A stretch of DNA of 64,000 nt, from IMG/VR virus record IMGVR_UViG_3300024520_000047, positions 124,001 through 188,000 of that record; one strand, given 5' to 3'. The notes under the pieces were generated by a model. The model worked only from the letters and a program-made list of their open reading frames with translations. It had not been told where the DNA came from and ran no database searches. A program made the position numbers and the translations under genes. This stretch comes from a virus. Of this stretch, positions 1 through 64,000 are shown one piece after another (position 1 is the stretch's first letter; each line of letters opens with the position of its first letter).

Positions 1-1406
1 GCAATATTCTTCATTAGTGTGGTACTAACTTTTGAAGTTAAACTCCCATCACTCGCATATGATAACAAATTTACTAAAATTTTATTCTCTTCTTCTATTA
101 TTCCTGTTTTTGCTGGTGCACCAAAAATCCCCGGCATTCCGTTTATTAAAGACCGGTAATCACTTACGGTTACTGCTCTTTTTTGTGCTGAAAAATTAAA
201 TCCAATATAATTTCTTATTTCTTCTATGGTGGGTTGATTTGCACCACCAACAGCGGCGGTCACATTATTGACATTAAGTGAATCTAAAACAGATGTGTTT
301 ATATTTGAATTGGGCCCATTAATTACAAAATCTATAGTGCCAAAGCTATTTATAGTATTGGGTCCAATATTTGTAGCTTTTCCCCCACCAACTCTATATT
401 GAATAAAAAGAGTGGTATTTGCTCTGGGTGTAGTACCTAAAGAGATATTATTCATATACCTACTTAAATCCATATTAAACCCTTGTTGGGTAAAATCACT
501 TAAACTATCTTGTGCACTATTGGTACCACCACCCAATGTTAAAAAGAAAAATCCTTCTGGTGTATATTCAGTTATAAACCGTTGGTCTACAGTTTCCCAT
601 TTTCCCACTTTTACGCCAGGCATATCGGATTGTTTAGTACTATCTATGGTGAATACCTTATCTTGTGCTAAGGCATCTACCTCATACCATTTATTTTGTG
701 AGGTTAAAAATTCTGTGGATTTGGGAATTGCTTGGGTTGTTGTACCATCTTTTTGTATTATTGCACTCACACCAAGTATGTTTTTCTCAGGTAAAAATAT
801 TTTTAAAAATGGCATTACATCTGTCTCAGTAATTGGTTTTCTAAATACTTTTGTTACACCATTAACAACAACTTCTCGTTTGGTTATATTATAACTAACT
901 ATCGTACCATTAGAATTAAAGTTAGGTATCTTAGTTCGGTTAGGAAATCCAGTGGCGTCATATGGTGTGGAAAAATCTACATCATATATATTTTCAAAAA
1001 CTTGACCCGCTCCCATTGCTTGTGAACCACGCCTCAACGTTCCTAAATACCTGACATCTTCTTTATCCCCACCACCAGTAACTTGTGCGACTGGTACGGT
1101 AATAGTAAAATCACAAACCGAGACAGATGGTCTATTAGATGGTATTTTTAATCCATAAGTTCTAGCTATATTAAAAAGAGAAGACTTTTGATTTGCATAA
1201 TCTAATACTGTTTCTTGTAAACTTCTATCTATATGATAATGTAAATTATCTGCTACAGCAGCATTTAAATCAAGAAAAACAGAAAAAATGGATGCATCGT
1301 TTGCATTTTGTATTAAATCGGGATATTGTTGTTGGACATAATTTAAAAGTTCACTTCTAATACCAACAAAATCTCTTTCAGTGTAGGATATCTTATTATT
1401 TGCCAT
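1..1406 (-). CDS. Baseplate wedge protein, gp6/baseplate J-like (partial, C-terminus outside window)
   Basis: I translated the minus strand from an ATG at 1406; the frame stays open to the window edge (468 codons seen). The N-terminus (MANNKISYTERDF, then long helices rich in LNYVQQQYPD and DNLHYHIDRS) has the layout of T4 gp6 and baseplate J proteins, which form the ring linking baseplate wedges around the tail hub. T4 gp6 is about 660 residues, so roughly a quarter or more should lie beyond position 1. The gp25-like gene ends 1 nt upstream of this start, matching the T4 pairing of genes 25 and 6. Family assignment rests on pattern and neighbourhood, not a search. Confidence 0.75.
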   Translation of the reverse strand, partial: MANNKISYTERDFVGIRSELLNYVQQQYPDLIQNANDASIFSVFLDLNAAVADNLHYHIDRSLQETVLDYANQKSSLFNIARTYGLKIPSNRPSVSVCDFTITVPVAQVTGGGDKEDVRYLGTLRRGSQAMGAGQVFENIYDVDFSTPYDATGFPNRTKIPNFNSNGTIVSYNITKREVVVNGVTKVFRKPITETDVMPFLKIFLPEKNILGVSAIIQKDGTTTQAIPKSTEFLTSQNKWYEVDALAQDKVFTIDSTKQSDMPGVKVGKWETVDQRFITEYTPEGFFFLTLGGGTNSAQDSLSDFTQQGFNMDLSRYMNNISLGTTPRANTTLFIQYRVGGGKATNIGPNTINSFGTIDFVINGPNSNINTSVLDSLNVNNVTAAVGGANQPTIEEIRNYIGFNFSAQKRAVTVSDYRSLINGMPGIFGAPAKTGIIEEENKILVNLLSYASDGSLTSKVSTTLMKNI

Positions 1407-1407
1407 A

Positions 1408-1866
1408 TTATATATTAATTATCACAAAATCCTTAGTTTCGAAGGCATTATTACTAATAGTATAACTAATTTTAACTTTAGCTGTATTTTCTTTAGTTCC
1501 TTGTCCAGCAATTCTATATACTCTAGGGTCATTATCACTCACAATAGTTCCTGGTGTCTCTTCAGCTTCTAAAGCGGGTTCAACAACAACAGAATTTATG
1601 GTGAGGTTTGGTATATATTTTGTTACTTGTTCTCTTATTTCACCTTCTATGGAATCAAATGTTGGAGAATCTAACGGTTCGAAAATATACTCATACAATC
1701 TAGTTCCAAAATCTGGTAAATAATATCTGCTTCCCTTTCTAGTTAATAAAAGATGAATTAAATCAGCTTTAATTTCTTCTTCTGCATTATCTGTTAATTT
1801 CAAATAATCACCGACATCACTGTCTTGAAATGGGAAATCTATTCCATATGTTCCAAATTCAGGCAT
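1408..1866 (-). CDS. Baseplate wedge protein gp25-like (GPW/gp25 family)
   Basis: This 152-residue protein fits the GPW/gp25 family, which joins the baseplate wedge to the first sheath ring. Visible family features are an N-terminal stretch beginning FPFQDS, a helix (AEEEIKADLIHLLLTRKGSR) and the conserved turn YLPDFGTRLYEYIFEP, followed by a helix and a beta-rich C-terminus. T4 gp25 is 132 residues, so the length is normal. It is followed after 1 nt by the gp6-like gene, as in other T4-type phages. A copy of the recurrent ATATTTATA-type motif lies 12 nt before the ATG, so this gene probably starts a transcript. Confidence 0.85.
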   Translation of the reverse strand: MPEFGTYGIDFPFQDSDVGDYLKLTDNAEEEIKADLIHLLLTRKGSRYYLPDFGTRLYEYIFEPLDSPTFDSIEGEIREQVTKYIPNLTINSVVVEPALEAEETPGTIVSDNDPRVYRIAGQGTKENTAKVKISYTISNNAFETKDFVIINI

Positions 1867-1878
1867 AATTGTTTTTTA

Positions 1879-1887
1879 TATAAATAC
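1879..1887 (-). promoter_or_regulatory. Putative phage promoter motif (GTATTTATA)
   Basis: On the minus strand this reads GTATTTATA, a one-base variant of the ATATTTAT(A/T) motif seen before many genes here. It lies 12 nt before the ATG of the gp25-like gene. Its role as a promoter element is inferred from recurrence and position only. Confidence 0.4.
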
Positions 1888-1901
1888 TCGTAACTTAGAA
1901 T

Positions 1902-2120
1902 CTATATTGATATTATCAAAACTTGTTTATTATAAAAATGTTCTTTATAGTGAAGACCATAATTTTCAACAATCTCTGTTACTATCCTTTTAACATTGGG
2001 GTTAGTTCCTGTTACAATCTCTAACTTATTTTCACCAAATAAAATATGGTCATCTATAAAACTTTCTACCACCTCTTTGGTTTCATTTATAGCATAACCA
2101 TATAAACTTAGTTTAGACAT
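1902..2120 (-). CDS. Small Smr-domain-like protein
   Basis: This 72-residue protein has the general shape of a stand-alone Smr domain: LSLYGYAINE near the start (the place of the Smr DLHG motif), a helix ending FIDDHI, a strand LEIVTGTN (the place of the ItGkG motif), a second helix (VKRIVTEIVENYGL) and a final hydrophobic strand. Smr domains bind or cut nucleic acids. Both signature motifs are degenerate (SLYG, TGTN), so catalysis is doubtful and the call is tentative. It overlaps the end of the DUF5522-like gene by 8 nt, suggesting translational coupling. Confidence 0.35.
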   Translation of the reverse strand: MSKLSLYGYAINETKEVVESFIDDHILFGENKLEIVTGTNPNVKRIVTEIVENYGLHYKEHFYNKQVLIISI

Positions 2121-2313
2121 TATCTCTTAGGTTGGTATTTTGCTGTTGGTGGGGAGGCCAGTATGGGCAATGTCTGCAACCACTACCACAACAATAACCC
2201 CTATTAATTAGATATTCTTCAGTCATTATTAACTTACCATTTTCTTTGTAGAACTGGCGTTCTCTCATTTCTTTATGGTATAAATCTGTAATCCAATCAT
2301 TTCTTATTCTCAT
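2113..2313 (-). CDS. DUF5522-like cysteine-rich small protein
   Basis: The protein carries LIMTEEYLINRGYCCG followed by SGCRHCPYW. This matches the short family I know as DUF5522, common in Bacteroidota, whose core is RGYCCGNGCRHCPY. The four cysteines could bind metal, but no function is known to me. An upstream in-frame start at 2346 would give 77 residues, yet would overlap the zinc-ribbon gene by 50 nt. I prefer the internal ATG at 2313 (66 residues), which leaves a 17 nt overlap. Its presence supports a Bacteroidota host. Confidence 0.55.
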   Translation of the reverse strand: MRIRNDWITDLYHKEMRERQFYKENGKLIMTEEYLINRGYCCGSGCRHCPYWPPHQQQNTNLRDNV

Positions 2314-2476
2314 CAGTAAATTCTTTTGTTTTACTTCTTTGCCCACAATGTGGACAACTAATCCAATTATCTGTGTCCTCTAATAAGAAATGGTGGTCAC
2401 CAATTGTCCACCATTTAGAACATTTACCACATATAAAGTGGTATAATATTTCTTTACTTACTATATGTGAAATCAC
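2297..2476 (-). CDS. Small zinc-ribbon protein with GTG start
   Basis: This 59-residue frame has no ATG; the first usable start is a GTG at 2476, inside the end of the reductase gene (23 nt overlap). It contains two CxxC pairs, ICGKCSKWW near residues 16-23 and CPHCG near 41-45, so it should fold as a zinc ribbon. The CxxCxKWW...CPxCG layout resembles small proteins in other T4-type marine phages. It fills what would otherwise be a gap between the reductase and the DUF5522-like gene. The exact start is uncertain. Confidence 0.55.
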   Translation of the reverse strand: MISHIVSKEILYHFICGKCSKWWTIGDHHFLLEDTDNWISCPHCGQRSKTKEFTDENKK

Positions 2477-4367
2477 TTATTACTTTTTTTTTTATTTTAC
2501 TAACATCAACATCAATCTCACATTGTCCACCAGCACAAGCTAATTCACCAGTTAAATTTGTATTATCATCGAATTCTACTACGTTAGTAAGATTAACATC
2601 TTTTAAACTTTTTAACATTTTTTCATACACTTCTTTAGTGCAATCTTCAAACGGTGCTTGTTTATATGTTCCACCATTATAAGGTAATACTGAAAGTCCA
2701 TTATAATGTTCTCTGTTATCCCACATCCATTCTCCAGCTAATTCCCAGTCTTCGTCTTTTAAGGATATTGTCGCTGATACATTGTGGGTGTTACTACCTT
2801 TCCTGTGTCCAGCTTTTACCCATCCTTCTGATATGGTTTTAACCCTCTCTAGTAATTGAAATGGTGATTCAGTTCTCATTATTGCTCCTTCTGGTGCTTT
2901 TTGTGGTATAGATATTACAGCTGTATCATGTGGTCTAAAATATTCATCTTCTACTAATTCTGGATGATTATTGTACAAATAACTATAAATCGATTCATTT
3001 TTACCAACACGAAGTCTTCTAACATAATACTCATTATGCCAAGCATGAATTCCTGAAGATGTCCCTAACGTTAATGATGTTGTTCCTGCTGGTTTAACTG
3101 TTGTACATCTCGCGGCAGGATTTATATCTAATAATTTTGCAACTCTTGTATTTTCTCTTTTAACTAATCTACCAGCGTGTACCATATCATAGCCTAAAAC
3201 AGCACCACTCGCAATTCCAGTCATAGATACACCAATTAAGGCTTCTTTTTCAGTTGTTTCTTGCCATACTTCTCTAAGATAATGAAATTCGGTATATCCC
3301 GCTTGTAATGTGCCTATAAATGCTGCGGCCTTAACTCTTCTATTTAAATCTTCTTGTGATTCTACATTAGAGACATTAACTTCACATAAATTACAAAATT
3401 GATAAGGTCTTAAAGCTATCTCACAACAAGGATTGGTTCCCCAATCTTTGTCATTACTTAAATAAATTCCCGGTTCTCCAGCTCCTGATAATTCAACCCT
3501 TTTCCACAACTCCATAAAAAAGTCTTTTGTAATTTTATGTCTTATTAAAACAGCGGAGTTATTTGCTCTCCCTCTTTGTGGGTTTAATTCCCACCAATTA
3601 CCAGATTTACACGCAATCATCTCATCATCATCAGCAGAAAATAAACTTATTAATGCAGCCCTCCTAATTCCTCCCGCTAGTACTGCATCTGCAATATAAC
3701 ATACAATATCATGAACTTCTATCGGTGATAATTTATCACCATCTTCTTTTTCACTTAATAATCCCTCAATTTTCACCAAACATTCTTTTAATGGTTGGGG
3801 TCCTGGGGCTTTACCTCCAGAAGTAATTAATCTAGCTCCTTTGGGTCTGATATCCGAATAATCAAATTCAATTCTTGAACTCTTGCCATTTAAATAAGAC
3901 TTCATCAATACCTTTATAGAGTCAGCCCACCCCTCAATGGAGTCCCCTATAAGGAAACGTCTTTTTCTTTTCGGATAAGGTTTGTTCACCGGTGGGAGTT
4001 TTGCTACATGATGTTTCTGTACTGAATATCCAACACCAGTCCCACCTAAAAGTAAAAACATACATTCACTAAATGTATCTATATGGTCTATAGGCATATA
4101 AGCACAATTATAAATTCTATTAGGAGATATCTCAATAGGTTTACCACCAAATTGCATACTTCTCATCGACGGTAATACCTTTTTATCGTATACTAACTCA
4201 TAATTTTTTTCTATTTCTTCCTTTAAAAAAGGATATTTTTTAATATGCATATTTTTATTCCTTGTTACTAATTCAAACCAGGTTTCCCTTCGTTGAATTT
4301 CTGAAAGAAATTTTGCATATTTCATATAAACGGTAATATCTGATAAAATTCTATTCGAAATTTCCAT
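2454..4367 (-). CDS. nrdJ: Adenosylcobalamin-dependent ribonucleoside-triphosphate reductase (class II, monomeric)
   Basis: The enzyme reduces ribonucleoside triphosphates to deoxyribonucleotides using a B12-generated thiyl radical, feeding phage DNA synthesis. Key residues of the Lactobacillus-type enzyme are present: Cys88 in YNCAYMP (redox partner), Cys314 in TNPCCEIAL (predicted thiyl radical site) and Cys325 in QFCNLCEVN. The 11-residue spacing between the last two equals C408 to C419 in the reference enzyme. The C-terminal redox pair is in ACAGGQCEI. At 637 residues it is about 100 shorter than the Lactobacillus protein, as is usual in phages. It depends on host or environmental B12. 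It is the last large gene of the replication operon, 13 nt after the helicase. Confidence 0.9.
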   Translation of the reverse strand: MEISNRILSDITVYMKYAKFLSEIQRRETWFELVTRNKNMHIKKYPFLKEEIEKNYELVYDKKVLPSMRSMQFGGKPIEISPNRIYNCAYMPIDHIDTFSECMFLLLGGTGVGYSVQKHHVAKLPPVNKPYPKRKRRFLIGDSIEGWADSIKVLMKSYLNGKSSRIEFDYSDIRPKGARLITSGGKAPGPQPLKECLVKIEGLLSEKEDGDKLSPIEVHDIVCYIADAVLAGGIRRAALISLFSADDDEMIACKSGNWWELNPQRGRANNSAVLIRHKITKDFFMELWKRVELSGAGEPGIYLSNDKDWGTNPCCEIALRPYQFCNLCEVNVSNVESQEDLNRRVKAAAFIGTLQAGYTEFHYLREVWQETTEKEALIGVSMTGIASGAVLGYDMVHAGRLVKRENTRVAKLLDINPAARCTTVKPAGTTSLTLGTSSGIHAWHNEYYVRRLRVGKNESIYSYLYNNHPELVEDEYFRPHDTAVISIPQKAPEGAIMRTESPFQLLERVKTISEGWVKAGHRKGSNTHNVSATISLKDEDWELAGEWMWDNREHYNGLSVLPYNGGTYKQAPFEDCTKEVYEKMLKSLKDVNLTNVVEFDDNTNLTGELACAGGQCEIDVDVSKIKKKVISDFTYSK

Positions 4368-4380
4368 ATAATTTAATTTT

Positions 4381-5757
4381 TTATTGATTATTTATTGTCT
4401 GTCTACGCCTTTCGAGTGCTTGTCTTACTCTTTCAGCGTTTCGTTGTTCTCTTTGGTGTTCTAGGTCTAGAAGGGTTTGTGCTTGTTCTGTATCTATATC
4501 TAAAGTTTCATTATTAAAGGTACAGTTCTCGAAAACCACACCATCTTTTCCTACTCTAGATTTTGTTATTGCAATGGTTGCAAGACCCATTTCTTTTTGT
4601 TGTAAGGTTTTTGCTACAGTAATAATTACATGTCCAACCTGCGCTTTTTTAATGGAACCACCCATCATGTCTGTGGTCACCACTTCAGCACCAATTGAGG
4701 TCCTATTACCCTGTGAAGCTGTCCATCCCACCACGTCTAATTCATTACACATGGTCTCGAATTGTCTCATTACAAGACCTTCACCTTGCCATGATTCATT
4801 AAAATGCTTATCTGGTAATACACAATCAATATAATCTATAACAATCATATCAAACTTATTACCTTCAGCTATTAATTTTCTAATTCTATTTTTTATTTTA
4901 GATATGGTCATACTATCGGATGGTAATTTTTCTAAAATTAATTTACCTCTACCTTCTCTAAACGGAGCTAATTTTTCCAAAACTTCAGTCTTACGACTAG
5001 CTTGTTCGATGGCTGGAATCTTGGTCCAACAAGTTAAATGTTTCCTTTGTATTACTTTTGGGTTATCCTCAAAAATTATCTGTAAAACTGTAAAACCTAA
5101 ATTATAAGCTGTGTTGGTTACTTTAGTTAGTATTGTAGTTTTCCCAACACCTGTAGGTGCAAGAAAAACCCCAATTTCACCTTTAGCTAACCCACCATCC
5201 AGTAAATTATCTATACCATTAATACCTAAAGGAATGGGGTGTCTAAAGTCGTCAATTAAAACCTCATCTAATTCATTAAAAACATCTATCGCTTCATCAT
5301 TGCCCTCACCAACTTGGATTGCATCTCTAATATATTCCTCACACTTATCGTAAGATTCAAAATCCCCTTTTTCCAAAATCTTATTAACCCTATTAATTGC
5401 CTTTTTAAGTTCTTGTTGTTTACAAAATTTTAAAGCTTTCTCTTGAATCCATAAATGGTCTTCAGCTGTACAGTCTCTTATGTCTGATAACATATCAAAA
5501 ATAGTTTTCTTTGCCATTTCTGAAGAAACTTCTAATCGTGTTAATTGGTCTAAAGCATCAAAGCTGGGTGGGATGTCATACTTCTCATGATATTCTTTAA
5601 CCATTTGAGAAATTAACTTGAAATACTGATTGTCAAAATATTTTGGGTCTATTACATCCACAATATTTTGAGCAAACTTTTTATCTGTTATTAATTGGTT
5701 TATTAACTTAAGCTGGAACGAATGTCCCAAATATCCAAAACTTTTACTTTCCTTCAT
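4381..5757 (-). CDS. Replicative DNA helicase, gp41/DnaB-like
   Basis: This 458-residue protein has the DnaB-family plan: an N-terminal helical domain (about 1-145), a linker, then a RecA-like ATPase domain. Walker A is APTGVGKT (about 200-207) and the Walker B strand is FDMIVIDYID. A later segment (MMGGSIKKAQVGHVIITVAKT) matches the conserved C-terminal part of the helicase core. It should unwind DNA ahead of the phage polymerase, as T4 gp41 does. A copy of the ATATTTATA motif lies 23 nt before the ATG. No primase is visible in the window. Confidence 0.88.
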   Translation of the reverse strand: MKESKSFGYLGHSFQLKLINQLITDKKFAQNIVDVIDPKYFDNQYFKLISQMVKEYHEKYDIPPSFDALDQLTRLEVSSEMAKKTIFDMLSDIRDCTAEDHLWIQEKALKFCKQQELKKAINRVNKILEKGDFESYDKCEEYIRDAIQVGEGNDEAIDVFNELDEVLIDDFRHPIPLGINGIDNLLDGGLAKGEIGVFLAPTGVGKTTILTKVTNTAYNLGFTVLQIIFEDNPKVIQRKHLTCWTKIPAIEQASRKTEVLEKLAPFREGRGKLILEKLPSDSMTISKIKNRIRKLIAEGNKFDMIVIDYIDCVLPDKHFNESWQGEGLVMRQFETMCNELDVVGWTASQGNRTSIGAEVVTTDMMGGSIKKAQVGHVIITVAKTLQQKEMGLATIAITKSRVGKDGVVFENCTFNNETLDIDTEQAQTLLDLEHQREQRNAERVRQALERRRQTINNQ

Positions 5758-5780
5758 ATAGTTTACTGATTTAGGTATAT

Positions 5781-5789
5781 TATAAATAT
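5781..5789 (-). promoter_or_regulatory. Putative phage promoter motif (ATATTTATA)
   Basis: An exact minus-strand ATATTTATA lies 23 nt before the helicase ATG, in the short gap after the preceding unknown gene. It would allow the helicase and reductase to be transcribed separately from the upstream replication genes. Confidence 0.4.
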
Positions 5790-5791
5790 CA

Positions 5792-6241
5792 TTAAAGAGT
5801 CGTTTCTAAGTATTTTCTTTGAACTTTTTCTGATGACAAAACGTCACTCAAGTCTTTTAGAAATTGTGAAACAAAGGGTCGGATATCTACTGTGTATCTT
5901 ATCCTTGATGGGTATATCCAAGCAGGGAATATTTTATGTGTTATTACTTCACTATTTAATTTTAAATAAACATGAAACATCTCATCTTGCTCAATATTTT
6001 TATCCTGTTCGGACAAATTGACATGATTTGTATAGCGATTATATTGGTCCATTAAGTAGTTCATTGATTTAATTTTTAAATCTTCTTCAATTACTACTTC
6101 AATCCATTTTAAATTCTCATATAAATCTAAGCATCTTCTATTTTCAGGTTTATAGCCTTTAACATTAAAATATCTTTGACAAATAATATTGTCTTCTAAC
6201 GACATTAAAAATTCAAACTTTGATAGTTTTTTTTCTTCCAT
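5792..6241 (-). CDS. Hypothetical protein in the replication operon
   Basis: I do not recognise this 149-residue protein. It is mostly helical and charged, with no signal peptide, membrane segment or cysteine cluster. The N-terminus (KFEFLMSLEDNIICQRYFN) is the most regular part. It lies 2 nt after the 5' nuclease gene and before the helicase gene, a place where T4-type phages put late-transcription or helicase-loading factors (gp33, gp59, DsbA). I see no residue-level match to any of these, so a replication or transcription accessory role is inference from position only. Confidence 0.5.
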   Translation of the reverse strand: MEEKKLSKFEFLMSLEDNIICQRYFNVKGYKPENRRCLDLYENLKWIEVVIEEDLKIKSMNYLMDQYNRYTNHVNLSEQDKNIEQDEMFHVYLKLNSEVITHKIFPAWIYPSRIRYTVDIRPFVSQFLKDLSDVLSSEKVQRKYLETTL

Positions 6242-6243
6242 TT

Positions 6244-7254
6244 TTAAACTTTTTTATTATTAAAATAATTAATTTCTTTTTTCTTTAATTTTAGTAAGGG
6301 CTTTAAAAAAAGTGTCCACCCATCTTCCTTCTTTGGTAATACTTTAAACATTCCATCTTCCATCATCATTTTTAACATGTTCTCATCATCTCTACCTTCT
6401 GGGTCTAAAGATTCTTCTATTAACATATTAATCTCTTCTTTTACATTAGATGGTAAAAAAACATTGTCTAAATTAATTAATTTTTCACTTATGGTGAAAA
6501 ATTCGTCCCCAGACCTTCCATCCGATGAAATACCGTTATTAAGATTTTTCATACCTCTTTCTTTATTTCCCTCATCTATTATCTCTTTAGTTTTCTGTAA
6601 TATAGATTCTAAAGTCAGGTCTTTTTCTTCTATTTCTGGAAAATACTTTAATAATGATTTCTCACCAAAATAAGAAATTCCTTTTATATTGTCACTCTTA
6701 TCACCCAATAATGTTTTAACAATTATTACATTACCTATTGGTACGTTTAAACCACCAATTTTAATCTTATCAGAATTAGTCACTACCTTATCTTCTCTAG
6801 GAAAGTATAAAGTTACTTTGTGGGATATCAATTGAGCTAAATCTTTATCGGTAGTAATAATTGTTTTATGTTCGTCTGGTGATTGCTGGCAATAATATGC
6901 AATACAATCATCCGCTTCACAATTTTCAAAATCGCCTTGCCTTATAAATAATTCTTCTAAATATTGGGTAATCCGATATTTTTGACGAAACATGTCGTCA
7001 GTTTGAGATTTGGATAATCTCTTTTTCTTTTTGACTTTATATTCGGGGTATATTTCTCTTCTATAATTACGATTGTTTTTACCATCCCAAAAAACAACCA
7101 CCTTATCGTAATTAATCTTCTCTAGATGTTTTTTAATGGTATACAAAAAATGAAAAATAGCCCCAAAATGTTTACCTTTGTGGTAAAAATCTTTGACACC
7201 GTGAAATCCTGTTTGTAGTAGGCTATTCCCATCGACGACTAATGTCTTTAGCAT
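6244..7254 (-). CDS. RNase H / 5'-3' exonuclease (FEN-like)
   Basis: This 336-residue protein belongs to the 5' nuclease family that includes T4 RNase H, which removes RNA primers and flaps from lagging-strand fragments. The metal-binding acids are in place: Asp8 in VVDGNS, Asp57 in VFWDGK, Glu113/Asp115/Asp116 in CEADDCIAY, Asp136 and Asp138 in TTDKDL, and Asp185/Asp188 in LLGDKSDNIKG with the start of the helix-hairpin-helix. Length is close to T4 RNase H (305). The basic linker RREIYPEYKVKKKKR is the expected helical arch. It follows the FKBP gene by 24 nt. Confidence 0.88.
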   Translation of the reverse strand: MLKTLVVDGNSLLQTGFHGVKDFYHKGKHFGAIFHFLYTIKKHLEKINYDKVVVFWDGKNNRNYRREIYPEYKVKKKKRLSKSQTDDMFRQKYRITQYLEELFIRQGDFENCEADDCIAYYCQQSPDEHKTIITTDKDLAQLISHKVTLYFPREDKVVTNSDKIKIGGLNVPIGNVIIVKTLLGDKSDNIKGISYFGEKSLLKYFPEIEEKDLTLESILQKTKEIIDEGNKERGMKNLNNGISSDGRSGDEFFTISEKLINLDNVFLPSNVKEEINMLIEESLDPEGRDDENMLKMMMEDGMFKVLPKKEDGWTLFLKPLLKLKKKEINYFNNKKV

Positions 7255-7278
7255 GTTTTATTTTTAAAGGGTTAAACA

Positions 7279-7713
7279 CTATTTTTCTATTTCTACTAAT
7301 TCTATTTCAAAATTAAGTTCTTGTCCAGCTAAAGGATGGTTTAAATCTAAAACAATTGTAGATTCTTTTAATTCTTTAACCTTTGCTATTACTGGTTTTC
7401 CATCTATTGTACTTCCCTGTACCATTTCATCTACTTTTGGTTTAAAATCGGTGGGAAATGAATCTGTTGGTACCTCAGTTAAAGCTTTTGGGTTAACTTC
7501 ACCATATGCTTGGGCTGGTTTTAAGTTTACTTTTTTAGTATCTCCTGTTTCCATACCCATAACAGCGGAATCAAAACCTTCAATCATTTGGCCTGTACCA
7601 ACTTCAAAATTTAAGGGTGTTCCTCTATCGTGAGAACTGTCAAATTTATTACCGTCATTTAAAGTTCCAGTATAATGAACTTTTACTTTATCTCCTTTTT
7701 CTACTTTTTTCAT
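7279..7713 (-). CDS. FKBP-type peptidyl-prolyl cis-trans isomerase (SlyD-like)
   Basis: The 144-residue protein is a complete SlyD-like FKBP: KGDKVKVHYTGTLNDGNKFD, then GTPLNFEVGTGQMIEGFDSA, then an inserted flap (about residues 66-120), then VLDLNHPLAGQELNFEIELV. These proteins isomerise proline bonds and act as folding chaperones. It lacks SlyD's histidine-rich metal tail. A chaperone gene between recombination and nuclease genes is unusual; a likely use is folding of phage proteins, but the client is unknown. Upstream of the ATG is AAAGGATAATAATT, one of the few leaders here with a Shine-Dalgarno-like AGGA. Confidence 0.9.
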   Translation of the reverse strand: MKKVEKGDKVKVHYTGTLNDGNKFDSSHDRGTPLNFEVGTGQMIEGFDSAVMGMETGDTKKVNLKPAQAYGEVNPKALTEVPTDSFPTDFKPKVDEMVQGSTIDGKPVIAKVKELKESTIVLDLNHPLAGQELNFEIELVEIEK

Positions 7714-7718
7714 AATTA

Positions 7719-7901
7719 TTATCCTTTAAAACCACATGTGGTATGTGTACCATCACACATTGGTGAATTATTAGTTTGTCCACATCTACATAATGCGAAT
7801 TGTTCTGATAACTCTAATTTTTTACCATCTTGAGTTACTTGAGTTTTGCCATTAATTAAAATTGGGCCATTTTTTAAAATATTAATATCTACTTTTTCCA
7901 T
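7719..7901 (-). CDS. CDGSH-type iron-sulfur protein
   Basis: The C-terminal half has the complete CDGSH signature C-x-C-x2-(S/T)-x3-P-x-C-D-G-(S/A/T)-H, seen as CRCGQTNNSPMCDGTH. The three cysteines and the histidine should hold a 2Fe-2S cluster, as in mitoNEET-type proteins, which transfer clusters or sense redox state. I chose the ATG at 7901 (60 residues), 16 nt after the UvsX stop. A longer frame from 7931 would overlap UvsX. The gene sits in the recombination/replication operon, so a role in redox or cluster supply during replication is possible but inferred. Confidence 0.85.
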   Translation of the reverse strand: MEKVDINILKNGPILINGKTQVTQDGKKLELSEQFALCRCGQTNNSPMCDGTHTTCGFKG

Positions 7902-7917
7902 TTTTCTACTTTTTAAT

Positions 7918-8928
7918 TTAAAATAATTCACCAGTATCTTCTACCGCTAAATTGTAATCACCGTCGGAGCCAATAATTTCTCTCCAATAGTCAGCATTTT
8001 CATTTTTATAATTTTCAATCGACTTTTTTTCCTCTGTTGGGTCTTTACCTTTTAAAAAACCATGAGGTGTAACCATAATCTTCCCGTCTTCATATCCTAA
8101 ACCATTAACATGATTTTTAAGAATAGAAACTTTAGTTCTACTTGCAAATTTAACCTTTCGTTTATCTTTAGTAGCGGTTATTTTGGTAACTCCCGCATTT
8201 TTCTGATTTCCATATAAAAATACTAGAGTAGAATTCAACCATAAAGATTCCCCACCTTTGGCTTTAATTTTTGGTTGACCAAAAGGATTATCGGGTAATT
8301 CTACCCAAGGTTGGTTAACCACAACCAAAGTATTTGTAAACTTGGAACTCTCTTTTCTACTTCCCGAAATTCTTTGGTTGATTCCCATTCCTATTTTATC
8401 AGCTAAAACTGAAGCGTTATGTTGTTTACCACCTTTACCATCAAAAGTCATTTTACAAGGTACAGAACCTACGGAATCCCATAAAAATAGAAGTTCATAT
8501 TCTAATTCCCCCTTTTCTTGTGCGTTCAATAACTCATTAATATAATTAGTAATTTGTTCAATATAATGGAAATCATTATTAAATAAGAAAAACCCATCCC
8601 ATTCAATTTCTCCCGTATCTTTATCTACATTTTCTTCACATTCTAATCCCAATAATTTTGCATGACTAAAATCCCATTTTTGTTCAGTAATTATAAAAAC
8701 TGGAAGAATTCCTTTTCGTTGTGCATCTCTTGCGGCTTTAACTAATGCTGTGGTTTTTCCCGTATCTGTATGACCTAAAAACATATTTATATGTCCCATG
8801 GCCGGACCAGGAATGCCAGTAGCATCTAAAAAAGCTTCACCTAAGTCCAAAAATCGGTCTGGTTTAAATGAAGCTTTTTTAGAAAATTTTGCTTTGATGT
8901 CTTTAAAGTTTTTCTTCTTTATAGCCAT
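7918..8928 (-). CDS. uvsX: UvsX/RecA-like recombinase
   Basis: This 336-residue protein has a RecA core with Walker A GHTDTGKT (about 52-59), a Walker B-like strand LLFLWDSVGSV and an L2-adjacent segment NTLVVVNQPW. It should coat ssDNA and drive strand exchange for recombination-dependent replication and repair, as T4 UvsX does. The N-terminus is basic (MAIKKKNFKDIKAKFSKK), as expected for the polymerisation arm. It lies 12 nt downstream of the ssDNA-binding protein gene, a functional pairing also seen in T4 (gp32 with UvsX). Confidence 0.88.
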   Translation of the reverse strand: MAIKKKNFKDIKAKFSKKASFKPDRFLDLGEAFLDATGIPGPAMGHINMFLGHTDTGKTTALVKAARDAQRKGILPVFIITEQKWDFSHAKLLGLECEENVDKDTGEIEWDGFFLFNNDFHYIEQITNYINELLNAQEKGELEYELLFLWDSVGSVPCKMTFDGKGGKQHNASVLADKIGMGINQRISGSRKESSKFTNTLVVVNQPWVELPDNPFGQPKIKAKGGESLWLNSTLVFLYGNQKNAGVTKITATKDKRKVKFASRTKVSILKNHVNGLGYEDGKIMVTPHGFLKGKDPTEEKKSIENYKNENADYWREIIGSDGDYNLAVEDTGELF

Positions 8929-8940
8929 AGTTTACTTTTA

Positions 8941-9795
8941 TTAAAATGGTAAATCCGTATCTGCTGGTGAATCTTTTTGTGGGTCGGTAGTTGTGGTGGT
9001 ACCGTCTACACTTACGGTTTCTGTTGTGTCTCCATAAACATACTTCTTTAACTGAGAATCCCAAACTGGTGTTTCTCCCCTAGAAATAGCTTCCAAATAC
9101 TCAACTGGTTTTTTTGCGTAAACATCCTGCCAAGTTTCAGTATTACCTAACCATTCTTTAATATTAGTTTCATCTGGAGATAAAGGACTTGGGTCTTCCG
9201 CCATTACCATTGAAACTACAGTATATTTACCCTTTCCACTTGGAAGTGGAACAGACTTAAGTGTTAGAGTCAAATCTCTACCCTCCTTAGGGTCACTAAT
9301 GTCTCCTCTCTTTTGAAAAATAGGTATAATTTTATCTATGATACCATCACCCTTATAATTCCATTTAAATCTCCAAAACTTAACGCCGTCCTCTTCATTT
9401 TCTCTATCTATAACTTTTACTATATAGAATTTTTTTGAACGATATTGTCTAGCAATTTCCCTATCTTTTTCATTGCCTGTCATTTTCAAAGCTTCTTCAA
9501 CTTCATTTAGTGGACTTCTCTCACCTGTTGGTGTACCGTCTCCATTCTTACCCGGGTCTAATAGTTTAGTCCATTTCCCATCAATCTGTACCTCATGATA
9601 GTAAACTTCTTTAAATGGTGAACTACCATCGGAAGTGGGTAATATTCTAATAAGTTTTTCACCGTCACTTTCACCTTTTGGTAAAAAGGCAGCGAAATAT
9701 TTTTTTAATCTTTCTTCACTACTAAGATTATTAGTCGAACTACTGTTGACTTGATTTTTTTCATATTGTTTTAAAACTGCATCTAAGCTACTCAT
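8941..9795 (-). CDS. Single-stranded DNA-binding protein, gp32-like
   Basis: The 284-residue protein has a short basic N-terminus, an OB-like core (LIRILPTSDGSSPFKEVYYHEVQ, then KFWRFKWNY with aromatic residues) and an acidic tail. Size and position before uvsX match T4 gp32. Two differences stand out. It has no cysteine at all, so the gp32 zinc site is lost and replaced by a loop near DPGKNGDGTPTGERSPLNEV. Its last residues are DTDLPF, like the DDDIPF tip of bacterial SSB, which binds partner proteins. It is the first gene of the replication operon; a terminator precedes it. Confidence 0.8.
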   Translation of the reverse strand: MSSLDAVLKQYEKNQVNSSSTNNLSSEERLKKYFAAFLPKGESDGEKLIRILPTSDGSSPFKEVYYHEVQIDGKWTKLLDPGKNGDGTPTGERSPLNEVEEALKMTGNEKDREIARQYRSKKFYIVKVIDRENEEDGVKFWRFKWNYKGDGIIDKIIPIFQKRGDISDPKEGRDLTLTLKSVPLPSGKGKYTVVSMVMAEDPSPLSPDETNIKEWLGNTETWQDVYAKKPVEYLEAISRGETPVWDSQLKKYVYGDTTETVSVDGTTTTTDPQKDSPADTDLPF

Positions 9796-9842
9796 AATAA
9801 TATTTTTTATTTAAAATTGTTTTTAATAGTTAAAAGTAACGC

Positions 9843-9872
9843 AAAAAAATAGGGAAGTCAACAAACTTCCCC
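9843..9872 (-). terminator. Rho-independent terminator
   Basis: GGGAAGTCAACAAACTTCCC forms a perfect 7-bp stem with a 6-nt loop. On the minus strand it is followed by TATTTTTTT. It should stop transcripts coming from the 9896-10856 genes before the ssDNA-binding protein gene. Confidence 0.85.
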
Positions 9873-9895
9873 ACCTAAATTTACTATTTTACTTC

Positions 9896-10648
9896 TTAAA
9901 TATTTTCTTCCTCATCTTCATTATATGCCCAACTTTTCTTGATGTCAGAGTCATTATAATTATCAACCTCCTGTTGTGTTAACACGTATTCATGCTTATC
10001 TTTTTGTTTGGACATCTCGCCTTGTTTCTCATCCCAAAAATCACTTATTTTTTGGTTGAATGGTCCACTATCCAAATATCTAAGGTCTAATTTTTCCTGT
10101 GGTGTTGGTGCACGGTATTTTTCAATTTTACTTTCTAGGTTTTCTACCGATGATACGATATTGTCCATATCGTTTAGTTTAGTCTCTAAATCATCTATTT
10201 TAGACATTAAAGAATCTATACTACCTTTTTGTGTTTCTATATTTTGTTCGAGTGAGTCTGTTTTATCACCAGCTTCTTTAGTCATAGTAACTAATTCCGT
10301 TACATCTAATTCTTCAACATTTTCTGTTGGTTCTTCATCTTCAATGTCATCTCCCAACACTATCTCATCACCAGTATCTGTAGTTTCTTCTTCACCAGCT
10401 AATTCAAATTCATCTCCCGCGTCGTCAGTTTCTTCTTCACCAGCTAATTCAAATTCATCGGTAGTCTCTTCTTCAGTATCATCAGGTTCAGCTAAATTTA
10501 ATTCATCATCTTCTTGTTCTAATTGGAATGCTCTGGTACCGAGCCCTAAAAATTGTTCATTTAATGGGTCAACATAACCATTAATGTTATTAAATCTTTT
10601 AACTTCTTCAGAAATTAAATTCTCGACAATGTTTGTGTGTTTGCTCAT
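9896..10648 (-). CDS. Acidic coiled-coil protein, possible head or core protein
   Basis: I do not recognise this 250-residue protein. It has a helical start (MSKHTNIVENLISEEVKRF), a very acidic middle with a duplicated 15-residue block containing DEFELAGEEE (about 62-95), then a long predicted coiled coil (about 125-170) and a charged C-terminus. Such acidic coiled-coil proteins act as capsid scaffolds in some phages. The start contains LISE, which fits the (L/I)xE cleavage motif of T4 prohead protease and its capsid-targeting leaders. A scaffold or internal head protein is inference. It ends just before a strong terminator. Confidence 0.55.
   Translation of the reverse strand: MSKHTNIVENLISEEVKRFNNINGYVDPLNEQFLGLGTRAFQLEQEDDELNLAEPDDTEEETTDEFELAGEEETDDAGDEFELAGEEETTDTGDEIVLGDDIEDEEPTENVEELDVTELVTMTKEAGDKTDSLEQNIETQKGSIDSLMSKIDDLETKLNDMDNIVSSVENLESKIEKYRAPTPQEKLDLRYLDSGPFNQKISDFWDEKQGEMSKQKDKHEYVLTQQEVDNYNDSDIKKSWAYNEDEEENI
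10382..10459 (-). repeat. Two 33-bp perfect direct repeats, 45-nt period
   Basis: Positions 10382-10414 and 10427-10459 are identical over 33 bp with a 45-nt period, exactly 15 codons. They encode the duplicated DEFELAGEEE block of the acidic protein. Identity at the DNA level, including wobble positions, points to recent slippage or duplication. Confidence 0.85.
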
Positions 10649-10649
10649 C

Positions 10650-10856
10650 TTAATCCATTAATAATGTTCTACCGTCTTGGGTTACCATTTTTTTATTAAC
10701 TCTTTCAATAAGTCCATCTTTGCTTTTTATTGTATAACACTCACCAGTATCTTTATCACAGACCTCTTCAAAACCTTCTTCTTCTACTTTAAGGTCTTCT
10801 TTGGTTTTTATTTTTTTACCAAGAAACTTATCTAATTCTTTTTCTAAATTTTTCAT
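10650..10856 (-). CDS. Small charged hypothetical protein
   Basis: This 68-residue protein is lysine- and glutamate-rich with a helical N-terminus (MKNLEKELDKFLGKKIK) and a beta-prone C-terminus containing two cysteines (EVCDKDTGECYTIK). No family is recognised. It stops 1 nt before the acidic coiled-coil gene, so the two are co-transcribed. An ATATTTATA motif lies 15 nt before the ATG, making this the probable first gene of a two-gene unit that ends at the terminator near 9860. Confidence 0.55.
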   Translation of the reverse strand: MKNLEKELDKFLGKKIKTKEDLKVEEEGFEEVCDKDTGECYTIKSKDGLIERVNKKMVTQDGRTLLMD

Positions 10857-10871
10857 AATGTTTTCTTTTAC

Positions 10872-10880
10872 TATAAATAT
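10872..10880 (-). promoter_or_regulatory. Putative phage promoter motif (ATATTTATA)
   Basis: An exact minus-strand ATATTTATA lies 15 nt before the start of the 68-residue gene, in the 67-nt gap after the giant amidase gene. Confidence 0.45.
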
Positions 10881-10923
10881 ATGGTTAGATGTGAAATTAT
10901 CTAATTATATAATTCTTTTATAG

Positions 10924-13900
10924 TTATGCCAAATTATTTGCCCAAGTGGTGTCATTGGGGTATGGGGTGGGTGTGTATCCATGTGTATTTTTAATTTTAG
11001 CGTTTAAACCGGTTTTTACACGACTCATCGATACGTTCCCGTTGTTATCTTTCTTATCAAATAGTATCTCTATATAAGATAAGGATGTGGGCTTTGATAT
11101 CAAAAATTCCTTTAACTTATCGTTAAGGTTTGTGGTTAATGTACCAGTTGTTAAAGCTTCTTTCATTCTAAAACACGGACATCGTTTATTTGCAAATTCA
11201 TTATGCCCTTTAATCACTTTTTCCCACATTGTAGCTGGAACCCCAGAGTCACCCGAAACCCACTTATTATTCTTTATTTCAAAAAGTGCAACATCATTAT
11301 TGGGGTAATCTCTAAATTTTAAAACTAACTTTGTTGACAAATCAATGAATTTGAGACTAACTACTTCTTTATTAAATAATAACCATAACAATAACCACTC
11401 TAATGAGGTTTTTTGTGCTGTTGTGGGGTAATCCCCCCCTTTAGTGTCGTATGTTCCCATTTTTGAACAGTTAGCTATCATGGAAACTCCCATAGACTCC
11501 GAATTCTTACCTGTTACATGTGCCCCACTTAAATTAGCTGGTCGTGCACCTAACACGTGTCCATCTGTTGAGGAGCCCCCAGTTCCCCGAGAAATTAAAT
11601 AATGGTATCCTATTCCAGTAAATCCTCTATCTTTATGTTGTTTATTTATATTTTCTACTGGGTCTGCACCATAATCAATACCTGCCGTCACATGAACAAT
11701 GACCATTTTAACATTCTCTTTGGATAAACTAGAAGCTTGCCCTGAACTTTTTTCGTTTTCTCCTTCAGGACCAAACCCTCCTCTAGCAACTTTAGTTTGT
11801 GTTTGTGTTTGTTTTTGTCTAATTTTACTTATAAACGACTTATTTACCGTCCCAACTAAATTATCTACTTCTGGTAATCTATGGAATGGCACTCTTACAC
11901 CAGTAAATGTTGTACTCATAGTGTTTGGTTGTATTTGATGTTCCACTTCCAATATTAAATAAGGCCCACTAAACATCGGTACATGTCTTAAATTAAAATA
12001 CATTGTTGGTTGTATGCACACATTTCCCATAGCTTCTATCTTACACATATAAGACCTACTTTTATAAACGTTAAATAAGCTAATTCCTTGTGTTTTAATA
12101 TTATTATCATTAGCTGATTGAGCCATCATTTCTGTCACAATAAATGATTCTGAAGTATTTTTAAATTCACTTTGATTTAAACTTATGGATTTAAATACAC
12201 CCTGATTTTGTATACCAAAATCAACCGCAAATGATACTACTTTATTGCACCGTGCTGGGTCATAACAATCAGAAAATAATGGGTTGTCTGCTGTTCTTCC
12301 AAGCATAAATGAATCATTATTATATTTTGTTTGTGGACCTAAATCTGATAGTTGTGTTGAGGGGTCTCCGACATACTGGACAAGAAACTTGGGTGATGAG
12401 TCTAGGTAGTCTACTTCTAAATGAGTCCCAAAAACAGCATTTGCTTCATCTTGTGTACTTAGTTTTGGGATTTTTCTATTACCATCAGAAGTTATACCAT
12501 AAAAATTAATATAACTAGGCAACGCTAAAAAGTTAAAAAAGTTTCCTTGTAAAATAGAGCCAACCATGGTATATACACTATTATTAGCGTTAGCGTCATT
12601 ACCAAAATTTTTAATTGCATCTGTAGATATAATAGCGACATCCCCAATATCACGATTCGCTCTATCTAAAAATAGAAAATCTTTAAATAATAATTTATTA
12701 TTAAAATTCTCACCAGAAATCCACTTATCATTTAAAGTTTTAAAAACCAGATATTGTTCTAATTTATTTTCATCTGTATTATATATTGCTTTTTCTTGAA
12801 ATTCCTCACCTTGAGTTAAGGCAACTGTCGGTAATTCTGATTTTAAATCAATAAAAAACTGATTTAAGAAATTAAATTGTGCTTCATCAGATTTGTCTAT
12901 AATATAAGTTTTAATATTACTTTTAAAAATATCTGGGGTAAATGGTATTCCCGTTTCTTGAGCTAATAATTTTTGGGTTACATACATTCTTATTACTTTA
13001 CGTAGCAATGTAATGTTGTTACTTGTAAATTCGATATCCATTTCTTTAAAGAAATCTGTAACCAAAGACCCACTATCACTATAAGATAGACCTTTAGTGC
13101 TTCCAGATGATGAATCATCATAAAAACCTACTTCTAATTGTAGTGTTTGCCATGTTTGTGGATTTCCTAGTTGGGAATTAGCTACTGTAAGTTCAGGCGG
13201 TAAATTATTGGAATATGAACCAAAATTAAAATAGTCTGCATCACCAACAATAGTTCTTAATACTCTAATATTGACATCTTTAGGGTTATAAAAATTAAAA
13301 GCTACTTGTTGTTTTAAAAATGTAGTTAATGTGGTGCTAATTTTATTTAATTGTATCTTACCTAAATTAAAACTAAATTCTGTAGTATCTGCTGCCGCAA
13401 CCACTAAATCCTTTTTAATTGTTAACATTTGTCGTAATACCGATTGAAAGGTCTGTACTGTTGGATTAGTAACGAGACCCCCACTAACATCCAATACACT
13501 ATTGTTGTCCGATTCTTTTTTACAGAAATCTAAAAAATAATTTTCAAATACATCTAGTATGTCTGGGGTAAAAATATCAAAAAGTTCTTCTATGCTGCTA
13601 TATTCAGTAGTATTTGTAATATTAAATGAATTTTGACTATCATTTTCATTATCAATAACTTTTAAGTACTGCTTGGGTGTGGGATAAGTGTTACTATTAT
13701 GTTCAAAAAATCCATAACTTGACATTCCCCACGCTAATCGTATAGCTCCGTTATGTGTTATCGGGTTATTAACCAGTTTTTGTGGGTCATTAACTTCAAA
13801 TTGTAGTTGTTGTGTTTTCATTCCACCAGCTGACGGAAATAAAAAATAACTAGGTGTTGTATATCCAGTTAAAAATGAATCTCTGGTTGTATCATAATAA

Positions 13901-16900
13901 TTATACCAAAAAGTACAATTCATATCCGATGTATTATTTGGATTTGCACTACTATTAATAATTAAAGCGTTTGCTTGAGTAACAACCATTGTGTCATCAT
14001 TAATAAATGCATTAATTTCATTACTTGTTATTCCGCTACCGGTAATGTTACTACCATTATATAATAACCTTCCCGTTAAAAAATAACTCATATAGTTATT
14101 TAGTTCTGGGTAAAACCCTACATTAATTTTTGTAAAATTACCACCAATATTCCATTCCCCACCAAAAATTATTGGGGTTTTATTGGGTCCTAAATTTAAA
14201 TTATATTGTGTATTTAAACCTGTGTTATAATTAAAATATTGGTTCGCGTCAAAATTATCCCATACTCCAGCCAACACATCATTTCCTGTTTCTATGTAAG
14301 TTTTATAACGATGCCAAATACTTCCATATTTTAAAATCCACGCATAAGGTAACGGATGAACCGCAGATACCTGATTAAGAACTTTAGCAATATAATCACC
14401 ATATGCATCAACAGATGATGTACTACCAAGTAGTAAAGTTTTCTCCCTTAGGGTTGACAGTGGTAATGAATTTAAAAATAAATAAGCCGAACTGATATAT
14501 GGGTTTGTAACATCATTAATTTCATTCTTAATTCCATCAATTAAAGAATTTAAAAAATATGGTGTATTTAGAATTGATGTGATTTGTTTTTGTCCAACAC
14601 TTCCACTGTATGTTATGCCATAATCTATAGTTCCTTCTGTTAGAAATAACGGATGGTTTTTAGCTGTAGTTAAATTGACGAGTTTAGAATAAAAATTGGT
14701 GTAGGATTCTACAGTATTTTGTAAATCCACATTTCTAGTGGTAATTTGTGCATCAATAAGTGGGGTATAATCCGAATACAACCATTCAGCATCATTATAA
14801 AATTTAGGATTAGTGATTAAACCTTCTATGGTTCCATAGGAACTATACATTTTTTGAGATTTAACAAACGATAGACTTTGACCTATAGAATTCAGTTCTT
14901 GGTAGGTCCCGATATTTACCCCGCCAGCTAAATTACTTTTAGTCCATGACTCCTGAGTATATTGTACAGTAAGAGTACATGCACTATTAACACTATCCCA
15001 CGTGCCTCCTGACAGTAAACACTCAGTTTCTGTAGATAGATACGTAGTCGATAGTGATGTCCCTTCAAAATCGGAAAATGGATATGTTTCTAAGGGAGCT
15101 TCAAACCCTTCTTGTCCCGGTGGGTTAAAAAGAGAATTTTCGAATACTTCTATATCTGGACCTATATCCCCGTCATTACTATAATAATTTACACTACCAA
15201 ATCCTATATTACTCAATAAAGAAAATCTAGAATCATTAATTTTTTCTCTAATGTATGGTGTGTTATACTCATCTCTAATTAATAATTGATAGGCTGTTTG
15301 TGGTGCTAATTTTTGTAATTCCTCTAAAAAAGTATTATAATTAAAATTTTGATTTTTAAAAAATTCTTGTAGGTCAAAATACCCTTTAGTTTTGGTTACT
15401 AAATTTAAAGATTCAAAATGGGCTAAAGAATTTAAAAGTAGTTTTAATTTATCTGTCCCCAACCTATTTATCATTCCAGAAAAAAACATGTGAACTGTGC
15501 TCCTATCCCATATTTCATAATTCATAGAGGTATAAGTTGCTGTCTGATATAGATTATTTTCCAATAAATCAAATGAAGTAATTGGTAACCAATTTTCACC
15601 AACAGTAGCAACGTCAAACTCTACATTAGTGTTTGTGTCTTTTATTTTTTGTGCTTTAAAAAATTCTTCCACAAAATCAACTTCAGGCCATAACACTGGG
15701 TCATATGCTTTTGTAGCACTTATTACTTTTACACTTCCGGGATATGTACTTATAAATGAAGGCACACCATTAGACTCTTCTCTAATATAGTAATGAGGCC
15801 ACGGATAAATAAATTCATCTTCTGGTAATTCAGAACTAAGTGTCTCTTTACCACCACCTTTTACCGCTTCTCTTCTATATGGTGAATTTCTAACAGCAAA
15901 AGCTTTTGTGTGGGTGTCATCCATTAATCTTAAAAAAGTATCGGCCTGAGCTATAATAATAGCGAATATGTTTCTCACCGTAGGTTTAAACCCTAAAGCT
16001 TGAATTACTAATTTATTAACATTTTGTGTTAAATCTTGTTCAATTTTATTCCTTTTTGTATTAAAGATAGAAAAAACATTCCCTATTTTTTCACCAAAAG
16101 TCTCAGCTCTAATGTCAAATACAAACCACTCAGCTGTATACTGGTCAAACCCTTCAGGTCTAGGAGCGATAAAATCTTCATATGTTATAGTAACAGGAAT
16201 TGAGCTGTCCCCATTTTTACCAAAGGTTGGGTTTTTTTCTAATAATTTATTGAATTTATCTATTGTTTGTTTCAATGATTCAATAGCTGATTGTCTATTG
16301 GTTTCATCGTCTAAATATGCTTTTTTCCATCTATAATAAACTTCCTGAGTACCAACATCCTCATAGGGATGATTTGCTGAATCAATAGATGTATCCATAT
16401 ATGTATATTTCCAACCACCTGGGTCTAAAATTTTTTTTCTATAGATGTCCACATTTTTATCATAATCTTCAATATCATCTAAAACTTTTAAATCTTCCTT
16501 CTCTAAGCTTTTTTCTATATCACCTTCTAAACTATTAACTCTTTTGATTAGTTCATCTAAAGTTAAATGTGGTAAATTATCGGGAACTAAATTTAATGAT
16601 TTATAACTGGTATAGATATCCTCCAATACTTGTCTACCCCTGCTAGTCATTACAGTTTTAGGTTCCTCACTGTCGTCGTTTGGGTTATTTACCGTATAGG
16701 TCTTAGAAAACATATATGGAGCTGCTCTTAATTCTTGTAATGTAATATCATTGAGTAACGCAGCTATTCTACCAATAAAAACACAACTTACAATATAGTT
16801 TCCTGTCGCTCCATCAAAAGAAGCGTTAAATGTTTGTAACATTAATTGGTATTTCACGGCTTTACCATAATATCCTTTTAAAATTAAATTAAATAACGGA

Positions 16901-17454
16901 TAAGGTAACTGAAAAAATGCAGCATATGGAGAATTTGGTCCTTGTTCAAATAAAGTTTGACCTCTAACATCAATAAAGGTTATATTTACTTGTGGTATAA
17001 ACCCCTTTTTAATTGTGACGGTAATATTCTCAATTCCAAAAGATTCACTATCTGGTTTTTCTCTAGAAAAATCTTGTCCAGTAAGGGGGTCTTTATACGT
17101 ATTAGAATAATTTTGATTAAGCCCACCTCCGCGAGTACTTCCAACTCCCGTTTGCATGTCAGTCCAATTTGTTGTTAAAAAATCTTTGTTACCGGGTTTA
17201 AGAAAATTTATATCACCTTCAAATATATCAACAAAAGATTCTGGATTTTGACTATCTAAAGCTGCTCCAGAAATTAACTTACTCCTAGGCACAACTCTAG
17301 CTGTTAAATTAGCATATATTGTTAAATTTTCTGGTTCGACTAATCTGGGAACTGCACTACCATTTTCATAAACCTTATTGGGGTCAACTAAAAGTATATT
17401 GTTCTCTGAAAATTCAACTAAAACATTATTACCATTTGAAATCTCATTTGCCAT
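10924..17454 (-). CDS. Giant baseplate/tail hub protein with C-terminal N-acetylmuramoyl-L-alanine amidase
   Basis: This 2176-residue protein is a large virion component ending in a peptidoglycan amidase. The amidase (about 1915-2110) carries all T7-lysozyme catalytic positions: His1921 in IVHVTAG, Tyr1950 in GYHYLI, His2084 in GHNEF, Lys2090 and Cys2092 in NKRCPCF. The His-to-Cys spacing of 8 equals H122-C130 of T7 lysozyme. The amidase should cut the cell wall during infection, as the gp5 lysozyme does in T4. The first 1900 residues are beta-rich and unrecognised. The next gene upstream is gp53-like, so a baseplate or hub location is likely. It is followed by about 65 residues beyond the amidase. 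Confidence 0.75.
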   Translation of the reverse strand: MANEISNGNNVLVEFSENNILLVDPNKVYENGSAVPRLVEPENLTIYANLTARVVPRSKLISGAALDSQNPESFVDIFEGDINFLKPGNKDFLTTNWTDMQTGVGSTRGGGLNQNYSNTYKDPLTGQDFSREKPDSESFGIENITVTIKKGFIPQVNITFIDVRGQTLFEQGPNSPYAAFFQLPYPLFNLILKGYYGKAVKYQLMLQTFNASFDGATGNYIVSCVFIGRIAALLNDITLQELRAAPYMFSKTYTVNNPNDDSEEPKTVMTSRGRQVLEDIYTSYKSLNLVPDNLPHLTLDELIKRVNSLEGDIEKSLEKEDLKVLDDIEDYDKNVDIYRKKILDPGGWKYTYMDTSIDSANHPYEDVGTQEVYYRWKKAYLDDETNRQSAIESLKQTIDKFNKLLEKNPTFGKNGDSSIPVTITYEDFIAPRPEGFDQYTAEWFVFDIRAETFGEKIGNVFSIFNTKRNKIEQDLTQNVNKLVIQALGFKPTVRNIFAIIIAQADTFLRLMDDTHTKAFAVRNSPYRREAVKGGGKETLSSELPEDEFIYPWPHYYIREESNGVPSFISTYPGSVKVISATKAYDPVLWPEVDFVEEFFKAQKIKDTNTNVEFDVATVGENWLPITSFDLLENNLYQTATYTSMNYEIWDRSTVHMFFSGMINRLGTDKLKLLLNSLAHFESLNLVTKTKGYFDLQEFFKNQNFNYNTFLEELQKLAPQTAYQLLIRDEYNTPYIREKINDSRFSLLSNIGFGSVNYYSNDGDIGPDIEVFENSLFNPPGQEGFEAPLETYPFSDFEGTSLSTTYLSTETECLLSGGTWDSVNSACTLTVQYTQESWTKSNLAGGVNIGTYQELNSIGQSLSFVKSQKMYSSYGTIEGLITNPKFYNDAEWLYSDYTPLIDAQITTRNVDLQNTVESYTNFYSKLVNLTTAKNHPLFLTEGTIDYGITYSGSVGQKQITSILNTPYFLNSLIDGIKNEINDVTNPYISSAYLFLNSLPLSTLREKTLLLGSTSSVDAYGDYIAKVLNQVSAVHPLPYAWILKYGSIWHRYKTYIETGNDVLAGVWDNFDANQYFNYNTGLNTQYNLNLGPNKTPIIFGGEWNIGGNFTKINVGFYPELNNYMSYFLTGRLLYNGSNITGSGITSNEINAFINDDTMVVTQANALIINSSANPNNTSDMNCTFWYNYYDTTRDSFLTGYTTPSYFLFPSAGGMKTQQLQFEVNDPQKLVNNPITHNGAIRLAWGMSSYGFFEHNSNTYPTPKQYLKVIDNENDSQNSFNITNTTEYSSIEELFDIFTPDILDVFENYFLDFCKKESDNNSVLDVSGGLVTNPTVQTFQSVLRQMLTIKKDLVVAAADTTEFSFNLGKIQLNKISTTLTTFLKQQVAFNFYNPKDVNIRVLRTIVGDADYFNFGSYSNNLPPELTVANSQLGNPQTWQTLQLEVGFYDDSSSGSTKGLSYSDSGSLVTDFFKEMDIEFTSNNITLLRKVIRMYVTQKLLAQETGIPFTPDIFKSNIKTYIIDKSDEAQFNFLNQFFIDLKSELPTVALTQGEEFQEKAIYNTDENKLEQYLVFKTLNDKWISGENFNNKLLFKDFLFLDRANRDIGDVAIISTDAIKNFGNDANANNSVYTMVGSILQGNFFNFLALPSYINFYGITSDGNRKIPKLSTQDEANAVFGTHLEVDYLDSSPKFLVQYVGDPSTQLSDLGPQTKYNNDSFMLGRTADNPLFSDCYDPARCNKVVSFAVDFGIQNQGVFKSISLNQSEFKNTSESFIVTEMMAQSANDNNIKTQGISLFNVYKSRSYMCKIEAMGNVCIQPTMYFNLRHVPMFSGPYLILEVEHQIQPNTMSTTFTGVRVPFHRLPEVDNLVGTVNKSFISKIRQKQTQTQTKVARGGFGPEGENEKSSGQASSLSKENVKMVIVHVTAGIDYGADPVENINKQHKDRGFTGIGYHYLISRGTGGSSTDGHVLGARPANLSGAHVTGKNSESMGVSMIANCSKMGTYDTKGGDYPTTAQKTSLEWLLLWLLFNKEVVSLKFIDLSTKLVLKFRDYPNNDVALFEIKNNKWVSGDSGVPATMWEKVIKGHNEFANKRCPCFRMKEALTTGTLTTNLNDKLKEFLISKPTSLSYIEILFDKKDNNGNVSMSRVKTGLNAKIKNTHGYTPTPYPNDTTWANNLA

Positions 17455-17465
17455 TTACTTAAACT

Positions 17466-17873
17466 TTAAAATGGGGTTCCCTTATATGTTATGCCCACCT
17501 GTGTTATGGGTTTACTTCCAATATCTGGTACACTGTAATTATTTGTAGGTAAATTTTTACCATAATAAAAGAAATAATCGTCCGTGGCTTTTTTATAAGC
17601 CTGTAACGAAGCTACTAAAGGATACGGAACAATCAATACTTGACCGTCCCTAATATTCCATTCTAAGCCACCAACCGATGGATTAGCTTGTAATATTAAC
17701 CAACCAAAATACGGACTCTCATAATATTGTTGGCTTATCTTATCCAAACGAGACCTACCTGCCTTATAAACTACTTTTTTATCACTTCCTTTTGAAGGTA
17801 ATTTTAAAAATGGTACAGTAATATTTTCACCATTAATTATAAAATCTGTATATCGGTTATAATAATTTGCCAT
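17466..17873 (-). CDS. LysM-like baseplate wedge protein, gp53-like
   Basis: The 135-residue protein begins MANYYNRYTDFIING and contains a LysM-like segment: AGRSRLDKISQQYYESPYFGWLILQANP followed by IRDGQVLIVPYP. The pattern of a start-up helix, waiting aromatic residues and the final G-x-x-L-x-I-P is typical of LysM. T4 gp53 has a LysM-like core and a similar length (196), and it links wedges in the baseplate. The gene is tightly packed: 2 nt after the 1696-residue gene and 11 nt before the amidase gene. Confidence 0.6.
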   Translation of the reverse strand: MANYYNRYTDFIINGENITVPFLKLPSKGSDKKVVYKAGRSRLDKISQQYYESPYFGWLILQANPSVGGLEWNIRDGQVLIVPYPLVASLQAYKKATDDYFFYYGKNLPTNNYSVPDIGSKPITQVGITYKGTPF

Positions 17874-17875
17874 AG

Positions 17876-20800
17876 TTAAGTAAATTTTAAATTAAAGTCT
17901 GGGGTAGAAGGTTCAGCATTTTTATTAGAATTATATTCTCTTATATTTTTTTCTATGTCTGTGTTGGTGACTTTAGTGTATCCTAGTTTTCTAGTTTTTT
18001 CATTTTTAATAACAACACCCGGTGTGTTAAATTCTGTGGCCGTCGCTAATCCTTGTGTCAGGTAAGATGTACTCTCACTTATAACTTTTTCTATAAAATT
18101 ATCTTTAACAGATACAAGTTGTTCCAAATAATAATTCTCATTTAGTGGTATCCCTTTATTTAAATTAACTTTCATATAAACAATCCAAGGTGGGTTTGTT
18201 GCGGGGTCGATATCTAAGGCATCCTTTAGGTCTTCAAAAAATTCCCCGTCACCAGAATACCCCAACGAATTTTCTTTAAAATAAGAAATATCTTGGCTTA
18301 CTTTACTATCTATAACTGATTTATCTAATATTCCATTAGAAAATAAAAGGTACTCTGTTTTAAAATCTTTTAATCTAAGTGCTTGTTTATTTTCAAAGTC
18401 TACTTCACCATTTGTCAAGCTATAATTTCCAGTAGCGGTTAAATCTGTGGTAGATACATCAGATGTTCCGTCTAGAAAAACTTTTGGGCTGCTACCATTC
18501 ATTAATTTAGAATAACAACTTAATAGGTTAGTAAGATAAAAATAATCGTTACCCAACTCAACTAATGTATTTGATGGAGTGCTTGGTTGGCCTGGTTGTT
18601 GAGATGTTGCGTCCACTGGTGTGCCTCCACTTAGTTGGAATGTTGTGGTTTTTCCTTCTTCTATATAACCATCACCCCCTCTATTAACAACATTTAAGGG
18701 TGTAACATGTTTTAAATATTCTAAGTGTGCACTTCTTATGTTAATTTCAGCTTCTTCTAACTCTCCAGCCACACTGACTCCACCCGCGGTTGCTATATCT
18801 AATTGTTCTTCTAAAAAATCTTTTACTTTTCTTTTTTGAGCGTTAGTGGGGTTCGTGGTATTGAATGCTTTTTGTACACCAGTAGTTTCATTTTCTATTA
18901 GGATTCTATAATTCGCAACTAAATCATTAAGTCTTTTTTGATAATCTAGTGGGATACCCACCAATTCACCCTCTATTGTATCATACGTTAATGGTCCTGT
19001 AGCTCTATAATATTCTCCTGTTTCCCATTGTTTTTCCGCGTACAATAATTCTAATAAACCATAATTATAATTTGTGACTAATTTAAATATTGCCCCATTA
19101 ACTTCTTTTAAATATTTGTAGGCTTTTTCATTTATATCTGTAAACGTTCTTTCGTATTTTACAATACCCGTTTCACCTGTTGATGTGAGTTGTTGTTCTT
19201 CCCTATTTCCAATCATTATACCATCATTTGGCGCTGTATTATCTTCTTCAGTTTGTGCTGCTTCATCTTCTGGATTGGGTGCACCAGTCGCTTGTGTTGT
19301 TTTTATTAAGTCTTGGTTTTGTTTTATCCAAGCTGCCTCATCTGGGTCTTCATCTGTTACCGTAAACACTGCTCGGTCATCGTACATTTCAGTATTCGCA
19401 TAATAATTAAACGATAAAGCGTTTTGTAACCTTGAAACGGGCTCTTTTAATCCTTGTCCACCCAAATATTTAAATGTTATTGCAACACTAGCAATCATTG
19501 GTTGTACCCCAATACCTTCGGGATTTAAATCCAATAAATTATCATCATAAGTAAAACTAACATTATCAATAGCAATTTTAGTGTGGTAGAAATCACCAAC
19601 TCTAAGTACACAAATTGGTGGTGCACCAAAAGCTGTGTTCTTTGCGTCTACAGCTGTAGTAGTCCCACCACCTTCTAATTTGGTGGGTATGGTAGCTCCC
19701 GGTCTAACACATTGATTTAAAAAAGTTAACCGGCTATTTAATCCTTCTGGTGTAATTGAATGGAAGGCTGGTTGAAAGAATTTAAATTTTTGTTTTAGGG
19801 TATCATAAATAAATTCATTTTCTTCTTTTATTAAATCGAAATAATCACATTCTGTAACCATTTTTTGTAAAATTTTATTAGCTATTTCTCTTCTAGTGTT
19901 TTTGTCTTGTAATTTAGCTTCTTTTTTCTTTTTAGCTAAGGGCCTATCTTTTCTTATTGCTGATTTGGGTGGCACTGGGTCTAGTGGTGGGGAGGTAATT
20001 TCAATATCAGACATAGCGACCTTTCTACACTCAGCTGCTGCTTGAGAAAATACAGAACTACTTATTTCAGCATCGTCTTCTGAACTACACTGGGATTCTC
20101 CTAAAGCTTGTGGGGTTGGAAATATTAATCTGCTATCCTCCATTGCTGTTTTAAAAACATTTTTACCTCCTAAAGTATAGTTTTGGAACATTTGTCTGAC
20201 GGAGTCTAACCGTCTTTCCGACAATTTTTTATTATACCCTGAAGAAGCAAGGGAGCTCGCTGTACCCACAAAAGATAACTTAACGGTGTAATTATCCTCT
20301 AAAGCTTTATGTAATTTTTCAGTAAATTCTTTCCACCTAACATTATAGTCATTTCTTGCATCAGTAAACCAAGTAGTTAATGGGGTCTTTTCACTTTCAG
20401 AAACTTGTCCTAAATATCTATTTTCAGTAACTTTATCCTCCCCTAAATAACTTTCACCATTTTTTGACCCACCACCAACAGCTAATACATTAAAAGGCAC
20501 TGTGCTGGTAACCCTGTTGGTATCTGGGTCAGGATAATCATTTTCAAAATAAAACGGTAATCCCTTATAAGCTTCAAAATCTGGTTTCTCTGTAGTTGTT
20601 TCTTTTAAGTCTGGTGTGGTCGTGTCTGCTTCCGCTATTGTGGACGCTTGTGAATTTTGGTTTACATCTCGACTATTCAAAACTTGTGTTATCTCAGCTA
20701 ATTCATTTACTGAAAATTGTTTCCATTTTCGTGCTAAATCATATATGTCATAATGTTTACATCCAGCAAAAAAGGAATCAACTATCGCGTCTGTCTCTGC

Positions 20801-22966
20801 TGGTCCTAATTTTTCTAATTCTTTTCTTACGATAAAATTTAAAATGCTTGGGTGGTCAACTACAATTTTAAAATTTAATGTTCCTGTTCTATTTGTATTA
20901 TTATACGTATAAACCGGTTCCGGTCTTCCCACAAAATTATTTTCTGTCCAATTCGCATTACTGCTTTCATCAACTTTTAAATCATATGGGGGGAACCACA
21001 TTATTCTACCACCATTTGGCCCTTTTTCACAAGTGGATAAGTCATCATAAGTAAATCCTTTTTCTGAACTTGTTCTCCAAGCTAAATTTTCTAGAGAAAA
21101 CATGTATTTTTTAACTTTTCCATTTACTATGTTAGTGGACCCTTTACCACTTTCATCGGTTCTCCATGGTGCAATATTTAAATTATATGGACTATCCAAA
21201 ACAGAATACGTTTCTTTTCTATGGTTCATTTCAGACCTAACTAATCGTCCGTAGGTATAATACGGTATGTCTTTGGTCCATACTCGACAATATTCTGTAG
21301 GTACTTCAGCTCCTCTCCCCACACCATCTGGCTTGTCTGCATTAATTGGGTCTGTGTTAATATATCTTTTAACTCTAGAACCTTTAGTTAATTCCTTATA
21401 TCCGTCATTAAAAACTTTACTAACTTGATTTATAGAGTGGGATACCGATTTTAAAGCTGCACCACCTTTTGGTACCGAATCAATAATTTGTTGGGTAACA
21501 TCCATAATACTATCTTCCCTAAAATCATAATTTGTAGATTTAGTGTTGTCATAATTTGGTGGTGTTTTATATTCTGTGGTGTTGTCGGTAGAACCCTCCA
21601 TTCCTTGTGATGTACCCGGAACTTGGGGCCCCACTCTTTTAACATCATTATTAAATAAACTTGCAACACTATTTAAAAACCCACTTCCTGGTGTTTTATC
21701 AGTATACCATGTAAATCCTCCCGGTACTGTCCCTTGATTAGCGTAAGCGATTCCTTTCATTCCAAAGTCATACTCGTTACTATCAAATTCTTTAGCTACT
21801 GCATCAGGGCCAAATTGTTGTACATAATTTTTTCCAGCATAAGTGTTATCGGGTGGACTAGTCATGTCTGCAACTCTATTTCTAGGTCCTCCAATATATT
21901 GTGGTGGATTTGGTGGAAAATTTCCAACACCCAGTATGCCACCCTTAATAAAATCTATAGCTTCTCCAAATCCAGCACCAATCGCTGTTTGAGCTTGGGC
22001 TCCTTCACCGTATTGTGGACCATAGGTGTTATATCTAATATGTTTAAATAGCTGGGATTTTGTACCCCCTCCAGTGTATTCCAAAAATCTTTGTGACGGG
22101 GATTGCCGTCTACGTGGGATGCCTATTAAACTACCCAAAATTCCTGTAACATCAGAAATTATTTTTTCTGCGGTACCGAGTCCTCTTGGTGGCTCCAAGT
22201 CAAAATAGTCTCCTGGAATATATGAATAAGGTACATATACGCCCGTAAGTCTAGAAACAAAATCTAATCCTTTACCCACCAAAGACTTCGGTGTCGTTAT
22301 ATTGTTGTCTCGTTCAATAAGAGACTCTCTTCCAGTTATAATATCTAAAGCGTTAAATGGGTCTTTTAATGCGTCAATAAAATTAAGTCTACCCATCGTT
22401 TCTTGGTAAAGTTCCTGTGCAATTCTTTCTTGAAACTCTTTCCGTAGTTGGATTGCTCCTTGTTGTTGTAATTCACTATCTTCTAATAGCGTGGTAGATA
22501 ACACCCCTTGTACCGTAACACCCAATAGTATATCCATCGGGGAATAATATTGGGCCACTTGTCTAAATGGGTTTTCACCAAAAAGTCCAGTACCTGTTTC
22601 TGGTGCGGTAAAATTAGGATAAAATCCTTCATTTACCTTCGCCGCGTTTCCAACTCTTATATCGTATATCTGAATCCAATCACCATACCCACCTGGAGGA
22701 CCATAAGCGTTAGCTAAATATGCTTTATCTATATAAAATTCTGCCTGTTCATCAACTGATGGTTGGTCGGTAACGGCCATATCCCTTAAATCTTGTACCC
22801 TAGCAAAATTATTACTAAAATCTGCTGGACCAGTATTTCTTTTATCAAAATATGGAGAAGTTGTGGGATTAGGCAAATTTTTGACTAGCATAATATCCCT
22901 AATAGCTTTTGTTCCACCAAAGCTTAAATTAGGTTTTCTGTTATCGTTTTGTGGTAATCCCGGCAT
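17876..22966 (-). CDS. Large baseplate protein with internal OmpA-like domain
   Basis: This 1696-residue protein is unusual in holding an OmpA-like peptidoglycan-associating domain at about 803-992: an opening strand LPFYFENDYPD, then FTEKLHKALEDNYTVKLSFVGTA, then YNKKLSERRLDSVRQMF, and a closing CRKVAMSDIEI. A later part (about 1100-1200, RVGDFYHTKIAIDNVSFTYD) looks like a tube-initiator or hub-type beta domain. Its position between tape measure and gp53-like genes argues for a baseplate or hub role. Contact with cell-wall peptidoglycan through the OmpA-like domain is inferred. An ATATTTATA motif lies only 4 nt before this ATG. Confidence 0.6.
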   Translation of the reverse strand: MPGLPQNDNRKPNLSFGGTKAIRDIMLVKNLPNPTTSPYFDKRNTGPADFSNNFARVQDLRDMAVTDQPSVDEQAEFYIDKAYLANAYGPPGGYGDWIQIYDIRVGNAAKVNEGFYPNFTAPETGTGLFGENPFRQVAQYYSPMDILLGVTVQGVLSTTLLEDSELQQQGAIQLRKEFQERIAQELYQETMGRLNFIDALKDPFNALDIITGRESLIERDNNITTPKSLVGKGLDFVSRLTGVYVPYSYIPGDYFDLEPPRGLGTAEKIISDVTGILGSLIGIPRRRQSPSQRFLEYTGGGTKSQLFKHIRYNTYGPQYGEGAQAQTAIGAGFGEAIDFIKGGILGVGNFPPNPPQYIGGPRNRVADMTSPPDNTYAGKNYVQQFGPDAVAKEFDSNEYDFGMKGIAYANQGTVPGGFTWYTDKTPGSGFLNSVASLFNNDVKRVGPQVPGTSQGMEGSTDNTTEYKTPPNYDNTKSTNYDFREDSIMDVTQQIIDSVPKGGAALKSVSHSINQVSKVFNDGYKELTKGSRVKRYINTDPINADKPDGVGRGAEVPTEYCRVWTKDIPYYTYGRLVRSEMNHRKETYSVLDSPYNLNIAPWRTDESGKGSTNIVNGKVKKYMFSLENLAWRTSSEKGFTYDDLSTCEKGPNGGRIMWFPPYDLKVDESSNANWTENNFVGRPEPVYTYNNTNRTGTLNFKIVVDHPSILNFIVRKELEKLGPAETDAIVDSFFAGCKHYDIYDLARKWKQFSVNELAEITQVLNSRDVNQNSQASTIAEADTTTPDLKETTTEKPDFEAYKGLPFYFENDYPDPDTNRVTSTVPFNVLAVGGGSKNGESYLGEDKVTENRYLGQVSESEKTPLTTWFTDARNDYNVRWKEFTEKLHKALEDNYTVKLSFVGTASSLASSGYNKKLSERRLDSVRQMFQNYTLGGKNVFKTAMEDSRLIFPTPQALGESQCSSEDDAEISSSVFSQAAAECRKVAMSDIEITSPPLDPVPPKSAIRKDRPLAKKKKEAKLQDKNTRREIANKILQKMVTECDYFDLIKEENEFIYDTLKQKFKFFQPAFHSITPEGLNSRLTFLNQCVRPGATIPTKLEGGGTTTAVDAKNTAFGAPPICVLRVGDFYHTKIAIDNVSFTYDDNLLDLNPEGIGVQPMIASVAITFKYLGGQGLKEPVSRLQNALSFNYYANTEMYDDRAVFTVTDEDPDEAAWIKQNQDLIKTTQATGAPNPEDEAAQTEEDNTAPNDGIMIGNREEQQLTSTGETGIVKYERTFTDINEKAYKYLKEVNGAIFKLVTNYNYGLLELLYAEKQWETGEYYRATGPLTYDTIEGELVGIPLDYQKRLNDLVANYRILIENETTGVQKAFNTTNPTNAQKRKVKDFLEEQLDIATAGGVSVAGELEEAEINIRSAHLEYLKHVTPLNVVNRGGDGYIEEGKTTTFQLSGGTPVDATSQQPGQPSTPSNTLVELGNDYFYLTNLLSCYSKLMNGSSPKVFLDGTSDVSTTDLTATGNYSLTNGEVDFENKQALRLKDFKTEYLLFSNGILDKSVIDSKVSQDISYFKENSLGYSGDGEFFEDLKDALDIDPATNPPWIVYMKVNLNKGIPLNENYYLEQLVSVKDNFIEKVISESTSYLTQGLATATEFNTPGVVIKNEKTRKLGYTKVTNTDIEKNIREYNSNKNAEPSTPDFNLKFT

Positions 22967-22970
22967 TTTT

Positions 22971-22979
22971 TATAAATAT
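22971..22979 (-). promoter_or_regulatory. ATATTTATA motif 4 nt before a start codon
   Basis: An exact minus-strand ATATTTATA lies just 4 nt before the ATG of the 1696-residue gene. If it is a -10 type element, the message would begin at or inside the start codon. So either the transcript is leaderless, the true start is further in, or the motif has another role. Confidence 0.35.
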
Positions 22980-22998
22980 CTATTAAAAAGTTATATTA

Positions 22999-25095
22999 TT
23001 ATGTAAGTCCTCTTGAGGATAATACACCACCACCATCATTTATGTTTTGGTAGTCTGGTGTTCCAGTTAAGTTAGTTTCATGTAATTTTTGTTTTAAGTT
23101 AGCCATAAATAACGGTCCGTTTGGTCCTGAAATTAATTGTTGCCAATTAAAGTTAGCTAATTCACCCACACCTTTTAATGTTATTGGTATATTGGTGGGC
23201 ATTCCTTCAAACTTTACAACTATTGGTGTGCTCGTCGCACCACCGCCAATAGCACTATCCATTGTAGACGCTAAATTTTTTCCTCTATATCCACTAATTA
23301 TATCGTCAGGAGCACTTAAAACTGGTCCTTCTGGTCCACCAAATATTAATTTAGATTTTCCATCTGCGGGCATCATAAAATCTTCCTTTTTCTCAACTTT
23401 ACCACCATAAACCACAGTTCCATCAGTTACATTAATTGTAGCTTCATTAGCTGTACTAATTAAATCCCCAACAAGTTCTAATCCAGTCATACCACCGGCT
23501 TCAAGAAAATTCCCACCTTTAGATGCACCACCTAATATATCATCATAACTTGCACCAAATATTGTTTCAATGCCAGCTTTAACACCTTTACCTACTTCAT
23601 CCCCAATTCTACTAAAACTTTCATCTGGTAAAGTATTTTGAATTGTTTCAATGCCAGCTACTTGAATTTTTCCTAACTCTAAATTTTCTATAAGTCCAGC
23701 TTTCATAGCCGCTTGGGGAGTAGTTATTAATGAGTTTTTAATCGCGTCTAAAGCACTTAATTGTTCTAGAGCAATCTCATCACTAGTCATTTCTTGTTGT
23801 TCCCGTACCTTTTTAAGTTCGTCCACCTGTTGTTTGGTGAGGTCGGAAAGATTTACCATTTCTTTATGGCCAGCTTTATCTTCAAGTTCTATCTGATATC
23901 TACCACCTTCACCCATTTTAGCCATACTGGTAACAAACTCTTTCATTCCTTCCGCGTCTGGGCCAGTAAAAGCCGACAAATTCATTTGATTAGAAGCCGC
24001 TTCAAATTTAGCTTGCATTTTAACCATACCAGCAAATTCTTCTTTATTCATTCCTAAAGCATCTGCCATTGCTCTTAGTTGTCGTTGAGCTGTTGGTGGG
24101 AAACTGATTTCACCAGTTTCATCATTAAATACAGCTAAGGACTGTCCAGCGTCAACAATTGCATCTTGAAGACCACCTAAATCATTGGTGGCCATATACA
24201 TTAATTTAAATGGGTCTGCTAAATCACCCACAGCACCACCTATCACTTGTAAGTTTGCCGCTAAATCAATTGCCCCTTCTGGGTCCATAACTTTTTCAGC
24301 TAATGCAGCGGTTGTAGACATACTAATACCCAACCGTTCTGATTGTGCGGCCATTTTTGCAAATCCTTTTACCCCATCTGCAAAATTGTAGGTATTTAAC
24401 ATGTCCATATTTTGAACCATGTTAGACATAAACCCTTCCATGTTAACACCCATAAGTCTAGCTACATCAGCCATCTCCTCAGCACTTTGAATTGATTTTT
24501 CTATGGTGTACCCCATTTGGTCAAATTGTTTGACCATGTCACCCACTTGGTTAACACTAAGATTAAAAGCCTTTTGAAAAACAGCTAATCGTTCTATCTC
24601 TTCGTCAGTAAAAGAGATGTTTCTACCCACCACCTCACCAACACTTGTAAGGGTTTCTTGTAATGATTGTGCATTTATATCATATTTTGCTGTAGCAACA
24701 GATGCGTTAAATATAGCTTTAGTGGTACGTTCTTGTAATATACCGGTTTGGCCTAAGTCTTTTACAATTTCACGTCTAATTCCAGCTTCTTCCTCTAAAA
24801 GATTTAATGTAATACCGGCTACAGTTCCCATGGTATTACTCCCCAGATTCTCTACGGTTTGTTGTACCTCTTTCCACGCGGCTAAAACATCATTTAACTT
24901 TTGAACTCCCGGACCTACACCGGTTACGTCACTCTCTAATTTATCTGCCATACTAGAAGCAGATGTATTTATAATACCAAGTAAGTAGCTCGACCTTTCC
25001 CCTTCGGTTTTGTAACCATTATACTTATCCTTCTGGTCATTGGATAATTTACTCCAATATCCACTTTTTACGTTATGTGTATTTTTTGTGTTCAC
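22999..25095 (-). CDS. Tail tape measure protein (GTG start)
   Basis: The 698-residue protein is almost entirely helical, with long amphipathic stretches (LAAWKEVQQTVENLG, EEIERLAVFQKAF) and alanine/glycine-rich segments, and lies directly after two tail-chaperone-like genes. This is the standard place and composition for a tape measure, which sets tail length and leaves the tail during DNA entry. T4 gp29 is 590 residues. Start is GTG at 25095 with the leader GTAAAATAGAGTAAAAA and an ATTTATA-type motif 17 nt upstream. Phrases such as VARLMGVNMEGFMSNM match phage tape-measure helical repeats. Confidence 0.7.
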   Translation of the reverse strand: MNTKNTHNVKSGYWSKLSNDQKDKYNGYKTEGERSSYLLGIINTSASSMADKLESDVTGVGPGVQKLNDVLAAWKEVQQTVENLGSNTMGTVAGITLNLLEEEAGIRREIVKDLGQTGILQERTTKAIFNASVATAKYDINAQSLQETLTSVGEVVGRNISFTDEEIERLAVFQKAFNLSVNQVGDMVKQFDQMGYTIEKSIQSAEEMADVARLMGVNMEGFMSNMVQNMDMLNTYNFADGVKGFAKMAAQSERLGISMSTTAALAEKVMDPEGAIDLAANLQVIGGAVGDLADPFKLMYMATNDLGGLQDAIVDAGQSLAVFNDETGEISFPPTAQRQLRAMADALGMNKEEFAGMVKMQAKFEAASNQMNLSAFTGPDAEGMKEFVTSMAKMGEGGRYQIELEDKAGHKEMVNLSDLTKQQVDELKKVREQQEMTSDEIALEQLSALDAIKNSLITTPQAAMKAGLIENLELGKIQVAGIETIQNTLPDESFSRIGDEVGKGVKAGIETIFGASYDDILGGASKGGNFLEAGGMTGLELVGDLISTANEATINVTDGTVVYGGKVEKKEDFMMPADGKSKLIFGGPEGPVLSAPDDIISGYRGKNLASTMDSAIGGGATSTPIVVKFEGMPTNIPITLKGVGELANFNWQQLISGPNGPLFMANLKQKLHETNLTGTPDYQNINDGGGVLSSRGLT

Positions 25096-25112
25096 TTTTT
25101 ACTCTATTTTAC

Positions 25113-25121
25113 TATAAATAG
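25113..25121 (-). promoter_or_regulatory. Putative phage promoter motif (CTATTTATA)
   Basis: Minus-strand CTATTTATA, one base off the exact motif, 17 nt before the GTG of the tape measure gene. Confidence 0.4.
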
Positions 25122-25136
25122 ATGGGGATGAATTTT

Positions 25137-25301
25137 TTAAGCTCTGGATTTGTTTTTTGATTGTTCTATAGATTCCTTTTTTTTCTCAAATTCTTCTACA
25201 AGTTTGCCAACATAATATCGTCGTTCATATATCGGCATTTGTAAAATATCGTTGTGTGAGAAATGTGCAAATTTGATGAGATAGTAGAATTCATCAAGCA
25301 T
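25137..25301 (-). CDS. Small tail assembly chaperone-like protein, possible frameshift partner
   Basis: The ATG at 25301 gives 54 residues: MLDEFYYLIKFAHFSHNDILQ, then MPIYERRYYVGKLVEEFEKKKE. The pattern of an aromatic helix, then Met-Pro and Arg-Arg, then a charged helix is typical of the second tail chaperone encoded just before tape measures. The reading frame is open further upstream to a TTG at 25346, overlapping the previous gene by 38 nt, across a run of six Ts on the coding strand (25330-25335). It could thus be made alone or as a C-terminal extension of the previous protein by frameshifting. Confidence 0.6.
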   Translation of the reverse strand: MLDEFYYLIKFAHFSHNDILQMPIYERRYYVGKLVEEFEKKKESIEQSKNKSRA

Positions 25302-25308
25302 AGATTGC

Positions 25309-26073
25309 CTATACTGCGAAGAAAGGACGAAAAAAGTGGGCGCCAAACACCACTGATGTTGTGATGTCTTCTCCTGATGGCGCTTTGGTGGTGACTGATA
25401 AATCTAGTCCGGGTTGATTGTTTCTAACAAATTTTTTAAATTCTTGGGAATCTTTAATAGGCATTGTTTGGATGATTTGGGCTAATTTTGATTTATCCCT
25501 TTCACCGTCTATTTCTTGAATTAATAACTCTAATTTACGAGTAGCTACTGGAGCTATCTGTCCGTTGGTAGAATATGATTCTTTTAGTTTCTCTAATTCT
25601 AGTTCCTCCCTTGATGTTAAAAACTTAAATTTAATTGGTTTTCCAGTTTGGGGTAAGGTATATAAGAACTCACCTTTTTCATCTGGTACTAAAACAAAAT
25701 CTCTCATAGTCACATTACTCAAATCATGTGTGTACTTAAAAGATTCTCCAGTCTTTGGGTCTTTAAGTGTAAACTCATATGTGGGTCCATAAGCGGTATT
25801 TCTTAAAAATATTAAAACAGCTTGTTTATCACATTCCAACATTTCCTCAATCGTTATATCACTTCCTAAAATTTTTCTACGTAATAACTCTTCTATTAGA
25901 TTACCAGATTGGATTATATTTTGGGAACTTAAAAGATTTTCGTCAGAAGCATTTAAATAAGTTACTTTTAACTCTTTAACTTTGTTATTATAAAACATTC
26001 CCTGTGATGGTAACGGTACTACATCATAAGGAATATTTGCTTGTGCAATATCAGAATATTGTCTTGGGTCCAT
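25309..26073 (-). CDS. Baseplate hub / tail assembly protein, gp26-like
   Basis: The 254-residue protein starts MDPRQYSDIAQANIPYDVVPLPSQG and contains VLPSQGMFYNNKVKELKVTYLNASDENLL-like elements seen in the T4 base-plate (gp26) family. It has the pattern 'LPSxG.xY', a conserved DE..L helix start, and a beta-rich middle (TYEFTLKDPKTGESFKY). Next comes the small chaperone-like gene, then the tape measure, which is the usual position for tail assembly chaperones. Whether it is a structural hub protein or a chaperone cannot be decided from sequence alone. Confidence 0.6.
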   Translation of the reverse strand: MDPRQYSDIAQANIPYDVVPLPSQGMFYNNKVKELKVTYLNASDENLLSSQNIIQSGNLIEELLRRKILGSDITIEEMLECDKQAVLIFLRNTAYGPTYEFTLKDPKTGESFKYTHDLSNVTMRDFVLVPDEKGEFLYTLPQTGKPIKFKFLTSREELELEKLKESYSTNGQIAPVATRKLELLIQEIDGERDKSKLAQIIQTMPIKDSQEFKKFVRNNQPGLDLSVTTKAPSGEDITTSVVFGAHFFRPFFAV

Positions 26074-26139
26074 TTAATCTTGTTTTTATTTAATTTTAAT
26101 TTTATATTTCAATAAGTCAATGTTTTATATAAGTACTTA

Positions 26140-26769
26140 ATGATTAAAAATTTTAGCATAACAAAAATAACCAAAGAAGAATGTAAGTCTATACTTAAAG
26201 AATACCATTATTTATCAAAAATAAATAAGGGTTTTAGAAGTGGTATTAATTTTGGTCTAACATATAATTCTAAATTAGTGGGGGTTTGTATTTTTCATTC
26301 ACCATCGGTACCTGAAATAGTTAAAGGGTGTTTTGGTTTGGAGAGAAATAATCAAGAAGGCATATATGAATTAGGTAGGTTGTGTTTATTACCTTCTATA
26401 ACTGAAAAAAATATATTATCTTGGTTTGTTTCAAAATGTATTAAATTTTTACGTAAAGAGACTAATGTATATGCATTACTATCGTACGCGGATTCTTCCC
26501 TACATAACGGGTATATATACCAAGCCACAAATTTTGGATATTATGGGTTAACAGATAAGAAAAAAGATTTTTGGTTTGACAATGGTGACGGTACATTTAC
26601 TAAACACCAACGAGGTCCTGTAAGGGGATTTGTGGGAGAATGGAGACCCAGAGAAAGAAAACATCGTTATTTATTAATATATTCCGATAAGTTAAAATGT
26701 AAGTGGGAAAAAGTACCCTACCCAAAATCACCAAATAAAGCCCCATTAAATAAAAAACCCACCGCGTAG
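26140..26769 (+). CDS. Mom-like DNA modification protein (GNAT-fold family), candidate
   Basis: This 209-residue plus-strand protein has the pattern of Mom-type proteins, which modify adenines to protect phage DNA from restriction: an acceptor loop KEYHYLSK near residue 20, VGVCIFHSPSVPE, then YELGRLCLLP, then LLSYADSSLHNGYIYQATNF. The SYAD...H-G-IYQATN block is the clearest signature. Mu Mom is a GNAT-related enzyme. It is the only plus-strand gene in a minus-strand tail block, which suggests later insertion. The start is ATG at 26140 with the leader TTATATAAGTACTTA. Function is inferred. Confidence 0.6.
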   Translation: MIKNFSITKITKEECKSILKEYHYLSKINKGFRSGINFGLTYNSKLVGVCIFHSPSVPEIVKGCFGLERNNQEGIYELGRLCLLPSITEKNILSWFVSKCIKFLRKETNVYALLSYADSSLHNGYIYQATNFGYYGLTDKKKDFWFDNGDGTFTKHQRGPVRGFVGEWRPRERKHRYLLIYSDKLKCKWEKVPYPKSPNKAPLNKKPTA

Positions 26770-26777
26770 GTAGGTTT
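26751..26777 (-). terminator. Terminator after the tail tube gene
   Basis: On the minus strand AACCTACC pairs with GGTGGGTT (one mismatch) around a 5-nt loop and is followed by TTTTTTATTT. It lies just after the tail tube gene and overlaps the last codons of the convergent Mom-like gene. Confidence 0.6.
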
Positions 26778-26802
26778 AATATAAAATTATGTAAGTTACT
26801 TT

Positions 26803-27291
26803 TTAGTAAACTAGGATACACCTATCAGGTCTAAGGGTTGCAGTAATAGTAGCAATTGCATCATCACTATATCCTAAACTATCAAAGTTAACATCTGTTA
26901 AAAATGTTCCTTGTAAAATCCATTTTTCAACAACTACACCAGTCGGGTCTAACATTTCTAAGTCAATGTCTTTTTTGTATCCCGCAGCATATCCCATTCT
27001 TCCTGTTACAGATTCTGCGTGTAATCTAACCCATTCCATAAGAGCTTGTGCTGCTGATGGTCCGATTGGGTCTCTAAATGAGACACTTATAGTATTCCAT
27101 ACAAATCTACCCGCAACATATGTGGAGGTATTTAAGAAAGGAATTTCTACAGAATTAACTGTGACCTGAGGTCTAGAAGTGCTTTCCACATACCACTCAT
27201 TAATACCCAAAGAAGAAGGAAATCTAAGAATAAACCTATTTTTCTTTTTGGGTTCATACGGTATGGGCATTTTCATTAATAAATCAGCCAT
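26803..27291 (-). CDS. Tail tube protein, gp19-like
   Basis: The 162-residue protein matches the T4 gp19 family: start FILRFPSSLG, a conserved VESTSRPQVTVNSVEIPFLNT segment, then AGRFVWNTISVSFRDPIGPS, and the terminal strand ATITATLRPDRCIL. T4 gp19 is 163 residues. The protein polymerises into the inner tube through which DNA passes. The gene is unusually far from the sheath gene (29954): a kinase, two HAD proteins and an acidic protein lie between them, although sheath and tube genes are usually adjacent. Confidence 0.9.
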   Translation of the reverse strand: MADLLMKMPIPYEPKKKNRFILRFPSSLGINEWYVESTSRPQVTVNSVEIPFLNTSTYVAGRFVWNTISVSFRDPIGPSAAQALMEWVRLHAESVTGRMGYAAGYKKDIDLEMLDPTGVVVEKWILQGTFLTDVNFDSLGYSDDAIATITATLRPDRCILVY

Positions 27292-27324
27292 GGTAATATT
27301 TTTGTTTTTCTATTGTTATTTCTT

Positions 27325-27333
27325 AATAAATAT
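27325..27333 (-). promoter_or_regulatory. Putative phage promoter motif (ATATTTATT)
   Basis: Minus-strand ATATTTATT lies 33 nt before the tail tube ATG. The highly expressed tube gene would then have its own promoter, and a terminator follows the gene. Confidence 0.45.
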
Positions 27334-27432
27334 ATGGTTTTTGAAAAACCGAGAATAAAACTCTTTACTTTAATATTATAAAATTATAATATGCAAAGCA
27401 TAAAGCTATTCTAATATATAAATATCATAAGC

Positions 27433-28080
27433 TTATTCTTTAGCATGCATTACAAATAACTTTTCACTTAATTCTTTAGGCAAATCTCTTTTAAGTAACA
27501 TCATTTGTTTTATATTCTTCATATCATCATCAATGAATACTATTTCATCATAACTATGTAATAGTTTTTCTACCACTTCAGCCTTTTTTTCATAATCTGT
27601 TTTAGATTCCAAAGTGGTGGCTCTATTCACATCATTAATAGCAAAAACGTTTTCTCGATTTATACGGTCACCCAAAGGAATTAACTCACCATACTTATCT
27701 TTATACATCAACCAGTCCTTCAAACCCTGATAAACTATATCTTCATTGGACCTTGCGGTTAATATCCCAATTTGATGTCCTTGTTTTATAAAACTATCCA
27801 TTATAGCAAGATTAGCTATTATGGGTTCTGCTTGAGAAATGGACCGTCTAGTTTTTTCTGGGTCAAGAAAATCCCTGTAATCATAATATTTTTTATTTTC
27901 AGGTGTTACATGTTCCAAACCATACTCATAAGGGGTCAATGCTACCTCCTGTTCCTCGTTTGGGAGTTTTCTATAGATATATACCCCAGTGGGTTTTAAG
28001 AGTGTGTCGTCAACATCTAATAAGATTAACCTATTAGTTTTTGCATATTCTATTAAAATTTGTTTTATTAAACTTTTCAT
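27433..28080 (-). CDS. HAD-superfamily phosphatase-like protein
   Basis: The 215-residue protein has all HAD landmarks: the nucleophile motif LLDVDDTLL (Asp22 and Asp24), motif II LTARS (107-111), a lysine around 159-165 and motif IV VFIDDD (181-186). It should remove phosphates, perhaps from nucleic acid ends, as the phosphatase half of T4 polynucleotide kinase does. The first 11 residues, MKSLIKQILIE, form an amphipathic helix ending in L-I-E, like T4 capsid-targeting leaders. It is divergent from the P-loop kinase gene, with a palindromic promoter-like site between them. Confidence 0.75.
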   Translation of the reverse strand: MKSLIKQILIEYAKTNRLILLDVDDTLLKPTGVYIYRKLPNEEQEVALTPYEYGLEHVTPENKKYYDYRDFLDPEKTRRSISQAEPIIANLAIMDSFIKQGHQIGILTARSNEDIVYQGLKDWLMYKDKYGELIPLGDRINRENVFAINDVNRATTLESKTDYEKKAEVVEKLLHSYDEIVFIDDDMKNIKQMMLLKRDLPKELSEKLFVMHAKE

Positions 28081-28100
28081 AAATAATTATAGTTCTACAT

Positions 28101-28116
28101 AATAAATATATTTATT
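28101..28116. promoter_or_regulatory. Perfect palindrome containing the motif on both strands
   Basis: AATAAATATATTTATT is a 16-bp perfect palindrome between the divergent HAD and kinase genes. Each half supplies ATATTTATT to one strand: 7 nt before the kinase ATG and 20 nt before the HAD ATG. It would act as a shared bidirectional promoter or operator. Confidence 0.5.
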
Positions 28117-28123
28117 GTTAGGT

Positions 28124-28777
28124 ATGTTAACAGAACAAATAAATAGAATGAAAAAATTAATGTTGGTTGAAGCCAAAATGGTAACCTTTAGCCAACCAAA
28201 TGGTAATTTTGTTATTTTAGCCGGTGGACCCGGTGCAGGAAAAAGTTACGTTAATCAAAACTTTATAGACTTAAAAGATGTTAAACCATTTAATGTGGAC
28301 AACTATCGTGTAGCGATAGCAAAAAAAATGTGGGGCAGTGATTGGGAAGAAATGATTTCCACCGATGAGGGATATAAAACTATTTTAGATTTAACACACA
28401 CCACTTCTGACCCAAGAAATGTTACAGTTAAATTTTTAAAAAACTTTTTAGAAACTGAAAGAGACCAACCGATTAATGTGGTGTATGACGCTGGTGGGGG
28501 TCAAGAAGAGGTAATGAGAGAAATAATTGGATTGGCAGAAGAAAATGGTTTTATAGTGACTATTGTACATGTAGTTACAGATATAGAAAAAGCTTTGGAG
28601 CGTAACCAACAAAGAGATAGAAGTTTACCCACTGAAATGGTTGTTGATTACCACGATAAAGTTAAATTAGCTGTGGGAAATTTGGTTCCGTTTGTAGATA
28701 ACTATTGGGTTATAGATAACACACAAGATTTAAAAGTAGGTGAGAGAGCAGCCGGAAGAATACACCAGCTTAAGTAG
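28124..28777 (+). CDS. P-loop kinase (zeta-toxin / polynucleotide kinase-like)
   Basis: The 217-residue protein holds Walker A AGGPGAGKSY (about 33-42), a lid region with RNQQRDRS, and a Walker B-like strand NVVYDAG. The overall plan fits zeta-toxin and polynucleotide-kinase P-loop kinases. I chose ATG at 28124; a TTG at 28115 would overlap the palindrome. The N-terminus MLTEQINRMKKLMLVE ends in L-V-E, resembling a capsid-targeting leader. Flanked by two HAD phosphatase-like genes, it resembles T4 Pnk split into separate kinase and phosphatase proteins. Substrate is unknown. Confidence 0.7.
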   Translation: MLTEQINRMKKLMLVEAKMVTFSQPNGNFVILAGGPGAGKSYVNQNFIDLKDVKPFNVDNYRVAIAKKMWGSDWEEMISTDEGYKTILDLTHTTSDPRNVTVKFLKNFLETERDQPINVVYDAGGGQEEVMREIIGLAEENGFIVTIVHVVTDIEKALERNQQRDRSLPTEMVVDYHDKVKLAVGNLVPFVDNYWVIDNTQDLKVGERAAGRIHQLK

Positions 28778-29222
28778 GTATCTTATTAATTTTAATTTTA
28801 ATATCTGGAAAATCATTTAAAACACCTAAAACATCTATAATGTGTTTTTCTTTATCTTCCCAGTACTCTATTTCATTAACTTGTGGATATTTTTTCAATA
28901 ACTCTAAAACTCTTTGACCTTTTGACCTATTACCGTTTTTTCCTTTTATCGGTAAATATTCATCAAAAAAAACTAATCGTGAGTCCAATAAAGTTCTTAA
29001 CTCATCTTCTACATCACTAATCCTATTGGTTAATAGGACCACTTTCGTTTTTCCTACTTGGCTACTTAAATATTCGTTTATATAATCCTCCAACACATCT
29101 TCTTTAGGTTCAAATCTCCATTTTCTTAAACTAAGACTTTCAGGTGTATCCATATATGACCAATCTTCGTCATAAGGTGTTTCAAATAATGTGTCATCAA
29201 AATCAAATAATGATAATTTCAT
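28770..29222 (-). CDS. HAD-superfamily protein of the Swiss-Army-Knife RNA-repair type
   Basis: The 150-residue protein starts MKLSLFDFDDTLFETP with catalytic aspartates at 7 and 9. It has motif II LLTNR (63-67), a lysine in RSKGQR and an acidic motif IV YWEDKEKHI. The DFDDTLFETP...W...W layout is what I recall for the HAD domain of 'Swiss Army Knife' RNA-repair-like proteins. The gene converges on the kinase gene with an 8-nt overlap at their ends. A job in nucleic-acid end repair with the neighbouring kinase is inferred. No ligase gene is in the window. Confidence 0.65.
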   Translation of the reverse strand: MKLSLFDFDDTLFETPYDEDWSYMDTPESLSLRKWRFEPKEDVLEDYINEYLSSQVGKTKVVLLTNRISDVEDELRTLLDSRLVFFDEYLPIKGKNGNRSKGQRVLELLKKYPQVNEIEYWEDKEKHIIDVLGVLNDFPDIKIKINKIPT

Positions 29223-29269
29223 AAAATATATTTAAAAGTTTTAAACAAATATAAGAAAAAAAAGCCAAT

Positions 29270-29294
29270 AAAAAAACCCACAAAGTGGGTTTTT
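29270..29294. terminator. Bidirectional rho-independent terminator
   Basis: AAAACCCACAAAGTGGGTTTTT forms a GC stem (CCCAC/GTGGG) with an AAA loop, with A-run and T-run on either side, so it can work in both directions. In the minus direction it ends the transcript of the 204-residue acidic gene. Confidence 0.85.
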
Positions 29295-29316
29295 AAAATA
29301 AAATAATAACTAATAA

Positions 29317-29931
29317 CTACCATTCATGACTTTGGTCGTAACCCATGTCACTCTTTAGGGAATGTAAATGAGCTTCTAAATCATCTTCTTTTCTTTTATC
29401 TGCACTCTCATCTTTACCATAATTCTTAGTCTCCCTATCCATAGAATCTTCTTCTAATTCTCTTTGTTTATCTATATTTGAATCTACACCGATAACCTTA
29501 CTTTTTCTACCATCAAACTCATCTCTATCACTATGGTCTATATCTGTATAATCTTCATAAATTTCATCTTCTCTAGATAATCCAGTTAAATCATCATCAT
29601 ATGCACCGACTACCCTAGATGGTCTACCATCATAAGTACTCCTATCTGAATGGTCAATTTTCTCATATCCACCTTCACCACACTCTTCTAATTGTTGATT
29701 AAAATCTTGGGTTGTAAAATTATCTTCCGGTGAAAGATTATCACCCATCTCATCACCAAAATTCATCTCTTCTAATTCTTTATCTTCACCCTCCATATAT
29801 CCCTCAACTAATCTTTTGAACTGAGATTCCGTTAATTTAATGTTCTGTGGTTTTTTGCCATAAAAGGTGGGGAGTACTTGGTTATACCCCATACCCTCTA
29901 CTAAATTTGATTTTTTATATTTTAAATTCAT
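29317..29931 (-). CDS. Acidic repeat-containing hypothetical protein
   Basis: The 204-residue protein is highly acidic and hydrophilic. It has an internal repeat: KIDHSDRSTYDGRPSRVVG at about 91 and DIDHSDRDEFDGRKSKVIG at about 132. Two LVEG sequences near the N-terminus (SNLVEGMG, KRLVEGYM) fit the (L/I)xE prohead-protease motif. It follows the sheath gene with its own promoter-like motif and ends before a strong terminator. Unfamiliar; an internal head or core role is possible but unproven. Confidence 0.5.
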   Translation of the reverse strand: MNLKYKKSNLVEGMGYNQVLPTFYGKKPQNIKLTESQFKRLVEGYMEGEDKELEEMNFGDEMGDNLSPEDNFTTQDFNQQLEECGEGGYEKIDHSDRSTYDGRPSRVVGAYDDDLTGLSREDEIYEDYTDIDHSDRDEFDGRKSKVIGVDSNIDKQRELEEDSMDRETKNYGKDESADKRKEDDLEAHLHSLKSDMGYDQSHEW

Positions 29932-29945
29932 TATTTTCCTTTTTT

Positions 29946-29954
29946 AATAAATAT
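29946..29954 (-). promoter_or_regulatory. Putative phage promoter motif (ATATTTATT)
   Basis: Minus-strand ATATTTATT lies 14 nt before the acidic repeat gene, touching the stop codon of the sheath gene. Confidence 0.4.
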
Positions 29955-32900
29955 TATACATTCTCGAAAGATGCTCCCGTTGGTGTTATTAGGAATTCAA
30001 TATCAATGAATTCAAGGGACCTTGTAGGTTTAATATAAATCTTACCCTCTAATGTGTTCTGGTCAATTAATTGTGGGTCATCAGAAACAACAACTCTAAA
30101 GTCAGTTAATCCTCGTTCTCTTCTAATCGAATCTAATATTGGGTTTACCAAGTCTAAGAATTCGTTTCTAACTTGTTCATCGTTTTGTTCAAACAATAAT
30201 TTAACTGCCACAGCCGAAATAAGTTTTCTAGCTTGTAATAACAATCTTCTAACATTAATTCGGTCAAGTGCGGATTGTCTACTTTGTAGTGTTTTATTAC
30301 CCCAGATAATAGTACCTACGTCTGAATATGTAGCAATTGGATTAATTCTACCTTGATAAAGAGTGTCCCTTTCATCTAAAGTTAATTTCTTTCTAGCTTT
30401 AACCGCGTTTACAATACCTCTAGTATATCCAGCAGATGCAAACCAAGGGAATGAAATATTATCAGTTAATGCGATATTTCTCATAACGTCATATGTTGCT
30501 GGTAACCACACCCTTGTATTATTTTCTTGGTCATTATACTGAACCCAAGGATAATAAGTGGCGGTATAGTTAGAGTCTATTCCAGTAATATCTAAATTAT
30601 CTACCGCTTCAGTAGCTTGGATAATATTAGTAGGGTCTGTCGGGGTTGATACAAATAAATTGTAATCTGGTGTTGTTGTAATATACAACGAATCCGCTCT
30701 TTCACTTTCAATCATATCTATAGTTTCCTCTACTAGGTTACTATTAGTAGTATAATCAATACCGGGAGTCGCGAATACATTTATGTTAACCGCTTCAGGG
30801 TTTCTAAATGTTCTTATACCAAAGTAATAAGAATAATAATCTGTAGTTGCAAAATAACCAGACTCACCCCAAGGTGTTTCACTTAATAATTTAAACGAAC
30901 CATCTCCAGAGGCGTTAGGGAATTGTGTGGAAACACAAGCTCCATTTAAAAATCCTGATTTACCTCTAATATATTGGTCACTATTACTTCTGTATTTTCT
31001 GTAAATATCCCAACCATCGAAACCACCATATGGTGCTAATGTAAATTTCCTAGCTTGAATTTTGTAGTATGGGTCATTCATTGCTGTTGGTTCACTACGG
31101 AAAGCTGCGGCTCCAACCTCGAACTGATTTTCAGTTGCCGTTGTTCCAGTTGGTCCACAATTTTTACATAATGTTGTAATACATAATTCACCCAGTGTGT
31201 TTGAACACGTAGCCCCACTATCTAAGTGGAATCCTGGTGTTATACAACTCCAGTCATCACCATCTAAATCAGAACAAGTGTTAGTGGCGGGTTGTTTTCC
31301 TTTGTATTGGAAGAAGTCATCATCATAAGCTGAAGGTTCACTGTCTGAAAGACCTAAATAAACTCTTCTTATTTTATCACCAGAACTAGTTGTTGTATTA
31401 TCAGCAGATGAACTTAAAGCGAATGGTGGGTTCCATATTGTCTCACCTGGTGTGTTATATGCTGTTTTATAATAAACTGTTGGACTTTGTTGTGCCCCAT
31501 ATTGTCTAGTTGTGTAACCCTCAAAACCACAAGGTACAGCATCATATCTGTTAACATCGAGTTCTTGTTCTGGGTCCACATCTACCATGATGTATTTACT
31601 TCTTAATTCATATTCACCATTAGCTGTCCCAACCTTTACACCAACGTAAGAATTATTGTTAAGGTCCATACTACATCTAGTGAATTTCTCTAACACTGTA
31701 GGTGAAGCGTCTGTGTCGTAATAATCTCTAACTAAAATATCAAATTCTTTTCTTTCAAAACTAATGTTGATGATTGAAATTTTAACTGCCGTATTAGCTG
31801 CATTTCCATCAGCTATGGATATACACCTAAATAATTTATAAACTTTATTACCACGTAACTCAGATACTAAGTATGGGGTAGCTGGTGTTTGCCATTGTTC
31901 CTGATAAAAAGCAATGGTGTTTGTATTTGGTGTTGCTCTATATGCTGGTAAATCAATTAAATTACAATTAAGTCCTTTAATGTACCCTTTATTATAAGCA
32001 TATGTTAACATATTTGGGTACGATTCCTCTACGAATACGGGAACCTTCTCCATATCTTTATCAAATGGTTGTATTCCAAATACTCGTTTTAAATAATTTC
32101 TATTAGTTGGTGACATTGAGGTTTCAAACCTAAACATGTCCCCATCTATATCTGTTACATCAATTCCAAAAGTTGCAAATGGATTTGTAGCTATATCACC
32201 AAAAGTACTTCCCGTACACACCATTGAAACATCAGTAGCTCCAGTGACTTGATACACTGGACCACCAGAAGATAGTGTACTTTCACCCCTAGACCTTAAT
32301 GTTGCAACTACTAAATCATCATAATTACAATAGGTTTGTCCTGTAAATAAAGTATACGAAAAATCTGTAAGACCAGAATACAATGTGGTGTCCGCACTTG
32401 TACTTAAATCTGTGACGTTGGTCGGATTAACACCGATACTTAAAGCAAATCCAGTATAGGAATCAGTTCCTGGTATATTATCGAAGAAAGTGTACAACCA
32501 AGGGTCGTTAAGGTCATCACAATAATCACTACATAGTGAACCTAAGCGAGCTGTTGTGGTTGCACTATATGTTGGATAATATGTTGATGTTATGACTGTT
32601 CCATTATCTTCAGCAAATGCTCCACCCGTTCCTACATAATTACATCCCCAAGAATATGCTATAGATGCTCCAGTTAATGTTTGAAAACATGGTGTTCCTC
32701 CAGTTGCACATGTAAATGGATGTGTAAATGTATTATATGCAGCTTTAAGTAAAACATCTAATTCTGCACTTAAAGTCGTAGTACTACCATCTGTTTTTTT
32801 AATGTTAGTATTTAATTTTGATAAGATTGGGCCTGGTAATGAAGAACCAGCATCTACAAATGAGGTATCACCAAAAACACTCCCACCAGAATAAACAGTA

Positions 32901-33382
32901 TCGATAGTTCCAATATTAACATTAGCTGAACTTCCCGTTGTACTTTCCCAAGTCGTTCCGGGATTACAAGTATCACCACTAAAATCAGCACTAGTTAAAG
33001 TACTCATACACTGAGTTCTTATACTATCACAATCTACATTTCCAATAGTCGTAATGGACCAAGATGGTCCCGCGTCATATCCTGAGTAACCTAATACCCT
33101 AGTTATAAATAATTGATTTGATTGTTGTAAATATGCTTTTGCAATGTATGATAATTCATATTTGGGTATTTGTGTACCTACAAATTTTTCCGGACTAAGT
33201 CCACCAAAGTAGGTTTGGTACTCACCGTATGAACTAATAAAAATAGGTTCAAAAGCAGGACCTTGTAAGGTTTCACCCGCAATACCTAATGTCGTCACAC
33301 CCACACTTTGGGCGACGAAACTTAAATCTTTCTCCGAAGTGTAAACTCCAGGTGAAACAAATACTTTAGACTCTGATGCCAT
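29954..33382 (-). CDS. Tail sheath protein, gp18-like, with large insertions
   Basis: The protein has sheath hallmarks at both ends: FVSPGVYTSEKDLSF near the start, GYSGYDAGPSWS, and a C-terminus containing NVRRLLLQARKLISAV, then RERGLTDFRVVVSDDP and a final DIEFLITPTG. The sheath contracts to drive the tube into the cell. It is 1142 residues against 659 for T4 gp18. The excess is in the front and middle (about 110-800), which is rich in Cys, Thr, Ser and Gly (for example QCMSTLTSADFSGDTC) and probably faces outward. An ATATTTATA motif is 41 nt before the ATG. Confidence 0.88.
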   Translation of the reverse strand: MASESKVFVSPGVYTSEKDLSFVAQSVGVTTLGIAGETLQGPAFEPIFISSYGEYQTYFGGLSPEKFVGTQIPKYELSYIAKAYLQQSNQLFITRVLGYSGYDAGPSWSITTIGNVDCDSIRTQCMSTLTSADFSGDTCNPGTTWESTTGSSANVNIGTIDTVYSGGSVFGDTSFVDAGSSLPGPILSKLNTNIKKTDGSTTTLSAELDVLLKAAYNTFTHPFTCATGGTPCFQTLTGASIAYSWGCNYVGTGGAFAEDNGTVITSTYYPTYSATTTARLGSLCSDYCDDLNDPWLYTFFDNIPGTDSYTGFALSIGVNPTNVTDLSTSADTTLYSGLTDFSYTLFTGQTYCNYDDLVVATLRSRGESTLSSGGPVYQVTGATDVSMVCTGSTFGDIATNPFATFGIDVTDIDGDMFRFETSMSPTNRNYLKRVFGIQPFDKDMEKVPVFVEESYPNMLTYAYNKGYIKGLNCNLIDLPAYRATPNTNTIAFYQEQWQTPATPYLVSELRGNKVYKLFRCISIADGNAANTAVKISIINISFERKEFDILVRDYYDTDASPTVLEKFTRCSMDLNNNSYVGVKVGTANGEYELRSKYIMVDVDPEQELDVNRYDAVPCGFEGYTTRQYGAQQSPTVYYKTAYNTPGETIWNPPFALSSSADNTTTSSGDKIRRVYLGLSDSEPSAYDDDFFQYKGKQPATNTCSDLDGDDWSCITPGFHLDSGATCSNTLGELCITTLCKNCGPTGTTATENQFEVGAAAFRSEPTAMNDPYYKIQARKFTLAPYGGFDGWDIYRKYRSNSDQYIRGKSGFLNGACVSTQFPNASGDGSFKLLSETPWGESGYFATTDYYSYYFGIRTFRNPEAVNINVFATPGIDYTTNSNLVEETIDMIESERADSLYITTTPDYNLFVSTPTDPTNIIQATEAVDNLDITGIDSNYTATYYPWVQYNDQENNTRVWLPATYDVMRNIALTDNISFPWFASAGYTRGIVNAVKARKKLTLDERDTLYQGRINPIATYSDVGTIIWGNKTLQSRQSALDRINVRRLLLQARKLISAVAVKLLFEQNDEQVRNEFLDLVNPILDSIRRERGLTDFRVVVSDDPQLIDQNTLEGKIYIKPTRSLEFIDIEFLITPTGASFENV

Positions 33383-33423
33383 TGTTTTTAAATTTTTCTA
33401 TTGTTGTGTTATTTTATTTTTTA

Positions 33424-33432
33424 TATAAATAT
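33424..33432 (-). promoter_or_regulatory. Putative phage promoter motif (ATATTTATA)
   Basis: Exact minus-strand ATATTTATA, 41 nt before the sheath ATG, leaving an A-rich leader typical of the other structural genes here. Confidence 0.5.
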
Positions 33433-33494
33433 AATCTCTAAACCCAAAAGATTATAGGTATTAGACCTATTATTAGGTTGTGTAGGAAAAAAAA

Positions 33495-33524
33495 CATACT
33501 TTTTTCATACTTATATATAGTATG
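33495..33524 (+). promoter_or_regulatory. Operator-like repeats over the RHH gene start
   Basis: CATACT occurs at 33495 and again at 33506, 11 bp apart (one helical turn). The second copy forms an inverted repeat CATACT-TATATAT-AGTATG (33506-33524) whose last three bases are the start codon of the small ribbon-helix-helix-like gene. Such arrays are typical sites for this repressor type, so the protein may regulate itself. Another inverted repeat, ATAGGT-N5-ACCTAT, is at 33454-33470. Confidence 0.4.
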
Positions 33525-33680
33525 AGTGTCCATAGAACAAAAAATATCAAAATTACACCTAGTTCTCACAAAATCTTAAAAAACTATTGTGAAAAGAATG
33601 GTTTAAAGATGTTTGCTTTTGTGGAAAAAATAATAAGGGAAAAGTGTATCCCTAAAAAAGACATATACGGAGATACCTAA
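33522..33680 (+). CDS. Small ribbon-helix-helix-like protein
   Basis: This 52-residue gene fills the largest apparent gap. The sequence NIKITPSSHKILKNYCEKNG, then LKMFAFVEKIIREK has a beta strand, helix, turn, helix plan like ribbon-helix-helix repressors (residues about 7-42). It overlaps the end of the convergent gp15-like gene by 4 nt. The start is covered by an inverted repeat, which would suit autorepression. It is too short for certainty, but the fold pattern, codon use and fit to the gap support a real gene. Confidence 0.6.
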   Translation: MSVHRTKNIKITPSSHKILKNYCEKNGLKMFAFVEKIIREKCIPKKDIYGDT

Positions 33681-34765
33681 CTAATATGTATCCCTAACAC
33701 CAGCGTTTTAGGATAACCAGAAGGTAAACAACATACAGCAAATTCTACAGAATCTCCCCGTGAAACATCAAACTGACCTATGTTACTTGTTAGTATAGTA
33801 CCATTTACTGTAACCACATAACTATCAACATTGTCTGCTTCTAAAATTTCTATTCTACCATTATAGTCAAAAGTCTTTGTAAGACTTAATCCTGTACCTA
33901 CAGTAAAATTTAATGTTTCAGTAAAACTTTCAGGGCTATCACCTACTGGTTGTAACCTCCTTTTTTTGTTTTTGGTACCCACTTCAAAAAGACCAACCTT
34001 TCTAGTGATTGCTGGTGTTACTACAAATTCTTCTTCATCTATTAAAAATCCCTGTAGTTGTAAGGTGTAATTTTGACTATAAAATTTTCTTTTCTCTAAA
34101 TCAGACATTTGACTTTCGTCACTAATACTGTCTAGTACTATTGGTATGTAGTGTCCCTTCACGAAAGTGTAGGCTTGTCTAGAGGTAAAGGTTTGCATTA
34201 TCACTTTATTAAACCTATTTAATTCACGCATTCTATTACACACAATTTTCAAATCATAAACTATATCAACAGGTACTGGTTGTGGAATTTTATACAGGTC
34301 CATCCCTTTTCTTTGACCGTCCCACGTCGGAACTTTTGCATAATGAAATGCTCTTCTATCTGGTATAGTGTAATTTAAAGCTGGGTTAGTCCCATACTGT
34401 ACATCAGGTCTTCTTATTACCACAAGAAAAGGTATCTCAGGATTTAAATCTTTATCTGAAAAAGACCAAGTATCTGTAAACTCCGCCCATCGTTGTAATG
34501 TTAAAATTTGGTCTACAAACGAAATTGCTTTTCCATTAATAGTAATCCTTAATCTATCTTTTACGAAATCTATCATACCCAAATCTAAATCTTCGTGTAA
34601 AACACTTTTTGGTAAAAAAGTACCGTCCTCACTAATAAACTCAGCGAGTTGTCTTCTTCGTACAGGTGTAGACGCCCCATCATACCCAGAAGGATAGTGT
34701 GGTTGATTCCTCACTACAGGGTATATATTTAAAGATTTTTTTATTTTTTTATTAATTTTACCCAT
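33677..34765 (-). CDS. Tail completion / sheath terminator protein, gp15-like
   Basis: The 362-residue protein shares the layout of T4 gp15 rather than its exact sequence: a central PVPVDIVYDLKIVCNRMRELNRF (T4: PIKMIYELSIFTRYEDDMFQ) and a later KFYSQNYTLQLQGFLIDEE (T4: RRIEWSLTFEVNGWMYPP). T4 gp15 caps the tail and joins it to the neck. A C-terminal beta extension of about 100 residues is added. It follows the gp14-like gene by 2 nt, matching T4 order 14-15-18 with sheath downstream. Confidence 0.55.
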   Translation of the reverse strand: MGKINKKIKKSLNIYPVVRNQPHYPSGYDGASTPVRRRQLAEFISEDGTFLPKSVLHEDLDLGMIDFVKDRLRITINGKAISFVDQILTLQRWAEFTDTWSFSDKDLNPEIPFLVVIRRPDVQYGTNPALNYTIPDRRAFHYAKVPTWDGQRKGMDLYKIPQPVPVDIVYDLKIVCNRMRELNRFNKVIMQTFTSRQAYTFVKGHYIPIVLDSISDESQMSDLEKRKFYSQNYTLQLQGFLIDEEEFVVTPAITRKVGLFEVGTKNKKRRLQPVGDSPESFTETLNFTVGTGLSLTKTFDYNGRIEILEADNVDSYVVTVNGTILTSNIGQFDVSRGDSVEFAVCCLPSGYPKTLVLGIHIS

Positions 34766-34767
34766 AA

Positions 34768-35283
34768 TTAAATTCCGTTAAATTCATCTTCACTAGTAGG
34801 CACACAAACTATTGTTCTATAAAATCCTTTGTATCCAGCTATTGTATGTGCATTATCACTAGTTATCTTTCCATCATTAGCTACTGTAAAATATCTGGTA
34901 ACATCTTCAGTTTCAGGATAACCTATATAATCCCCATACTTAATGTCAATATTTAATTCTTCTAAATGTTTAATATATACCCCCAAAGTTAAATTACCAT
35001 TTTCAACATATCTCATTATACCATTACCGTAGGATTCATTAGTGGGTCCCGCAATTGTTACCATCCCATTAAATTCTACTGGGGGGTAAAACCTAATTTC
35101 TTCAGGTTTAGCTTCACCATACACATTATCAGTTTTAGTTTTAGATACATCAACACTAAATAAAACCAAAGTAAAATTTAAATTACCGTGCACATATTCC
35201 ATACCTAAAGATTCATGTAATTTAAAATCTTCAGAACCAAAAAACTTATTTATTCGAGTTATAGGTACACGTTTATTGCTCAT
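34768..35283 (-). CDS. Neck protein, gp14-like
   Basis: This 171-residue protein is placed as gp14-like on position and one matching segment: IKYGDYIGYPETEDVTRYF parallels the T4 GDLIYFPMDNSLFEI region. T4 gp14 is 256 residues and joins head to tail together with gp13. The rest of the sequence is not diagnostic. An exact ATATTTATA motif lies 17 nt before the ATG, and the gp15-like gene follows after 2 nt, so the two form an operon. Confidence 0.5.
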   Translation of the reverse strand: MSNKRVPITRINKFFGSEDFKLHESLGMEYVHGNLNFTLVLFSVDVSKTKTDNVYGEAKPEEIRFYPPVEFNGMVTIAGPTNESYGNGIMRYVENGNLTLGVYIKHLEELNIDIKYGDYIGYPETEDVTRYFTVANDGKITSDNAHTIAGYKGFYRTIVCVPTSEDEFNGI

Positions 35284-35300
35284 ATGTTTTGTTTCTTATT

Positions 35301-35309
35301 TATAAATAT
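35301..35309 (-). promoter_or_regulatory. Putative phage promoter motif (ATATTTATA)
   Basis: Exact minus-strand ATATTTATA, 17 nt before the gp14-like ATG. The plus-strand SNF2 helicase gene diverges from the same gap. Confidence 0.5.
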
Positions 35310-35347
35310 CATAATTTTACTTATATTTTTATATAAAACTATATGGT

Positions 35348-37084
35348 TTGGAAATAAAGATACCAGAAAAAGAAGCTAATAAACTTATTGGTGAATATGG
35401 CGGTGCCAATAATTTTATATTAGAATTAAAAGAAAAAATAAAAAGCAAATACTACCGATTGGGGAAATCCCAAGTAGATTATGTTTTATCACATTATACT
35501 GAAATCCCAAAAATAGCCAGAAAATATGTGGATATAGACCCTTATTTTTCAGAACAGTTACAAGAAAAACGGTTATTACCATTACAACCTAAGAAAATAT
35601 GGGTGGAAAAAATTTTAATAGAAACCCCTAAAGCTTACCACATTTGGGGTAAGATAATAGAATCAGATGACTTATATGCTTTTTGGGTACCTAAATCTCA
35701 AATAGTCCCTTCAAATACCAAAGAAATAAAAGTAGACTATTCTCCATTCAACCACCGTCCCCCTATGGAACACCAAAAACCCGCAATTGAAAATCTTTTA
35801 AAAAATGATTTATATATCCTTGCAGATGATATGGGATTGGGTAAAACAACCACCACCATTATTGCTAATATCATAGAAAAAACGGAAAAAACCCTAATAA
35901 TTTGTCCAGCCACACTAAAAATAAACTGGAAAAGAGAAATAGAAAACTACACTACAGATTCTATTAGTATAATAGAAGGAAAAATATGGGAGGATGCACA
36001 CTATGTTATAATTAATTACGATATCTTAAAAAATTTCCACAGTCTGGAAGATGAAAAAATAAGAACGATAGTAAATTCAAAATTTAAAAGGATAGTAATT
36101 GATGAAGCCCATTATATCTCTAATCCTAAAGCTCAAAGAACCAAAATAGTAAATCAAATATCAACATACGTAGGTAAGGTTTGGTTGTTAACGGGCACCC
36201 CCATGACCTCTAGACCCATCAATTATTATAACCTATTAAAATTAGTAGAAAGTAGAGTCAGTAATAATTGGGTTAGTTATGTCCGACGGTATTGTGACGC
36301 ACACCAGTTTAGAGGGCCAAATGGTAGAAAAATATGGAATGTCAACGGAGCTTCAAATTTAGAAGAATTAAGGGAAAGAACTAAGGATAAAATAACCCGT
36401 AGACTAAAAGAAGATGTTTTAGATTTACCAGATAAAATAATAACCCCAATCTATCTAGAATTAAAATCCAATGAATATGAAAAAGAAATGGGGGAATACT
36501 TGTTATGGTCAGATGAAAACCAAAATCAAAGTATCTCTATTCATTTAGCTAAACTTATGAAAGTAAGACAAATAATAGCAAATGAAAAATTAAAACATAC
36601 AAAAGAATTAATTAATGATATATTAGAACAAGATAAAAAAATTATTATTTTCACTAATTTTACAGCTCCATTAATGGAATTGGGGTCCGAATATGCCGAT
36701 ATTTCAGTTTTACTTCATGGCCAAATGTCACAAGACCAAAGGCAAAAAAGTGTAGACTCCTTCCAATCCGACCCTAAAATAAAAATTTTTATATCTAATT
36801 TAAAAGCTGGTGGTGTGGGCATCACATTAACGGAGTCGGAGGTGGTTATTATGAATGATTTAAGTTTCGTTCCTTCAGACCATTCACAAGCTGAAGATAG
36901 AGCTTTTAGGATAGGACAAAAAAATAATGTTTCGTGTATTTATCCTATTTATGAAAATACCATAGAACAAATAATTTATACTATCTTACAAAAAAAGAAA
37001 AATGTTATAGATACAGTTTTAGGAGATAATATTAATGAAGAAGATGTATTTAGTGAAATTATGAATGAATTACGTTCCAAATAA
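35348..37084 (+). CDS. SNF2-family DNA helicase/translocase (SMARCAL1-like)
   Basis: The 578-residue enzyme has the SNF2 motifs: I DDMGLGKTTTT (about 160-170), II DEAH (252-255), III LTGTP (281-285), and in the second lobe LKAGGVGITLT and EDRAFRIGQKN (motif VI). About 130 N-terminal residues precede the ATPase. This type, as in SMARCAL1, remodels stalled forks or reanneals strands; T4 uses UvsW for a related role. No ATG is in frame near the start, so a TTG at 35348 is the likely start codon. Confidence 0.82.
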   Translation: MEIKIPEKEANKLIGEYGGANNFILELKEKIKSKYYRLGKSQVDYVLSHYTEIPKIARKYVDIDPYFSEQLQEKRLLPLQPKKIWVEKILIETPKAYHIWGKIIESDDLYAFWVPKSQIVPSNTKEIKVDYSPFNHRPPMEHQKPAIENLLKNDLYILADDMGLGKTTTTIIANIIEKTEKTLIICPATLKINWKREIENYTTDSISIIEGKIWEDAHYVIINYDILKNFHSLEDEKIRTIVNSKFKRIVIDEAHYISNPKAQRTKIVNQISTYVGKVWLLTGTPMTSRPINYYNLLKLVESRVSNNWVSYVRRYCDAHQFRGPNGRKIWNVNGASNLEELRERTKDKITRRLKEDVLDLPDKIITPIYLELKSNEYEKEMGEYLLWSDENQNQSISIHLAKLMKVRQIIANEKLKHTKELINDILEQDKKIIIFTNFTAPLMELGSEYADISVLLHGQMSQDQRQKSVDSFQSDPKIKIFISNLKAGGVGITLTESEVVIMNDLSFVPSDHSQAEDRAFRIGQKNNVSCIYPIYENTIEQIIYTILQKKKNVIDTVLGDNINEEDVFSEIMNELRSK

Positions 37085-37108
37085 AACTCGACACTAACAT
37101 AATTTGTA

Positions 37109-37117
37109 ATATTTATA
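37109..37117 (+). promoter_or_regulatory. Putative phage promoter motif (ATATTTATA)
   Basis: Exact plus-strand ATATTTATA 12 nt before the gp13-like ATG. It shows that the motif keeps its orientation relative to the gene on the plus strand. Confidence 0.5.
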
Positions 37118-37129
37118 AATAAAAGAATT

Positions 37130-38239
37130 ATGGCACAAATAACCATTTTAGATAAGGAAAAACTTTTTACTCGATTAAGGCACCAGTTAGGTGCACCAAT
37201 AGTGGGTGTTGAATTAGAAAATGAAATGTTAGATTCTCTATTAGATATAGCAATTCAAGATTATGGTATGTATGTCCAAGATTGGCTAATTGAAAATCAG
37301 TGGTCTTCCATTTATGGAATTAATGTAGACGAGGCCGATTTAGCATTAGCATACACCACCAAAACATTAGACTGGGAAACCTCATTTACTTATGCTTATT
37401 CCAAAATTGTAGGATTACAAACTGCAGGTCCTTGGATATTAAAAAAGGATTACGTTGAATTAATTCACAACCAACAAATATATCAAATCCCAGCTGGGAG
37501 AGAAATAAATGAAATATTATGGTTTACAAGACCAGAGCTAAATGAAATGTTCATTATGGGAGGCTTAGGTGGTTTTGGTGGTATGGGTTTGGGTGGAGCG
37601 GCTGGAATGGCACAAATGGGAATTGTGGGTTCTTATTTTATGATGCCTGCTTATGATATTCTATTACGAATGCAAGATAGAAATCTTAAAAATCGTCTTA
37701 TCGGTTCGGAGTTAACCTATAGAGTTACTGCAGGTCCCGAAGGAACACGTTATTTACATTTATATAATGTCCCAGGGGGGAACTTCGATTTTGGTAATGC
37801 AGAAATGCAGGGGTCCCGTGTATGGTATTGGTATTACGATGTTAATCCAGATAATGTAGATGACTGTTTAGCACAAAATAAAGATATTATTAGAGTACCT
37901 TCAGATGCCCCCCTTAATGAAATGACTTGGATTGATTTAAATCCACCAGCTAGAGCGTGGGTGAGGAGATACTTTACAGCTTTAGCAAAAGAAACATTAG
38001 GAAGAGTTAGAGGAAAATTTAGTGGAGCGTTAAAAATTCCAGACAGTGAATTAACTATGGACTACTCTAGTCTATTTAGTGAATCCCAAGACGAAAAAAC
38101 TAAATTAGCTGAAGAACTTATGACTAGATTAGAAAGATTAAGAGAAGATAAAATGATGGAACGAAAAGCATTAGTTGCTGAAAATCTCAATAAGTCTCTA
38201 GGGTATCGTCCCTTTCAAGACCCTTATAACGTAATTTAA
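37130..38239 (+). CDS. Neck protein, gp13-like
   Basis: The 369-residue protein begins with a helical region that resembles the head-completion/neck family: RLRHQLGAPIVGVELENEMLD then AIQDYGMYVQDWL. This L-G-x-P-x-V-x-VEL signature is common in gp13 homologues. A glycine-rich loop (GGLGGFGGMGLGGAAG, about 144-160) and a helical C-terminus (AKEETLGRVRGKF-like, then ELMTRLERL) follow. T4 gp13 is 309 residues. It lies on the strand opposite to the gp14/gp15-like genes, about 2 kb away. Confidence 0.55.
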   Translation: MAQITILDKEKLFTRLRHQLGAPIVGVELENEMLDSLLDIAIQDYGMYVQDWLIENQWSSIYGINVDEADLALAYTTKTLDWETSFTYAYSKIVGLQTAGPWILKKDYVELIHNQQIYQIPAGREINEILWFTRPELNEMFIMGGLGGFGGMGLGGAAGMAQMGIVGSYFMMPAYDILLRMQDRNLKNRLIGSELTYRVTAGPEGTRYLHLYNVPGGNFDFGNAEMQGSRVWYWYYDVNPDNVDDCLAQNKDIIRVPSDAPLNEMTWIDLNPPARAWVRRYFTALAKETLGRVRGKFSGALKIPDSELTMDYSSLFSESQDEKTKLAEELMTRLERLREDKMMERKALVAENLNKSLGYRPFQDPYNVI

Positions 38240-38240
38240 A

Positions 38241-39134
38241 ATGGGATATCCGTACAATGGAAGTGGGTTAAGAACACGAATAGATTTACCACGACAAGTC
38301 TATCAAAAATGTGGTACCGAAAGTCATCTTTCTGGTGGTACAAAAATAGACCAAGGATTACAAGTAATGTTATCTGGAGCATGTGCAAGTATGAGTGCTG
38401 CAACTTACGGTTTTACTATTACAGCCACTACCGGAGATACTATGGTAATTTCTATGGGTCAGGAGGCTGATACTACAATTGGTAAATCTGGATTACAAAT
38501 AAACCCAAGTATGTTAGTGTCCTCTACTGGTACAGATTTAGAATTAAATATGTCCACTGGGGAAGTCTACACCTTTTCGTCCTCGATAAGATATAAAAAA
38601 GACGTACAAAATCTGGATTATAATGATTATAAAAACGTATTAAATCTAACCCCAGTTAAATTTAAATGGAAAAGTACTAACGAAGAATCTGTAGGGTTTA
38701 TAGCTGAAGAAGCACATCAGTTAGGTCTAGATAAATTTGTAGCTTACAATACTAATGGAGATATTGAAGGTCTTAACTATAAATTATTAACTGTAGCACT
38801 AATAGGTATTCTTAAAAATGGTGTTAGCCCTAAACTTATAACTGAAAAAGTTAGCGAATCTATAGAAGATATCCCTATACTTATAACTGAGAATTATACA
38901 ACCAACACCACTAGATATATTATAGCTAAAAAAGATTTATCCATAACATTAAATGATTCTAAACTTAAAAGATTTTATATTAAATCAATGGCAAATATTT
39001 CTGTAATACCGTCAAAAGGATTAATAGATGAAGACTGGGAAGAAATAAGTATGGGGCCACAAAGTAGCATTGAATTAATTTCTCATGAAGGTAACTGGTA
39101 TGTCTTATCTTCAGACGGTCTCAAGAACTCCTAA
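38241..39134 (+). CDS. Fibre/spike protein with S74 intramolecular chaperone
   Basis: The last part of this 297-residue protein is a peptidase S74-type chaperone: SSSIRYKKDVQNLD (113-126, with the probable self-cleavage serine), LTPVKFKWK, then VGFIAEEAHQLGLDKFVAY. In other phages this domain trimerises the fibre and then cuts itself off. Here the beta-rich fibre part is only about 110 residues, so it may be a short tip or spike. About 90 residues follow the usual chaperone core. It starts 1 nt after the gp13-like gene and overlaps the convergent polymerase gene by 24 nt. Confidence 0.8.
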   Translation: MGYPYNGSGLRTRIDLPRQVYQKCGTESHLSGGTKIDQGLQVMLSGACASMSAATYGFTITATTGDTMVISMGQEADTTIGKSGLQINPSMLVSSTGTDLELNMSTGEVYTFSSSIRYKKDVQNLDYNDYKNVLNLTPVKFKWKSTNEESVGFIAEEAHQLGLDKFVAYNTNGDIEGLNYKLLTVALIGILKNGVSPKLITEKVSESIEDIPILITENYTTNTTRYIIAKKDLSITLNDSKLKRFYIKSMANISVIPSKGLIDEDWEEISMGPQSSIELISHEGNWYVLSSDGLKNS

Positions 39135-41831
39135 ATCCTCTAAAAAACTGTTAGGGTGTAAACCAACCTTATCCCAAAATATTTTTTCTTCATCAGATAT
39201 TGTTAACACATCTTCTAACTCGTCTTGGTCCCCTTCTTTTCTGGGAAATCCATTAATTAATTCACATTGTTTTGCAGTAAAGAATTGTCTATCTTTTGGG
39301 TCTTTTACTATTAAAGTATCTCTAACCTCTGATTTAAAAACCACCAATAAAGGCTCCACTCGTTTATTAAAAATATTAATATATCTAGGAACATTATATT
39401 CTCCTGTTAAATTAGGATTGGTTTCGATATCGTCTTCTTTAATCCTATAACATCTTAATATAGTTTCAGATGACCCATCTTTTAATTTTTTATTTTGGAC
39501 ATCACCATGTGATAAAGCACTACCATTGTTTACATAATATATGGTATCACCCAAACTAACCTTTAAATTTTCATTAATTATTAATTCCATATGAGCCATT
39601 TTCGACATTAAATAACCAGCTTTAGTCCTTTTCTTAGCTCTTTCTTTGTACTCTCCCACCGTAAGTTTAACCCGAGACTTATTTGCTATTTTAGCTAGAG
39701 GTATTTCTTGGTTATATATTTTTTCTAAATAATCATAATAACTTTCTATAAATTTCTTTCCATCACCCTGTAATAATAATTCTAGCCCAACATCTATAAA
39801 GTCAACTAAAAATTCTTGTAAAGTTTTAGACTTTATAGAATTTCCAGTTAATTTAATGTCCCCATCATTAGTTACTAAAGCATAATTTTTTCTTGCAATA
39901 TTAATACATGCAGGCCACATACCATCCGTGTCTAACCCCATCTCATTTCTCATAAATAAATCATTATATTCAGCTACATCAGCTTCACTACCATAATATA
40001 TTTTATCCTTTTCCACTAATTCATTATTACCCTTACCCGTGTATTCTCGAGAATCAACATCTTTAGGTGAAGAAAAATTTACACCGTCCGTATCTAACAC
40101 CAACGGTTCGTAATCTTTTTCTATAAACCATTTTATCATATGCCTTAAATATTGTCTCCCAATACATGTAATTTTTTCACCACCGTCCATTTCACCCCAA
40201 GGAAATACTTGTGGTGCCGATAGGGAACCGAACATAGAATTAATAAAAATCTTTAATGGTAATTGTTTTCTACCAAACGAAGCTGACTTTTTATTATCTA
40301 CCCCATAATATTTTGAGGACAATTTCTTATATTTTATTCTAGTATCTCTAAAATACTTTAACATTGCTTCCATAGCTCCGGTTATATCACAATTAGGAAA
40401 TACTTTATGAACTAATTGTATCGCTGGATATAGAGAACTAAAATCTAATTTTAAAACATTTCTAGAATAACCAGTTTTAATAAGTCGTGATAGTCCACCC
40501 ACAAATGGTCGTTTTATATCTTTTTTTGGTATCGCTAGTCCCTTTTTATATGACCATGTTAGCATTAGCATTTTCCATAAAGTAGCAGTTCCCATAGTTG
40601 AAGCTCTTTCATAGGTGGTGGGTACCATAGAGGATAATAAAAATGAAGCTTGGTTAAATTCTCCATCTACAGTTAAAGTCTCTTCGATATCACACTCTAA
40701 ATATTTTTTAATTATAAATTGCCCATCTACTTCTTCATATACTTCGGGATATTTTCTTAATAAATCTTCTAAACCTTCAGTTTCAGCTAATTTATATTTT
40801 CCGGTTCTAGGATTAAAGTAATATGTTTTATTATCTTCATAAATCTTGGCAATTTTATCACCTGGAACGTATACCCTATTTTCTTTATTGGCATTAATAT
40901 ATTTCGTAATATATTTTAAACCCCAAGATTTTATATCTGAATTTATTGTTTGGGTGCGTCTAACAGCATGAGCGATATCAATTATATTATAACCCCACAT
41001 TAATGTTGAAGTGTAATCTTCCATTTCTGCTCCTAATTTAAGGATAGAGTCCTTTCTTCTTATATTAACATTCGGATTTAAAGTCTGAGCAATGTCAGTA
41101 ATATTTAAACCTAAAATTTCTGCTCTTTTAAAAATCCAATCCCAATCAAAGAAAGCTGAGTTATAACCACCAATTATTGTTGGCCTGATAACGTCCAAAG
41201 TTTCGAAAAATTTTCTAATGAGTTCTCTTTCAGATTCGTCATCATGTGCGTAAAATATGTGACTATTTCCTCTATTGTCTAACATACCCAATAAAAACAT
41301 CATCCCATCTTGTGGTCTTAATGCCGTAGTTTCAATATCAAAAACTAATCTATGAATTTGGTTGTAATCATCAAAACCCTTAAATAATCTTTTTTCTTTT
41401 TGTACTAAATATTGTTCTACCGGAGTTAAAATTGTTATGTGGTCTCTACAATTTTCTGCCCATGGATTTACACCACCTTCTCTAAAAAATGAAACTAGAT
41501 TTTGGTAAGTTTTAGTTGTTTTTATTAAAAAATTAAACCCCTCAACCAACCTAGTGTTGTCATGATTTTCTAATTTTTCAATTACAATTCCATGTTTAGA
41601 TATAGCTTCTTTTTGCCTTATTTTATTATTGCCATAAAAATTTAAAGGTCTTAGGTCCCCAACCCAAGCAAAGGGTATAAACTTATCCTTATGGATTTGT
41701 TTTCCATTGATTGGGTGTTCTTTAATTTTATAAATTGAATTGCTTCTATAATCGTATTCGACTGCTACGATATATTTTTCTGGGTCGTTTCCCTCTAGAA
41801 ATTGTTTAATTTCCTCTTGTGTAATCTTCAT
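39111..41831 (-). CDS. Family B DNA polymerase, gp43-like
   Basis: The 906-residue enzyme has 3'-5' exonuclease motifs FDIETT (Asp165, Glu167), GGYNSAFFDWDWI (about 221-233) and YLECDIEET (Tyr377, Asp381). Polymerase motifs are A LDFSSLYPA (463-470), B KIFINSMFGS (527-536) and C LDTDGV (579-584). Size and domain order match T4 gp43 (898). Motif C reads DTDG where most family B enzymes have DTDS. It lies far from the other replication genes and converges on the S74 fibre gene. A 17-bp inverted repeat is in its leader. Confidence 0.93.
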   Translation of the reverse strand: MKITQEEIKQFLEGNDPEKYIVAVEYDYRSNSIYKIKEHPINGKQIHKDKFIPFAWVGDLRPLNFYGNNKIRQKEAISKHGIVIEKLENHDNTRLVEGFNFLIKTTKTYQNLVSFFREGGVNPWAENCRDHITILTPVEQYLVQKEKRLFKGFDDYNQIHRLVFDIETTALRPQDGMMFLLGMLDNRGNSHIFYAHDDESERELIRKFFETLDVIRPTIIGGYNSAFFDWDWIFKRAEILGLNITDIAQTLNPNVNIRRKDSILKLGAEMEDYTSTLMWGYNIIDIAHAVRRTQTINSDIKSWGLKYITKYINANKENRVYVPGDKIAKIYEDNKTYYFNPRTGKYKLAETEGLEDLLRKYPEVYEEVDGQFIIKKYLECDIEETLTVDGEFNQASFLLSSMVPTTYERASTMGTATLWKMLMLTWSYKKGLAIPKKDIKRPFVGGLSRLIKTGYSRNVLKLDFSSLYPAIQLVHKVFPNCDITGAMEAMLKYFRDTRIKYKKLSSKYYGVDNKKSASFGRKQLPLKIFINSMFGSLSAPQVFPWGEMDGGEKITCIGRQYLRHMIKWFIEKDYEPLVLDTDGVNFSSPKDVDSREYTGKGNNELVEKDKIYYGSEADVAEYNDLFMRNEMGLDTDGMWPACINIARKNYALVTNDGDIKLTGNSIKSKTLQEFLVDFIDVGLELLLQGDGKKFIESYYDYLEKIYNQEIPLAKIANKSRVKLTVGEYKERAKKRTKAGYLMSKMAHMELIINENLKVSLGDTIYYVNNGSALSHGDVQNKKLKDGSSETILRCYRIKEDDIETNPNLTGEYNVPRYINIFNKRVEPLLVVFKSEVRDTLIVKDPKDRQFFTAKQCELINGFPRKEGDQDELEDVLTISDEEKIFWDKVGLHPNSFLEDLGVLETV

Positions 41832-41860
41832 ATTTTAAATTTTCCGTTTGTAACATTTGC

Positions 41861-41877
41861 TTCGTGTATTCCACGAA
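41861..41877 (-). promoter_or_regulatory. Hairpin in the polymerase leader
   Basis: TTCGTGTATTCCACGAA is a 6-bp stem with a 5-nt loop, 29 nt before the polymerase ATG. T4 gp43 represses its own translation by binding a hairpin in its leader; this one lies further upstream. Autoregulation here is only a possibility. Confidence 0.35.
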
Positions 41878-41926
41878 TTTTACTTAACATTAATTTAAAT
41901 ATATGAACTAAATCCTTAGGTGTCAA

Positions 41927-42301
41927 TTAATGGACACCAAAACTCTCTTGGATATTAATAAATAAATCCTCTCGTATCGGAACTACCAAATCGGTAAATT
42001 GGTCTAATAATTCTATTGTAAACTGGCCTTGGTATCTTCCGGTTTCTATAACATCACTTGTTTGCCACCTATAATAGATATAATACTCTGGAGTGTCCGT
42101 AACATCTAAGTCTGTTTTTTGAACGATACCTCCAGCATTATTAAGTATGACAAATTCACCAGTGCCTACCTTTTTCATTGAAAAGCTTATAGAAGAATTT
42201 CCTAACTTATCATAAAAATCCATATAATCATTACGCCCATCTTGAATGAGTTGCATTTTTAATATTGGTTCTAATGAGTTTTTTCTTATAAAAAATTCCA
42301 T
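41927..42301 (-). CDS. BppU-N-like baseplate/fibre attachment protein
   Basis: The 124-residue protein resembles the N-terminal domain of phage baseplate upper protein BppU: FFIRKNSLEPILKMQL, ISFSMKKVGTGEFVI, then EYYIYYRWQTSDVIETGRYQGQF. That domain clips receptor-binding proteins to baseplates. It ends the long minus-strand fibre operon, 10 nt after a fibre gene, so it may anchor one of those adhesins. A small inverted repeat (GGTGTC-N8-GACACC, 41919-41938) overlaps its stop but has no T-run. Confidence 0.55.
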   Translation of the reverse strand: MEFFIRKNSLEPILKMQLIQDGRNDYMDFYDKLGNSSISFSMKKVGTGEFVILNNAGGIVQKTDLDVTDTPEYYIYYRWQTSDVIETGRYQGQFTIELLDQFTDLVVPIREDLFINIQESFGVH

Positions 42302-42311
42302 AATATATTAA

Positions 42312-44096
42312 TTAAAACTGATATGCGTTAACTACAAAATTTATAACTATTACAGGCTCATCATCATCCAACACATATGTTTTATCATCTCTAACTGACA
42401 TCTCAAAATCATAGAGGTCCCCCTGTACTGTTGAGGTGAGTATACTGTAAGATAATGGAAATTCTACATTTTCCTTTAACTGAGCTTCAGTATAACCACC
42501 CGCTACGTCCACACCGTTTTTTCTTAATTGTAGTGTAAATAATACATCTTTATTAACATTCTTAATATGTAATAGATTTGTATTTACTGAGAGGAAAAAA
42601 TTACCATCTATTGCACTATCATAAGTCATTGAGCAGCCAGTTGTATTTCCACTCATTCTTTGTGATATGGGAAATGTAAGGGGGGTAGTAAAGACATTAC
42701 CAATAACATTTGTACTTTTAAAAATTATTGGATTAGCAAAATTAGGGTCACTGGTAAACGTCTGTAACCTATTTGCATTATCAAATAATTGCATACTTGA
42801 TTTTGCGTTTCCACTTTGAAGTCCCTGATTTGCTTGTATTATGTAGGTATTTTGAATATCATAATTAATGCTTGCTAAAGTTCCACCGGTTGGATTCAAT
42901 CCATGATTTATAAATGTATTGGAAGCTATTGTCCCAAAAATTGTGGTTGAGTTAGAATTTATAGTTAACCCAGTTTGGTATTGTTCTGGATGAATAATAT
43001 TACCATTCATGTTTACAACTGCAAAACCAACCTCATTTCCAGCTTCTGTACCAATACCTTGTGCATTTTCTTTTAAATCTATCATTGAACTAATGGAATA
43101 CCCACTAGTGGCCGGATTTTCTTCATGAGACCAATTAAATACCTCACAAGAAGACATCTCTAAATGTCTAGTTGCTTGAAATTCACAACCTGTTGACCCG
43201 GTAACAAACCACATTAAAACATTATTTAAGTCAACAAGTTCAAAACCAGTTATTGACATTACATCATTTGTATTTCTAATTTGTGCATTTGTTATATTAA
43301 GTATGTTTATTCTACCCCACTTATTACTACTATCATCTAATGTGAGATTAGTTGCGTCTAATATTTTTCCATAAGGTGCACTAAGTGTTATATTTGCTAT
43401 GGTAAAATCTACATCCCTTACTGTTAAAAATGTATCAATGCCGTTATAAGTTAAAATATCTTTGTGCTGGTCTCTCCCTATAAGAGAACTTCCTGTTGTT
43501 GCTGTAATTGAGTTACTTGTTGTTACTGCCCCGTTAACAATATAATTTGTATTTGTCGCAAGAATTGAAGGCAAATCAGAAGATTGTGTTACCTCAACAA
43601 CATTTGGTGTAAGATTTGTTAAATTACTACCGTCACCATAATAGGTTGTTGCTGATACAGTATTAGCTGTTAAACCTCCATTTATATTTACAGATTGGTT
43701 AAATATAGCTGGTGTACCTATCGTTACTGGGGAACATCCAGATATGGAAGATACCCATAATTCACTTAAACAAGTAGCACTAGATGCCCCACCTACGGCT
43801 TGCCATGTAGCTGTGCCACCACTATTTGAGGTCCAGACATACCCATCAGATGCCCCATATGGTACTGTAATAGTATTGTCAAAATTAATATCTATAATTG
43901 GTGACCCACCAACATTATTAACTGTAAACACGCTTCCAGATAAAGAATCACTGATGGTTAGTTGTTCAGCTCCTGTGGATATACCTATAAAAGAAACTCT
44001 CCCGTCATCTTGTACCTCTAGGTTAATATTTCCTGCAGATGCACCACTAAAATTAATTAATGCGTCTCCTGGTGTTATTAAAATGTCTTTTCCCAT
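42312..44096 (-). CDS. Tail fibre-like protein with ELWVS module
   Basis: This 594-residue beta-rich protein is a fibre or appendage. It contains one copy of the module CLSELWVSSISGCSPVTIG (about 108-127) that recurs in the 839-residue fibre, followed by TTYYGDGSNLTNL, a common fibre linker. The central part (170-480) has many short Asn/Thr/Ser-rich strands suggestive of a beta-helix. The C-terminus is globular. No enzymatic motif is visible. A promoter-like motif lies 14 nt before the ATG. Confidence 0.65.
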   Translation of the reverse strand: MGKDILITPGDALINFSGASAGNINLEVQDDGRVSFIGISTGAEQLTISDSLSGSVFTVNNVGGSPIIDINFDNTITVPYGASDGYVWTSNSGGTATWQAVGGASSATCLSELWVSSISGCSPVTIGTPAIFNQSVNINGGLTANTVSATTYYGDGSNLTNLTPNVVEVTQSSDLPSILATNTNYIVNGAVTTSNSITATTGSSLIGRDQHKDILTYNGIDTFLTVRDVDFTIANITLSAPYGKILDATNLTLDDSSNKWGRINILNITNAQIRNTNDVMSITGFELVDLNNVLMWFVTGSTGCEFQATRHLEMSSCEVFNWSHEENPATSGYSISSMIDLKENAQGIGTEAGNEVGFAVVNMNGNIIHPEQYQTGLTINSNSTTIFGTIASNTFINHGLNPTGGTLASINYDIQNTYIIQANQGLQSGNAKSSMQLFDNANRLQTFTSDPNFANPIIFKSTNVIGNVFTTPLTFPISQRMSGNTTGCSMTYDSAIDGNFFLSVNTNLLHIKNVNKDVLFTLQLRKNGVDVAGGYTEAQLKENVEFPLSYSILTSTVQGDLYDFEMSVRDDKTYVLDDDEPVIVINFVVNAYQF

Positions 44097-44110
44097 TATC
44101 TGTGTTTTTT

Positions 44111-44119
44111 AATAAATAT
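44111..44119 (-). promoter_or_regulatory. Putative phage promoter motif (ATATTTATT)
   Basis: Minus-strand ATATTTATT 14 nt before the ATG of the 594-residue fibre gene, just after the LamG gene stop. Confidence 0.45.
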
Positions 44120-44135
44120 CATCATATTCTTAATA

Positions 44136-46403
44136 TTATGTTGGCACATCTGTTGTTCTTCCACTTAATGCTACATTATAACTTAATGCGTTATTTTCAC
44201 TATTAGGTGCACTACCCACTCTATTGTAAATATCCATACCGGAACTATCACCATTTAATGTGGAGACATTATTGTAAACTAAATTTTGTTCTGTCATACC
44301 GATACTTGTGCCGTCATTTCCGTTTCCTGAAGCGTCTGGAACTGTCCAATCAGTGGAGAATGTAGCTGTACTATCTAACTTCCACCAACCCTTTAAATTA
44401 GCACTTTGTATTATTGTAGTGATTGGAACACCATTATTGTAAAGTTCAGCTACTTGACCACCAGCGGTATCACCAATAGATGAAACCATACCATAAGTTA
44501 AATCAATATCCCAAACTGATATATTGGATAATTTTCCATCGTCACCAATAGTTCCACTTGTAAACCCCCCAAAATATTTACCCACACCGTAGACACCTGT
44601 AGTGTCTGAAGCTGTCGCCCCAATGTATGGTCTTGAATTTACAGATTGTTGTATGGGCCCTGCGAAGGTTGATGTGCCTTGTCCAGCTAATAAACCGTCT
44701 ACAAATATTTTTACACCGTTGGTATTTGTGGTGCCGTCCCATAATGCTAGAATGTGGTGCCACTTATTATCTGGTAAAATTTGGGATGATGTTTGGTCTA
44801 ATGAAAAATTTAAAGAGCCGTCACTATTAAAAAAATAAAAAGTAGCTTTTCTATAACCACTAGCCCAGTCTGCTCCTATATTAAGATTCCAACTTCTATT
44901 ATATGTATAGGTTGAATTATCATTTGAAATTATGGTTTGTTGTACCCCACCACTCCCCGTTATTTGAGTTTTAATCCAAGCTGAAATAGTTATGGCGTTT
45001 TCTACATTTACACCTTGTAATGGTAGTTCAATTATTTTCTTTTCACTTCTATTACCATAATTAAAACATTGTGGATATTCTGAAACGTCATTTGGTATTT
45101 GCCAATTCCCAGAACTATCTACTTCCCAGTTTGCACTCTCAGCCATTCTGTACCAAGCTAAGGGATTTAATAAAGATAAATCAGAAGGTTTTCCGTTATT
45201 GTAAATAGCGGTTACCTCTCCGACTGATAGGGCAGTATCAAAAATACTCACATCATCAATTTGCCCTTCTAAATGCCAATTAACACTATTTGTTAATGCT
45301 CCTATGGTTGGTTCAATGTCAGGATTTGAATAGAGAATTGGACTTACTGCTGCCCCGGTAAACTCTGTTTCATCCACATATAGTTTTACTGCTTCTGAAC
45401 CTGTTGTGCCATCAAAAGTGCCCATCACGTGATGCCACTCCCCATCGTTGGGGGTTATCCCTGTTGATACCGCATTTGAGGATGATGTACCATCATTTGT
45501 ATGAAATACTGTAAACGAAAAACGATTATATCCCGTACCTCTCCATGCAAGTATCCAATTTCTTTGTGATGGAATAGTTGTAGATGTTGTATCCTCACAA
45601 ACTATAACCTGAACATAAGGAGCTGGACCTCCTGTATTTGTTGTAGGTATCTTAACCCACGCAGAAACAGATATTGTAGATGTAATTCCTAATGATGCTG
45701 CGCCACATTGTACACTATTACCAGTACCATTAAATTCTAAAGAATAATTACTGAATTTATCTTTATTTTCATTATTTGGAATTAACCATTGTGGGTCCCT
45801 ATATATTGCATTATCTCCCATTCTATACCAGACAACTGGATTAAAGGTTGCTATTCCTGACGGGATACCGTTACTATAAATTCTTAAAACTTCAGAAGAT
45901 GATAATGCCGTGGTGAATATCGCTACCTCATCAATGTTACCAACAACACCACCATAATTTCCATTTCCTATTCTGTTATTAGCTTCTGTTACGGCACTCG
46001 TTCCGCCACCTGACCCACTACTTGAACCATCTACATAAGCAATCATAGTTGGACCAGGTTCTACCGTTATACATATATGGTGCCACAGCCCATCATCTAT
46101 TCTTCCAGCAGTTGGTAGCCAAGAGTAAACCAAACCTTTAGATGCACTTATGTTTCCATATCCAAATGATATTGTACCACCAAGACCATTTAACAAAGTA
46201 AATCCATAAGGACGAAGACTAAGATTTATTATAGTATCAAAATTCCCCATTGAGGTACTATTATACCACAGACTAACAGTATAAGAATCTCCCGCAGAAT
46301 AATTAAATATGTCTCCTAAGTCTCCAATATCGACATAACCAGTCGTACCGTCAAATTCCATTGAATAGTTATTATAAAAAATTGGTCCGTGTGTTACTCC
46401 CAT
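44136..46403 (-). CDS. Three-domain LamG/ConA-like lectin protein
   Basis: The 755-residue protein has three repeated concanavalin/LamG-like domains. Each opens with a phrase such as YSMEFDGTTGYVDIGD or YSLEFNGTGNSVQCG, continues with ISVSAWVK and DGEWHHVMGTFDGT, then KLYVDE and DDVSIFDTALS. Linkers read LNPLAWYRMGD. Such domains bind sugars in phage tail adhesins. The C-terminus ends with NNALSYNVALSGRTTDVPT, nearly the same tail as in the next two genes. It is the longest of three tandem paralogues (16 nt apart from the next). Confidence 0.75.
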   Translation of the reverse strand: MGVTHGPIFYNNYSMEFDGTTGYVDIGDLGDIFNYSAGDSYTVSLWYNSTSMGNFDTIINLSLRPYGFTLLNGLGGTISFGYGNISASKGLVYSWLPTAGRIDDGLWHHICITVEPGPTMIAYVDGSSSGSGGGTSAVTEANNRIGNGNYGGVVGNIDEVAIFTTALSSSEVLRIYSNGIPSGIATFNPVVWYRMGDNAIYRDPQWLIPNNENKDKFSNYSLEFNGTGNSVQCGAASLGITSTISVSAWVKIPTTNTGGPAPYVQVIVCEDTTSTTIPSQRNWILAWRGTGYNRFSFTVFHTNDGTSSSNAVSTGITPNDGEWHHVMGTFDGTTGSEAVKLYVDETEFTGAAVSPILYSNPDIEPTIGALTNSVNWHLEGQIDDVSIFDTALSVGEVTAIYNNGKPSDLSLLNPLAWYRMAESANWEVDSSGNWQIPNDVSEYPQCFNYGNRSEKKIIELPLQGVNVENAITISAWIKTQITGSGGVQQTIISNDNSTYTYNRSWNLNIGADWASGYRKATFYFFNSDGSLNFSLDQTSSQILPDNKWHHILALWDGTTNTNGVKIFVDGLLAGQGTSTFAGPIQQSVNSRPYIGATASDTTGVYGVGKYFGGFTSGTIGDDGKLSNISVWDIDLTYGMVSSIGDTAGGQVAELYNNGVPITTIIQSANLKGWWKLDSTATFSTDWTVPDASGNGNDGTSIGMTEQNLVYNNVSTLNGDSSGMDIYNRVGSAPNSENNALSYNVALSGRTTDVPT

Positions 46404-46418
46404 ACCTTTCTTTTTTTA

Positions 46419-47945
46419 TTATGTAGGAACATCTGTTGTCCTGCTATTTATGTCCATTTCCATGCTAAGGGCGTTATTGGTACTACCAGGGGCGTTTCCT
46501 GTTCTTCCACTTAGTGGAATATTTACGCTACTTCCATCATTCCCATTTCCAGAACTATCGGGTATTATCCAGATATCTCCTGTCCCACCACTATATGCCA
46601 TATCTCCCAGTCTCCAGTAACCAACAAGGTGGCTCTCCCCTGATAGGTCACTCGGAACACCGTTGTTCCAGATGGCAGTAACTTCTCCGGCTGAAAGGGC
46701 ACTATTAAAGATGGATACATCATTAATCAGCCCCTCAAAAGGTGACCCCCCATTAGTTCCTGACCCTATCCAAACTTCTTCTCCATTAGCCATAGCATCT
46801 GTACCTCCATCCTCATCACCATCTTCTAAACCATCTACATAAATTTTTAAACTTCCAGCCCCTCCACTTGAATCACGCACTCCTACAATATGATGCCAAT
46901 TTCCATCTGTAACAGATGTACTTGATGTTGCGTAAGGATACCCACTATTGCTTAACATTATGGCAACTTGATTGTTAGTTCTTACAAATAATGCAAACCC
47001 ATTCATAACCCAATCTAGACCTCTGGTTACTATCTGTTGTTGTGTTGAGGTGGTGCTTGTTTTTATCCAAGCCGAAATAGTAACATCAGCAGTCATTTGT
47101 AAACTTGCATCATTACCACAATTAACATAATCGTCTGTACCATCGAAACTCATGGAATAATTGCTCACATTATCCTTATTGCTATTTTCTGGCAATAACC
47201 ATTGGGGGTATTTAAATACACCATTATCTCCCATGCGGTACCAAGCAATGGGAGGTATTGGTAAATTTCCTACATTATTTGGTTTTCCAGTTCCATCATT
47301 CCAAGTTGGATATGATACCCAGTTTGGTACAGGATTCCCAAGACTGCTTGGTCTTATTCCGCCATAAATTGTCAATACCTGTGCGGGTGTTAATTCATAG
47401 CTAAATATAGCAGCCTCATCCACTTTGCCACCAAAGGAACTTGCGGGTGTGCCACTATAGTTCATTCCCCCAATATATAAAGAGCCAGAGTTGTTGAAGT
47501 CGGAGCTTGGAGTTCCGTTGTTAGACCTATAGTAAGACACGTCATATCCATCAACATACAATGTCATCCCTGTTTCCGAGCCAGTACCATCGTATGTTCC
47601 TACTATGTGATGCCACCCATTTGTTAAACCTTGGGAAGGACCCCAATAATTGTTGTCCCTTACATACATTGAATGAGAAAAATGGCTATCCAAATTAAAT
47701 ACAAAAAACAATTGATTATTAAAATTAAACTTATACCCCACCTCCCATATAGCGCCTCCCCTGTCCTCTATTTTGCTTATTGGTATATTGTTGACTGTTG
47801 TTGCTGGAATATTTGTCCATAAAGATATTGAAAATGGTGTTGATTTGTTTTTGTCCAATACATTTCCGCAGTCAACAAAATCATCAGTTCCATCGAAACT
47901 CATCGAATATTCATCATTAAAAAGTGGTCCGTATACTAAAGGCAT
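46419..47945 (-). CDS. Two-domain LamG/ConA-like lectin protein
   Basis: The 508-residue protein has two LamG-like domains: first YSMSFDGTDDFVDCGN to DEAAIFSYELTPAQV, then YSMSFDGTDDYVNCGN to NDVSIFNSALSAGEV. Each carries the WHHIVG and LYVDG strands. It ends in NNALSMEMDINSRTTDVPT, the same tail as the neighbours. It should be a carbohydrate- or surface-binding virion protein. It shares a 29-bp identical DNA segment with the next paralogue, evidence of recent duplication or exchange. Confidence 0.75.
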   Translation of the reverse strand: MPLVYGPLFNDEYSMSFDGTDDFVDCGNVLDKNKSTPFSISLWTNIPATTVNNIPISKIEDRGGAIWEVGYKFNFNNQLFFVFNLDSHFSHSMYVRDNNYWGPSQGLTNGWHHIVGTYDGTGSETGMTLYVDGYDVSYYRSNNGTPSSDFNNSGSLYIGGMNYSGTPASSFGGKVDEAAIFSYELTPAQVLTIYGGIRPSSLGNPVPNWVSYPTWNDGTGKPNNVGNLPIPPIAWYRMGDNGVFKYPQWLLPENSNKDNVSNYSMSFDGTDDYVNCGNDASLQMTADVTISAWIKTSTTSTQQQIVTRGLDWVMNGFALFVRTNNQVAIMLSNSGYPYATSSTSVTDGNWHHIVGVRDSSGGAGSLKIYVDGLEDGDEDGGTDAMANGEEVWIGSGTNGGSPFEGLINDVSIFNSALSAGEVTAIWNNGVPSDLSGESHLVGYWRLGDMAYSGGTGDIWIIPDSSGNGNDGSSVNIPLSGRTGNAPGSTNNALSMEMDINSRTTDVPT

Positions 47946-48752
47946 GTCTCTATTTTATTTTTATGTTGGAACATCGCTTGTTCTATCATTTATGGTCATT
48001 CCTGTACTAAGACCGTTATTGGTACTATTTGGTGCATCTCCAATCCGACTATCTACTGCCATCCCGACCGCACTACCATCATTACTATTTGTGGAACTAT
48101 CTGGGACTACCCAAATATCTGCCGTTGCTGCACTATATGCAGTATCACCTATTTTCCAATAACCTACTGGATTTAGTGAAGATAACTCTGGTGTTACTCC
48201 ATTATTGTAGAGGACCATAGCTTGGGCATCCGTTCCGTGGTCGGTATTAAATATAGCTACATGATTTAGACATCCTTCCATTTGATGGGTACCCCAAAGA
48301 TATCTTGAACCTAAGTATAAATCCGTTGTATTATCATACACTATGGGACTTGATACTGTTGTTGTATTTCCTGCCGATACTCCATTTACCCAAGTTTCCA
48401 TTTCTGTACCATTATAGTTACAGAGTAAATGAGTCCATACTCCTAGTGGAACATTACCACTAATTAATGGATTTGAACCTCCGTTACCTAATCTAAAATA
48501 AACTTGTCCAAATGTTGTAATGTGAATAGCATAACCTTTATTGTATCCAGTTCCCCCATCCATTCCTCCTGCTATTGGATAAGGACCACTTGCACCATAG
48601 GTATCTAATTTAACCCATATACTAATTGCTAATGCCGTTGTTGGATAGATACTTGGATTTGTGGGTACTTTAATATAATCATTTGAACTAGTAAAACTGA
48701 GGGAATAATTTGAAGCCTTATCTTTATTGCTATTTTCTGGCAATAACCATTG
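47176..48752. repeat. 29-bp identical segments in two LamG genes
   Basis: Positions 47176-47204 and 48724-48752 are identical over 29 bp and stay similar for about 30 bp more. They encode the interdomain linker NKDNVSNYS/NKDKASNYS region with WLLPENS. A weaker third copy is near 45756-45835. They could serve as recombination sites for domain exchange. Confidence 0.8.
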
Positions 48753-49433
48753 TGGGTCCTTAAATACACCATTATCTCCCATTCTGTGCCACGAAATTGG
48801 ATTAAAAGGTGGGTTGTGTAATTTTATTGGTCTTCCATTAGAATAAAGTGCGGTTATTTCTGTTACTGAAAGAGCCCTATCCCAAGCGGAAACCTCATCA
48901 ATTAATCCTGGATAATACGAAGTTGCAACAACTGTTGTATCAACATAATTTCCTAATGCTCCAATTTTATGTAATCCTTGTGTAGCATAACCACCAGTAG
49001 TTCTCATAGTTGCTGTCACCTCTGGTATAGGATTACCATCAACATAAATGTTCACAGTGTAGTATGTAGTTACACCATCGTATGTGTAAGTGTAAGCTAT
49101 ATGATGCCAACTCCCATCGTTAAGAACCGTAGTTCCAACACCTCCTGTGCCTCCAACACTGCCTACAATTCTAACTACAAAATCTGTAAATGGAGAATTG
49201 TAGGTAGCTATATGTACTGTTTGGTCTAACATTGTCACAGATGTAGAAACAGATACTGGATGCTTTCTTATATATCCCGAATACGCATCTGCTTTTATCC
49301 AAAATGACATAGAGAAATTGCCTAACATAACTGATGGTATTGTCAGGTCTATATCAAGGTACGAATCCGTACCATTGAAATACATAGAATATTCATCTTC
49401 TAATGTCCATAGTGGTCCAACTACTGAGCCCAT
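47961..49433 (-). CDS. Two-domain LamG/ConA-like lectin protein
   Basis: The 490-residue protein has two LamG-like domains (YSMYFNGTDSYLDID with SWHHIAYTYTYDG; YSLSFTSSNDYIKVP with GVWTHLLCNYNGT) joined by the FNPISWHRMGDNGVFKDPQWLLPENS linker region. The C-terminal tail NNGLSTGMTINDRTSDVPT is shared with the two downstream paralogues. Role as a tail adhesin is inferred from fold and context. It starts 9 nt before the end of the upstream fibre gene's spacer, so it is part of the same operon. Confidence 0.75.
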   Translation of the reverse strand: MGSVVGPLWTLEDEYSMYFNGTDSYLDIDLTIPSVMLGNFSMSFWIKADAYSGYIRKHPVSVSTSVTMLDQTVHIATYNSPFTDFVVRIVGSVGGTGGVGTTVLNDGSWHHIAYTYTYDGVTTYYTVNIYVDGNPIPEVTATMRTTGGYATQGLHKIGALGNYVDTTVVATSYYPGLIDEVSAWDRALSVTEITALYSNGRPIKLHNPPFNPISWHRMGDNGVFKDPQWLLPENSNKDKASNYSLSFTSSNDYIKVPTNPSIYPTTALAISIWVKLDTYGASGPYPIAGGMDGGTGYNKGYAIHITTFGQVYFRLGNGGSNPLISGNVPLGVWTHLLCNYNGTEMETWVNGVSAGNTTTVSSPIVYDNTTDLYLGSRYLWGTHQMEGCLNHVAIFNTDHGTDAQAMVLYNNGVTPELSSLNPVGYWKIGDTAYSAATADIWVVPDSSTNSNDGSAVGMAVDSRIGDAPNSTNNGLSTGMTINDRTSDVPT

Positions 49434-49442
49434 AATTTTTCA

Positions 49443-50516
49443 TTATTTTTCTGTTTGTAGTTTATCGACATCTTTTCGTTCTCCTTGTATTAAGTAATAA
49501 CAATGGGGGAGACCATCGTCACAATCCACATATACTTCATTATCTGTAATCTCATCTACATAATGAATACATGCTCTTCCTATGGATGTTAATTGTACAG
49601 TTATGGTAACCTCATCCACTAATTCTTTCCAGTACTCTGGTAAAGTAATAACATTATCATCTTTTAATTCTCCCCTTACATAAATACCGTGTTCTGGACC
49701 TTCTAAAACTCCGTGAATTAGTTTCTTCCCTTTTTTGGTTGGGTGGTCAATTTCAAAAGACTTAGTGGTGGCCGCTAAGTGACCGTCTATGGTGATATCA
49801 CCATCTATACGGGTTACCCCAGAGACGTGTAAGGTGACTGCAGTAGATGGGTTAGCAGTCCCAATTCCTACAATACTATTTATCATATGAATGGCACCGT
49901 ACCTATATGGGGTACCACCACCAGTAGGTGCATTACAAATAGCGAATCTTTCTACGGTCGCACCACTTAATGGGTGGGCGTCGTCGGGGTCTCCTACCCC
50001 ATCCCAAGTAAAAAATCTCCAAACTTTAAGGTCATTGTTTGTAGTGGGAAGTGCCCCCATTAAAGCAAAATCCACACCTCTGGACATATTACCGGAATTT
50101 CCTACCTGTACTTTTAATCCACTTCTGTTGTCCAGTCCCGCAAAATCCTCCATATAAGGAAAAAGATGGACACCTTCTTTAACTGTAGCCCCGTCGGTAA
50201 GTCTAAAATTTATGGCAGTCAGGTTATAACTACTACTGTATTGGGGTACAGAGATGATGCCCGCTGGAACTGAGGAAGATTGGATTTGGATATAGCCGTC
50301 ATTATTTAGTGTTCCAAACTCTATTTTACCCCTTAGTCCATTTGGTGCACTACAAAAAACTGATGTACCATCATTCTTTACTGTCAATAAATCTATTGCT
50401 GGAGAATCGTTATTGGTTATCTTTAAAGCGTTGGTCGCGGAGGTGTTATCGTTGGTTTGTATGGTGGAATCACCAAAACAATTAAACCCGTGTTTAATTA
50501 CAAATTCGTTTGCCAT
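49443..50516 (-). CDS. Tail fibre-like protein with conserved C-terminal attachment/trimer domain
   Basis: The 357-residue protein starts MANEFVIKHGFNCFGDST, typical of collagen-like/fibre shafts with repeated 'IKNDG' strands. The C-terminus carries HPTKKGKKLIHGVLEGPEHG then IYVRGELKDDNVITLPEYW and VDEVTITVQLTSIG. This block is common at the ends of tail fibres in marine T4-type phages. It is the first gene of the block downstream of a promoter-like motif 53 nt upstream. Confidence 0.7.
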   Translation of the reverse strand: MANEFVIKHGFNCFGDSTIQTNDNTSATNALKITNNDSPAIDLLTVKNDGTSVFCSAPNGLRGKIEFGTLNNDGYIQIQSSSVPAGIISVPQYSSSYNLTAINFRLTDGATVKEGVHLFPYMEDFAGLDNRSGLKVQVGNSGNMSRGVDFALMGALPTTNNDLKVWRFFTWDGVGDPDDAHPLSGATVERFAICNAPTGGGTPYRYGAIHMINSIVGIGTANPSTAVTLHVSGVTRIDGDITIDGHLAATTKSFEIDHPTKKGKKLIHGVLEGPEHGIYVRGELKDDNVITLPEYWKELVDEVTITVQLTSIGRACIHYVDEITDNEVYVDCDDGLPHCYYLIQGERKDVDKLQTEK

Positions 50517-50569
50517 AATTTTTTCTTTTTTTCACTGTCCAAAAAGAAGTCTCTTGTTGGTTATATCTA

Positions 50570-50578
50570 AATAAATAT
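50570..50578 (-). promoter_or_regulatory. Putative phage promoter motif (ATATTTATT)
   Basis: Minus-strand ATATTTATT 53 nt before the 357-residue fibre gene, in the gap after the four coupled lectin genes. Confidence 0.4.
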
Positions 50579-50582
50579 TTTG

Positions 50583-51353
50583 TTATAAGTTAAATCTAGA
50601 TTTTAAAGCATTATAATTTTGTTGTACTTCATTATATGATAATGCACGGTCATAAATAAAAGTGGGGCCCATGTAACCACGCCAATAAGAATCGGCACGA
50701 GTTCCCATCCAAAATTTAATAAATTCGTTTCTACGAGCCATATTTCCAGTCGAAATAGCGTCATACATTGTTTCTTCATTAAAGTATTGGGTAAAATGGG
50801 TGGGGGTGATAACTGTACAATAATAATTCCATTCCTCTAAAACGGTTTCTAACCTACTCCACGCAATCGTTCCCCATGCCACGGTCCCACAACCAACTAT
50901 ACCAAGTGGACACTGACCACCAACAAAAGTTCTTACTGAATTTGTGGATGTCCCAGCAGAATACCAAAATTGTTGGTTTAAAACCCCGTAGGCAGCTCCC
51001 CCGTTTGAAAATCCAAATATGGTAGCAGCACCATCCGCTTCCGTAGATTTAGCAAATGTACAGATAGTGTAGGAATGAATATCGTAAGTGGCACCCGTTA
51101 CTTTTCCCATATTCCCACTAAAATCTAGAAATTCAATGTAATCATCAGTCCCATCAAATAACCAACTTCCTCCTCCTTCAGGACTATATCGTGGATATGG
51201 TTGGGAACCTGAAGGTCCTTTTAATGTGCCCATAAATCCACCCACTAAACTATGACAAGTGGAATCACCACTAATATAGGATTTAGGGTTGGCTGCGTCT
51301 ACGGCTAATATTAATCCGTCGGTTATTATTGTGGGAGAATAATGAAAACTCAT
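50583..51353 (-). CDS. Single-domain lectin-like protein (paralogue 4)
   Basis: The 256-residue protein begins MSFHYSPTIITDGLILAVDA and ends EVQQNYNALKSRFNL, the frame shared by four tandem genes. The middle is a ConA/LamG-like jelly roll with GSWLFDGTDDYIEFLD. It is the most diverged of the four in its centre. Its start overlaps the upstream gene's stop by ATGA, so ribosomes may pass directly from one gene to the next. Probably a virion adhesin; ligand unknown. Confidence 0.7.
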   Translation of the reverse strand: MSFHYSPTIITDGLILAVDAANPKSYISGDSTCHSLVGGFMGTLKGPSGSQPYPRYSPEGGGSWLFDGTDDYIEFLDFSGNMGKVTGATYDIHSYTICTFAKSTEADGAATIFGFSNGGAAYGVLNQQFWYSAGTSTNSVRTFVGGQCPLGIVGCGTVAWGTIAWSRLETVLEEWNYYCTVITPTHFTQYFNEETMYDAISTGNMARRNEFIKFWMGTRADSYWRGYMGPTFIYDRALSYNEVQQNYNALKSRFNL

Positions 51354-52027
51354 AATCCAAATCTTGATTTTAAAGCATTATAATTTTGTTGTACTTCAGA
51401 AGCGGAAAGTGATACATTATATATTTTAACATTCGATATATTACCTTTTGAGTAATTACTATTGTTTACATACCCAATAGTTAAGCTGTCTCCAATGTTT
51501 GAACTAAGGGTAGCGGGGACACCAACTTGGGTGTCAACTAACCCACCATCAATATATAATTTTAATGTACTACCCCCTTCATAGACACCAACAAAATAAT
51601 GCCAATTAGTGTCATAGGTTAATGAATAACTAGCACTGGTATTAGCAGCTCCATTTCTTGCACCAAAATAAACAGAACCATTTAACCACCAATATAATAC
51701 TACTTTGTCAATAGCAGCATCCTGAATTGTATTCCCACCCAACACTTCTCCTGAACCATTTTTTTTACCCCAAAATGAAAATGTGAGAGATGTAACATTA
51801 TTTATTTCTGTTATTGGAGTACAAGATATATTACTATTACTTCCATTAAATACCCATGAACCATAAAATTGTGGCTCAAAGGATACTGATGTGGTGTTAC
51901 CTGTAATATAACCGGTTAAGCTTGTTATGTGTGTATCACCAGACGTGTAAGAAACTAAATTACTAGCATCCATATAAAACACTAAACCATTATTCACTAT
52001 ATTTGGACCTCCAGTTACATTACTCAT
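51350..52027 (-). CDS. Single-domain lectin-like protein (paralogue 3)
   Basis: The 225-residue protein has the family plan: IVNNGLVFYMDASNLVSYTSGD, then GSWVFNGSNSNISC, TSLTFSFWGKK, DTNWHYFVGVYEGG, LKLYIDGGL, then EVQQNYNALKSRFGL. It is a clear LamG_3/ConA-like jelly roll. It is coupled on both sides by 4-nt ATGA overlaps. Divergence between the paralogues is largest in the loops, the expected sugar-binding surface. Confidence 0.75.
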   Translation of the reverse strand: MSNVTGGPNIVNNGLVFYMDASNLVSYTSGDTHITSLTGYITGNTTSVSFEPQFYGSWVFNGSNSNISCTPITEINNVTSLTFSFWGKKNGSGEVLGGNTIQDAAIDKVVLYWWLNGSVYFGARNGAANTSASYSLTYDTNWHYFVGVYEGGSTLKLYIDGGLVDTQVGVPATLSSNIGDSLTIGYVNNSNYSKGNISNVKIYNVSLSASEVQQNYNALKSRFGL

Positions 52028-52806
52028 AATCCATATGTGTATTTAATTGCATTAAAATTCTGCGTTACTTCGTCTTGGTTTAACACTCTACTATAAAATC
52101 TTAAAATCGGTATTCTTCCCTCGAAACCATATCTTTCACCCCCCAAATACGGACTTGGGTCATCACCGTCATAAGTACCAATATATAATGGATTATAAAA
52201 CACATTTCTAATAGTTGCGATTAAAGGTTGTGTATTGGTTAATGCTCCATTTAAATATATATTAAATTCTAAATTCTCATAATCTATTGTCATAATTACG
52301 TGAGTATAAGCATCACGTGTTATGCCTGTAGCGGTACCTATCGAGTCAATACCCGTAGTATATGACTGTTGCCAAAAAATGTTATCTGGTCCCCCCCCAT
52401 CTGTTAAGTAAACCCACCAGTACCCAAATGAAGAACTTTGAGGCCCTCTATTATATACTCCAGGCCACGAAACAACCCCAAACTGGTTTGAGTTGTATAT
52501 CACAAAATCAGAACTATGACTTCCAGATAAACTAAGTGAAGACATATCAGTAAATTTTACCCAATTATTATTTACTGTAGGGTAATTTGGTATCGGATTA
52601 GGTAATACAATACTACCATCGTCGATATAAGACGTAAGTCCTGTTGTAGAACATATGCCAGCTGCAAAAGCTGGGTCTATAATGTTGTAAACGTTTAATG
52701 GGTCGTCAAATGGTTTTAATACACTTGCTCGTTTTGTGGCATCCACATTAAAAACCAAACCATCACTTACTATGTCTGTCGTCGGCGACCCTATTGTTCC
52801 ACTCAT
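52024..52806 (-). CDS. Single-domain lectin-like protein (paralogue 2)
   Basis: The 260-residue paralogue has a longer middle section (WPGVYNRGPQSSSFGYWWVYL) but keeps the shared start IVSDGLVFNVDATKRASV and the end RVLNQDEVTQNFNAIKYTYGL. The core strands (THVIMTIDYENLEFNIYLNG) fit the ConA-like fold. Both junctions are ATGA overlaps. The altered C-terminal motif (NFNAIKYTYGL) makes it the most distinct at that end. Confidence 0.7.
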   Translation of the reverse strand: MSGTIGSPTTDIVSDGLVFNVDATKRASVLKPFDDPLNVYNIIDPAFAAGICSTTGLTSYIDDGSIVLPNPIPNYPTVNNNWVKFTDMSSLSLSGSHSSDFVIYNSNQFGVVSWPGVYNRGPQSSSFGYWWVYLTDGGGPDNIFWQQSYTTGIDSIGTATGITRDAYTHVIMTIDYENLEFNIYLNGALTNTQPLIATIRNVFYNPLYIGTYDGDDPSPYLGGERYGFEGRIPILRFYSRVLNQDEVTQNFNAIKYTYGL

Positions 52807-53507
52807 AATCCGAATCTAGGTTTTAATGCGTTATAATTTTGTTGAACTTCTTCTTGGGTTAATGCTATGTTGTAAATTTTAACGTTGGATATATCTCCAA
52901 CAAATCTGTATGTAGCATTATTTCTTTGCCCAAAATACAAATTATTTCCAGGATAGTTTATAGTATAGGGTAGGGTGGTGCTTGTATAGGTATTTCTTAA
53001 TACCCCATTAAGATAAATTTTTTGTGTTGCTCCGGTCCCTGTTTGTTCGTGAGTAAGTGCTATTTGCCCCCAAGTATCTAATGGGATATAAGTAGCAAGA
53101 CTTGCTACTTGACTTCCATTATAACTATCATTAGTAAAATTTGCTGCTTGACATACTAATAAATCCGCAGATGTAATCCAAATAGCAAGTCCTTTGTTAC
53201 TTGACGCACCTTTCATAAAAACGCATTGATTCCTATTATCGGGTCTTTTAATCCACACAGAGTAAGAAAGTGTCTGTACTTCTATATCTGTAACCCTTCC
53301 ACAATTAATATTATCATCACTACCATCAAAAGACCAAGCCCCATTATTCTCAATTGAGAATCCTACACCATTTTCCAATGTACCAACACTACTAGATACT
53401 AAATCATTACAAGTGGTATTACCACTCACATAAGATTTGGGGTTTGCTGCATCCACATAGAATACTAATCCGTCGGTTACTATTTTTGGAGAATAATGAA
53501 AGCTCAT
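52803..53507 (-). CDS. Single-domain lectin-like protein (paralogue 1)
   Basis: The 234-residue protein is the first of the four coupled lectin-like genes. It starts MSFHYSPKIVTDGLVFYVDA, contains GAWSFDGSDDNINCG, SYSVWIKRPDNRNQCV and QKIYLNGVLRNT, and ends EVQQNYNALKPRFGL. It is 1 nt after the 839-residue fibre gene, so the array is read through from that fibre. The start is nearly identical to paralogue 4, showing the outer two are closest at their N-termini. Confidence 0.75.
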   Translation of the reverse strand: MSFHYSPKIVTDGLVFYVDAANPKSYVSGNTTCNDLVSSSVGTLENGVGFSIENNGAWSFDGSDDNINCGRVTDIEVQTLSYSVWIKRPDNRNQCVFMKGASSNKGLAIWITSADLLVCQAANFTNDSYNGSQVASLATYIPLDTWGQIALTHEQTGTGATQKIYLNGVLRNTYTSTTLPYTINYPGNNLYFGQRNNATYRFVGDISNVKIYNIALTQEEVQQNYNALKPRFGL

Positions 53508-53508
53508 A

Positions 53509-56028
53509 TTAAATACTTCTTACAATGGTCTTCATAACCCAGTTATTAGTGGTAGCAGAGGCAGTGAATGATGCCATTCCACCACTTAACCCAACTGAGA
53601 GTGTGACCGGAGAAGTGTTTCCGATATCTGTTGTGGAGGTTTCACTATAATTAACTGTACTACCACTCCATATTGCCATTACATTTCCTGCACGTGCACT
53701 ACCATTACCAACAATATTATAATCAAAATATGCACTTGTGTATGCACTAGTAGGTACACTATAAATCGTTGTGCTTCCAATATTTACTGTAGATTTAACA
53801 CTACTATTTAAAGCTGGAGCGTCAAAGTTACCCATTAAGACGGTATCATCTGAATTTACAGATAAAATCGGTATTCCTGAAATATCATTTACTGAAAATA
53901 ATTCACCAACTAAACTGTCATTTATAGAGAATAATTGACCTGAACTACCTAAAACATTAAAAACTGGTTGGGTATTTCCTGAGGCAGTAATCGTTAAGGG
54001 CCCATCTACATTAACATCAGGACCTATTGTAACTGGAGAACAACCAGAAATAGTAGACACCCAGAGTTCATTTATACAAGTAGCGGACGTATTTCCAGTA
54101 AAACCACCACTACCCCCACCAGCAGCTACCCAAGTTGTTCCATTATAAAATTGTAATTCATTTAGTGTGGAATCATATACAACCAACCCATCTGCAAATG
54201 TCCCAGAATTGATAGCGTCTCGTTCAACGGTTGTCATAACAGGAGGTAGAAATCCTTTTGTGGTGCTTACCATATCAATTAAAGCACTTGCATCGGGGGT
54301 TATGGTTCCAAAACCAAATGAACCTGTACTATTCCACCACGAATCCTCATCTAAACGAAATTTAAGTTCAGGGCTGTTCGCAGTAGCGATAGTCGCTAAA
54401 TATACACCAAAAGTGTCAGCTTCATCAGGAATTATATTTCCCCCAGATGAATTACGGGCGGCCAGATTAATAGAATTTGCCCCTATTGGGCGTAATTTAT
54501 TACCTATTGTAACAATACCCGCATTAAAAGTATTGTATTCTCCCGCATAATTACCTATTGAGATATTTGTTGCATAGCAATATGCAGTAGCACCTATGGC
54601 TATCCCACTTGTTCTTCCTTGCGTATTGTTTCCTATTGCAATTCCATCTGCTCCACCTCCTGCATCTGTATCAACAAGTGTATTGTTACCCAAAGCAATA
54701 GTGCCCGTTGCTTTTGCTTCGGCATTTGTTCCAATAGCAACAGAAGTGGTACTATGTGTTATTGCATCTTTTCCCAATGTAAATGCGCCATCATCTAACA
54801 TTGAAAACAAAGGGTCACTGCTACTATTTTCTAATAACAAATTTATTGTACCACTTGTATTACCTTGTCCTCTTATAGTTACAGTTCCACCAGTAAATGT
54901 TAGAGTATTTCCATCTAATTTAACTGTTCGTGCAGATGTAACTGTGCCGTCAGAATCATATAATGTGTTAACATCACCATCTAATAATATTTGTCTTGTG
55001 GAAGCACTTAATCCTGCTGCCCAATAACCGTTTGTTTCTTCCCACAATATACAAGCTGTTGTCCCCGAACCTCTTAATATTTCTAAACCACTATCGATAG
55101 GAAATGGTACAGTGTTTCCTGTAGCGTTAGCGTTTAATGTTATAATATTATCGTCTATTGTAAGTGTTTGGGTATTAATAGTTGTAGCTGTACCTAATAT
55201 ATTAACATTTCCCACAACTAACACATCTCCATTTACAGTTGCACTTGAATTGAATGTTGTGGTGGGGATAATGGTTAAATCAGTACCCAAAATTCGTGTG
55301 CTATCACCACCATTACCTAACGCTATTGCACTGTTCCCAGAATCCCAATCCAAACCTAAACTACCCTCAACATAGTATTGATTACTGAAAATGTTACCAG
55401 TTCCTGCCACTGCAGTTAAATCCCCATAAACATCAACTGATTGGTTGAATACTGCGGGGGTACCTATGGTAACTGGAGAACATCCAGAAATGTTTGACAC
55501 CCACAATTCATTTATGCAACTTGCTGAAGTATTTCCTGTAAAAGGTGGGGCACCGGTGGTCCCGCTTACAACATTACCACTAGAATCTAAGCCCAAACTA
55601 AATATAGGTGTGCCACTAACTAGTGACCCAATAGTTAGTGTCTGAGCAGTTAAACCACTTAATAACACGAAGTCGTCATGGACAGTGATTGGGGAATACC
55701 CATAAAAATCACTAGCCCATATACCAGTAAAAGCACTGAGTGTTTGAGCACTTAATGAACCATTTATAGTCACATCTGAGTGAATTGTGGTTGTTCCAGA
55801 ACACCCATAAATGTTATCTACCCAAAATATATTTTGGCAATCTCCTGAAGACGCTCCCCCACCACAAGGTGGTGTACAAAAAATATCTAATAAATTAGTA
55901 CCACCACTGAATATAGACCCACTATTATAGGTATTTGCACTGAAATATACAGGACTTAAAAAAGATGTGGTTAATGGAATATCCCCACCTTCGAAATTTT
56001 GAATAATATTTTTACACTTACACGACAT
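53509..56028 (-). CDS. Modular tail fibre with YadA-head-like repeats and ELWVS modules
   Basis: This 839-residue fibre has several modules. Copies of CINELWVSNISGCSPVTIG occur at about 184 and 660, with a weaker CQNIFWVDNIYGCSG at about 63. A middle section (about 440-540) contains IALGNN, GIAIGNNTQG and ISIGNYAGEY repeats like trimeric autotransporter heads. A segment TTKGFLPPVMTTVERDAINSG follows. The N-terminus MSCKCKNIIQNFEGGDIPL is cysteine-rich. It should be a trimeric adhesin. The module shared with the 594-residue fibre suggests exchange between them. Confidence 0.7.
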   Translation of the reverse strand: MSCKCKNIIQNFEGGDIPLTTSFLSPVYFSANTYNSGSIFSGGTNLLDIFCTPPCGGGASSGDCQNIFWVDNIYGCSGTTTIHSDVTINGSLSAQTLSAFTGIWASDFYGYSPITVHDDFVLLSGLTAQTLTIGSLVSGTPIFSLGLDSSGNVVSGTTGAPPFTGNTSASCINELWVSNISGCSPVTIGTPAVFNQSVDVYGDLTAVAGTGNIFSNQYYVEGSLGLDWDSGNSAIALGNGGDSTRILGTDLTIIPTTTFNSSATVNGDVLVVGNVNILGTATTINTQTLTIDDNIITLNANATGNTVPFPIDSGLEILRGSGTTACILWEETNGYWAAGLSASTRQILLDGDVNTLYDSDGTVTSARTVKLDGNTLTFTGGTVTIRGQGNTSGTINLLLENSSSDPLFSMLDDGAFTLGKDAITHSTTSVAIGTNAEAKATGTIALGNNTLVDTDAGGGADGIAIGNNTQGRTSGIAIGATAYCYATNISIGNYAGEYNTFNAGIVTIGNKLRPIGANSINLAARNSSGGNIIPDEADTFGVYLATIATANSPELKFRLDEDSWWNSTGSFGFGTITPDASALIDMVSTTKGFLPPVMTTVERDAINSGTFADGLVVYDSTLNELQFYNGTTWVAAGGGSGGFTGNTSATCINELWVSTISGCSPVTIGPDVNVDGPLTITASGNTQPVFNVLGSSGQLFSINDSLVGELFSVNDISGIPILSVNSDDTVLMGNFDAPALNSSVKSTVNIGSTTIYSVPTSAYTSAYFDYNIVGNGSARAGNVMAIWSGSTVNYSETSTTDIGNTSPVTLSVGLSGGMASFTASATTNNWVMKTIVRSI

Positions 56029-56054
56029 AAATCACTTTATAAGTAAATATCTTT

Positions 56055-59000
56055 TTACCTATATAAATTTCCAATTAAAGTTACCTTGCTATTTTTATTT
56101 GTGTTTATCTTTATAATTTTAACATATATCACATCATCAGGTAACGCATTAAACGGGGTGGTCACAATTTCTGGTACACCTAAACCATTGTCTGGATATT
56201 TTGTTATAACATAACTACTTACATTTTCACTTACTGTGGATATAAATTTAACACCAACATAAGGTGGTGTAGTCACATATTGATTTAATTCATTAACAGC
56301 GACCTCATCCATATTTGGTGTGGTATAGTTAAGTATTAAATCTAAAGACTCACATTCTAATACATATAATACCGGACATGGGTCACACACAGTACAATCT
56401 TTAATACAGTCAATTAAATCATATCTAAATTTATTAACTAAAAAATTATGAAAAATTTCATCATTACCTAACGGCTTAATGTATTGTCTTATTTGAGATA
56501 TTCCACCATCGTAAGTTCCAGCAAAATATCGTTCAATTAATAAACCTAAATCTGTGGGGTCTTGCTGATAGGGGGGACATATTTCAATTGTTGTTCCGCT
56601 ACTAGTAAATGTTAAGTTTTCATAAAGTCCTTGTGAACCACCACCCCAAGATATGTTATATGGTACTGCTACTTGTTTTTGTGGTTCAGTATTTAATCGT
56701 CTTGGAATTATTTCTTCAAAATCATCATCAACCAAGACTGGTCTACCATTTACAAAAATTGTCAGTGTTCCTTTTCTATACCCTATTTCATCAGACCATA
56801 ATTTACTAAATCTAATTTTCTCTGTTAACTTGGTGTAATCAGAAGTGCAACCACTTGGTGGTGGACATCCAGCAGACACACAAAGACCTGTAGGTATCCC
56901 CTCACCAGTATATTGACCCGTGACGCCAACTTTATTGCCTTGGTCATTAAACCCAGGCATTAATGGGGCTTCTCTTACTAAAGACGATGTAGCGTTTCCT
57001 ATTCCAGAATCTATGTATCCTACAGTATCTGTAACAGGAATATAAACCAAATCGTTAAAACCACCCCTATTTAATATATCACAACCCTCATAACAAAAAT
57101 TTCTTCTAAATCTTGCACTTATCAAAACCCAAGGTTCTTCGGCTCTATAAGTTGCTCCACTTAAACCACATATTGTTGGGCTATATTTTTCCACCACAGT
57201 AAATCCTGAACTATAAGTTAAACCTGTAACACACTCATCTTTAGTGTAGGTAACATTGTTATCACAATCTATAATTTTTTTATGTGAATATGTGGTTATA
57301 CAATCACCAGTATAATAGATGGCACGGTACCCAACAGTATACCCAGTTTGAGCTTCATTATTCCATGGAGTTAAACGTAGCCCAAACGAATTACTAAGAA
57401 CATCTAATTTTGAATCATAAGTACTTTTTATAGTTTTAGGTTGGGGGGGACACCCCACATATGTGGTTGCGGATGTTATTAATGGTACAGAAGGGCCTTC
57501 ACAACTATAATCTTTTTGGTCACATGTTTGTAAATAGGTTTCAGCAGAATAGTAATTATGGAATTTATTTTCTGCTCGTGTACCTAAATAATAGAAAAAT
57601 CCAGCATTATTTGGGTAGATATCATTTAATGTGTTATGTAATACTGGATAATATAATGTAATATCTGTGGTTCCTGTAGCCCCCAATATAAATTCAGTGG
57701 TAGAATACGTAAACCCACTAGGTACTATAGTAGTAATATCATCATAATCTAAATTCCATGGGTTGCCGTGGTCATCGAGATTTGATGTTAAATTAAACCC
57801 AAAATCAACTGGTTGTTGTAAACTAAAACTAGATGCTCCGTAAGGTACTGAAAGTGAAGCTGTTACAGTACCTAAGGGATTTTGTTCTAACAATATATCT
57901 GTAAAAGTTTTCTTTTCATAAAATAACACACATCCTGTGGTGGTCCCGCTAGGGATAACCACACGTCCACTATTATATCTAAATTGATTATCATTAACTA
58001 TTTCAGTAATAACCGCAAAATCTTCTGGATATAAATCTGTATTAAAATCAGAATTTAAAGAATTAGTTACAGTTACAATATTACCCACTTCTTGACCGTG
58101 ATTAGGATAATTAACTAACACAACACCTGATGGTGAAGCGATAGACATTGAGACACCACAAGTAATAAAATGAGTATCACATGCGGTATCACCAGTTCGT
58201 ATTTTTAATAATGTTTCTACAGTCCATCCACATTCTGGCCTATTGGGTAAAACTTTATAGGGGTAACCATCTAATTGGTAAAATCCTTGATAAAAACCAC
58301 CATAAAGTTGTTGGTAATACCCTTCAGTTCCTCCAGTTACACTCACAATACTATAGTTGGTACGGTGTTGAGTATAACCAGTAATTTGTTTCATTTTAAA
58401 TCTTCTATCATAATGGAGATGGTCATATTTATATTGGTCAGGCATCTCAACCCATAACTTTAAACTCTCTACTTGACAAGGAACCTTCAAATACCCTACA
58501 TTAGTTGTAGTATGTGCTGTAAAGATACCCAAATTAACACTACTTCCTGATTGAATTATTTTTGCTTTACTAAGAGTTACTGTGTAAGCGCTACTACCTG
58601 TAAAAACACAACATCCAGAATATTGTAAATTATTCTTTATAATTTCAAAATTATTAGTAATTGAAGTCCCTGTTGATGTTAATCCTGATACATTACATGG
58701 ATATAAGAATTGAAAAGCTGTTTCGGTTGAGACCTCTGTTGGTGTTGTGGGGCTCCATGTAGCACCACTAAAATAACAAATTCCTGAGGTAGGTGTGGTA
58801 GTTCCTGTGACTGTTCCAGTAATGGCAGTTAAGGAAATGAATTCTCTCAGACACCAATCATACTCGGTGGTATTACCACTCATATATTTAACAAGGGAGT
58901 TATCTATGCCTGTCAGTCCTACATCACAAATAGATTCTACAAAATTAGTATTTGCGGTGTAAACACTATTTTCACATTTAGGGCATGAACATTTAGCGTT

Positions 59001-59324
59001 GCTAATTGTGGGTGTGTGGTTTTCCCAATATGATAAACTTAATAACGTATTATTATCATAATATTGATTACATGATAGATTAGGTTGCCAAGTACTATTA
59101 GTATCATTTAAGTCAATCCAAAAACCTAAACAGTTAGACGAAAATGTTATTCCACTCAAATAATCATCTAAGTGGTCCCACACACATATAATGTATGGGG
59201 AATAAATTACTTCCTTATTATAGTCTTTTTCATCCGCCGCTAAAAAGAAATCGTAGTAGCTACTATAATCCAATCTTGCGTCTAATTTATTGAAATAATA
59301 GTTATTTAAATTTTGTGGTCCCAT
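56055..59324 (-). CDS. Large cysteine-rich structural protein, function unknown
   Basis: I do not recognise this 1089-residue protein. It is beta-rich, with many Cys pairs (for example CSCPKCENSVY and CIKDCTVCDPCP), many GTT-type turns and no signal peptide. It heads the fibre operon and precedes the modular fibre, so it may be a fibre base, baseplate rim or long adhesin. The ATG has a promoter-like motif only 4 nt upstream. Its last 200 residues (IRQYIKPLGNDEIFHNFLVN) look like a folded domain. Confidence 0.55.
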   Translation of the reverse strand: MGPQNLNNYYFNKLDARLDYSSYYDFFLAADEKDYNKEVIYSPYIICVWDHLDDYLSGITFSSNCLGFWIDLNDTNSTWQPNLSCNQYYDNNTLLSLSYWENHTPTISNAKCSCPKCENSVYTANTNFVESICDVGLTGIDNSLVKYMSGNTTEYDWCLREFISLTAITGTVTGTTTPTSGICYFSGATWSPTTPTEVSTETAFQFLYPCNVSGLTSTGTSITNNFEIIKNNLQYSGCCVFTGSSAYTVTLSKAKIIQSGSSVNLGIFTAHTTTNVGYLKVPCQVESLKLWVEMPDQYKYDHLHYDRRFKMKQITGYTQHRTNYSIVSVTGGTEGYYQQLYGGFYQGFYQLDGYPYKVLPNRPECGWTVETLLKIRTGDTACDTHFITCGVSMSIASPSGVVLVNYPNHGQEVGNIVTVTNSLNSDFNTDLYPEDFAVITEIVNDNQFRYNSGRVVIPSGTTTGCVLFYEKKTFTDILLEQNPLGTVTASLSVPYGASSFSLQQPVDFGFNLTSNLDDHGNPWNLDYDDITTIVPSGFTYSTTEFILGATGTTDITLYYPVLHNTLNDIYPNNAGFFYYLGTRAENKFHNYYSAETYLQTCDQKDYSCEGPSVPLITSATTYVGCPPQPKTIKSTYDSKLDVLSNSFGLRLTPWNNEAQTGYTVGYRAIYYTGDCITTYSHKKIIDCDNNVTYTKDECVTGLTYSSGFTVVEKYSPTICGLSGATYRAEEPWVLISARFRRNFCYEGCDILNRGGFNDLVYIPVTDTVGYIDSGIGNATSSLVREAPLMPGFNDQGNKVGVTGQYTGEGIPTGLCVSAGCPPPSGCTSDYTKLTEKIRFSKLWSDEIGYRKGTLTIFVNGRPVLVDDDFEEIIPRRLNTEPQKQVAVPYNISWGGGSQGLYENLTFTSSGTTIEICPPYQQDPTDLGLLIERYFAGTYDGGISQIRQYIKPLGNDEIFHNFLVNKFRYDLIDCIKDCTVCDPCPVLYVLECESLDLILNYTTPNMDEVAVNELNQYVTTPPYVGVKFISTVSENVSSYVITKYPDNGLGVPEIVTTPFNALPDDVIYVKIIKINTNKNSKVTLIGNLYR

Positions 59325-59328
59325 TTAA

Positions 59329-59360
59329 GATAAATATTTACTATCTATTTAATATTTATA
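59329..59360. promoter_or_regulatory. Divergent promoter-like pair
   Basis: Two copies of the motif face apart in the 50-nt gap: minus-strand ATATTTATC at 59329-59337, 4 nt before the 1089-residue gene, and plus-strand ATATTTATA at 59352-59360, 14 nt before the 224-residue gene. Confidence 0.45.
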
Positions 59361-59374
59361 GTAAAAACAAATAG

Positions 59375-60049
59375 ATGAAAGAATTAACACATGATGGTAC
59401 TTGTAATAGGGTTCATCCCGATATTTCTCACGAAAAATGGGAAGAAAAAGAACAAAAAAAAGAAGAAACTAATGAAGAACAAGAATTAGATGAACTTGTT
59501 GATTATGATGGTTCACTATTAAGTTCTAAAATTCCTCTAGGGATTAATAAGACGAATAAAATAAGTAGAAGTACTTCAGATGATGTTGTTAAAACCGCAC
59601 ACCAAAAAGGTAATGGTTTGGGGTATTACTATAAGCGTTACTGGGGGGAATCATATCTGGGTGGTGGATTAAGTGATGTTGAGGATATAGACACCATGTC
59701 AGCAGATGAAACAATTGACCATTTTGAAGATGAGTACGGATTAAGTCCATTAAGGGCACACGAAAAAGCGTCAGAATATGGTAAAATTGTAAATGGTAGT
59801 GAAGAAGATTTGCATGATGAGAAACAACGGATTGTAGAATTAGGTAATAATAAAATGAAAGATATGTTAGAAATATTATTAAGTAAGGACGCTAAAAATA
59901 CAGAACGTGGGTTGGTAGACACGGATAAGCCTATAGAATTACACGATGAGAATAACGATAATCCCATACTAACTAAAATGGGTACTAAATTTAAACAAGC
60001 TTGTGATGCTCACGGAATTAATCCACAAGACATATTAAAAAATATATAA
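59375..60049 (+). CDS. Hypothetical acidic protein
   Basis: The 224-residue protein is hydrophilic and acidic with a glutamate-rich N-terminus (WEEKEQKKEETNEEQELDEL) and helical C-terminus (GTKFKQACDAHGINPQDILK). No family is recognised. It starts a five-gene plus-strand operon (59375-61844) ended by a strong terminator. The operon's members are all small, hydrophilic and without membrane segments. Position next to structural genes suggests virion assembly, but this is a guess. Confidence 0.5.
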   Translation: MKELTHDGTCNRVHPDISHEKWEEKEQKKEETNEEQELDELVDYDGSLLSSKIPLGINKTNKISRSTSDDVVKTAHQKGNGLGYYYKRYWGESYLGGGLSDVEDIDTMSADETIDHFEDEYGLSPLRAHEKASEYGKIVNGSEEDLHDEKQRIVELGNNKMKDMLEILLSKDAKNTERGLVDTDKPIELHDENNDNPILTKMGTKFKQACDAHGINPQDILKNI

Positions 60050-60502
60050 ATGCCAGATAAAAATTTATATGATAGAACATTTGAGGTTCCTGATAAATGC
60101 ATTGAACATATAAAAAATGCATTTACAAATTTTAATGGTCCAAAAACAACAGAAGGGTATGAACGTGCAAAAAATATTTTAAAAAATCCAAATATTAGTT
60201 TACCCCTATTAAAAAAAATAAATAACTTTTTTAGAAATGAAGAAGAAGGGACTGCACCATATAATTTAACTGGTGGTGATTACGGTAAAAAAATATTTCA
60301 AAAAATGGAGGACCAAGTACGTAGAGGTGAGTCTTCTTCACGTAAAAATAAAATGAGAGGTGGTATGATGAATACCCACTATAAAGAACATGAAAAGGAC
60401 CAAAATGCTAACCCTACGGGTGTAAATGTCCCAAAAGTAGATAGCGTCCCCGCATTAATCGAACAAATAAAGAAAATTAAAAAACTTATAAACTATTTAT
60501 AA
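60050..60502 (+). CDS. Hypothetical basic protein
   Basis: This 150-residue protein immediately follows the previous gene (stop and start abut). It has a helical front (CIEHIKNAFTNF; YERAKNILKNPN), a basic middle (KMEDQVRRGESSSRKNKMRGG) and a C-terminal helix (ALIEQIKKIKKLINYL). No family recognised. The basic nature contrasts with the acidic first gene, so the two could bind each other or DNA; this is inference only. Confidence 0.5.
   Translation: MPDKNLYDRTFEVPDKCIEHIKNAFTNFNGPKTTEGYERAKNILKNPNISLPLLKKINNFFRNEEEGTAPYNLTGGDYGKKIFQKMEDQVRRGESSSRKNKMRGGMMNTHYKEHEKDQNANPTGVNVPKVDSVPALIEQIKKIKKLINYL
60492..60500 (+). promoter_or_regulatory. Putative phage promoter motif (CTATTTATA)
   Basis: Plus-strand CTATTTATA overlaps the end of the 150-residue gene and sits 12 nt before the next ATG, with AAAAAAAAAG between. 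Confidence 0.4.
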
Positions 60503-60512
60503 AAAAAAAGTT

Positions 60513-60836
60513 ATGGCACAAGAACAACAAACAAATCCAGGTGAAAAAATGACAGAAGTTGCAAAAGCAGAAAGAGATAAGCTATTTCCAAAAAACGAGT
60601 ATAGCCCAAAATCAGAATTTTATAGTCCCCAACACCCCAACGCTTTAGCGGATGGTGACGATAAAGGAAGAGGTACTAGCGTATATTTAGGGGTACACGA
60701 CACTAAAACCGGTACAAAACTAGATATTCTTACGAGAGATGATTTAGTAAAAACTAACGCTTACAACTCTAAAAATAACTATTCTGTTCCTGACGATGAG
60801 GCTACAACAGGTACTGTTGGATTAACACCTTCTTAA
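60513..60836 (+). CDS. Hypothetical small protein
   Basis: The 107-residue protein begins MAQEQQTNPGEKMTEVAKAERDK, has a proline/serine-rich middle (KNEYSPKSEFYSPQHPN) and ends with EATTGTVGLTPS. It looks mostly unstructured, without recognisable domains. It has its own promoter-like motif. It might be a small virion decoration or linker protein, but nothing in the sequence shows this. Confidence 0.5.
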   Translation: MAQEQQTNPGEKMTEVAKAERDKLFPKNEYSPKSEFYSPQHPNALADGDDKGRGTSVYLGVHDTKTGTKLDILTRDDLVKTNAYNSKNNYSVPDDEATTGTVGLTPS

Positions 60837-60851
60837 TAAAGTTTTAAGAAA

Positions 60852-61214
60852 ATGAAACTTTACAACACCCTACATTCACTTATATTAGAAGTAGCTTCTA
60901 GGGAAGACACCAAACAAGCTATTGAAAATAAATTAAGGACACTTATTTATTATGAAGGTGATACCGTTAATAACCCAGGGTGGAGAACAATCGAACCAGT
61001 TTGTGCTGGGACAACAAAAAGAAATAATCCAGTTCTTAGAGCATGGCAAACAGAGGGGGCTACAGATACCGAAGTTCCTGGTTGGAAATTTTTTAGATTG
61101 GATAGGATTAGAAATTGGCAACCGACACTGGATGAGTTTACTGAAGCCCGTCCTGGTTACAACCCAAACGGCGATAAAAGTATGAATCAAGTGTGGTTCA
61201 ACGCAAAATTTTAA
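60852..61214 (+). CDS. Stand-alone WYL-like domain protein
   Basis: The 120-residue protein resembles an isolated WYL domain: KLRTLIYYEGDTVNNPGW, then RTIEPVCAGTTKRNNPVLRAW, then GWKFFRLDRIRNW. The W-R-x-IEP, LRA and F-R-L-D-R-I elements are those of WYL proteins, which sense nucleic acids or nucleotides and often control defence genes. There is no DNA-binding partner domain. The N-terminus MKLYNTLHSLILE ends in I-L-E, like a capsid-targeting leader. Function is unknown. Confidence 0.6.
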   Translation: MKLYNTLHSLILEVASREDTKQAIENKLRTLIYYEGDTVNNPGWRTIEPVCAGTTKRNNPVLRAWQTEGATDTEVPGWKFFRLDRIRNWQPTLDEFTEARPGYNPNGDKSMNQVWFNAKF

Positions 61215-61223
61215 TAAAAAGAA

Positions 61224-61844
61224 ATGGATAAACTACAACAATCTTTATTAAACGCTAAAAGATTTATGGAGCACGATGCATTAAAAAGTGCCTCCCGAAC
61301 AGCATCAACACCACGGACACAAGAACCTGAAATGGGTGAACCAATTATGGCTCACCAAGTACCAAATATGAATATAAATGAAAGTAGTATTCCGTCAGCG
61401 GCACCAGAAATGACAATGGCACCGAAATCAAAAATGACTAAAGAATCTATTTTAAATTCCAAATTGCCCGACGCGATAAAACAAGCAATGTTAAGTAATC
61501 CAATACCTGACCCTATCCCAGATAACGCCTTATCACCCCAATTCATAAATGAAGTTAGTAAAAAAATGAATTCACAAGACTACAGTATAAGTAATATGAG
61601 AGCAACGGCTAATTCAAACGTTAAAAAAGAAATCGTTGACCCCATACCGTCATTAATTCCAGACCCACCACCTACCCCAGATTCAAGTTCTTTAAAAGAA
61701 ACAATTAAAGAATGTTTAAAGGAAATTTTAGAAGAAGAAAATTTAATCGTTGAATCTAAAAATCTAAAAGAAAATTTACAATTACGAGTAGGAAACAAAG
61801 TATTTACAGGAACTATTAAAAATGTAAAAACAATAAAAAAATAA
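61224..61844 (+). CDS. Hypothetical phage protein with conserved C-terminal motif
   Basis: The 206-residue protein has a low-complexity Pro/Ser/Met-rich middle and an amphipathic element KLPDAIKQAMLSNPIPDPIP. Its C-terminus has a helix (SLKETIKECLKEILEEENL) followed by NLQLRVGNKVFTGTIKNVK. I recall similar ends (VGxxxFxGxI) in other marine T4-type phages, without known function. It is the last gene before the terminator at 61869. It may be a head or assembly protein; unproven. Confidence 0.5.
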   Translation: MDKLQQSLLNAKRFMEHDALKSASRTASTPRTQEPEMGEPIMAHQVPNMNINESSIPSAAPEMTMAPKSKMTKESILNSKLPDAIKQAMLSNPIPDPIPDNALSPQFINEVSKKMNSQDYSISNMRATANSNVKKEIVDPIPSLIPDPPPTPDSSSLKETIKECLKEILEEENLIVESKNLKENLQLRVGNKVFTGTIKNVKTIKK

Positions 61845-61868
61845 AATACGTTTAAATTTTGTGTTTTT

Positions 61869-61893
61869 ATGGGGACTATTGGTCCCCATTTTT
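61869..61893 (+). terminator. Rho-independent terminator
   Basis: ATGGGGACTATTGGTCCCCAT forms an 8-bp stem with a short loop, followed by TTTTTGTTT on the plus strand. It ends the 59375-61844 operon. Confidence 0.9.
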
Positions 61894-61951
61894 GTTTGAC
61901 AATTTCTTTAATTATGGTTATGTTTCAATGTAACAAAATTAATTTAATAGA

Positions 61952-63175
61952 ATGTCAAAATACAAAATTTTAGTTCTTCCCAGTGACAGAACAGGTGTAT
62001 CCAAATTTAGGTCTGTAGACCCACACGTATGTTTACAAAAATTATATCCAGACGAATTTTGGGTCGATATAGATTATGAACCTAAACTTAATGACGAAAA
62101 TTATTTAAAAAAATATGATTTAATACATTACCATAGGTCATTACACGCCGATTATAAATTATCACAAAAAACTATACCACTATTAAATAAATTAGGGATA
62201 CCACATATTATGGATGTGGATGATTACTGGTTACCCAATATTGAACATCCCGCGTATATGTTAGTAAAAGGTAATGGTATGGACCAACTTATAATGGATA
62301 ACCTCAAATTAGCACAATATGTTACTACTACAACCCCTCTTTTTGCTAAGGAAATAAAAAGATTATGCTCTAATGTACATGTATTGCCCAACGCTATTGA
62401 CCCAAAAGAAAAACAATTTACAGCTAACCCTACAAAAAGTGACCGAATTAGGATTGGGTGGTTGGGGGGTTCTTCACATTTAGCAGACCTTCGTATATTA
62501 GAAGGTGTCGTAGATAAATTACTTCATTTTAAAGATAAAATACAGTTTGTTTTATGTGGTTTTGACACTAGGGGGACTATTACCGAATTTAACCAACAAA
62601 CCAAACAACAAAAACAAAGACCCATTAAACCCAAAGAGTCGGTATGGTTTGAATATGAAAAAATATTTACAGGAAATTATAAATTGGTTGGTGATGAACA
62701 GAAAAAACAATTAATGCAATTTAAATTTGGTGAAGAGTATAAAAATTCTGACACACCTTACCGTAGAGTGTGGACTAAACCCATCACCACATATGCCGAA
62801 AACTATAATAAATTTGATATAAGTTTAGCACCATTAAAACACCATAAATTTAATGAGGTCAAATCTCAATTAAAGGTCATTGAATCTGGATTCCATAAAA
62901 AAGCACTTATCGCACAGAATTTTGGCCCATATCAAATAGACTGTATAAACGCTTATGAACGAGGAGGCACATTTAATAAATCAGGGAACGCTATACTAAT
63001 TGATGAAACTAAAAATCATAAACATTGGTTCCAACAACTTAAAAGACTTATTGAAAATCCAACATTAATTAAGGATTTAGGCGAAAATTTATATGAGACA
63101 GTCCAAAAATATCATATAGAAAATGTAACTAAAGAAAGAGCTCAAATTTATAGAGACATAATAAATAAACACTAA
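61952..63175 (+). CDS. Glycosyltransferase, GT-B fold (GT4-like)
   Basis: The 407-residue protein has the GT-B layout: an N-terminal domain starting YKILVLPSDRTGVSKFRS with IHYHRS, a linker MDVDDYW, then the second domain with VLPNAIDPKEK, RIRIGWLGGSSHLADLR, IQFVLCGFDTRG and a C-terminal LKVIESGFHKKALIAQ segment. The typical GT4 E-x7-E sugar-nucleotide motif is degenerate (KVIESGFHKKALI). It could glycosylate phage DNA, a virion protein or host surface glycans; the target cannot be read here. It follows a terminator and starts a new unit. Confidence 0.7.
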   Translation: MSKYKILVLPSDRTGVSKFRSVDPHVCLQKLYPDEFWVDIDYEPKLNDENYLKKYDLIHYHRSLHADYKLSQKTIPLLNKLGIPHIMDVDDYWLPNIEHPAYMLVKGNGMDQLIMDNLKLAQYVTTTTPLFAKEIKRLCSNVHVLPNAIDPKEKQFTANPTKSDRIRIGWLGGSSHLADLRILEGVVDKLLHFKDKIQFVLCGFDTRGTITEFNQQTKQQKQRPIKPKESVWFEYEKIFTGNYKLVGDEQKKQLMQFKFGEEYKNSDTPYRRVWTKPITTYAENYNKFDISLAPLKHHKFNEVKSQLKVIESGFHKKALIAQNFGPYQIDCINAYERGGTFNKSGNAILIDETKNHKHWFQQLKRLIENPTLIKDLGENLYETVQKYHIENVTKERAQIYRDIINKH

Positions 63176-63189
63176 AACTAAAATAAAAG

Positions 63190-63426
63190 ATGTATTACAT
63201 AGCAATTGTCGCATTTGAAACTGGGGTAATAGATAATCAAGGAAACCCAAAAATTAAAAAATTTAAATATATTGTAGAATCAGAATCAGTATATGAAGCT
63301 ACTGAAAGATTAAGTCACTACTTAAGTGAAGATACTAGAGATTCCGAAATTGTTTCTTTAGTTAAAGCTCCCTATGAAGATATTTTACACCCAACTTTAA
63401 CACCAAAATATTATAGTAATGTTTAA
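63190..63426 (+). CDS. DUF4494-like small protein
   Basis: This 78-residue protein (MYYIAIVAFETGVIDNQGN, then KKFKYIVESESVYEATERLSHYL, then SEIVSLVKAPYEDIL) matches my memory of the DUF4494 family of Bacteroidota and their phages: a strand, a basic strand ending in a V-x-x-A/E-x-x-A-T-E-R helix, and a final strand. Function is unknown. It fits the Bacteroidota host inference. It overlaps the next gene's start by 8 nt. Confidence 0.5.
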   Translation: MYYIAIVAFETGVIDNQGNPKIKKFKYIVESESVYEATERLSHYLSEDTRDSEIVSLVKAPYEDILHPTLTPKYYSNV

Positions 63427-64000
63427 AAACATCAATAAACTACTTTTTTTAAATATGGAAACTGTTCCATTATCTAAATGTTATGAAGACTTTAGGGATG
63501 ATTACCCTCACCATTATAAATTATGGGTAGAAAGTATTGGAAAAATGTCACACACTAAGGACCAATCGAATCAAAAAAATTTTGACGAGGATACTTCGTG
63601 GATACCCGAGTTTAGTAAAATAATCAGTATTAGTATCGGATTCGTAACTCCAGATGGTGAAAGACATATAAAATCATTTATTTATCACGACGAAAAAAAA
63701 TTATTATTAGAATTAAAAGAAACTTTAGAAAAAGTAGAAAAATTAGGTTTTGACATTTGTGGTCATAATATAAAAAAATTCCATTTACCTTTTATTAATA
63801 AACGAATGATTATTAATGGTATAACACCCCCTAAAATATTGCCTAAATATGACGATAAACCTTGGGAAACAAGAGTAATAGACCTTAAAGAAATGTGGAA
63901 TGTTGGGTACTATAAATCTTATACAACTTTAGATTTGATAATGTTTTCATTAGATTTAGAGCCTAAAAACATAGTAAAAGCTAAAGAGACTATCTTTTCC
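63419..64000 (+). CDS. Degenerate 3'-5' exonuclease-like protein (partial, runs off window)
   Basis: The frame is open from ATG at 63419 to the window end (194 codons). The sequence follows the predicted PolB-like 3'-5' exonucleases of Bacteroidota: LLFLNMETVPLSKCYEDFRD, then KIISISIGFVTPDGERH, then GFDICGHNIKKFHLPF. In that family the first motif is normally DxE (LDIETV) and the second NxxxFDxP. Here the first Asp is Asn (residue 12) and the second Asp is His (residue 122); the Glu (14) remains. The active site therefore looks crippled. The third motif would lie beyond 64000. Confidence 0.6.
   Translation, partial: MFKNINKLLFLNMETVPLSKCYEDFRDDYPHHYKLWVESIGKMSHTKDQSNQKNFDEDTSWIPEFSKIISISIGFVTPDGERHIKSFIYHDEKKLLLELKETLEKVEKLGFDICGHNIKKFHLPFINKRMIINGITPPKILPKYDDKPWETRVIDLKEMWNVGYYKSYTTLDLIMFSLDLEPKNIVKAKETIFS

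Follow-up and report, generated by a model that had tools for sequence, protein, structure and literature searches.

In bacteriophage T4, the prohead protease gp21 cuts after L/I-X-E, the internal proteins are directed to the core by propeptides of 10–19 residues, and a C-terminal cut occurs in Alt as well (PMC9026906). Giant phages of the phiKZ type and SPN3US are reported to process many head proteins with a prohead protease and to pack proteins for ejection (PMC7411985, PMC10052503); the phage investigated here, a giant phage as well, is likened to them by description, and it differs in the T4-type gp23 and S77 genes of its lineage.

The window, i.e. the whole stretch of 64,000 nucleotides analysed, corresponds to G000:C1:124001-188000 of the 245,874-bp viral record G000, the source of which is a giant, T4-like phage. 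According to the capsid protein, its nearest named relatives include Flavobacterium phage immuto (a cultured relative), Microcystis phage Mel-JY01 and Rhodothermus phage RM378, next to uncultured giant phages; relatives were sampled by means of a single capsid protein and a small number of window proteins, and gene starts were taken from a simple gene caller of our own. An earlier note on this DNA had proposed capsid targeting by T4-style leaders and had looked to a prohead protease gene outside the window. Indeed, G000 encodes an S77 (gp21-type) prohead protease at 213,471-214,181 (profile search, PF03420, E 3.6e-24) beside the genes for the scaffold and a gp23-type major capsid protein, and the protease is present in 13 of 16 related records, several of which are fragments. 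The acidic protein of 560 residues encoded between the S77 protease and gp23 genes was taken for the scaffold from its position and composition. The major capsid protein shows the cut-site logic of the leaders too: the aligned homologues that extend far enough retain LINE, the next residue is A or, in one sequence, Q, and a variable linker then leads to the FETVVFPIIRRVFSKLLANDIVSVQAM region. This LINE|(A/Q) position corresponds to the place where T4 gp23 is cut.

Leaders ending in (L/I)xE had been reported for several unrelated window proteins, and all five are present as quoted. The full genes comprise 27433-28080 (minus strand) for the HAD protein, 28124-28777 (plus) for the kinase, 60852-61214 (plus) for the WYL-like protein, 9896-10648 (minus) for the acidic coiled coil and 29317-29931 (minus) for a further acidic protein; in the latter, SNLVE is located at residue 12, KRLVE at residue 43. 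The relevant features are as follows:

10607..10648, minus strand: leader MSKHTNIVENLISE of the acidic coiled-coil protein, predicted cut after E14
27433..28047, minus strand: predicted mature HAD-type phosphatase with DVDDT motif (PHROG 415, Pfam DUF2608)
28048..28080, minus strand: leader MKSLIKQILIE of the HAD protein, predicted cut after E11
28124..28171, plus strand: leader MLTEQINRMKKLMLVE of the kinase, predicted cut after E16
28172..28777, plus strand: P-loop kinase in its predicted mature form, polynucleotide-kinase / zeta-toxin fold group (Pfam AAA_33, Foldseek)
28770..29222, minus strand: second HAD-type gene of the cassette, without leader, starting directly with MKLSLFDFDDTLF
29803..29931, minus strand: N-terminal region of the acidic protein, (L/I)xE sites at E12 and E43 (class-B profile)
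60464..60499, plus strand: C-terminal tail QIKKIKKLINYL after LIE in protein 60050-60502, possible C-terminal class-C element
60852..60890, plus strand: leader MKLYNTLHSLILE of the WYL protein, predicted cut after E13
60891..61214, plus strand: stand-alone WYL domain (Pfam, Foldseek)

The HAD/kinase cassette is situated between genes taken for the tail tube (26803-27291) and the sheath (29954-33382), both named by eye from their likeness to annotated immuto genes. Elsewhere in the window, at 44136-53507, a row of tail-region proteins contains repeated SMSFDGTDDYV-like stretches and appears to be mutually related.

The alignment of N-termini in relatives, seven sequences each for the HAD, kinase and WYL proteins, revealed fixed P3 (L/I) and P1 (E) positions around a varying P2. 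In the HAD orthologues, L9 and E11 are the sole invariant residues within the first 15 positions (P2: I, N, K, R, N, S, K), and the leaders diverge strongly (MKSLIKQILIE, MPYRIKKHTLSE, MIKNISNRFILKE); in the kinase orthologues, L14 and E16 are the sole invariant residues of the leader region. Leader swapping is seen in the kinase, where L028/L161 have MKNLIRNALREELLLE and L128 has MRNLIKKILREETTPTLLLE in place of MLTEQINRMKKLMLVE; the leader called in L022/L023 is just MLLE. The WYL orthologues have M1-K2-L3 and E13 invariant, with [LI]xE at the same position in 7/7 (P3 being I or L; P2 L, N, V, N, T, L, L), while in the coiled-coil family ISE, IAE, LKE, LEE and LEE precede a similar KRFNNIN-like core. 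Altogether, an N-terminal (L/I)xE leader of about 7–20 residues is present in all orthologues of the HAD (7/7), kinase (7/7), WYL (7/7) and coiled-coil (5/5) proteins. The acidic protein retains LxE at its second site in 6/6 orthologues, its first site being absent in one, and the second HAD-type gene of the cassette has the leaderless start MKLSLFDFDDTLF in its orthologues likewise.

Bare occurrence of (L/I)xE says little, since chance alone would place the motif in roughly one gene out of four. In the whole phage, [LI]xE with E at residue 8-25 occurs in 72 of 219 genes against expectations of 57±5 (internal windows) and 49±6 (shuffled N-termini), too small a difference for motif counting alone to be accepted as proof; about 15–23 genes lie above chance, and individual cases therefore need further evidence. 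Many matches in the genome are probably due to chance, including that of ribonucleotide reductase, which is among the 13/49 window genes with the motif. That the motif nevertheless goes beyond chance follows from its conservation in orthologues, the swapping of leaders, the repeated leader classes free of control matches and the contrast with other lineages. Among the 1339 proteins of 11 related genomes or contigs, N-terminal (L/I)xE was found in 441 versus 298±12 expected from internal windows, and the tighter pattern h..hh.E in 117 versus 38±6; crAss001, phi14:2 and phi38:1 (partly read, 183 proteins) had no (L/I)xE excess (39 versus 37.7±5.4), the other-lineage controls consisting of these three Bacteroidota phages only, with the absence of S77 taken from lineage and annotation.

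A survey of 83 families yielded conserved [LI]xE columns with variable middle in 6 of 1526 N-terminal versus 3 of 4785 internal columns (Fisher p 0.008), a test that is modest alone and in which one of the six N-terminal columns is the capsid KVI[KR]E, not a predicted cut site. Its clearest leader cases are two families encoded outside the window. In the DLAVWFG family, a small basic domain, 12/12 leaders (7–27 residues) end in (L/I)xE; in the second family, the part starting with ATSDSSGG is preceded by leaders like MNKKINE and MLNQLIKKVLLE. Both families are fused in G001, with VLNE before the inner DLAVWFG domain, an arrangement that looks like a polyprotein cut between its modules. The DLAVWFG domain was also observed alone after a short leader, as well as in the form of an inner module after VLNE (L113:15588-16304, L139:9570-9947). 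In a terminase-adjacent family, 2 of 12 members were without (L/I)xE at the junction, and among the replication and tail families whose N-terminal boundary is sharp, the majority had no (L/I)xE there; family 65 was missed by the automatic boundary detector because the boundary was set too early.

The leaders fall into recurring classes. The class-B type KKIIRLTESDLTRIVKRVIKE gave 37 profile-HMM matches at E<0.01 in 11 genomes, 34 of them N-terminal, and none in reversed or shuffled sequences at this threshold; in the same genomes, class A (MKxLIKKILRE) gave 13 matches at E<0.1, all 13 N-terminal. Class C (EQINRMKKLM) had 14 matches at E<0.1, eight N-terminal and the rest mostly at C-termini. 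No control sequence matched classes A and C at E<0.1, and these controls outweigh the E-values, because the profiles were refined on their own matches. The HAD leader matches the class-A HMM, and residues 27-49 of the acidic protein match the class-B HMM (E 5e-8). In viral contigs, the class-B leader type IRLTESDLTRIVKRV occurred 53 times; its distance from the Met was four residues in every case, and the proteins that carry it form 34 unrelated cargo clusters. It is invariably followed by [I/L/F/M]xE, with P1 Glu in 53/53, P3 I/L in 50/53 and nine kinds of residue at P2, positions that lay outside the search pattern. The corresponding DNA pattern matched 48 viral stretches and was absent from 84,980 bacterial and archaeal genomes; homologues outside phages with the same N-terminus, which the earlier note had named as counter-evidence, did not appear within two pattern scans. 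Of 21 of the class-B contigs, 11 contain the S77 protease; the rest are mostly fragments, but one contig of 223,671 bases is without it. Literature searches for the LTESDL-type leader or for capsid targeting in Bacteroidota phages returned nothing relevant, and a term search of a paper on Baltic Flavobacterium phages yielded no virion proteomics. An acidic, repeat-rich protein of 836 residues (G000 81,166-83,676, plus strand) has an internal element resembling class C and, close to its C-terminus, one of class B.

The kinase leader resembles the C-terminal tail of the putative scaffold, which in all 25 compared relatives ends in a LIESKTYENPQFLRMKDLMSKL-like sequence, and the class-C leader matches this tail (hhalign P 3.4e-5, one comparison); the resemblance suggests that some leaders may copy a scaffold-binding helix. 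When the C-terminal windows of 2152 proteins were ranked by the class-C pattern, the scaffold and the family of protein 60050-60502 came out on top. The latter protein ends in ALIE|QIKKIKKLINYL, and its tail is perhaps a C-terminal targeting propeptide, because most orthologues keep (L/I)xE right before it. On inspection, the C-terminus of 60050-60502 (ALIEQIKKIKKLINYL) was similar to both the scaffold tail and the kinase leader; the scaffold-like protein at L005:7686-9368 (minus strand) and its relatives have the class-C-like C-terminal tail LIESKTYENPQFxRMKDLMxK.

As in the IPI, IPII, IPIII and Alt proteins of T4, the arrangement consists of a short, here putative, N-terminal propeptide on unrelated proteins with an L/I-X-E site for removal by a gp21-family protease (PMC9026906). 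The T4 likeness claimed for the leaders holds for the cut-site logic; by eye, the sequences of classes A, B and C appear to differ from the T4 capsid-targeting sequence (CTS), class A being loosely similar to T4 MKTYQEFIAE. Further differences from T4 are the larger number of candidate cargo proteins per genome, the possible C-terminal versions and the different phage lineage. Packing of proteins via leaders is known for T4; here it seems to be far more extensive.

Distant homologues of the kinase are present in about 200 phages, mostly Straboviridae, and six of these were read (P-KP2, RB43, AS-szw, vB_Mm5, vB_VmeM-32, Phynn). In 6/6 of them, (L/I)xE directly precedes the core, and the leaders are MKSFKxF-like (MKSFKQFTESTLTE, MKSFKDFVSLDE, MTLKSFKEFITLDE); identity is about 23–28%, and whereas the leader is of class C or A in the present lineage, it looks T4-like in these phages. 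At 4/6 loci, the gene that comes next codes for a HAD-like protein. Such T4-family kinase homologues with MKSFKxF-type (L/I)xE leaders are located at L168:1468-2307, L169:1010-1843, L170:992-1843, L171:995-1834, L172:968-1831 and L173:902-1759. They are mostly annotated as hypothetical or zeta toxin and may be unrecognised internal head proteins.

With regard to the cargo, the kinase matches Pfam AAA_33 (5.9e-10), and its structural model (mean pLDDT 80, core mostly 80–90, leader helix about 50) has a predicted P-loop kinase fold closest to polynucleotide kinases: Foldseek ranks 1-5 are Clostridium thermocellum polynucleotide kinase structures (best 9.9e-9; TM 0.52–0.57 by query length), with zeta toxins and 6PF2K coming next. 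A search of bacterial genomes with two peptide patterns confirmed no kinase relatives. The HAD protein matches PHROG 415, the phosphatase part of polynucleotide kinase (E 9.5e-9), and Pfam DUF2608, with no match among named phages and none in the PDB by sequence; the second HAD-type gene (28770-29222) matches HAD_SAK_1 below cut-off. Judged from these matches, kinase and HAD protein look like a split end-healing pair. The WYL protein reached 21.0 bits with Pfam WYL, under the curated cut-off of 21.8; its AlphaFold model (mean pLDDT 82) matched the WYL Sm-like fold, and the top 30 PDB matches in Foldseek are all WYL proteins (PafBC, BrxR, DriD, CapW; best E 1.9e-3). In the model, its 120 residues form one N-terminal helix and a beta domain only, without a helix-turn-helix, so that of the earlier designation as a WYL-like regulator the fold can be retained for what is a lone domain without a DNA-binding part. 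Elsewhere, leader-like starts were observed on a protein with M23 peptidase and phage lysozyme domains (L008:14485-15807, minus strand) and on a T4-type lysozyme (L010:14737-15318, plus strand).

We consider it likely that the leaders serve as propeptides for capsid targeting, with cleavage by the S77 prohead protease, and that their cargo is packaged and injected; the interchangeable tags, each terminating in a cutting site for the head protease of this phage, suggest packing of enzymes into the head for injection. The capsid-targeting interpretation of the earlier note is thereby supported, the protease gene and the N-terminal alignments both being in its favour. From the sequences we infer scaffold binding, cleavage, packaging and injection in the following order. 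During head assembly, the short, mostly helical N-terminal element, perhaps C-terminal in a few proteins, would bind the prohead scaffold core and take its protein into the prohead; the S77 protease would then cut after (L/I)xE, by which the leader is removed and the mature protein freed. The cargo, among it the polynucleotide-kinase-like kinase, the HAD phosphatase and the lone WYL domain, would remain in the mature head and enter the host together with the DNA.

A more far-reaching version, to which we give limited credence, is a general packing system with many unrelated genes per genome and exchangeable tags of several classes, some copied from the scaffold tail and some C-terminal. It would deliver an injected first-strike kit composed of nucleic-acid end repair, peptidoglycan hydrolases and lone WYL domains. 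BrxR and CapW are regulators of anti-phage defence, and the lone WYL domains might interfere with WYL defence regulators of this kind.

It is unlikely that the leader proteins, instead of being injected, are components of the prohead core or scaffold that share the fate of T4 gp67 and gp68, which are cut into pieces and disappear prior to DNA packaging. Such a fate would suit the acidic proteins 29317-29931 and 9896-10648 with their several sites or acidic coiled-coil composition, and the T4 core proteins are indeed fragmented and mostly exit the head (PMC9026906), but a folded kinase, a HAD phosphatase, a lysozyme and an M23 peptidase are implausible as disposable scaffold. For the acidic protein 29317-29931, the reported (L/I)xE sites are present, but it may be a core component instead of cargo.

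Still less probable is a role of the leaders as assembly or docking helices for tail, baseplate, host compartment or protein turnover, with the Glu being a binding residue and not a cut site. The position of the HAD/kinase cassette between tail tube and sheath genes would agree with docking, as would the two leader proteins elsewhere in the genome that are peptidoglycan hydrolases, often tail-associated enzymes; however, a free P2 flanked by fixed P3 and P1 has the look of a protease site, the pattern agrees with the conserved site of the capsid protein, and very short leaders, e.g. MEQQLNE|, scarcely have room for a helix. Pure coincidence of a common tripeptide with common short N-terminal helices, which would leave the five proteins with nothing in common, is very improbable: the motif is found in about a quarter of genes at random, but chance would hardly account for fixed P3 and P1 beside a free P2 in orthologues, near-identical leaders on 34 unrelated cargo clusters, shuffled and reversed controls without matches and other-lineage phages without excess.

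Should the leaders indeed function in capsid targeting, one could read from sequence which proteins are injected by a large group of uncultured giant phages: The tag would flag packaged proteins among hundreds of unknown genes and provide a candidate list for early host take-over and counter-defence. It would also supply new address tags to load proteins into phage heads, and the tag class resembling the scaffold tail leads to a testable idea of the binding partner of the tags.
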